32,816 nt of DNA, taken from assembly GCA_016838885.1 (NCBI GenBank), contig JAEKNW010000316.1:1-32816 (forward strand), in the 5' to 3' direction. How positions within the stretch are numbered: the first letter of the stretch is position 1; each line of letters opens with the position of its first letter. Positions 1 through 32,816 of the stretch are shown here, piece by piece. The notes under the pieces are model-generated. The model was not told where the DNA came from, ran no database searches, and saw only the letters and a list, made by a program, of their open reading frames with translations. Source of the DNA: Candidatus Cloacimonadota bacterium (GTDB lineage: Bacteria; Cloacimonadota; Cloacimonadia; Cloacimonadales; JAFGVF01). A program made the translations under genes and the position numbers.

Positions 1-102
1 GGAGGGTATTTATAGTCATGTATCTGTTGTGAACCTAGTATTTCAAAGATACTTTTATTACTTTTTTTCTAAGACCCACTCTACTTGAGAGAGAGCCAAA
101 AA
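1..102 (+). repeat. Direct repeat copy 1 (>=102 bp), upstream of the giant gene
   Basis: Matches 21696-21797 in the same orientation with a single mismatch (A at 40, T in the other copy). It begins at the first base of the window, so the full repeat probably extends further upstream. Its last part (74-98) contains the 25-bp unit ACCCACTCTACTTGAGAGAG + AGCCA, which recurs four more times between 21311 and 22059. It has no coding capacity that I trust. The two copies bracket the giant gene with its promoter and terminator. Confidence 0.9.
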
Positions 103-110
103 GAAAAAAG

Positions 111-128
111 AGTTCCGCAGGGACGACA
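111..128 (+). repeat. Short AGTTCC...GG..CGACA element, copy 1
   Basis: AGTTCCGCAGGGACGACA. Related 18-mers lie at 21839-21856 (AGTTCCAGTGGAGCGACA) and 21980-21997 (AGTTCCAGAGGAGCTAAA). The shared core is AGTTCC, three variable bases, GG, two variable bases and usually CGACA. It follows the 102-bp repeat here, and another copy also follows the second 102-bp repeat, so the two elements keep the same order at both sites. Function unknown; probably part of a dispersed intergenic repeat family. Confidence 0.45.
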
Positions 129-252
129 ATATAATTTTTATTTCGTTATCAAATTTCGAGATTAAGAAAAATAAATTATTACTTAGAAATCACTAATAAT
201 CAATGAAATTAAGATTATCATCATAAAAGTTTAGTTATTATAAAAAATACTG

Positions 253-281
253 TTGACAAAATTATTTACTAATGATATAAT
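253..281 (+). promoter_or_regulatory. Consensus sigma-70 promoter for the giant gene
   Basis: TTGACA at 253-258 and TATAAT at 276-281, separated by 17 bp: both hexamers match the housekeeping sigma-factor consensus exactly. Transcription would begin near 288, giving a leader of about 285 nt before the ATG at 573. The surrounding DNA is very AT-rich, so a chance match is possible, but two perfect hexamers at ideal spacing upstream of the only gene here are convincing. Confidence 0.75.
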
Positions 282-426
282 AGCATATATAATAATTAGT
301 TACATAGAGTGAATAATTGTTTTGAGGAAATAATTCATTAATGTGAAATATGTCAAAATTAGCTTTAAAATAAGGTTTATAGCTATTTTTACTGAGAATT
401 TTGAACTTTGAAAAGCCATAAGTAGG

Positions 427-462
427 TGATTAGAATTACCACCAAATACTAAATTCTAATCA
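427..462 (+). promoter_or_regulatory. Leader hairpin 1 in the giant gene's 5' UTR
   Basis: An 11-bp perfect inverted repeat, TGATTAGAATT (427-437) against AATTCTAATCA (452-462), with a 14-nt loop. It sits within the ~285-nt leader predicted from the 253-281 promoter. A second, weaker pairing lies upstream (353-360 with 397-404, TCAAAATT/AATTTTGA). I recognise no riboswitch class. It may affect mRNA stability or translation of this very long transcript. No T-run follows it, so it is not an intrinsic terminator. Confidence 0.45.
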
Positions 463-495
463 TTGCTAAAGAATTATTTTAAATTATTTGATTAT

Positions 496-515
496 GTGTT
501 GATTTTTTTCAACAC
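496..515 (+). promoter_or_regulatory. Leader hairpin 2, possible weak attenuator
   Basis: GTGTTGA (496-502) pairs with TCAACAC (509-515) across a TTTTTT loop, followed by TTTTG. Stem and tail are short for an efficient intrinsic terminator, so attenuation is only a possibility. It ends 45 nt before the AGGAGG ribosome-binding site. The rest of 103-572 is AT-rich, and apart from the promoter, this hairpin, the 427-462 hairpin and the 111-128 element I see no gene in it. Confidence 0.35.
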
Positions 516-572
516 TTTTGAAAAGAGAGAATTAGATAAAATATAATAACTAAGCCTTTGAGGAGGATTTAA

Positions 573-3500
573 ATGAAAAAACTTGGACTAACTTTTTGTT
601 TTTTAATGCTGGTTGTTTCAGCATTGTTTGGTGTGGATTATTCAATCGAATTAGTAGATAGCTACGGAGATGGCTGGAATGGTGGTGCAGTTACTGTTAA
701 TGTTAACGGAACACCTGTTTTAACAAATCTAACCCTTGCTTCAGGAGCTGGTCCCGAAGCACATACTTTTGCTGCTGACGGTGAAGATGTAATTACTACT
801 GTATATACTGCAGGTTCATGGCCAACAGAAAATGAATATCAAATCAAAAATGATACTGGTGTCGTTGTAGCTGAGTCAGGACAAGGTGGAGCTACTCCAG
901 GTAATGTAGAATATACAGTCCCTGAAGCAGGGACACCTAGCATACCTGTTCTAACAACTCCAGCTAATGGTGCCATAAATGTTGCTATTGATGGAACATT
1001 AGAATGGACTACCGGAGATAACACAGATCACACTGTATTATATTTCGCAGATAATGCTGAACTTACTGGTGCAATAGTTGTAGACCTAGCTACTTCTCTA
1101 TATAGTCCAACTTTAGCTTTAAATACAACTTACTATTGGAAAGTTGTAGCTGTTAGTGCAAGTGCTTTAGAAGCAGAAACAGAAGTATGGTCATTTACTA
1201 CTGAATATGGAACAGCCGAAGTTCCTTATACTGAGAACTTTGATACTTATGAAGAAGGGCAACACCCTAATGGTTGGATTGTCTTTGATAACACTGGCAA
1301 CAGCTATAATTATTGCCAGGTTGATTACGGACAAGCTCTTTCTGGACCATCATCTCTGAGATTACATAATAGTGGAACCACTACAGGAGATTATATTCTT
1401 TCTTCCCCAAAAATAGAAAATGCCGGGAATAGAGTTAATTTTTCTATTATGGGAGGAGACAATTTCCCAATTGAAGTTATTGTCGGAACAATGAGTGATG
1501 CTAATAATGTTACTACTTTTACTGCTCTTGATACTCTCTCTCTTAGTGATCAGTTCGAAAGTTACTCTTTTGCTTTACCAAGTGATAGGGAAACTAAGCA
1601 TATATCTTTTAAACATGATATGTTAGCATTTTATCAGAATATTTATATAGATGATTTTGAGGTGGAAGAGATCCCTGAAAATGAACCAACTTCAGTGACG
1701 TTTATTAGTCCTGAAGACCAAGCTACGAATATTTCAGTTAATACTCTGTTAGAATGGGAAATAGGAGATAATACTACAAGCATTAATTTATATTTTTCCA
1801 GCAATCTTCAAGAAGTCGAAAATTTTGAAACTTCAGCTTTGCTAGTTGCAGATGAGTTATTAAACTCTTATGAATGCCAAGATTTAGAAAATTACGCAAC
1901 TTATTATTGGAGAGTAACCGCTATAAATAATATTAGTGGTCTAGTAGCTCATAGTGAAATTAGACAATTCACAACAGAATTAAGTGGTGATTTTATAAAT
2001 GTTATTATTGGTGAAGAAGCTGTAACTAATACAGGTTTACCTATAGAACCTTATTATGGTTATACTTATTCGCAGACAATTTATCAGGCAGATCAAATAA
2101 ATTATGAAGGAAACATATCATCGGTTAGTATTCATTATAATGGTTTCTCTGCTTGGGGACCTGAAGAATTAAATATTTATATGGGGCATACTCAATTATC
2201 AAGTTTCGAAAGTCCAACAAGTTGGGTTCCTTTTGCTAACCTTATTCAAGTTTATGCAGGTACAATAACAACTACCAATCAAGATCAATGGCTTACATTT
2301 AACTTAGATTCATTATTTTACTATAACAATACAGATAATTTAGTTATAGCCTGGGATGAAAATACTCAAGGATATCATTCATCTGGAGATGAATTTTATA
2401 ATTCAAATGCTGCTAGTAATGTTTCAATACGCTACAGACATGATTCAAATAATCCAGATCCTGCAAATCCACCATATGGGACATTGATAAACAAGTTTCC
2501 AAATATTAAAATTTTATTAGATTCAGAAGAGACTGTTGATGAATATCCATCTCCAATAAATTTGCAAGTAATTACTGTCAACGGTGCAATACACTTGAAT
2601 TGGTCTGCTCCTGGTCAAGAATCACGTTCTACCAGAGCTTTACAAGGCTATAATGTCTATCGAGATAGCCTTCAGATTAATGAAAGTCTCGTGATTGATA
2701 CTCTCTTTAGTGATACAGATTTAGTTCACGGTGAAACCTATACATATTATGTTACAGCTCTTTATGATGAAGGGGAATCAGAAGCTTCTAATGAAGTAGA
2801 AGTTGAAGCTATGTATCTCTTCTTGAGTGGGGATGGCACACAATCTGCTCCGTATTTGGTAAATAACTTATTTGATCTTTATGTTCTTAGTCAGAATACA
2901 GATTATTGGGGACAGGATGTTTATATTGAGCAGACTGCTGATATTGATGCTGAAGTGAATCCTTATGTGGATAGTGCCGGTTTCAGGCCTATAGGTTATG
3001 AATGGAGTAATATCTTTAAAGGACACTATAATGGTAATGATTATACTATTAGTCATGTTTATATAAATCGTCCTGATGAAGAATACGTAGGACTTTTTGG
3101 TTACACTTATGGTGCAGTAATTTCAAATGTTAATATTCAAGATATTCAAGTTTATGGAAATGAAAAAGTAGGTGGTTTAGTAGGTCGCACTTATGCTAAT
3201 TCATTGATTGAAAATTGCTCTGTTACTGGTGTTATCACCGGCACCCAAGGGATTAATACCATGGTTGGTGGTTTAGTAGGCAATAACTATGATTCAACTA
3301 TCAATAACTGTAGCACATCCTTTCTAGTTCTTAATGGTACTAATGTAGTGGGAGGTCTAGTCGGATCAAACTATAATGGTGTCATCACAAATTCCCATTC
3401 AGAAAGTGATATTGATTGTGAAGGTGTTTTCGTCGGTGGTTTAGTTGGTTATAGTCAACAAGAGTCATTGATAGAAGATTCTTATGCAATAGGTAATATT

Positions 3501-6500
3501 CAGGGACAGGTTAATGTAGGTGGATTATTAGGAAATAATAATAATGCAACAATCAACAGATGTTATAGTGAGGGTCAAGTTATATCTGAAGGTAACTATG
3601 TCGGTGGATTAGTTGGACGTAATAATAACATTTCCATAATCTCAAACTCAGTTTCTTATAGCAATGTTGTTGGTGGTGAGAGTTACATAGGTGGTTTAGC
3701 TGGTAGTAACAATGCAATAATTCATGATTGTTATGCTATAGGAAGTGTTACAGGAAGTGGAGATTATACAGGAGGTTTAATAGGGCTTACTTCGGAAAGT
3801 GGACTAGTAGATAACTGCTATGCTCTTGGCCAGGTAACAGGAAATAACTCTGTCGGAGCTTTAATAGGCTTTAACAATCAATCAACGATCTCTAACTGCT
3901 TCTGGAATAGTGATACCAGCGGAGAGCTTTTAGGAGCAGGTGGAAGTAGCGGGGTTTTAAACAATGTAGTAGGTAAAACAAGCTCTGAGCTAAAAACTTT
4001 AACTACTTTTACTCAAAGTGGTTGGGATTTTGTAGGTGAAAGTGCTAACGGGAATGATGATAACTGGGTTTATAATACAGGTCATTATCCTAACTTAGCT
4101 TGGGAAGATTTATTCTTGCCTGAGTTCACAGTTTCACAACAGACAATCAATGCGAATACAGAAATTACTTTTACTAATCTATCTCTTGGCGATATTACTA
4201 ATTATGAGTGGGATTTCGGAGACGGTTCTTATTCTAATGAGGAAAACCCAGTTCATAATTATCTAAGTCCTGGAATCTATAGTGTAAGTTTAACTATATA
4301 TGAGGGAGATGAATCATTAACTGAGACAAAGCTTGATTACATCACTGTCTATGTTACTTCTCCGAGTGGCTTAACAGCTTATGTAGAAGACAATGAAAAT
4401 GATGTGATTCTTAATTGGCAAGAAGAGGATGGTATCTGGTTGCAGAAATGTAATGATACCAATTATAACGGAATTGGTACAGGTTCAGAGGCCGAATTCA
4501 GCGTTGCTGTTAAATATACTACTGAGGAGCTTAGAGCTTATCAAGGTATGTATTTAAACTATATTAAGTTCTTCCCAAGATTAGCAGAAGCAACTTACAC
4601 TCTCAAAGTATGGGGCGGAGCTTCGGGTATGGATGAATTATACAGTCAAGCTATAGAAAGCTTCCAAGCTATGGAATGGAATGAATTTAGCTTATCTTCC
4701 ACTGTAGCTATTCCTACTTCAGGTCAATTATATATTGGCTACCATGTTTCAACTCCTACAGGATTACCTGCCGGGGCAGATGCCGGTCCGGTTGTTGATG
4801 GTGGGAACATGATCAGATTTAATGATTCCAGTAACTGGTCTAATCTTCATGATTTAAACTCTTCTCTGACAGTAAACTTCAATATAAAAGGCTTTGTTTC
4901 ACCATCAGGAAGCGATAGAGTTGTGAGAAACTATCAACCTCAATTAGAGCTCACTCGTGGTAATTCCGATGTGAAAGAAAACTTATTAGCAGAATATAGC
5001 CAACCTACTTCTTCAAGTACAGATTATTCTGTCAATACCAGAGATTTAACAGGTTATAAAGTATATCGTGATGACTCTATGATCGCTATGGTAGAAGCTG
5101 AAGTAACAAATTATGTTGATTATAGCCTCCCTAATGGCACTTATGAATATTATGTTACTCAAGTCTATGGCTCTGTAGATTCAGATCCTTCTAATAGGGT
5201 AAATGTAACAATAGATATCATCGAAGCTGATTTTGCTGTTTCTGATTCAACTATTTATCTAGGTCAAAGTATTGACTTCATTAACCAATCTACGGGTAAT
5301 ATTATCGATTATCTTTGGGACTTTGGAGATGGGAATACTTCAGTTGAGGAAAATCCTAACTATACTTATCTTGATGCCGGTGTTTATAGTGTATCTTTGA
5401 CAATATCCAATGAGTTCAACACTGATGAGCTAATAAAAGTAGATTTCATAACTGTTAATAATAGACCAGAGATTGATGTTAATCCTCTTGAATTGAATTC
5501 TACTGTTATGGTTGATGGAGTAGATAACCAATCATTTGTGATAAGTAATTTTGGTGAAGCAGTACTAAGTTACAATATATCAAACACAGAGCCTTTACGA
5601 GGAAATGCAAATTTCAATGTTACTAGCTACAATGATCAACTTCTTTCTCAAAAACCTAATAACGATAATAATCTCAATGGAGAAAGAGTAATCCCTGATT
5701 TTTCTAAAAAAGTGTATAGTCTTAATACTGATAATAACAGATTTGTTGGCAATATTTTAGTATTTGAAGAAACTGGTAGTTATACTCATTACAACACAGC
5801 TTTAGGAAATTTAGAGTTACCGCGTACTTTTGTTACTAACTGGACAGCCTTTAATACTGAATTAACTAATGGGACAGAATGGGACTTGGTGATAGTTAAC
5901 TCCTATAATAGTCGCCCTTCGACTACTATAGTTGATAATGTTTATTCTTATGTCCAAAATAGTGGTAAATTGATTTTTGCCTACTGGGGATTAAATTCTT
6001 CTTTTAACTCATCATTTATGTCAGAGATGGGGATCCAATTTGTATCTTCAACTTCCACCCCTAAGAATATAATTCCTAGTATATCTTCACATGAAATATT
6101 TAATTATCCCAATGTTATAACCGGGGTCAATTATACTCACAATCAATGGAATACAGACGGTCAAATAGTTAATGTTCTGCCTAGTGCTTTCCGGATAGCC
6201 AGTTTAAACGGTTATCCTGATAGTGGAGCTATTGTTCTAAACCAAAATGGAAATTGTATTTTCAATTCTTTCCAAGCTGAAAATTATAACTCTGACGATG
6301 ATTCTGATGGAAAATTAGACATGGTTGAATTGTTAGAGAATCAAATAAGCTATTTGATTAATGATTCTTATGATACATGGTACACTGCATCTCCAAATTC
6401 TGGATCAATATTAGCAAATGCTTCTGAGATTATTGATGTTACTTTTAATTCAGCGAACTTGATTCCAGGTCTTTATATTGACACTTTATATGTTAATTCC

Positions 6501-9500
6501 AATGACCCATTTAATCCTTCAATTCCAGTTACACTCAATATGAATGTAATCCCTGAAGAATTATTGGTTGATTTCGAATTTTCGACAGCTTCAACAATAG
6601 TTAATGAAGAAATTATATTTACTAACCTCTCAAATCAAAGCAATGTTACTTATTATTGGGACTTCGGAGATGGGAACTCTTCGATTGAAGAAAATCCTGT
6701 CCATGCTTACACAGATGCTGGTACATATACTGTCTCTTTAACTGTAACTAATGCTTTCGAGAGTGTTACTGAAACAAAAGAGGAATGTATCAGTGTATTT
6801 TACGAGATGCTTCTCCTTACAGAAGATTTTGAAGATAATGAATTAGATAATCTTATTAGGATTGAAACAGTAGGTTCTTTCAACTCTGCACCAGGAATCA
6901 AAAACATCACAAACTTTGGTAGTCAAAAAGCTTATGGTTTTGGTCGTTCTACTCAAGGGGCAAGTGCATTTGATAATTATGTTACCAAATTCATCATTGA
7001 TTTTGACCATCCTACTTATGTTAGTCAGATAAGTTTCAAGGAAATGGAGCTATATGGTAACTGGGGGTCTTCAGGAAATATATTTGTAGATGGAGAATTA
7101 GTACCTGATACTTATATTGGAAGAATACCAAGTAATGATCATCATGCAGATTCTAGTTATAGATCCCATTCCTTTGTAATTGACCAAGAAGTTACTGAAC
7201 TAATGATAAAAATTAGGGATATCACTTCTAGTAGTGAGATTTTTATTGATGATTTATCTGTATTTGTCAGATCAGCAACAATAATGCCTAATTTCTATAC
7301 AGATAATACCAATATAGATCAATTCCAAGAAATCCAATTCATAAATCAATCAGTAGGTAATATATCTTCATATTTATGGGACTTCGGAGATGGAAATACT
7401 TCTGTTGAAGAGAATCCTTATCATATCTACAATGAACCTGGAGTATACACTGTATCATTAACCATAACTAATGCAAGTGGTTCAGTTACAGAAACTAAAG
7501 AAGATTATATTACGGTTAATGCAATTAATCATAACCCATACTTAACTCTTCCTGACTCCTTCACCTTTGTGGAAGACACTACATTAGAGGTAGATTTCTC
7601 TGCTTATATCACAGATGTTGATGAAGATGATGAATTAATCTTATCTGGTGCTTTAGGTGATTATGTTTATACTGAGATTGATGGCTTTAGTGTAATCTTC
7701 AGTGCAATGGCAGATTGGTATGGCACTGAAGTACTTTATTTTACTGTTGATGACCAAGCCGGTGAGGGGATTGCCAGAGTTAATGTCGGCAGGTCTCGAG
7801 CAATAGCTACTGATAGTGTTCAAGTAATTGTTACTTCGGTAGATGATCCTATGTTTGTTCAGACTCCTATTGATGATATTTATGAGCCAATGAATAGTCC
7901 GGAAATAACTATTGCCTTGGCTGATAGATTTGGCGATATTGATAGTGAGATAACTTCTTATGCTATCACAGGGAATACTAATGAAGAGTTAGTTAGTACT
8001 TCTTTAAGTGATTCAACATTGACTTTATCTTTCTCTGAAGATATGTTTGGAACTGCTGAGATAGAGCTTACTGCTTATAATAATCATTCAGATCAAGCAA
8101 GTATGAGCTTCACAGTAGATATTTGGCCAACTCCTCAAATGGGTGTAAGTCCGGAAGCCTTCACTGTATCCGTCTTAACAGGAGAGTCTTTCCCAAGTAC
8201 TTTGACTATTGAGAATGATGGACTTGGAGCATTGGAATGGGAAGTTGAGTCTGTTAATTATCAAGAAACGGGACTTCCTAATTGGGTAGAGATCGCCACT
8301 ACTTCAGGTAATGTTGAAGTTGGTGGAGAACAGGTAATAGATATAACATTCTCTGCTGAAGACTTAAGTGCTGGCCTTTATCATGCTGATATTTTATTTA
8401 ATCATAATAACCCTAATCAAGACTTAATCGAAGTTCCTTTTACTTTTACTGTCTTAGGTTTACCTGAAATATCCGTTTCCACAACTTCACTTAACTTTGG
8501 GCAAGTCTTCGTTAACAGTAGCCAAGTATTGCCTTTAGTTATCAGCAATAGTGGTTCCTCAACCTTAAATATCAATAATATAACAGAAACCGGAAATTAC
8601 TTCTCTGTTAACTATCAGAACTTTACTATTCCGGTTGGTCAAAGCAGAACAATTGAAGTTACCTTTAGTCCTGAAGATATCGGTAATGATGATGCATCTC
8701 TCAATATTAATTCAAATGATTATCTTCATAATCCACTCGTTATTTCTCTTTTTGCTGAAGCAATTAACCCACCGGAAATAGAAGTAGTCGGTCAAGACCT
8801 TGAATTTTATGTCCTTGGAAGTGGAGTTGATACAGAGACTATTCTAATAAGAAACAATGGTGCTTCGACCTTAGAATATAACCTTGATTCAGATGATAAT
8901 TGGGTTAATTTTAATCCATTTATGGGACAATTAGAGCCTGCAGGACAGCAGGAAGTTACAATCACAGTAAATCCTACTAATTTAGTTGCAGGTATCTATA
9001 ACAGCTCTTTTGCTGTCAACAGTAATGTCCCTGCTAGCCAAGCAACAATAGTTGATTTCCAACTAGTGCGAGAAGTCTATAATGTTACTGATTTTGATAA
9101 TGAAAACAATAATGGAGATGGTATTGCAGATAACGACTTAGATCTTCTTATTGGCTATAACAGTGCTAATGCTCCTATAGAATTTAATATTTATAGCAAT
9201 AATCCAAATCCTGAAACTGCCAGACTAAGCATTAGAGCATGGAATGTCGATAATGCCGGCGGTGGTGTTCATGCTGTCTATCTTAATGGCTACATCTTAG
9301 GTGAGTTAAGAGGACTCAGTGATGCTTGGACAACCACTCTTTTTGAAGTTGAACCTGCTTATCTGAATGGTAGTTTAGTTAATCTAGTTGAGATTGATGT
9401 AGATAGTGACTTTGTTGGTAATTCTATTGAAGTAGATTGGGGGCAATTAAGCTATGATAATACCAGCTTAAATGCTTCTATTAGATATATTGACTTAGAT

Positions 9501-12500
9501 CAAAGCTCCTATTATGCTGGTTCTTCTGTGGGAGTTACAGAGGAAATTGATACTAATCTTTCTTCTCAAGAGATTAGAGTTGAGACAACTATCTATTCTC
9601 CTTGGGATACTATTGTTACCGGTACTTCGCGAGTTCTAACAATTATTGGTAGTCAAAGTGATGCCTTTACAGAATCTTTAGAGATTGCAGAACATTATAC
9701 TCCCGGTCTATATGAACTTCAAGTGATAGTCTATGATAACAATAGCAATGTTCAACAAGCCTTGTTCACCAGTAACTTTGAAGTTAAACCTTATGAATCA
9801 GAGATTTTGGTGGAAACTAATAGTATAGACTTTGGAGCTGTTTTAGAGAATGAAACAAGTCAAGAAGTCCTAACTATTACTAATACCGGTCATGCTGATT
9901 TAGTGATAACTGAGATTTCAAGTGATCATGCAAACTTCACAAGTAATATCTCTTCCACAACTATAGGATATAATGAGTCTCAAGATGTAATCATCTCCTT
10001 TACTCCAACATCCCTAGGTCAAGTAGAAAGTGATTTAACTGTTATTAGTAATGCTGCTAATACCCCAGCTTTAGTACTAACTTTGAGTGGTGTGGGTATT
10101 GAGAATGTGCCATATATTGAAGTTTCTCATACTTCACTTGATTTTGGTAATGTTTATACTATCGTACCTGTAAGCCAAGCTATTACTATTAGGAATATCG
10201 GACCTGCTCCTCTTGAGATTACTAATATAACTTCTGATAATCAGTACTTTCTTGTAGATAATAATCAAGCAGGAACAATTATCACTACTAATCAAGAAGT
10301 TCTAGTAAATGTTACCTTTGAACCTTTTGCGGTTCAGCAATATTCAGGTAATATTACTATTTCCAGTAATGCTGATAACCAACCTAACTTCGTAATAACT
10401 CTTACTGGCCAAGGTTCAATAGCTCCTCAAGTAACTTATACTCCTAATGAGTATGAACTTGCTATGAGTGTGGGAGAGAATGTTACTCAAGCTCTTGAGA
10501 TTAGCAATTCAGGTGGAAATGCTTTAACTTGGAATATCAAAGATAACTTTGGTAAGATGTTTGAATTAGATGGATTTAATTCACCAACTGTTGATTATGG
10601 ATTTATTAGAAACAGAGCTCCTATCCAACTCTATGGAGGAAGCTTCACTGTTGAATTATGGTTCAGAGTTGATTCCAATCTTGGTCAACGCTCAAATGGA
10701 TCTATCTATAATGGTGGAAAACAATGTATTGTGAGTAAATCAACTGCTTCTCAGACCGGTTCCTTTGGTATTTATACTGATGGAATAGATAATCTAGTTA
10801 GTGATAAGAATCTTAAAATTGCTCTTAATAATGGAAGCAATAGAGAGTTTTTAGTTGCTAATCATATCGAATTACATCAATGGTATCATGTAGCTGTAAG
10901 TTATACTGATAATACTATGTTTGTCTATCTTGATGGTTCTTTGATAGCTCAAGAAGAAGTTGTTAACTTCAGTGGTAATTATGACCCTTGGATCTTAGGT
11001 AAGATGAGTCAGACCGGTTCTAACTGGTATCGTTTTGATGGTGCTCTTGATGAATTCAGAATTTGGGAAAGTGCTAGAAGTCAGACTCAGATTGCAAATT
11101 ATAGAAATGTAAGATTAACCGGTAATGAACAGAACTTAGGAGGGTATTGGAACTTCGACCAAGAAGATCTCCGTGATGCTTCTTCTTATCAAACTGCCGG
11201 TCTTATCTATGGAAATGCTTCGATTACTGAAAGCAGTGTATCCTCTATACCAAGCTGGATTGCTTTCTCTAACACATCTGGCCAATTGGAAGCAGGAAGC
11301 CAGACTGCTCTTGATATCAATTTAGATGCTTCAGGTATAATTGGTGGTACTTATTACCAAGTAATTGAATTAAGCTCTAATGATCCTGATGAAAGCATGG
11401 TTGAAATACCTCTAACTGTTAATGTAGCAGGTATTCCTAATTTAGTAATATCACCGGCTACTCTGGATTTTGGAAATAGCTTCATTGGCTATTCTGATAC
11501 CCTCTCTGTCCTAATTATTAACACAGGAAGTGATGTTCTTAATCTTAGTAATTTTAATCTGGCAGAGGATGTCTTTACCACAGAAGTTACCCAGTTAAGT
11601 ATCCCTGCTAATCAAAGCCAAAGAATTATTGTTAGTTTTGCTCCTGAAGCTGAGACTATTTATAGTGGCCAACTTAGCTTTACTACAAATCTTCCCGGTA
11701 ATGCTGTGAGAAGTGTTGATTTAACCGGTAATGGTGTCTATACACCACAGATTGCTTTATCACATAGCTCCTTCTCCACAAGTGTAAATAGCGGTCAGAT
11801 AACAAGTCAAGAGCTTACTATTAGTAATGTTCAAGGTGTTGAACTAAATTTTGAGATTGAGCTTATTGAAGTCTTAGGACGTAATGTTGTTGCCGGTGTC
11901 TTTGATAATTTACCCAACAGTAATAAAGGTATGGTTTGGGTTGATGGTTATCTATATGTTGTTTCTTATAGTCAAAACAAACTTGTCAAATATGATATTA
12001 GCAGTGAAAGTGTAATAGCTCAATACAATATTCATTCTTCACCATTCGGTATTACTTATGATGGAACAAACTTGTGGATAGGATCATCAACAGGTAACTA
12101 CTATGCTTATGATTTAGCAGGTAATCAAGTTAATCAATTTAACAGTATTCTTCTAGGTAATTATGCCATGACATGGACTGGAGAAAACTTTATTATCTCT
12201 CCTTCATCAGTTAACAATCCTCAAATCTATACTGTAGATATTGATGGTAATGTCATAACAACCATAAATACTAATTTTAATGGTAAGATGAATCAAATAG
12301 TCTGGGTAGCTGACCACACAGGTGGGGAACTCTGGGCTCTTGATTATAATGCACGCAAGATTAGGCAGTTAAATCCTACTAACGGTGAAGTCTTGAATCA
12401 GATTAACTATAATGAATTTAGTGGCACTTCTTTTGCCTTGGCCCATAATGGCAGGGATTTATGGATTGCTCCTGATTCAGAGAGTGATTCAAAATTGTAC

Positions 12501-15500
12501 AGAATAGAAGACAATATAGAAGAGTTTAACTGGTTAACTGTAACTCCTGATTCAGGGTCATTATTAGCAGGTGAAAATCAGATTGTTACTTTGGAATATA
12601 ATGCCATGAATCTTATGGCAGGAAGATATGAAGCTGTCCTTGATATTCACAGTAATGATGCAGATACACCAAGCTCTGTAATATATGTTATCTTAGATGT
12701 GATAGGACAGGCTGTGTTAGTATCATCTCATGATGAGCTTGATTTTGGAACCGGTTATATTGACCAAACTCTTACTCAAGAAATTATACTTTCAAATGCC
12801 GGTACTTCTAACTTAGAGATAAGTAATATTACTTTTAATAGTGATGATTTCTCTGTAGCAGAAACTGAGATAACTATCGAACCTTTAGCAAGTCAAAGTA
12901 TTAATATAAACTTTACTCCACTTTCCAGTGGGGTAAAAACAGCTCAAATGACTATTTACTCTAATGACACAGGTAATAGTGAATATATACTTCAGTTATC
13001 AGGTATTGCTGAAGGTCAACCAACTATTGAAGTTAATCCTATATCACTTCTTGCTAATCTCACCGTAGATGATGAAGAAACTCAGGTTGTTAGACTCACT
13101 AACAATGGTGGTTCAAATTTAAGTTATTCTCTTGCTCTTGATGAAACAAATGAAGTTAGAGAAAGCTTAACTAACAAGTATGAGTTAAGAGAAAGGGGAC
13201 AATTTGCTGATGAAAGCAGAAACTTGATTCATAAGGACTTACCATATAAAAATTTAGTAGCAAGTGAAACTAATAGATTCCTTGGAGATCAAATAGCTAC
13301 TTATCCAAACATGCCTCTTTGGAATTCAGGAATATATTGGTTAAATGATGAATTATATATAGTAGATTTTAATGAGGATAATGAAGATCAAGCTACAGGA
13401 AGATTAGTTAAATACGATATTGAAACATATCAAATCATTGAGAGTTATCCAATCCATACCCAACCTTACGGTATCACTTATGATGGTTCTACTTTCTGGA
13501 TTGGTAGTGTAAATGGTAATATCTATGCCTATGATCCGGACTTACTTAACAGTAGTTCTAACATTCCTGTTGATAGTTTTACTTCTCCTGTTGATGAATC
13601 TCCTGCCATCACTTATATTGGAGACAGTTTCTTAATTAATCAAGGATTCTCTGATAACCCTATAACTACAATTTATCGAGTAGCTCACAATGGTGAAATT
13701 CTTGAATCATATAGTGCTTCTTTAGGAAAACATATAAGTCAACTAGTTTGGGTCGATGAATACTTCAATAATGAATTATGGGCAATAGAGAACATTAATA
13801 TCGATAATGTCCTAAGTGGCAAAATACTACAACTTAAACTGGTAAATGGCACCATAGTAGTTACTTCTGAAAGAGTCTTCTGGGATAACAAACCTATCTA
13901 TTCCTTGACTAATGATGGTAAGGATTTATGGATAAGTGATGCATCAGGTCCTCTTTTCCAAGTAGATGATGGTCGTTGGTTATCTACTGATAACATTTCA
14001 GGGACTATTGCACCAAGCGAGTACCGGGATATCAATATCACCTTTGATCCTACCAGTATTTATGGTGGTGATTATAGTGGAAGTGTCAGATTAACTTCAA
14101 ATGACCCACAGAACTCCTTGGTTAATCTTCCTGTAACTATGCGTGTACAGGGTTATCCTGAGTATGAAATTAGCGACAGCCAAATTAACTTTGGTGAAGT
14201 TGCAGTTGGTTATTCAGATACTCAGAATATAAGCCTAAGCAATATAGGAAGTGATGATTTAGAAATAGAATCTATTACTTTCTCTCCACAAGGAATATTC
14301 ACTACAAATACCAACATCTCTTCTTTAGAACCTGGTGCATCAAGTGAGATTATTGTTGAGTTCAGTCCTGATACTAACATTGAATTTGATGCAAGTATGG
14401 ATATTCAGACAAATATTGGTTTAGTTAGTGTAATTCTAAATGGACAAGGTTATCTGCCACCAATCATTGGTTTATCGATTGAAAATCTTGTTTCATCATT
14501 ACAGTATGGACAAAGTGAAGATACAGAGCTAACCATTTCAAACTCTGGTGATAGGACACTATCCTATGAGATAATGATTACCGGAGGTAGCAGAAGTGAT
14601 AATAATAACAGAAGTCGAACTATTGAACCAAATGATTGGTTAAGTTTGACTCCAAATTCAGGAGACATAATAGCTGGAACTAGTCAAACAATAACAATAA
14701 CACTATCAGCAACTGATGTTTATGCAGGAAATTACTCAGCTGTCTTGCTGGTTAATAGTAACGACCCTCAAGGCTCTCAAGAGATACCTGTTCAGCTAAG
14801 TGTTTCAGGTAGTCCAAGTATTTCGATTTCTGAAACTGAACTTGATTTTGGTTCAGTATTGATTGGAAATTCTGGAACCCAGACATTTAATGTTTCTAAC
14901 ACTGGAAGTTCAACCCTCCAAGTATCTTCAATCAGTGTTGAAAGCAATGAATTCTTAGTAACTCCTCCTTCCTTTACCCTTGCTCCTGAAGCATCTAGAA
15001 CTGTTACAGTATCATTTACACCGCTAAGTCAGGGAACTAAAACTGCTAATGTAATAATTATTAGTAATGATGAAAATGGGGAAGAAGAAGTAACCTTAAC
15101 AGGTTATGGAATGGAAGCAAGTGCTGAGATATTGGCTTCAACTAACATTTTAGAGTTTTCTGAAGTCAATGTAGGAAATTATAGAGAGTTAGAATATACT
15201 CTTTATAATCAAGGAACCGGAATATTGAGAATAACTAATATCAGTTCTTCTCACCCTGATTTTGTTTCCCAGTCAGCTCCAACTGTAAATAGTCCTATCA
15301 ATATTCAACCCGGTAACAGCAGGGTAATGCTTGTCAGATATACCCCAACAGGTGATACTGAAGAAACAGCTGTTTTGACTATTACTTCAAACGCAAATAA
15401 TGAAAATAGTCTTGAATTGAATATGAGTGGTAGTGGGGTTTATGTCCCACAAATAGCTATAAATAGAACATCATTAGATTGGTTTATTTTGGATAACACT

Positions 15501-18500
15501 CTTTATTATGATGAGTTAGTTATTAGTAACGATGGACAAGCTCAACTAGATTATTCTCTCTCTGCAGAAACATTAGCTCTTCCTTGGATTACTGCTAACC
15601 CTATATCAGGAACAATTGATGTAGGAGCTTCTGCAACTATTAATCTAACCCTTGATACAAGAAGTATTAATTATGGCTCATACTTTGCTAATTTTGTTGT
15701 TACAAGTAATGACCCAGATAATTCAACTACATCCATACCAATGACATTAAATCATTCAAATTTCAACTTCACAGATACAGATAATGCTGGAAACGATTTT
15801 GTAGAAACAGCTGATAATGATCTTGGTATAAATATTAGTGAGAATTCACCAAATGCTCCTGTAGAATTCTTTATTTATACTAATGAGTCTGAGATTGAGT
15901 ACGCAAAATTAAGAATCAGAGCTTATGATATCGACTCAGGAGAAATTAATTATGTCTTTGTGAATGGAACTTGGGTTGGTCAACTGGTTGGATCAAACAA
16001 TAATTACAGTATTACAGAATTTATGATTAGTCCTGAATTAATTAGCTTAGGAGAAGATGCTGCTAATGAGATTGAGATTTCATTAGATGTTAATAGCACA
16101 GATTCTGGTTATTCAAGGATAATTTGGGGACAGTTTGTCTTTAATCAAGCTCCGATTTATGCTTCAATAAATTCATTGAATTTGAATAGATCAAACTACT
16201 ACCCTGGAGAAGAAGTTCAAGTTAATTCTATCATCACTACCCAGCTATATAATCAAGCTGTAAGGGCTGAATATGAGTTGTTGAATCCAGATTTAGAAGT
16301 GATCGACACTTATGAAGAGACTCTTAATTTGTCTGTAACATCTAATAATCATGCAAGTGCAAGCTTAGACTTACCTGCTGATAGTGAAATTGGTACTTAT
16401 AGTGTTAAACTTGCCATCTATGACCATGCAACCAATGTAAAACAGAGCCAAAGAAGCACTAATTTAAGTATTCTTTCAGGAGACCCTGTCCTTAGTGTGA
16501 ATAATGAAATCAACTTTGGTAGCAACTATATAGGTTATCCTAAGATGAGAAATATTCAGGTAACTAATCAAGGTTATGCTCCTCTTAGTATCTATTCGCT
16601 TACTACTTCAAATGGTTTCTTCAGTGTTGTTAATCGAGCATTTGTTCTTCAAAATGGAGAGAGTGAGACTATTACAGTTACCTTTGAAAGTTCAGAAGCT
16701 GGAACTTTCACCGAGAATTTAATTATTGAGTCTAACGACCCAGATAACCAAACTCAAAACGTTACTTTAAGTGCCACAGCTATAGAAGCTCCACAGATTG
16801 AGCTTTCAACAACTTCAATAGCTACAACTATACCACGCTTTGGTACAGATAGTGCTCAATTTACTATAACAAACACTGGTAATAGTACATTGAATGTCTC
16901 ATCTATAAGCGTAAGTGGAACTTCATGGTTAAGTGTGGAACCAACCTCATTAACTATTCCTCAGGGTTCCAGTGAAGAAGTTGAACTTAGTTTCTCTTCT
17001 TATGATTTAACAGAAGGAAACTATAATGCTATTGTTCAAGTTAATTCTGATGATCCTGATAATTCAGCATCCTTAATCTATGTAACCATGACTGTAACAG
17101 AAAGGTTAATCACTGCTAACTTTACAGCTTCTCCACTTAGTGGTCCAAAAGACCTTCAAGTTACATTCACTAACTTCTCTCAAACATCTGATGGATCCCA
17201 GATAAGTGAATATCAATGGGATTTCCAGAATGATGGGATAGTAGATAGTTATGAGATTAACCCAAGCTTTACATATGAAAATAGAGGAAGTTATTCGGTA
17301 AGACTAACTGTTGAAAATGAAAATGGTGAGAGTCATTCACTTCTTAGAAATAGTTACATAAATGTAATAAATACTATTCCTGTGTTAACCTCACCAATTC
17401 CTAACATAGTAATGGATGAAGATGCTATTAACCAAGAGATTGACTTAAGAACATATTTTAATGATGTTGATGGCGATAATCTCATCTTCACTGTATCAGG
17501 GAATCATAATATTCATGTGAGCATCACTAATGGCATAGTAACTTTAACACCAAATCAGGATTGGTTTGGAATTGAAGAGTTAACTTTCACAGCTTCCGAT
17601 AATCATCAAGGAATTGTGAGTGATGTTATTACTGTAACAGTTGTGGATGTTTCTGATTCACCTCAGTTTATTGATTTACCTCAGTCTATTACTTTGCTTC
17701 AAACAACTTCGTATATAATAGACTTTGCAAATCATGTCTATGACCCTGAACAGAGTTTATCTCTCTTGTCTCTTACTATTGCTAATAATGAACATATCAC
17801 CTATAATATTCTTGGTTTAGAAGTTACCTTCTTTGCTCCAGATGACTGGATTGGTATGGAAACATTAACTATTAATGTAAGTGATGGGACAGGTAGATTA
17901 GTTACTTCTCAGGATTTAGATGTTCGAGTAACAGATTCTTTTGTTGCTAACTTCATGGCAGATAAAACTGATATTCTATCAGGTGAATTAGTCAGTTTCA
18001 CAGATTTAACTGAAGGTAACCCTAATCATTGGGTTTGGTACCTAGATAATGATAACGTTGCTGATAGTTATTTACAAAATCCAAGTCTGAATTATAATAT
18101 TGGAGGAAACTATTCCGTCAGTTTAGTTGTATCATATATTAATGATGAAGATCTTGTAGTAGCTTCAGATAGTGTCAGATTTACTGATTATATTACTGCC
18201 GAGGGAACTTCTATCCCTGGTGGAAATTACTTAGGTGATTGGGAAGCTGTTTTTTCTCCTTATAATGTATACGGAGAAGTTTCTATTGAGACAGGACAAG
18301 TCCTCAATATCGAAGCAGGTACTGTCATCAATATGATGGAAGATACTGAGTTTGTGGTTGACGGTGGATTAATTGCTGACGGAGTCATCTTTGCAGTACC
18401 AGATATTGAAACTAGAGAAGTAAGGGAATGGCAAGGAATCAAATTTAATCCATCTTCTGGAAACTCCAGTATATCTAACTCAGAAATAAAAAATGTTAAA

Positions 18501-21254
18501 AAAGCTATTGAGATTACAGGTTCTTCTCCTAATTTATCCGGCTTGACTATTGAAGGTATTGATAGTGAATTCCCTGCTGTTAAGATAATTGGAGCTTCTC
18601 AAGCAACTATCGATAATCTTGATATTGATAAATTTAATACCGGTATTGAGATCTTAGGAAACTCTTCTTCTGATGTTCCTGTTATAACAAATATCAGAGT
18701 AAGACATACTACAAATACCTCCAGAACAGATACTGATGCTATCGCTGTAAAGATTCAAGACTCTAACTTAACTATAGATGATCTTGATATTGAAGACTTC
18801 GGTAAAGGAATTGAGATTAAATCAACTTCAGGTTCTTCTGCTCCTGTTTTAACCAATATTAGAGTAAGACATACTACTAATACTTCACGGACTGAAGACG
18901 ATTATGCTATCAAGATTGAAGGAAACACTTCTCCAAATATTAGCAGAACAGATATTGATGACTTCTCTAAAGCTATTATCTTCGATGCTCTTAACTCTTC
19001 TACTACCCCTGTCTTAACTAATATTAGAGTTCGCCACACTACTAATACATCACGAGAGTTAGCTGATACAGGTATTGAGTTTATTGGAGGAGTAAGTGCA
19101 GAAATTGACTCTTTAGAAATAGAAGATTATACTACCGCTATCTCATTTGTTAATGAAGCACGCACAGAGAGTACTACACCAACATTAACTAATATCAGAG
19201 TTCGACATACTACTAATACATCAAGACCTGATGCTGTAGCTTTGAAGAGCATGGGTAAGGTCAATTTGAATTTGATAGGTTTCGAATCTGATAATGTTAA
19301 AGACGGTATCTCTTTCTATTCTTCTGAATCAGTTACCCCAACATTGACTAATATCAGAGTAAGACATACTACAAATACATCCAGAGATTTAGGAGGTAAA
19401 GCGCTTGACTTTATTGGTGATATCTCGCCTAATCTATCGGATGTTATTGTGGAAGACTATGTAAGTGGTATTAGTTTCGATAATAGTAATAGAAGTGAAG
19501 AAACTGTCCCTGTCTTAACAAATATCAGAGTAAGACATACAACAAACACTTCCAGAACAGATGCCATAGCTCTTAAAACCTTAGGAAGTGTAAAACTTGT
19601 TTTAGATGATTTTGAATCAGATAACGTCAAAGATGGTATTTCGATTTACTCATCTGGCGATAGTGCACCGGTTTTAACAAATATCAGGGTTAGACATACT
19701 ACTAATACCTCACGAGATTTAGGTGGTACCGGTATCTTACTTAGTGGTTCAGTTGAAGCTCTCTTAGATTCTGTTCTAGTTGAAGATTGTGTTTTAGGTA
19801 TTTCACTTGAAAATATGAGTAGAACTGAGGCAACAACTCCTGTTCTTACTAATATCAGAGTTCGTCATACCACTAATACATCCAGAATTGAAACTATAGC
19901 TCTTAAGAGTATTGGATTCATTGACCTAAAACTAACTGATTTCGAATCAGAAGATGTTATGTCCGGTATCAATCTTAACTCTTCAGATGAAACAATCCCA
20001 GTTCTCACAAATATTAGAGTAAGACATACAACTAATACTAGTAGAGAAGCTGGAGTTGGTATCACTTTGAGTGGCCAAGTCAATGCCTTGCTAAGTGAAT
20101 CTTTAATTGAAGGTTTTACTACCGGTATCGAAATTAGTGGAAATAATCAAGCTAACATCGAAAGAAACGCGATTATTGATAATCTCATAGCCTTTGATTT
20201 AGCTGGTGCTGATTGTTCTCCACAAATCCATCATAATCATATAGAAAATAACTTAGAAGGTTTAGTAACTTGCTTTGCTCTAGATAATGTTAATAATATT
20301 CAAATCTTAAATAACAATATTCTGGGATTTAGAAGAGTGGTAATGGGACAGAATTCTTCCCCTTACTTTAGTCAAAATATTATCTGGGGAGCTCCTATTC
20401 AGCAAGACAACCTAACAATGGGAAATCAAGTGAATGCCACTTTCGAGTATAACAATATCTCGATGGCTACAGGTAATGCTCCCGGTATGGCAAATATGAA
20501 TGCAAATCCTCAATTTACAGATTCTCCTGCACATAATCGCCTCCTAAGTGTTCATTCCCAATGTATCGATGGCGGTAATCCAAACCTACCACTTGATCCG
20601 GATGATTCTATCGCTGATATTGGTATGAATTATGTTCATCACTTAGGTGAATTTGACTCAGAAAACAGATTCTCAACTTTAGGAAGCCCTATCAGATTTG
20701 AAAACTTGTCTGAAGGTCATGAAGATGAATCAACTACTATTCATTGGGACTTTGGAGATGGTAATACTAGTGATGAGCTAAGTCCGGTTCATACTTATGG
20801 TCAAATCGGGATGTACGACGTAATCTTAACCATGACAACCGGAAGCTATACCGATGTCGTTAATGGTCAGATATTTGTTGTAATTCAAGAAGAAGCTATC
20901 TTACCACCTCAAAATCCTACTGTAACAATGACAGGTTCTAGTATGAATTTATCATGGGATCAAGTAATTCAATCAGTTAATGGTAATCAAGTTGATAACG
21001 TAGTTTATCTAATCTACTCCTGCGAAGATCCTGAAGGTATATTCAGATACAGAGCAGATGTTACCGGATTAAATTGGACAGATGTTAATATTGCCCAAGA
21101 AGAAGATAGGCAATTCTACTTTATCCTTAGCTTCGTAGGGAATGATAGATCTTCCTTAGATGAATTTATCAGAACTCATCGTTACTTAAAGAGAAATGGA
21201 GATGTGGTTGAAGCTGCTTTATCAACTAAACCACAAATAAGAACTAAGAAATAA
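573..21254 (+). CDS. Giant secreted multidomain surface protein, 6,893 aa
   Basis: Start fixed by AGGAGG at 561-566 and a signal peptide (KK then a hydrophobic core, cleavage near residue 20). Domains, approximate residues: SYGDGWNG-type 21-110; FN3-like 118-212, 372-471, 655-746, 1490-1548; jelly-roll-like 213-370, 2077-2235; GLUG 839-1100; PKD with WDFGDG at 1213, 1582, 2029, 2269 and 6725, weaker ones near 5549 and 5820; cadherin-like 2318-2426 and 5600-5790. Nine ASH (choice-of-anchor D) and about nine BACON-like sandwiches alternate over 2518-5510; four BACON-like units (one earlier, 1631-1993) hold inserted domains: Rossmann-like, LamG-like (3327-3556) and two beta-propellers (3770-3983, 4235-4463). 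A right-handed beta-helix (5885-6640) carries nine invariant motifs. A PKD and an FN3-like domain end the chain. Only about 19 Cys, and no T9SS sorting domain or membrane anchor seen. Probably an extracellular adhesin or matrix protein; binding partner unknown. No frameshift. Confidence 0.93.
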   Translation: MKKLGLTFCFLMLVVSALFGVDYSIELVDSYGDGWNGGAVTVNVNGTPVLTNLTLASGAGPEAHTFAADGEDVITTVYTAGSWPTENEYQIKNDTGVVVAESGQGGATPGNVEYTVPEAGTPSIPVLTTPANGAINVAIDGTLEWTTGDNTDHTVLYFADNAELTGAIVVDLATSLYSPTLALNTTYYWKVVAVSASALEAETEVWSFTTEYGTAEVPYTENFDTYEEGQHPNGWIVFDNTGNSYNYCQVDYGQALSGPSSLRLHNSGTTTGDYILSSPKIENAGNRVNFSIMGGDNFPIEVIVGTMSDANNVTTFTALDTLSLSDQFESYSFALPSDRETKHISFKHDMLAFYQNIYIDDFEVEEIPENEPTSVTFISPEDQATNISVNTLLEWEIGDNTTSINLYFSSNLQEVENFETSALLVADELLNSYECQDLENYATYYWRVTAINNISGLVAHSEIRQFTTELSGDFINVIIGEEAVTNTGLPIEPYYGYTYSQTIYQADQINYEGNISSVSIHYNGFSAWGPEELNIYMGHTQLSSFESPTSWVPFANLIQVYAGTITTTNQDQWLTFNLDSLFYYNNTDNLVIAWDENTQGYHSSGDEFYNSNAASNVSIRYRHDSNNPDPANPPYGTLINKFPNIKILLDSEETVDEYPSPINLQVITVNGAIHLNWSAPGQESRSTRALQGYNVYRDSLQINESLVIDTLFSDTDLVHGETYTYYVTALYDEGESEASNEVEVEAMYLFLSGDGTQSAPYLVNNLFDLYVLSQNTDYWGQDVYIEQTADIDAEVNPYVDSAGFRPIGYEWSNIFKGHYNGNDYTISHVYINRPDEEYVGLFGYTYGAVISNVNIQDIQVYGNEKVGGLVGRTYANSLIENCSVTGVITGTQGINTMVGGLVGNNYDSTINNCSTSFLVLNGTNVVGGLVGSNYNGVITNSHSESDIDCEGVFVGGLVGYSQQESLIEDSYAIGNIQGQVNVGGLLGNNNNATINRCYSEGQVISEGNYVGGLVGRNNNISIISNSVSYSNVVGGESYIGGLAGSNNAIIHDCYAIGSVTGSGDYTGGLIGLTSESGLVDNCYALGQVTGNNSVGALIGFNNQSTISNCFWNSDTSGELLGAGGSSGVLNNVVGKTSSELKTLTTFTQSGWDFVGESANGNDDNWVYNTGHYPNLAWEDLFLPEFTVSQQTINANTEITFTNLSLGDITNYEWDFGDGSYSNEENPVHNYLSPGIYSVSLTIYEGDESLTETKLDYITVYVTSPSGLTAYVEDNENDVILNWQEEDGIWLQKCNDTNYNGIGTGSEAEFSVAVKYTTEELRAYQGMYLNYIKFFPRLAEATYTLKVWGGASGMDELYSQAIESFQAMEWNEFSLSSTVAIPTSGQLYIGYHVSTPTGLPAGADAGPVVDGGNMIRFNDSSNWSNLHDLNSSLTVNFNIKGFVSPSGSDRVVRNYQPQLELTRGNSDVKENLLAEYSQPTSSSTDYSVNTRDLTGYKVYRDDSMIAMVEAEVTNYVDYSLPNGTYEYYVTQVYGSVDSDPSNRVNVTIDIIEADFAVSDSTIYLGQSIDFINQSTGNIIDYLWDFGDGNTSVEENPNYTYLDAGVYSVSLTISNEFNTDELIKVDFITVNNRPEIDVNPLELNSTVMVDGVDNQSFVISNFGEAVLSYNISNTEPLRGNANFNVTSYNDQLLSQKPNNDNNLNGERVIPDFSKKVYSLNTDNNRFVGNILVFEETGSYTHYNTALGNLELPRTFVTNWTAFNTELTNGTEWDLVIVNSYNSRPSTTIVDNVYSYVQNSGKLIFAYWGLNSSFNSSFMSEMGIQFVSSTSTPKNIIPSISSHEIFNYPNVITGVNYTHNQWNTDGQIVNVLPSAFRIASLNGYPDSGAIVLNQNGNCIFNSFQAENYNSDDDSDGKLDMVELLENQISYLINDSYDTWYTASPNSGSILANASEIIDVTFNSANLIPGLYIDTLYVNSNDPFNPSIPVTLNMNVIPEELLVDFEFSTASTIVNEEIIFTNLSNQSNVTYYWDFGDGNSSIEENPVHAYTDAGTYTVSLTVTNAFESVTETKEECISVFYEMLLLTEDFEDNELDNLIRIETVGSFNSAPGIKNITNFGSQKAYGFGRSTQGASAFDNYVTKFIIDFDHPTYVSQISFKEMELYGNWGSSGNIFVDGELVPDTYIGRIPSNDHHADSSYRSHSFVIDQEVTELMIKIRDITSSSEIFIDDLSVFVRSATIMPNFYTDNTNIDQFQEIQFINQSVGNISSYLWDFGDGNTSVEENPYHIYNEPGVYTVSLTITNASGSVTETKEDYITVNAINHNPYLTLPDSFTFVEDTTLEVDFSAYITDVDEDDELILSGALGDYVYTEIDGFSVIFSAMADWYGTEVLYFTVDDQAGEGIARVNVGRSRAIATDSVQVIVTSVDDPMFVQTPIDDIYEPMNSPEITIALADRFGDIDSEITSYAITGNTNEELVSTSLSDSTLTLSFSEDMFGTAEIELTAYNNHSDQASMSFTVDIWPTPQMGVSPEAFTVSVLTGESFPSTLTIENDGLGALEWEVESVNYQETGLPNWVEIATTSGNVEVGGEQVIDITFSAEDLSAGLYHADILFNHNNPNQDLIEVPFTFTVLGLPEISVSTTSLNFGQVFVNSSQVLPLVISNSGSSTLNINNITETGNYFSVNYQNFTIPVGQSRTIEVTFSPEDIGNDDASLNINSNDYLHNPLVISLFAEAINPPEIEVVGQDLEFYVLGSGVDTETILIRNNGASTLEYNLDSDDNWVNFNPFMGQLEPAGQQEVTITVNPTNLVAGIYNSSFAVNSNVPASQATIVDFQLVREVYNVTDFDNENNNGDGIADNDLDLLIGYNSANAPIEFNIYSNNPNPETARLSIRAWNVDNAGGGVHAVYLNGYILGELRGLSDAWTTTLFEVEPAYLNGSLVNLVEIDVDSDFVGNSIEVDWGQLSYDNTSLNASIRYIDLDQSSYYAGSSVGVTEEIDTNLSSQEIRVETTIYSPWDTIVTGTSRVLTIIGSQSDAFTESLEIAEHYTPGLYELQVIVYDNNSNVQQALFTSNFEVKPYESEILVETNSIDFGAVLENETSQEVLTITNTGHADLVITEISSDHANFTSNISSTTIGYNESQDVIISFTPTSLGQVESDLTVISNAANTPALVLTLSGVGIENVPYIEVSHTSLDFGNVYTIVPVSQAITIRNIGPAPLEITNITSDNQYFLVDNNQAGTIITTNQEVLVNVTFEPFAVQQYSGNITISSNADNQPNFVITLTGQGSIAPQVTYTPNEYELAMSVGENVTQALEISNSGGNALTWNIKDNFGKMFELDGFNSPTVDYGFIRNRAPIQLYGGSFTVELWFRVDSNLGQRSNGSIYNGGKQCIVSKSTASQTGSFGIYTDGIDNLVSDKNLKIALNNGSNREFLVANHIELHQWYHVAVSYTDNTMFVYLDGSLIAQEEVVNFSGNYDPWILGKMSQTGSNWYRFDGALDEFRIWESARSQTQIANYRNVRLTGNEQNLGGYWNFDQEDLRDASSYQTAGLIYGNASITESSVSSIPSWIAFSNTSGQLEAGSQTALDINLDASGIIGGTYYQVIELSSNDPDESMVEIPLTVNVAGIPNLVISPATLDFGNSFIGYSDTLSVLIINTGSDVLNLSNFNLAEDVFTTEVTQLSIPANQSQRIIVSFAPEAETIYSGQLSFTTNLPGNAVRSVDLTGNGVYTPQIALSHSSFSTSVNSGQITSQELTISNVQGVELNFEIELIEVLGRNVVAGVFDNLPNSNKGMVWVDGYLYVVSYSQNKLVKYDISSESVIAQYNIHSSPFGITYDGTNLWIGSSTGNYYAYDLAGNQVNQFNSILLGNYAMTWTGENFIISPSSVNNPQIYTVDIDGNVITTINTNFNGKMNQIVWVADHTGGELWALDYNARKIRQLNPTNGEVLNQINYNEFSGTSFALAHNGRDLWIAPDSESDSKLYRIEDNIEEFNWLTVTPDSGSLLAGENQIVTLEYNAMNLMAGRYEAVLDIHSNDADTPSSVIYVILDVIGQAVLVSSHDELDFGTGYIDQTLTQEIILSNAGTSNLEISNITFNSDDFSVAETEITIEPLASQSININFTPLSSGVKTAQMTIYSNDTGNSEYILQLSGIAEGQPTIEVNPISLLANLTVDDEETQVVRLTNNGGSNLSYSLALDETNEVRESLTNKYELRERGQFADESRNLIHKDLPYKNLVASETNRFLGDQIATYPNMPLWNSGIYWLNDELYIVDFNEDNEDQATGRLVKYDIETYQIIESYPIHTQPYGITYDGSTFWIGSVNGNIYAYDPDLLNSSSNIPVDSFTSPVDESPAITYIGDSFLINQGFSDNPITTIYRVAHNGEILESYSASLGKHISQLVWVDEYFNNELWAIENINIDNVLSGKILQLKLVNGTIVVTSERVFWDNKPIYSLTNDGKDLWISDASGPLFQVDDGRWLSTDNISGTIAPSEYRDINITFDPTSIYGGDYSGSVRLTSNDPQNSLVNLPVTMRVQGYPEYEISDSQINFGEVAVGYSDTQNISLSNIGSDDLEIESITFSPQGIFTTNTNISSLEPGASSEIIVEFSPDTNIEFDASMDIQTNIGLVSVILNGQGYLPPIIGLSIENLVSSLQYGQSEDTELTISNSGDRTLSYEIMITGGSRSDNNNRSRTIEPNDWLSLTPNSGDIIAGTSQTITITLSATDVYAGNYSAVLLVNSNDPQGSQEIPVQLSVSGSPSISISETELDFGSVLIGNSGTQTFNVSNTGSSTLQVSSISVESNEFLVTPPSFTLAPEASRTVTVSFTPLSQGTKTANVIIISNDENGEEEVTLTGYGMEASAEILASTNILEFSEVNVGNYRELEYTLYNQGTGILRITNISSSHPDFVSQSAPTVNSPINIQPGNSRVMLVRYTPTGDTEETAVLTITSNANNENSLELNMSGSGVYVPQIAINRTSLDWFILDNTLYYDELVISNDGQAQLDYSLSAETLALPWITANPISGTIDVGASATINLTLDTRSINYGSYFANFVVTSNDPDNSTTSIPMTLNHSNFNFTDTDNAGNDFVETADNDLGINISENSPNAPVEFFIYTNESEIEYAKLRIRAYDIDSGEINYVFVNGTWVGQLVGSNNNYSITEFMISPELISLGEDAANEIEISLDVNSTDSGYSRIIWGQFVFNQAPIYASINSLNLNRSNYYPGEEVQVNSIITTQLYNQAVRAEYELLNPDLEVIDTYEETLNLSVTSNNHASASLDLPADSEIGTYSVKLAIYDHATNVKQSQRSTNLSILSGDPVLSVNNEINFGSNYIGYPKMRNIQVTNQGYAPLSIYSLTTSNGFFSVVNRAFVLQNGESETITVTFESSEAGTFTENLIIESNDPDNQTQNVTLSATAIEAPQIELSTTSIATTIPRFGTDSAQFTITNTGNSTLNVSSISVSGTSWLSVEPTSLTIPQGSSEEVELSFSSYDLTEGNYNAIVQVNSDDPDNSASLIYVTMTVTERLITANFTASPLSGPKDLQVTFTNFSQTSDGSQISEYQWDFQNDGIVDSYEINPSFTYENRGSYSVRLTVENENGESHSLLRNSYINVINTIPVLTSPIPNIVMDEDAINQEIDLRTYFNDVDGDNLIFTVSGNHNIHVSITNGIVTLTPNQDWFGIEELTFTASDNHQGIVSDVITVTVVDVSDSPQFIDLPQSITLLQTTSYIIDFANHVYDPEQSLSLLSLTIANNEHITYNILGLEVTFFAPDDWIGMETLTINVSDGTGRLVTSQDLDVRVTDSFVANFMADKTDILSGELVSFTDLTEGNPNHWVWYLDNDNVADSYLQNPSLNYNIGGNYSVSLVVSYINDEDLVVASDSVRFTDYITAEGTSIPGGNYLGDWEAVFSPYNVYGEVSIETGQVLNIEAGTVINMMEDTEFVVDGGLIADGVIFAVPDIETREVREWQGIKFNPSSGNSSISNSEIKNVKKAIEITGSSPNLSGLTIEGIDSEFPAVKIIGASQATIDNLDIDKFNTGIEILGNSSSDVPVITNIRVRHTTNTSRTDTDAIAVKIQDSNLTIDDLDIEDFGKGIEIKSTSGSSAPVLTNIRVRHTTNTSRTEDDYAIKIEGNTSPNISRTDIDDFSKAIIFDALNSSTTPVLTNIRVRHTTNTSRELADTGIEFIGGVSAEIDSLEIEDYTTAISFVNEARTESTTPTLTNIRVRHTTNTSRPDAVALKSMGKVNLNLIGFESDNVKDGISFYSSESVTPTLTNIRVRHTTNTSRDLGGKALDFIGDISPNLSDVIVEDYVSGISFDNSNRSEETVPVLTNIRVRHTTNTSRTDAIALKTLGSVKLVLDDFESDNVKDGISIYSSGDSAPVLTNIRVRHTTNTSRDLGGTGILLSGSVEALLDSVLVEDCVLGISLENMSRTEATTPVLTNIRVRHTTNTSRIETIALKSIGFIDLKLTDFESEDVMSGINLNSSDETIPVLTNIRVRHTTNTSREAGVGITLSGQVNALLSESLIEGFTTGIEISGNNQANIERNAIIDNLIAFDLAGADCSPQIHHNHIENNLEGLVTCFALDNVNNIQILNNNILGFRRVVMGQNSSPYFSQNIIWGAPIQQDNLTMGNQVNATFEYNNISMATGNAPGMANMNANPQFTDSPAHNRLLSVHSQCIDGGNPNLPLDPDDSIADIGMNYVHHLGEFDSENRFSTLGSPIRFENLSEGHEDESTTIHWDFGDGNTSDELSPVHTYGQIGMYDVILTMTTGSYTDVVNGQIFVVIQEEAILPPQNPTVTMTGSSMNLSWDQVIQSVNGNQVDNVVYLIYSCEDPEGIFRYRADVTGLNWTDVNIAQEEDRQFYFILSFVGNDRSSLDEFIRTHRYLKRNGDVVEAALSTKPQIRTKK
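3087..3880 (+). repeat. GLUG repeat array within the giant protein
   Basis: After a VGLFG opening unit, nine copies of a VGGLVG-like core (VGGLVG x5, VGGLLG, IGGLAG, TGGLIG, VGALIG) recur every 25-35 residues, each followed by N/S-rich turns and a C-Y/S/F segment. This is the GLUG motif seen in bacterial surface adhesins and peptidase-linked exoproteins. The units probably form a short beta-solenoid. The region just before (SGDGTQSAPYLVNN) is the usual lead-in to such arrays. Confidence 0.8.
11880..12530 (+). other. Beta-propeller domain 1 inserted in a BACON-like fold
   Basis: About 214 residues of the giant protein with propeller-blade motifs (KGMVWVDGYLYVVSY, PFGITYDGTNLWIGS, NQIVWVADHTGGELWALD, LAHNGRDLWIAPD). 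It begins after the strand QELTISN..ELNFEIEL and ends at WLTVTPDSGSLLAG, the second half of a BACON-like sandwich. A homologous insertion lies at 13275-13965. Such propellers usually mediate protein or sugar binding; no catalytic residues are evident. Confidence 0.6.
13275..13965 (+). other. Beta-propeller domain 2, paralogue of the 11880-12530 domain
   Basis: Shares the order and wording of propeller 1: LVKYDI, PYGITYDGSTFWIGS, NGNIYAYD, ISQLVWVDEYFNNELWAIE, TNDGKDLWISD. It is framed by the two halves of another BACON-like domain (VVRLTNNGGSNLSYSL before, RWLSTDNISGTIAP after). The pair indicates an internal duplication of the host sandwich, insert and ASH unit, since ASH modules follow both. 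Divergence is substantial, so the duplication is old. Confidence 0.6.
18687..20045 (+). repeat. Nine-copy beta-helix repeat with invariant TNIRVRHTTNTSR
   Basis: The 13-residue motif starts at 18687, 18852, 19017, 19188, 19347, 19518, 19677, 19848 and 20007 (residues 6039, 6094, 6149, 6206, 6259, 6316, 6369, 6426, 6479). Spacings are 55, 55, 57, 53, 57, 53, 57, 53, so from copy 3 onward it is an ABABAB array with a 110-residue period. B linkers end in a charged R(T/S)E stretch; A linkers read DAxALKxxG...FESDNVKDGIS. All nine motifs are identical in protein while their codons differ widely. The linkers have the I/L-x-N-x-G rhythm of a right-handed beta-helix. Confidence 0.92.
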
Positions 21255-21270
21255 GATAATAAATTAATAT

Positions 21271-21311
21271 ATAGAAGAGAGTGGTTTTTTATCACTCTCT
21301 TCTATTTTTTT
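21271..21311 (+). terminator. Rho-independent terminator of the giant gene
   Basis: ATAGAAGAGAGTG (21271-21283) pairs perfectly with CACTCTCTTCTAT (21293-21305) around a 9-nt loop. Seven T residues follow (21305-21311). It begins 16 nt after the stop codon. Confidence 0.88.
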
Positions 21312-21335
21312 GGCTCTCTCTCATGTGGAGTGGGT
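21311..21335 (-). repeat. 25-bp intergenic repeat, inverted copy 1
   Basis: TGGCTCTCTCTCATGTGGAG + TGGGT is the reverse complement of the unit at 74-98 and 21769-21793, with two differences. It directly abuts the terminator T-run. A sister copy lies 10 bp downstream. Five copies in two orientations occur in the window's intergenic DNA and none is found inside genes. Confidence 0.75.
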
Positions 21336-21345
21336 AACAAAAAAA

Positions 21346-21370
21346 TGGTTCTCTCTCAAGTAAAGTGGGT
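21346..21370 (-). repeat. 25-bp intergenic repeat, inverted copy 2
   Basis: TGGTTCTCTCTCAAGTAAAG + TGGGT, two differences from the inverse of the 21769-21793 unit. With that unit it encloses the 21434-21643 inverted-repeat element, so the outer pair could fold into a long hairpin or mark the ends of a larger composite element. Confidence 0.7.
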
Positions 21371-21433
21371 ATCAGGTAGAAAGAAAAAAAAATCTCACTA
21401 GAAACAGATTTCTGCAAAGAAGAGATAAGGCCT

Positions 21434-21643
21434 CTTCTGTCGGACGGTGGAGATTTTCTCCGCCATTAGCTGAAAGCTAATAAGCAGAAGTTACCTCTTG
21501 TGTGTTATAGTTCTGACAGAAGAGTACTTAAACCCGTAGTGGCGGAATGGGATTGCAACACGCTGCCAGCTATCAGCTTGGTTATTCATTACAATTTCCA
21601 AGCTTCGCTTAAGACGGAGAGAATCTCCACCGTCCGACAGAAA
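21434..21643. mobile_element. ~210-bp element with imperfect 31-bp terminal inverted repeats (MITE-like)
   Basis: The left end (21434-21464, core TCTGTCGGACGGTGGAGATT) is the reverse complement of the right end (21613-21643, core AATCTCCACCGTCCGACAGA) at 28 of 31 positions. Inside are a perfect hairpin ATTAGCT-GAA-AGCTAAT (21465-21481), a TTCTG-A-CAGAA palindrome (21511-21521) that echoes the terminal sequence, and an AGCTTGG/CCAAGCT pair (21575-21581, 21598-21604). It is visibly richer in GC than its surroundings. There is no transposase and I see no clear target-site duplication. It could be a MITE-like non-autonomous element or a large structured repeat. Confidence 0.6.
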
Positions 21644-21695
21644 AATCTTACATCAAATATCTACAAAGATTTCGATCCTCTGCAGCTGGTAGAAT

Positions 21696-21797
21696 GGAGG
21701 GTATTTATAGTCATGTATCTGTTGTGAACCTAGTTTTTCAAAGATACTTTTATTACTTTTTTTCTAAGACCCACTCTACTTGAGAGAGAGCCAAAAA
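21696..21797 (+). repeat. Direct repeat copy 2 (102 bp), downstream of the giant gene
   Basis: Same sequence and orientation as 1-102 with one substitution. It contains the 25-bp unit at 21769-21793. Similarity ends at 21797, where the runs of A diverge. It follows the inverted-repeat element by about 50 bp; whether the same element precedes copy 1 cannot be seen, because the window starts there. Confidence 0.9.
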
Positions 21798-21838
21798 AAT
21801 CAAGCTTCTCCCTTATACGAAACACTGTTCATTCTTCC

Positions 21839-21856
21839 AGTTCCAGTGGAGCGACA
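21839..21856 (+). repeat. Short AGTTCC...GG..CGACA element, copy 2
   Basis: AGTTCCAGTGGAGCGACA, followed at once by the 21863-21951 palindrome. See the related copies at 111-128 and 21980-21997. The motif flanks the palindrome on both sides, suggesting one composite repeat. Confidence 0.45.
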
Positions 21857-21862
21857 TCTTTC

Positions 21863-21951
21863 ACTGGGAGCGCCAGCATCTTGCTGGCAAACTTGGAGCT
21901 CCACAAGGAACTCCAAGTGAAGATGCCGACAGGGATGTCAGCGCTCCCAGT
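21863..21951. repeat. Cloverleaf-like palindromic element
   Basis: An outer stem ACTGGGAGCG (21863-21872) / CGCTCCCAGT (21942-21951) encloses three hairpins: CCAGCA-TCT-TGCTGG (21873-21887), ACTTGGAG...CTCCAAGT (21891-21918, extended by TCC-ACAA-GGA inside), and GACA-GGGA-TGTC (21928-21939). The element is GC-rich against AT-rich flanks. It resembles the REP-type palindromes with a GGGAGCGC start that I associate with intergenic DNA of several phyla; that link is from memory, not a search. It lies too far from the upstream stop to be that gene's terminator and has no T-run. A structured RNA is an alternative. Confidence 0.7.
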
Positions 21952-21979
21952 AGATTTGAACATCTCAAATGTTTTCCCC

Positions 21980-21997
21980 AGTTCCAGAGGAGCTAAA
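21980..21997 (+). repeat. Short AGTTCC...GG element, copy 3 (diverged)
   Basis: AGTTCCAGAGGAGCTAAA: the first 13 positions match the 21839-21856 copy except one, then the CGACA end is lost. It lies downstream of the cloverleaf palindrome, so copies 2 and 3 flank it as direct repeats. Confidence 0.35.
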
Positions 21998-22037
21998 GAA
22001 TTTTGTGAAGCTTTTGGCTACATTACTAGATTTAGTT

Positions 22038-22059
22038 CTCACTCTAATTGAGAGAGCCG
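22038..22059 (+). repeat. 25-bp intergenic repeat, degenerate copy
   Basis: CTCACTCTAATTGAGAGAGC + CG resembles the 21769-21793 unit with a 2-bp deletion and a few substitutions, and is likewise followed by a run of A. It is the last member of the cluster before the cyclase gene. From here to 22132 the DNA is AT-rich with no further feature I can support. Confidence 0.5.
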
Positions 22060-22132
22060 AAAAAAATTAGAATAATTCTTGCTAAGATATTAAATAATCG
22101 CAAAATGTCATTAAACCCAAATTGGAGATGTT

Positions 22133-25100
22133 ATGATAGATTATAATCATTTATTACCAGGAATAATTAGAGAGATAGTCGCAGGTGGAGAGTTAAATTA
22201 TTCTAAATTACCTTACTCTAAATTAATAGAAGCAGGGGTTCTTTTTACTGATGTGAGTGGTTTCACAAAAATGACTGAGTTAGTTAGTAAGGGAGGTCAT
22301 TATTCTATCGAGATTATCACAGATTTATTGAACAGTTATTTTGAAGAGATGAACAAATGTATAGATGAATGTGACGGAGATCTCATCAAATATGGTGGAG
22401 ATTCAATATTAGCTATATTTCCAGGTGATGAAGATTCTGCTGAAGCTAGGATGAAAATATGTCTAGTCAAAATGAAGCAAAGATTAAAAATCTTAAATAT
22501 TCAATTTCAAGATATCTATAATTTAGATATTGATTTTCATGGTAATTTTAGTTGGGGAGAGGTAAAGATTAATATTGTTGGAGATGAAATTCATCATCTT
22601 GATTATTTTATAAATGGAAAGCCATTGGAAGAGGTTTTCACTCAAGGAGATATTACCATTGATGTTGACCTCAAATCAACTGATTATAAGAAACAGAAAT
22701 CCAATTTAATTACAGATAATCAATTACTAAGCAATTTTCTCCCTAAACGGGTAAATGACTGGCTGGGAAATAATAAGTTTAGGGGAGAGCTTAAAAACTC
22801 TGCTGTAATGTTTGTTAAAATTCAAAATGCTGATGATTCTCAAACCGAAATAGGACTCCAAAATTATCATAAATTCTATCGGCAAATGCAAAATATCGTG
22901 TATTTTTATGAAGGGACGATAAATAAAATCGATTATACTGATAAAGGTTATTTAATCTTAATCACCTTTGGTGTTCCTTATCTTCATAATGATGATATTG
23001 AAAGAGCTTTTGTCTGTAGTACCAAAATATCTAAATTGGCAGTTAGTGGGATTAAAACTAAAATTGGGTTAACTTATCAAAATATCTTTAGTGGTATTTT
23101 AGGGGCTAAAAAACGCTATGAATATGGGATAATCGGTAATGGGGTAAATATTTCTGCTCGACTTATGAGCGAGTCCCCCTATAATGATTTTACCTTCTCA
23201 TCTGAGATTATTCCCTCCATAAAGGGAAGATATGAAACTCAATTTATTAAAAAAGTCCAAGTTAAAGGCATCGCTGAAGAGATTGAAATTTATCATATAA
23301 CCAAGGAGTTGTCCGACTACTGGAGTGCTTTTGTTGCAAAGTATGAAAATGATAAATTATTTGGGTATGATGATATTCTGATAACCATGGATGGTCATCT
23401 ATTGACCTGCATCTCGGGTAATCCGGGAAGTGGAAAATCTCATCTAGTTTATGAGTATCTTAAAGCTAAAATAGAGAATAAAGATTCTAATCTTATCCTG
23501 GTCATGAGTGAGTATGATAAACTGAAACCATTTACTATCTTTTACAAGCTAATTAGTAGATTTCTAGCTATTGATAGCATTGTTGATGATATAATTTTGT
23601 TAAAGAGATTTTTAAAAAAGCGATGTATTAAGCTTGATTTGGATATTATCACTGATTATTTTCAAGAAAGTTCTATTGAATTAAAGGGAAAAAACTTACC
23701 TATAGTTGAAGAAATTCTAACTGAAATATTAGTAACAGTATTAAAAGAGAATGACATCCTTGTTATTGAAAACACTCAGTGGCTTGATCAGCAGTCAAGT
23801 AAATTATTGATTAAGATGATTCCGAAATTGCAAGTCGAAAAGAAGAAAGTCCTTCTCACTACTAATGATATAAATATTTTTAATGATTATATCTACTATT
23901 CTCCTTTAAAAGTTGAGATGAAGAATTTTGATGAAGCACTGACAAAAGAGTTCTTTCTTTCCAAAAATCTTAATGTTACTCCTAAAGCCCTTAAAGAGAT
24001 ACTTACCTTATCACAGAGTAATCCTGCCTATATCAAAGAAGTTTGTTCTATTATTGAACATAATTGGTCTAGTTCTAAAGGTATTTTTGATGTAAGTGAT
24101 TTTCTGCAATTAGTTCGAGCAGGGAAACTACCAAAGTCTTTTGAAACTGTTCTCTTAAATGATTTTGAAGCTCTAGATGAAGATACTAAACAGCTTTTAA
24201 AGTATGCCTCCATAATGGGAGTATCTTTCAATGACCAGTTAATGGATATCTTTTCTGAAGAGTTTGTTAGGGAACACATTCAAACAGTTTTGAAAAAACT
24301 AACAGCTAACAAACATATTTTTAAGAAGTTAATTTTACCTGAAGTTGAATATTTCTTCAATAATTCTCTCATGAGAGATGCAATCTATAGAACAATACTT
24401 TTTAAAGAGAAACAGAAATTGCATATAACAATTGCTAACTATTATATCAAGAATTATAAGAGCAAAATCTCTATGTATTACGAAGTAATAGCTAATCACT
24501 TTATCCTAGCCAAATCTGACCTAAATATCGTGAAATGGTCTTTACTGGCAGCTCAAAAAAACTATGTTATGTCTGCCTATGGTATATGTAATTATTATTA
24601 CAGCCAAGCCCTTGATTTCTGTGAAAACGAAAAAGAACGAAATGATATTCTGTTATTGTTAGTTGAAGTTAATATCGCCCAAAATAAAATACGAGAAGTT
24701 GCCCAATATCAAAACCTGATTCAGCTTGACTTGTTATCACAGGAGCAAATAGATTTATATTACTTTTATCAGATTCGTTTATATGAAATTCAAAAAGATT
24801 TTCAAGCTTTTAAAAGTACTTATCAAAAGATCAAAGATATCATTCAGTCTCAAGAGATTTTGTTTAGAATAAAACTAATTCTCTTTGATTATTATAGAAT
24901 GAGCAACTCCTTAGAACAATTCGAAACTCTGAAGAAAGAGTTGAAGGAGAGTATCGACTCTCAATCTATCACCATTGGAATTCTCTTTTATTCAATAATT
25001 GGACAATATTACTTAGATAGAGCGGATTATAAGCTAGCTGAAGAAAACTACCAAATACTCCATAAAATTGCCCAAGAAAATGATAAAAGATTTTACTTAA

Positions 25101-25873
25101 GAATTTCAGAAACATCGCTGGGAATCATTCAAATAAGACTAGGGAATCAAGAAAAAGGTTTAGAATATTTCAAAAAAGCCTTAAATATTGCCGAAGATAT
25201 CGGTGATAAACATGGTTATGCAAAGGTTTCTACTGAAATCGCAATGATTTATTTTGCTCAAGGTTTAGATGATCAAGCCTTAGCAACCCTAGAAAATTGT
25301 CTTTCAACTGCAAAATATATTGGAGATAAACAACAAGAACAAACAGTCCTCTATAATTTTGGCTATATATATTTTGTATTACAAGAGTATGAAAGAGCTA
25401 TAACTTATTTCACTCAAGCAAAAGAGATTGCTGAGTTAATTGATGATAAAGTTGGCATAGCTTATGCTAATGATGGACTTGGAGATGCTTTTTTTCAACA
25501 AGGAAACTTAACTGAAGCAAAAAAGATTTATGAAACCAATTTAAAACGTCAACAAGAGTTGCAAGATAAAGAGGGTATCGCGCATTCTCTCGGTAACTTA
25601 GCTAATGTTATGAGAGCAGAGAAGGATTATGAGGGAGCATTTAAATACTATCAAATTCAAGAAGAGTCTCTTAATGAAATAGGAGATAAAATTGGTCAAG
25701 GTAAAGCTCTTTTCAATTGGGGAATTACTTTTGAAATCCTAGGTGATGATGAGAAGGCTGTTGAAAAACTAATTACAGCATACAAGCTTTTTAATGATGC
25801 TAAGGATATAAATTACGCCAGCTATACTCAAGAACAGATTGATAGAATTAAGGGAAAATTAGTAATAAACTAA
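22133..25873 (+). CDS. Soluble-adenylyl-cyclase-like protein: two class III cyclase domains, STAND ATPase, TPRs
   Basis: 1,246 aa, cytosolic, no signal peptide or membrane segment. ATG preceded by GGAG (22124-22127). Domain 1 (about 30-175) has the metal-binding aspartates, LFTDVSGFT (D40) and IKYGGDS (K86, D90), but lacks the VN..AR motif. Domain 2 (about 220-370) has lost the first metal site (VMFVKIQNAD) but has YGIIGNGVNISARL (331-344), which supplies the catalytic Asn and Arg. The halves would complement at one heterodimer-like site, as in ADCY10. A P-loop GNPGSGKS (429-436) and Walker B-like LVIENTQWLD (about 543-552) mark a STAND/AAA_16 NTPase. Seven ~40-residue TPRs (about 953-1230) with IGDK-type linkers end the chain. 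Likely makes cAMP in response to an unknown signal. It could be a degenerate, non-catalytic regulator. It stands 78 bp before the DRTGG operon and could be co-transcribed. Confidence 0.88.
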   Translation: MIDYNHLLPGIIREIVAGGELNYSKLPYSKLIEAGVLFTDVSGFTKMTELVSKGGHYSIEIITDLLNSYFEEMNKCIDECDGDLIKYGGDSILAIFPGDEDSAEARMKICLVKMKQRLKILNIQFQDIYNLDIDFHGNFSWGEVKINIVGDEIHHLDYFINGKPLEEVFTQGDITIDVDLKSTDYKKQKSNLITDNQLLSNFLPKRVNDWLGNNKFRGELKNSAVMFVKIQNADDSQTEIGLQNYHKFYRQMQNIVYFYEGTINKIDYTDKGYLILITFGVPYLHNDDIERAFVCSTKISKLAVSGIKTKIGLTYQNIFSGILGAKKRYEYGIIGNGVNISARLMSESPYNDFTFSSEIIPSIKGRYETQFIKKVQVKGIAEEIEIYHITKELSDYWSAFVAKYENDKLFGYDDILITMDGHLLTCISGNPGSGKSHLVYEYLKAKIENKDSNLILVMSEYDKLKPFTIFYKLISRFLAIDSIVDDIILLKRFLKKRCIKLDLDIITDYFQESSIELKGKNLPIVEEILTEILVTVLKENDILVIENTQWLDQQSSKLLIKMIPKLQVEKKKVLLTTNDINIFNDYIYYSPLKVEMKNFDEALTKEFFLSKNLNVTPKALKEILTLSQSNPAYIKEVCSIIEHNWSSSKGIFDVSDFLQLVRAGKLPKSFETVLLNDFEALDEDTKQLLKYASIMGVSFNDQLMDIFSEEFVREHIQTVLKKLTANKHIFKKLILPEVEYFFNNSLMRDAIYRTILFKEKQKLHITIANYYIKNYKSKISMYYEVIANHFILAKSDLNIVKWSLLAAQKNYVMSAYGICNYYYSQALDFCENEKERNDILLLLVEVNIAQNKIREVAQYQNLIQLDLLSQEQIDLYYFYQIRLYEIQKDFQAFKSTYQKIKDIIQSQEILFRIKLILFDYYRMSNSLEQFETLKKELKESIDSQSITIGILFYSIIGQYYLDRADYKLAEENYQILHKIAQENDKRFYLRISETSLGIIQIRLGNQEKGLEYFKKALNIAEDIGDKHGYAKVSTEIAMIYFAQGLDDQALATLENCLSTAKYIGDKQQEQTVLYNFGYIYFVLQEYERAITYFTQAKEIAELIDDKVGIAYANDGLGDAFFQQGNLTEAKKIYETNLKRQQELQDKEGIAHSLGNLANVMRAEKDYEGAFKYYQIQEESLNEIGDKIGQGKALFNWGITFEILGDDEKAVEKLITAYKLFNDAKDINYASYTQEQIDRIKGKLVIN

Positions 25874-25890
25874 ATTTTGGTGAATAAATC

Positions 25891-25919
25891 TTGACGTAAA
25901 AAGCTTTAATTGAAATATT
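25891..25919 (+). promoter_or_regulatory. Possible weak promoter before the DRTGG/hydrogenase-like operon
   Basis: TTGACG at 25891-25896 is one base off the -35 consensus; the sequence 17 bp downstream (AATATT, 25914-25919) is a poor -10. It lies in the 78-bp gap after the cyclase gene, where no terminator hairpin is visible. Either this drives the operon or transcription reads through from the cyclase gene. Confidence 0.3.
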
Positions 25920-25951
25920 TGGAAAATAATAATAATTAAGAAGGGAATATC

Positions 25952-26299
25952 ATGAAATTAAAAGATATCTTAGAGTTATTAGAAGGTGAGTTATTAACTC
26001 CTGATGCTGATATAGAGGTAGATATACCTTGTGCATTTGGCTCAGATTTAATATCGGACATCTTAATGTGTACCAAAGAATCTACACTTTTATTAACCGG
26101 ATTAACTAACCCGCAAGTTATTAGATTATCCGATATGATTGATTTGTTAGGAGTCGTTTTTGTCCGAGGTAAAAGACCTCCTCAAGACCTTATTGATATG
26201 GCGATTGAGAGAGAACTACCATTAATCACTACTAAAATGACCATGTACAAATCTGCAGGGCTTCTATATAACAAAGATTTAAGAAGTTGTCAGATTTAA
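25952..26299 (+). CDS. DRTGG-domain protein (first of two)
   Basis: 115 aa, a single small alpha/beta domain of the DRTGG family. Visible family features: MKLKDILELLEGELL start, a segment of hydrophobic strands (TLLLTGL, GVVFVRG), RPPQDLIDMAIERELPLITT and a C-terminal MYKSAGLLY. Ribosome-binding site AAGGGA (25941-25946). DRTGG domains are small modules of uncertain biochemistry, elsewhere fused to phosphotransacetylase or CBS domains, where a regulatory ligand-binding role is assumed. A paralogue two genes on (28099-28443) suggests the two proteins pair or act at successive steps. The stop overlaps the possible TTG start of the next gene, indicating translational coupling. Confidence 0.85.
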   Translation: MKLKDILELLEGELLTPDADIEVDIPCAFGSDLISDILMCTKESTLLLTGLTNPQVIRLSDMIDLLGVVFVRGKRPPQDLIDMAIERELPLITTKMTMYKSAGLLYNKDLRSCQI

Positions 26300-26301
26300 A
26301 T

Positions 26302-26793
26302 ATGGCGGAATATTGGAATATCAACGATGACTTCAAAGATAGATTTGAGTTGTTTCAAAAAGAGAAACCGGCTCCGGCTATTACTTTGGAGTTTGAGGTA
26401 ACTAAGCACGACTTTAATAATGCGGGGAATGGCTCAGCTGAACTAAAGAGATTACTGAAAAAGCTAGGAATTGATCCTGTAGTTTTACGCAAAGTTGCAG
26501 TTGCTTCTTATGAAGCAGAGATAAACTTAGCTGCTCATTCAGAAGGTGGAGTCATGAAAAGTAATGTGCATGGTGATTTAGTTCATATAGTATTTGAAGA
26601 TATTGGTCCTGGGATTGAAGATATTCATAAAGCCTTAGAGCCCGGTTTTTCAACAGCAGTTGAGTATGTCCGCGAAATGGGTTTTGGAGCCGGATTAGGT
26701 TTACCCAACATTAAAAAGAATTCTGATGTGATGCATCTAGATTCTGTAAGAGGAAGAAATACTATATTAGAGATTATAACATATTTTAAATAG
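26302..26793 (+). CDS. RsbW-like HATPase (GHKL) anti-sigma/serine-kinase-type protein
   Basis: 163 aa from the ATG at 26302; a TTG at 26287 would add five residues (MSDLN) and overlap the upstream gene by 13 nt. Neither start has a well-spaced Shine-Dalgarno: AAGAAG (26281-26286) touches the TTG and is 15 nt from the ATG. The GHKL ATP fold is clear: N-box YEAEINLAAHS, G1 box DIGPGIED, G2 box GFGAGLGLPNIKK and a late G-RNT strand. It is a stand-alone ATPase domain with no histidine-phosphorylation or sensor part, as in RsbW/SpoIIAB anti-sigma kinases. In this kind of operon it is likely to phosphorylate or switch a partner according to the state of the iron-sulfur protein encoded next. The partner is not evident here: no STAS antagonist or sigma factor lies nearby. 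Confidence 0.85.
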   Translation: MAEYWNINDDFKDRFELFQKEKPAPAITLEFEVTKHDFNNAGNGSAELKRLLKKLGIDPVVLRKVAVASYEAEINLAAHSEGGVMKSNVHGDLVHIVFEDIGPGIEDIHKALEPGFSTAVEYVREMGFGAGLGLPNIKKNSDVMHLDSVRGRNTILEIITYFK

Positions 26794-26806
26794 ATAGCAG
26801 GAATAT

Positions 26807-28093
26807 ATGTATCAGAAAAACGAGTATTTTCATGCTTTACAAATTAAGCAAGAAAATTGCACCGGGTGTACTGCTTGTGTTAAAGTGTGTCCTACCGAAG
26901 CTATTAGAATAAGAAATAAAACTATAATACTGGATGAAAGAAGGTGTATCGATTGCGGTAATTGTATAGAAGCATGTTCATTCAAAGCAATTATACCTTA
27001 TTCGGATAATTTTGAGATAATGAATAATTTCAAATATCGAATTGCCGTCTTTTCAACCGTATATGCCGGGCAATTTTCTGAAGAGAATAATTATGCTACA
27101 ATTAAGAAAACTATCCTAAAACTAGGTTTCGATGAAGTAGCTGAAGAGTCTAGTGTTGTAGATTTCATGACTGAGATGATTCAGAAATATATCCGCGATA
27201 ACAAAGATATTAGGCCTGTTTTATCTAGTGGCTGTCCTGCTATAGTTAGACTTATCCAAGTTCGATTTCCATCTCTATTGCCTAATCTTTTTCACATCGA
27301 AGCTCCTATGAGTATTCTTTCCTATTATTTAAGAGAACAGGCAAAAGAGAAGTATCAATACTCAGATGATGAAGTAGGTGTCTTTCTTATTGTTCCTTGT
27401 GTTTCACAAGTTACTGCAGTTCATCAGCCTGAAGGTACTTACAAGAGTTATCAAGACGGTGCCTTTTCTATTAGGCAGATATACAGTAAAGCTCAAGAAG
27501 TCGTAAAAGAAGCTTGGTATGACAATGCACCAATCGATACCTATGAAAGAGGTTTAACTTATGGTATTGCTGCTAAAGAAGCAGATAAAATTGATTCAGA
27601 CGATATCAGAGTTTTATCTGTTACGGGGATTGATAACTGCATAGATATTCTCTCCAGAATCGAAGACCACCATTTTGATCAATATCAATACGTAGTACTG
27701 AGAAGTTGTGATGTCGGGTGTGTTGGGGGTGGTTTAAATGTCGAGAATAAATTCATAGCGATGAGTAGATTGAAAAAATTAGCCCAGAAAGAAAATGATG
27801 ATAAATTGGATTATAAAGAGTTTTGGGCTCTTAACAAGAAGGGTAAATTTGATGTTCCAAAACTAAAACCTCGTTCTATTATGGAGCTTGATGATAATCT
27901 ATTTGCTGCCTTAGAGAAGATTCAGAAGATTCAAGAGATTGTTAAGCAATTACCGGGTATTAACTGCTGCGCTTGTGGTTGCCCTACTTGTTACGCTTTA
28001 GCTGAAGATATAGTGCAAGGTAAAGCAACAATAAAAGATTGTGTAATCCTATATAAACAGAATTTAGATAAAACTGAAAAGAAAGGAAAATAA
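26807..28093 (+). CDS. [FeFe]-hydrogenase-like iron-sulfur protein, probably regulatory
   Basis: 428 aa, cytosolic. N-terminal two-[4Fe-4S] ferredoxin domain (Cys 18, 21, 24, 28 and 47, 50, 53, 57). Hydrogenase large-subunit-like core (about 75-330), then a C-terminal Fe-S domain (NCCACGCPTC, Cys 387-395, plus C412). The three H-cluster loops are altered. L1 is SSGCPA (C143) instead of TSCCPxW, so the presumed proton-relay Cys is Gly. L2 is VPCVSQ (C198), lacking the usual Lys. L3 is SCDVGCVGGG (C301, C305). Four cluster ligands are therefore retained while proton-transfer residues are lost. This suggests a sensor or low-activity hydrogenase rather than a main catabolic enzyme. Ribosome-binding site GCAGGA (26797-26802). 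The gene sits in the DRTGG/HATPase/PHP operon, which I associate with fermentative anaerobes, often near HydABC-type hydrogenase genes; none are in this window. Confidence 0.88.
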   Translation: MYQKNEYFHALQIKQENCTGCTACVKVCPTEAIRIRNKTIILDERRCIDCGNCIEACSFKAIIPYSDNFEIMNNFKYRIAVFSTVYAGQFSEENNYATIKKTILKLGFDEVAEESSVVDFMTEMIQKYIRDNKDIRPVLSSGCPAIVRLIQVRFPSLLPNLFHIEAPMSILSYYLREQAKEKYQYSDDEVGVFLIVPCVSQVTAVHQPEGTYKSYQDGAFSIRQIYSKAQEVVKEAWYDNAPIDTYERGLTYGIAAKEADKIDSDDIRVLSVTGIDNCIDILSRIEDHHFDQYQYVVLRSCDVGCVGGGLNVENKFIAMSRLKKLAQKENDDKLDYKEFWALNKKGKFDVPKLKPRSIMELDDNLFAALEKIQKIQEIVKQLPGINCCACGCPTCYALAEDIVQGKATIKDCVILYKQNLDKTEKKGK

Positions 28094-28098
28094 AAATA

Positions 28099-28443
28099 AT
28101 GATAAAGTTACAAGATTACTTAAATAAGATAGACCATGTTGTTCTTAATCCGGAAGTTAATGTAGAGAATGTTGAGCTTAACACCGGATATGTTTCTGAT
28201 TTACTCTCAGACGTAATGGGTTCTGCTAAAGATAATATGGCATGGTTCACTATTATGCGACACATGAATGTGATTGCAGTAGCCTCTATGGCTGATATCC
28301 CTTGTATTGTTTTTGGCAAGAATACTCCTCCTGAACAAGCTGTTATTGATAAAGCAACTGAAGAAGGAATAGTTTTAATTAAAACATCTTTACCTGTTTT
28401 TGATGCTGCGGGAGTTTTATATCAGCTTTTGCATCAAGATTAA
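28099..28443 (+). CDS. DRTGG-domain protein (second of two)
   Basis: 114 aa, paralogous to the 25952-26299 product: same length, similar start (MIKLQDYLNKIDHVVLNP), and a shared core pattern YVSDLLSDVMG / PCIVFGKNTPPEQAVIDKA / IVLIKTSLPVFDAAGVLY. The GF/YxSDLLSDV segment parallels GSDLISDIL in the first copy. The gap to the upstream stop is 5 nt and AAAGGAAA (28082-28088) serves as ribosome-binding site. Its last stop base is the first base of the next gene's ATG (TAATG). The ligand is unknown; the position between an iron-sulfur sensor-like protein and a PHP phosphoesterase suggests part of one signalling unit. Confidence 0.85.
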   Translation: MIKLQDYLNKIDHVVLNPEVNVENVELNTGYVSDLLSDVMGSAKDNMAWFTIMRHMNVIAVASMADIPCIVFGKNTPPEQAVIDKATEEGIVLIKTSLPVFDAAGVLYQLLHQD

Positions 28444-29186
28444 TGCTAAAAAAGTTTAAAATAGACCTTCATAATCACACAGTTCTTTCTCCTTGTGGAG
28501 GCTTGGAAATGTCTCCTCTTGCTTTTATCGAACGGGCTAAGGAGCTTGGACTTGACATGATAGCAGTTACAGACCATAATAGTTGTAAAAATTGCCAAGC
28601 CTACTATGAGCTAGGAAAGAAGCATGACATTGTAGTAATACCTGGTGTCGAAATCCAAACTATGGAAGAGATTCATGTAGTTGCTCTGTTTCCGGATATT
28701 GAAACAGCTATGAAGTTTGATGAAGAAATATATGAAGCTCTTCTTCCGATTGAAAATAATCCTGATTACTTTGGGGATCAAGTTATCGTGGATAAAGATG
28801 AAAATATTATCGGAATTGAAGAAAGAGCTCTCATAAATTCTGTAATCTGGGATTTTGAGACTACTGTTTTAAAAGTCAAAGAATTTGATTCTATCTGTTT
28901 TCCTGCCCATATCGATGCTCAAACTAATTCTGTTATTTCTCAACTTGGATTTCTTCCTAAGAATTTATCTATTGATGGAGTAGGTATAACAGCCAGGTGT
29001 GATATTAACCAATTTATGGCAAAGAACTCTTATCTTTCAGGCTTAACTGTGATCAGAAATTCTGATGCCCACTATCTTAATGATATGGGGTCTGGAAGCT
29101 GTTTTGCCAGGCTAGCCCAAGCAAGTTTTCAAGAATTAAAAAAAGCATTTGCTAAAGAAGAGGGAAGAGAAATCATCCCGGCTTAA
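28443..29186 (+). CDS. PHP-domain metal-dependent phosphoesterase
   Basis: 247 aa. Metal-ligand motifs of the PHP fold are in place: DLHNHTVLSPC (H10, H12), VTDHNS (D44, H45), PGVEIQT (E70), EIHVVALF (H78), FPAHID and late SDAH. The LSPCGGLEM start is the form found in the stand-alone PHP proteins of this operon type. The ATG overlaps the upstream TAA by one base, so translation is coupled. The family hydrolyses phosphoesters or nucleotides with two or three metal ions. The specific substrate is unknown, but a small phosphorylated signal fits the context. It converges with the minus-strand pseudouridine synthase gene with a 4-bp overlap and no separate terminator. Confidence 0.88.
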   Translation: MLKKFKIDLHNHTVLSPCGGLEMSPLAFIERAKELGLDMIAVTDHNSCKNCQAYYELGKKHDIVVIPGVEIQTMEEIHVVALFPDIETAMKFDEEIYEALLPIENNPDYFGDQVIVDKDENIIGIEERALINSVIWDFETTVLKVKEFDSICFPAHIDAQTNSVISQLGFLPKNLSIDGVGITARCDINQFMAKNSYLSGLTVIRNSDAHYLNDMGSGSCFARLAQASFQELKKAFAKEEGREIIPA

Positions 29187-30088
29187 TCTTTTTGATATTT
29201 CTCAAATCTTCTTTTTTCTCTTTCTAAATGAGCTGTAAATTTATGAGGGAGGGAAAGATTAAAGCTTAATTTCTCTTGTGTGATGGGATGATTAAAGGCA
29301 AGTTCTGTTGCCGATAAGAAAAGGCCCTTTCCTGAGAGTACTAAGTCTTTATTCCCATATAACTTATCCCCTAAAATGTGGTGTCCTATACTGGCAAGAT
29401 GTATTCTTAGTTGATGAGTTCTGCCTGTGAATAATCTTAGTTCCAACAAAGAAATCTCACCAACTTTTAAAGATGGACATGTCATTATCAATTTATACTT
29501 AGTTAAAGCCTCTACTTTTCCTATGGGGCTATCAATTACCCCTTCATTAGCAGGACAACCTATTACAATTGCGCTATACTTTTTAACAATCTCTCGTGCT
29601 TGAAACTGTCTTGAGAGTTCAATCAAGGCACCTGATGTCTTTGCAATTAAGAGTAATCCGGAAGTTTGATTATCTAATCTATGAACAGGCCTTAACTTCT
29701 TTAATCCATCAGTGCCGGTATTTAAAGAAATATTAGAAAGAAGCATATTCTCAATAGTCTTGAATTTATTCCCACTCACATCAACACCTGCAGGTTTATT
29801 GATTACAGCTAGATAATCATCTTCATAAATAATTTCTAAGTTTCTCTGATAAGCTTTATAAGTTATATCCTCTTCTTCAATCAAAGTAATGACATCACCA
29901 TTCTTAACATAATCTGCAGTATATCCTCGCTGGTCATTTATCAATATATCTCCACGCTTAATAGCCTTGATTAAGGCCTTACGACTGTGAATATAATCAA
30001 ATCTATGAAAGCCGATATCACTCAACCTCATCTGATTATCTAAATTATCTAGTTTTATAGTTTCTATTATCTTCATTGATTCGTCCAT
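29183..30088 (-). CDS. RluA-family 23S rRNA/tRNA pseudouridine synthase
   Basis: 301 aa. N-terminal S4 RNA-binding domain (about 19-70; SRKALIKAIKRGDILIND). Catalytic domain with INKPAGV (96-102), the signature HRLDNQTSG (136-144; D139 is the catalytic aspartate) and TGRTHQLRIHLASIGHHILGD. It isomerises uridine to pseudouridine in structured RNA; the exact target (RluC/RluD-type 23S sites or tRNA) cannot be told from sequence alone. The start at 30088 lacks an evident Shine-Dalgarno; an in-frame ATG four codons on (M5) is an alternative and would cost no S4 residue. TATAAT on the minus strand (30107-30112) could be its -10, implying a very short leader. The gene is unrelated in function to its neighbours. 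Confidence 0.92.
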   Translation of the reverse strand: MDESMKIIETIKLDNLDNQMRLSDIGFHRFDYIHSRKALIKAIKRGDILINDQRGYTADYVKNGDVITLIEEEDITYKAYQRNLEIIYEDDYLAVINKPAGVDVSGNKFKTIENMLLSNISLNTGTDGLKKLRPVHRLDNQTSGLLLIAKTSGALIELSRQFQAREIVKKYSAIVIGCPANEGVIDSPIGKVEALTKYKLIMTCPSLKVGEISLLELRLFTGRTHQLRIHLASIGHHILGDKLYGNKDLVLSGKGLFLSATELAFNHPITQEKLSFNLSLPHKFTAHLEREKRRFEKYQKD

Positions 30089-30193
30089 TTTTTATCATTA
30101 TTTGGGATTATAGTTATTTCTTTATTGACTTATTTTCTTTCTTCACAAAATATGGCAAGATAAATAATAATAAAAAAAAAGTAGGTAAGAAGT
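30089..30193. promoter_or_regulatory. Divergent spacer between pseudouridine synthase and aminotransferase genes
   Basis: A 105-bp AT-rich spacer that must carry promoters in both directions. For the minus gene, TATAAT (30107-30112, minus strand) is visible without a good -35. For the plus gene, TTGACT (30125-30130) is a good -35 but the nearest -10-like hexamer (TATGGC, 30151-30156) has a 20-bp spacing and poor fit. I see no operator palindrome. Confidence 0.35.
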
Positions 30194-31396
30194 ATGGATT
30201 ACAAGAAAATCTTCTCTCAAAGCACGAGAAAGCAAGGTTCATCTATGATTAGAGAACTAGTTGCTTCTACAAGAGGAATCGAAGGGTTAATCTCTTTTGC
30301 AGGAGGCTTTCCTTCACCAAAGACATTCCCAACTAAAGAACTAAGTGAATTATATGCTGATGTAGTTAAAAACGAAGGCTGTGAAGTTTTACAATATGGG
30401 GCATCAGAAGGGGATCCTGTTTTTAAACAAGCCCTAATCAACTATGAGATTAAATCAAACCTTAAAGCTTCTGAGATTATAACAAGTGTTGGCTCTACTA
30501 ATGCTATCTTCGCTTATGCAAAATGTTTCATTGATGAAGGAGATTATGTTATCTGCGAAGCTCCTAGTTTTCTTGGAACTGTAGTAGCCTTTGAAGCCAT
30601 GGGAGCTAAATTGCAAGGCATAGAAGTTGAAGATGATGGGATGGATATGGTCCAATTAGAGGTAGAAATTCAAAAACTAATTGCTGATAATCAAAAAATC
30701 AAGTTTATTTATACTATCCCAGAGTTTCAGAATCCAACCGGTGTTACTATGAGTAAAATCAAAAGAGAAAGACTTATAGAGCTTGCAGAACTCTATGATA
30801 TACCAATTCTGGAAGATAACCCTTATGGGGAACTTCGCTATTGTGGTCAAAGAATTGATTCAATCTTCGAAATCGCTCGAATGCAAAATAAAAATATTGT
30901 TACAAGTGTTAAATCATTTTCTAAAGTTCTAGGACCTGGTATGCGCTCAGCTTACATGATGGGTGATGAAGTTATTATTGCTAAAGTTGCACTTTGGATG
31001 CAGAAGATAATCGTTTCTAGTGATTGTGTTACTCAAAGAGTTGTTGGAAGATTTTTAGAAAGAAATATGTTAGATGCTCAACTTCAAAAAATATCAGAAA
31101 TCTATAAACCAAGTCTAAATGCCATGCTTGATGCCCTGGAAAAATATATGCCTAGCACTTTAAAGTGGACTAAGCCTGAAGGTGGGATGTTTATCTGGAT
31201 TACTCTTCCTCAAGATATGAGTGGTGATGAACTCTTTGAAGCTGCCAAAGCGGAAAAAGTTTGCTTTATTCCCGGCTCCAAGTTCTATCCAAAAGGACAG
31301 GAAAAATACAATGCCATTAGACTTAACTTCACCTTTGCTGATCCTGCTACCATTGAAGAAGGGGTCAAGAGATTAGCAAGGTTGTTTAAAAAATAA
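30194..31396 (+). CDS. PLP-dependent aminotransferase, fold type I (LysN/KAT-like)
   Basis: 400 aa, full length for a class I/II aminotransferase without a GntR domain. The landmarks are FAGGFPSPKTFP (substrate loop, about 35-46), VGSTNAIF, NPTG (180-183), LEDNPYGELRY (D208, Y211), the Schiff-base lysine in SVKSFSKVLGPGMR (K244, R251) and the C-terminal NAIRLNFTF with the carboxylate-binding Arg. The AGGFP and EDNPYGELRY signatures point to the 2-aminoadipate/kynurenine/branched-chain group (LysN, KAT II), which usually accepts several 2-oxo acids. AGGTAAGAAG precedes the ATG. In an amino-acid-fermenting anaerobe it would feed deamination or synthesis; the substrate is not settled by sequence. 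Confidence 0.93.
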   Translation: MDYKKIFSQSTRKQGSSMIRELVASTRGIEGLISFAGGFPSPKTFPTKELSELYADVVKNEGCEVLQYGASEGDPVFKQALINYEIKSNLKASEIITSVGSTNAIFAYAKCFIDEGDYVICEAPSFLGTVVAFEAMGAKLQGIEVEDDGMDMVQLEVEIQKLIADNQKIKFIYTIPEFQNPTGVTMSKIKRERLIELAELYDIPILEDNPYGELRYCGQRIDSIFEIARMQNKNIVTSVKSFSKVLGPGMRSAYMMGDEVIIAKVALWMQKIIVSSDCVTQRVVGRFLERNMLDAQLQKISEIYKPSLNAMLDALEKYMPSTLKWTKPEGGMFIWITLPQDMSGDELFEAAKAEKVCFIPGSKFYPKGQEKYNAIRLNFTFADPATIEEGVKRLARLFKK

Positions 31397-31423
31397 AATA
31401 AATCAATTGAGAGATATTACAAA

Positions 31424-32689
31424 ATGGGAATCAATGAAATTGAAGATAAAGTATCTGACTTTCTGGAACTTATCCAAGAAGTCCAATATGATTGGTTCCC
31501 ATTTATTCAGTCTGCAGATGATGTAGAACATCTCTTAAAAAGAGGTTATAATCCTATATCAGAATATACTAAACTATTAGATAGTCTTAAAATAACAGAT
31601 AATCAAGAGGACATATTTCTTTATATGGAGTCTCGAGTATATTTACATCTCATGTTTTTAACTTCACATAGCTTTAATCTCAAGCAATTATCTACTATAA
31701 ATGAAATTGATCAAGAACTGCTCAAGAGACAATGGTATTACATGAAATATACTAATCGGAGAAATGTTTTAGTTGAAGGAGAGTTTGCCAAATTTTATGA
31801 ATGGTTAGAAGATGTTAGGTCAGATGAAGAAGAGTTAGGATGCTGGTCAAAATTAGTAGTTCATCTAAGCAAAGAGTCGATTACAAAACTATGGGCAAAC
31901 AAACTTGATTTTGGGCAGGTTCATAACTTCTGTAATGATAACTTTAATTATTCTTCAGAACTTCTAGAGCAATATTCTCAAGCTTTAGACATTAAGATTG
32001 AAAGTAAGCATATAAGCGAAATGATTGCCCTAAACTTTACTAAAAGATATCATCTTCATCATCTCTTAATGAACAGTTTCCCCTTTCATGATGATGATTT
32101 GCACATAATGTCAAAGACTGATAAAGATATTCTGGCAAGAGATGATTGGAGCCAAGTTTTATCTGATTATGATTTTATTCAGATAAGAGATTTTTGCTTA
32201 TGGTTGAAAGAAGCAAGAAGGAAAGAGCATTATAAAGGTCATTGGTACTATCAAGGCAATGATTTACTCCCAATAAAAAAGATGAAATGGAATATTAACA
32301 AAGCAATAATTATTGATGTTGTTAAGCTAAAATCAAAGAAATATGAGATGAGCGAAATAGTCTCCTGGTATGCAGATTTATTGATTATCAACCAGGAGAT
32401 AAATGACAGATTAGTCTTTCGAATTATTCAAGGCAGAAAATTTATTCATGAAGTTATTTATAAACGAAAAGAATGGCTTAGTAATTTAGATTTGTCAATA
32501 ACTTATTTCCTCGATCAAGAATTACTCATTAATCACCTTCAATATCAATCTAAAATGAATGAGTCTCAGAATGTTAGATTTGCAGATTATCTTATGTGGC
32601 TAAAAGATGCTATCTCTCTAGAGAAAGAAGAGGGATATTGGCAGGGATATCAAAAGTCCCGCTTAACCCATCTTTACCACATTTTTTAG
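31424..32689 (+). CDS. Unrecognised protein with three tandem ~133-residue repeats
   Basis: 421 aa, acidic and Trp-rich, no signal peptide or membrane segment, probably all-helical. I recognise no family. The chain is three copies of one unit: W24/W157/W289 open each copy, and a W-L-x(4)-R-like helix ending in G-x-W closes it (WLEDVRSDEEELGCW 127-141, WLKEARRKEHYKGHW 260-274, WLKDAISLEKEEGYW 392-406). Spacings of 132-133 residues hold at both landmarks and the inner WL-to-W spacing is 14 in all three. It follows the aminotransferase by 27 nt with a weak GAGAGA ribosome-binding site (31409-31414), so it may share that transcript, but there is no functional clue in this. Confidence 0.85.
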   Translation: MGINEIEDKVSDFLELIQEVQYDWFPFIQSADDVEHLLKRGYNPISEYTKLLDSLKITDNQEDIFLYMESRVYLHLMFLTSHSFNLKQLSTINEIDQELLKRQWYYMKYTNRRNVLVEGEFAKFYEWLEDVRSDEEELGCWSKLVVHLSKESITKLWANKLDFGQVHNFCNDNFNYSSELLEQYSQALDIKIESKHISEMIALNFTKRYHLHHLLMNSFPFHDDDLHIMSKTDKDILARDDWSQVLSDYDFIQIRDFCLWLKEARRKEHYKGHWYYQGNDLLPIKKMKWNINKAIIIDVVKLKSKKYEMSEIVSWYADLLIINQEINDRLVFRIIQGRKFIHEVIYKRKEWLSNLDLSITYFLDQELLINHLQYQSKMNESQNVRFADYLMWLKDAISLEKEEGYWQGYQKSRLTHLYHIF

Positions 32690-32791
32690 AAAAACATTAT
32701 TCCTAAGGGGTTTCTTCAAAATTAGGACACTACAATATGACCTTTTCTTTTTTTTCTACTCAGTCTATTTTGAAGCTGTGTACGTTTTTAA

Positions 32792-32808
32792 TATCCCTAA
32801 AGGGGATA
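32792..32808 (+). other. Small hairpin in the 3' tail of the window
   Basis: TATCCC (32792-32797) and GGGATA (32803-32808) form a 6-bp stem with a 5-nt loop, followed by AATAGTTT to the window end. The T-run is too poor to call a terminator. The rest of 32690-32816 is AT-rich with no gene seen. Confidence 0.3.
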
Positions 32809-32816
32809 AATAGTTT

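Follow-up and report, generated by a model that had tools for sequence, protein, structure and literature searches.

The 32,816-nucleotide stretch of Cloacimonadota DNA analysed here (the window) contains nine exact copies of the 13-residue peptide TNIRVRHTTNTSR, which raises the question of what keeps them identical. All nine are in frame in one open reading frame of 6,893 amino acids, and chance is excluded as their origin because, with the amino-acid composition of this protein, the probability of one given 13-mer is about 10^-16 at each position. The protein, from an uncultured bacterium, is predicted to be a giant secreted surface protein with a signal peptide and GLUG, FN3, PKD, many ASH/HYDIN-type Ig and LamG domains (Pfam), its beta-helix and PKD domain lying close to the C-terminus. 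No type IX sorting domain was detected in the C-terminal part (20346-21251). The features are as follows.

573-21254, + strand: predicted secreted giant protein, 6,893 amino acids (domain content from Pfam)
18309-20375, + strand: predicted right-handed beta-helix region, two coils per ~55-residue unit (AlphaFold2 model)
18687-18725, + strand: motif copy 1, TNIRVRHTTNTSR
18852-18890, + strand: motif copy 2
19017-19055, + strand: motif copy 3
19188-19226, + strand: motif copy 4
19347-19385, + strand: motif copy 5
19518-19556, + strand: motif copy 6
19677-19715, + strand: motif copy 7
19848-19886, + strand: motif copy 8
20007-20045, + strand: motif copy 9, with Ser as AGT; its unit is the orthologue of the final unit in relatives
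20346-21251, + strand: C-terminal part with PKD domain
22133-25873, + strand: downstream gene with two class III nucleotide cyclase domains, an AAA ATPase and TPRs

Successive copies are spaced by 55, 55, 57, 53, 57, 53, 57 and 53 residues. The motif is basic, as a sequence-only reading had stated: 27 of the 45 Lys/Arg residues of the array fall within the 117 motif residues, and the linkers carry 18 Lys/Arg versus 63 Asp/Glu.

The same reading had described identical motifs with drifting codons between diverging linkers, and the codons agree. Arginine is encoded by AGA, AGG, CGA, CGC, CGT and CGG, and serine by TCC, TCA and one AGT. Its statement that the DNA differs at nearly every synonymous position holds for the drift itself and is slightly too strong in wording, as Asn2 is AAT in all nine copies and Arg4 (AGA), His7 (CAT) and Asn10 (AAT) are constant in eight. 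The mean pairwise codon identity of the motifs is 0.541 versus 0.496 ± 0.040 (z = 1.1) expected for codons sampled independently from the protein's usage; the codons are near saturation and close to random. Synonymous divergence (NG86) is equally saturated in motif (pS 0.61, dS 1.28) and linker (pS 0.63, dS 1.36), whereas the linker pN is 0.51 and the motif pN of 0.028 derives entirely from the AGT/TCN serine path, with zero amino-acid differences; the linkers are thus not restricted to synonymous change, unlike the motif. Tandem Repeats Finder, run on the DNA, did not detect the array. Codons that have drifted to near random speak against recent DNA copying as the keeper of these copies, and for this reason the window copies are kept identical by protein-level selection alone, the constraint originally proposed.

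Selection on one fixed sequence would be the simplest form of such constraint. Among relatives, 36 arrays with 204 units contain a corresponding block of 13-15 residues. The array recurs throughout the order, each species with a motif of its own: 33 consensus versions were found, each near-uniform inside its array and differing between species. Block positions 1, 3, 5 and 8-12 vary, with differences of 0.05-0.16 within arrays and 0.44-0.78 between them, and one residue beyond Arg13 the within/between ratio rises abruptly to 0.95. As motifs are species-specific yet uniform within each protein, simple purifying selection for a single fixed sequence does not explain everything; what is conserved is that the copies of one array match one another. 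The match is not always strict, since the closest relatives, G001 and G002, combine similarly random codons with motif identities of only 0.92 and 0.77. The presence of the array in other species, each with its own internally uniform motif, had been overlooked in the sequence-only reading.

The cyclase-gene family adjoins the array gene in ten relatives too, so the locus is orthologous among them; there the motif differs by 0.033 within arrays and 0.317 between. Where the closest linker belongs to another genome (125 units), 93 units have a motif nearer to their own array and seven a motif more distant from it. In three congeneric species, linkers are 0.61 identical between orthologues and 0.25 between paralogues, and motifs reverse the pattern (0.85 and 0.97, respectively). 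The orthologous linkers are older than speciation, and the block has therefore changed in concert: across seven orthologous units, motif positions 1-2 are V, I (6/7) or T-Y, a change that affected every unit or almost every one. Some unit-specific synonymous signatures persist in these motifs (p = 0.026; for 17 codons, p = 0.0075), a statistically modest codon memory. Uniform serine columns mixing AGY and TCN codons number 15 of 81, window copy 9 included.

Homogenisation of the block at the DNA level could also produce uniformity. In GC-richer arrays motif codon identity exceeds expectation (z about 5-9), so DNA processes act there; motif DNA is partly homogenised in these relatives, not in the window. 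Homogenisation also fits better the fact that core positions 3 and 5 (I/V), which face inwards and would be invisible to a ligand, are uniform as well.

AlphaFold2 predicts the 18309-20375 region with good confidence as a right-handed beta-helix (pLDDT 84.3, pTM 0.83). When the secondary structure of the model was mapped onto the repeat units, the motifs were not scattered: on alternate coils, each occupied the same outer strand and the low-confidence loop that protrudes after it, consistent with the stacked array envisaged earlier. A free Arg/His ladder binding an anion or glycan, also suggested then, is weakened: by strand register the outward Arg6 lies opposite an acidic position (Asp/Glu) on the alternate coil in all eight window units compared, and Arg4 in six of the eight, which makes an internal salt-bridge ladder more likely.

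We give about an even chance to a repeated surface loop under selection for sameness, with DNA homogenisation contributing in some species. Each ~55-residue unit would form two coils, A and B. Coil A would carry the motif as a strand (LTNIRVR), its arginines pointing outwards to acidic residues of coil B, and then a long loop that protrudes (from HTTNTSR on). Because the coil B turn would be short, successive coil A loops would project in a line, each identical to the next. Through this exposed ridge the protein may offer a single uniform, multivalent face to a repetitive ligand or to a partner protein, or the loops may stack on one another. A deviating copy would then be disfavoured, so that selection would act on sameness, fixing the block within an array and carrying any change to all copies; in GC-richer relatives, partial homogenisation would add to this protein-level selection. 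A second array has the same strand-plus-flexible-loop topology as that in the window.

The array lies in a 20.7-kb gene whose product is a 6,893-residue protein comprising GLUG, FN3 and PKD domains, many ASH/HYDIN-type Ig domains and one LamG domain, with a signal peptide assigned by reading the sequence. Nine exact copies of the 13-residue block TNIRVRHTTNTSR, spaced 53–57 residues apart, stand close to the C-terminus of this protein, and no type IX sorting domain was detected in that C-terminus. The window is one contig (C316) of a genome assembly of 3.34 Mb in 350 contigs. The features considered here are as follows.

573-21254, + strand: gene of the 6,893-residue secreted protein
18687-20045, + strand: nine copies of the block within this gene
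22133-25873: gene of a protein with two class III nucleotide cyclase domains, AAA and TPRs, adjoining the array gene in the window and in ten relatives

The sequence-only reading had proposed that the block is constrained at the protein level, and comparison of substitutions in block and linkers bears this out: dS is equal in the two (1.28 in the motif and 1.36 in the linkers), while amino-acid change is confined to the linkers (pN 0.51), the nine motifs differing at no residue. Compared pairwise, the nine motifs have a codon identity of 0.541, against 0.496 ± 0.040 expected for draws from the protein's own codon usage (z = 1.1), and linked synonymous sites common to the copies, the mark of gene conversion, are thus not seen. 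Allowing two standard deviations, any memory of a shared ancestral DNA sequence amounts to less than about 0.25, which puts 2kt at 1.4 or more. Recent duplication of the units was discarded on the grounds of this codon saturation. Metagenome assemblies often collapse repeats or make chimeras, but here both codons and flanks differ from copy to copy, and the same array occurs in dozens of independent genomes; recent duplication or an assembly artefact as the source of the uniformity is refuted by the codon divergence and retains practically no probability. A tandem DNA repeat (TRF reports nothing at the array), an RNA element (no Rfam match) and a mobile or viral origin (IMG/VR yielded no confirmed relative) were also discarded. 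So was an overlapping antisense gene, the minus-strand ORFs being confined to one of 60 aa that shortly precedes the array and one of 72 aa where the array ends.

Given the window array together with 12 relatives, AlphaFold2 predicts a β-helix (pLDDT 84.3, pTM 0.83), right-handed and built of coiled parallel strands in a confident model; the model of a relative scores 84.3 and 0.85. Mapped onto the units of about 55 residues, the predicted strands give two coils each. Coil A consists of the strand V-L-T-N-I-R-V-R followed by the loop H-T-T-N-T-S-R and onwards, where model confidence drops (below 50 in several copies), and coil B consists of a strand, for example T-I-D-D-L-D-I-E, followed by a three-residue turn. 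In strand register, R6 is opposite position 8 of coil B, which is acidic in 8/8 window units, and R4 is opposite position 6, acidic in 6/8; across the arrays these partners of R6 and R4 are D/E in 96/157 and 90/157 units, respectively. The same pattern, again with low-confidence loops, is found in the model of a relative carrying VNIRVRNSTQTSR. On these models, arginines and acids would form a ladder along the helix face and the identical loops would protrude as a row, which may serve as a uniform ridge for a ligand, a partner or self-stacking. In our leading reading, to which we give about an even chance, it is the sameness of this repeated surface loop that is selected. The likeness to polysaccharide lyase and tailspike enzymes is at the fold level only: Foldseek returned generic β-helices (tailspikes, alginate lyases) at low TM-scores, mostly around 0.3 or below, no solved relative of the array was found by PDB sequence match, the Pfam Beta_helix and NosD models gave no match on the window array at the curated cut-off, and the NCBIfam NosD model scored 18.6 bits against a cut-off of 300.

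The 22 related loci confirmed in a scan of genome contigs all belong to Candidatus Cloacimonadota, and a match is present in 44 of 125 sampled genomes of this phylum. The relatives share the two-coil units and the block, each with its own version of the peptide, including TNIRVRNSGSATR (seven copies), TNIRVRNSTDTSR (six), TNIRIRNSGSASR (seven), VNIRVRNSTQTSR (seven) and SNIRVRNTSNSIR (five), among others. In total, 36 arrays with 204 units, pre-filtered for R4, R6 or K6, and R13, yielded 33 consensus versions, and 12 arrays are fully uniform; units decayed beyond recognition would escape these counts, and some arrays have 114-residue gaps. Since the counts were pre-filtered on these residues, invariance was taken from unfiltered alignments, in which the unit columns of 12–13 aligned arrays show no variation at N2, R4, R6 and R13. 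This invariance, together with the acidic positions opposite R4 and R6, favours plain structural constraint, in which no sequence other than the motif would fold well on coil A and its identity would carry no special meaning. However, positions 1, 3, 5 and 8–12 differ between arrays by 0.44–0.78 yet do not vary freely within them, indicating that many sequences fold, and mixtures are tolerated in the arrays of two relatives (G001 and G002); this explanation is weakened and now appears improbable. Within-array difference is low over positions −1 to 12 and reaches the between-array level at the residue after R13 (ratio 0.95). A single genome-wide motif was discarded, as the window's genome has a second array built on a different motif, MDVIRIYYSPESWK, and in one relative (G052) two arrays likewise differ in motif. 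An N-glycosylation sequon behind the loop was discarded as well, the versions NSGSATR, HTSESIR and NSPESSR, read by eye, being without N-x-S/T. The pattern is real and well conserved, and what appears to be constrained is that the copies of a species-specific block stay alike, not any one sequence.

The shared cyclase-domain neighbour makes the array locus orthologous between the window and the ten relatives; a signalling link between this large regulatory protein and the surface array protein is possible. At the orthologous locus, motifs differ by 0.033 within arrays and by 0.317 between loci (units pre-filtered for R4, R6 or K6, and R13). Positional orthology of the linkers is kept, the closest linker lying in another genome for 154 of 169 units pre-filtered for R4 and R13; among 125 clear cases the motif is closer to its own array in 93 and further from it in only seven. 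In three congeneric species with seven orthologous units each, linker identity is 0.61 between orthologs and 0.25 between paralogs, and the motifs show the reverse, 0.85 between orthologs and 0.97 between paralogs; concerted evolution, with paralogs more alike than orthologs, is thus found in the motif and its opposite in the linkers. At position 1 the first species has V in 7/7 units, the second I in 6/7 and the third T in 7/7; the third species also has Y at position 2 throughout its seven units. Unit-specific codons nevertheless persist in the motif around the changed positions (GTC-CGT in unit 7 and AGA in unit 5, common to two species), with permutation p = 0.026 for 13 codons and p = 0.0075 for 17 codons, and 15/81 uniform Ser columns, that of window copy 9 among them, contain both codon families. 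These observations argue for parallel replacement or very short tracts and against wholesale conversion.

A possible explanation, though on the doubtful side, is that units are homogenised mainly by gene conversion over short tracts of about 45 bp, with purifying selection then holding the current version and the last round in the window being old. Motif codon identity greatly exceeds the usage expectation in most GC-richer arrays (z of about 5–9), with linkers at expectation; this excess extends from codon −2 to codon 12 and does not include R13 despite the conservation of that residue, as at the end of a tract, and the core I/V choices are uniform as well. A sister array in the window's own genome (loci L113 and L114, on contigs C185 and C211) has the uniform motif DDDDDHDPTTPTMDVIRIYYSPESWKS in nearly identical DNA, and is a young contrast case to the window array; its gene is probably split between the two contigs, and the encoded protein has a type IX sorting domain (PF18962, 35.5 bits) at its end; the array itself passes the cut-off of PF13229 (27.4 against 25.9). 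Against conversion, the lack of codon memory places any such event in the window at 2kt of at least 1.4, motif dS in the three species is 0.55 between paralogs, not below the 0.50 between orthologs, unit signatures persist 9–36 bp from changed codons, and the codon families are mixed in the Ser columns noted. In the six AT-rich arrays (GC3 < 0.35), the window included, the excess is absent or weak, and the window array, one of the thirty-six natural arrays, has essentially no codon memory. The contrast between GC-richer and AT-rich arrays points to two contributions, DNA homogenisation and protein-level selection, with a balance that varies by genome; differences in repair or conversion may underlie it. 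Accuracy-related codon bias might be the sole source of the codon identity in GC-rich motifs; R13 shows no excess, but codons are also shared between species.

The only other match to the core motif pattern in the genome is a 263-aa secreted protein of the FGE-sulfatase fold (C118:270-1061), unrelated to the array protein, in which the 15-residue VPVLTNIRVRHTTNT occupies the place of the usual segment before PVG..PNELG. Its codons are unlike those of the array (identity 0.31), and this single case suggests that the peptide is meaningful outside the β-helix. Other FGE domains inspected in the same and related genomes are without the peptide, and the FGE-sulfatase gene was discarded as a general second carrier. 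Recognition of the block as a peptide per se, as a docking tag, a secretion or processing signal or a released peptide independent of the β-helix, would accord with this carrier and with the sharp end of the block after an Arg; it is very improbable, as there is one such case only and the motif matches the register of the β-helix exactly, in a confidently predicted strand. A rather unlikely combination is that parallel replacements in separate units, without DNA copying, keep each loop matched to its neighbours or to a shared partner, and that the block is in addition a transferable recognition peptide acquired by this unrelated secreted protein.

Repeats within a protein diverge faster than orthologs, and homogenisation mostly reflects recent duplication, high homogenisation at constant copy number being limited to few proteins (Persi, Wolf and Koonin 2016, PMC5120217); concerted evolution of whole prokaryotic genes over long times has been described as rare (PMC6053082). 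Our literature search found no paper on this array family. Its closest analogue is polyubiquitin, in which conversion versus purifying selection is disputed in the same way (PMC10457151 and papers cited there), and with which it shares identical protein repeats, drifted synonymous codons and species-specific replacements in all repeats. In polyubiquitin, however, the whole 76-residue repeat is uniform and released, whereas here uniformity is limited to 13–15 of about 55 residues, positional orthology persists in the linkers and a β-helix is predicted for the protein. As in the repeats ascribed to 'propagation of beneficial mutations' (PMC5120217), motif paralogs are closer than orthologs at constant copy number; unlike that class, the linkers of the same units obey the usual rule. 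PbH1/NosD-like proteins, phage tailspikes and PL6 alginate lyases are alike in predicted fold, but the array differs from these known right-handed β-helices in its lack of close structural and sequence matches and in its two-coil unit with a uniform loop block. Homogenised repeats are usually ascribed to DNA copying; here two regimes alternate every few dozen residues within one gene, and thirty-six natural arrays at different stages offer a means to separate gene conversion from selection for sameness. The data suggest that about one-third of the sampled Cloacimonadota genomes encode giant surface proteins of a family not described before, in which the loop array is modular and species-specific.

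Elsewhere in the window, the stretch 25952-30088 reads as a consecutive run of genes for two DRTGG-like small proteins, a histidine-kinase-like ATPase, an iron-only-hydrogenase-like ferredoxin protein, a PHP-domain protein and an RluA-type pseudouridine synthase.
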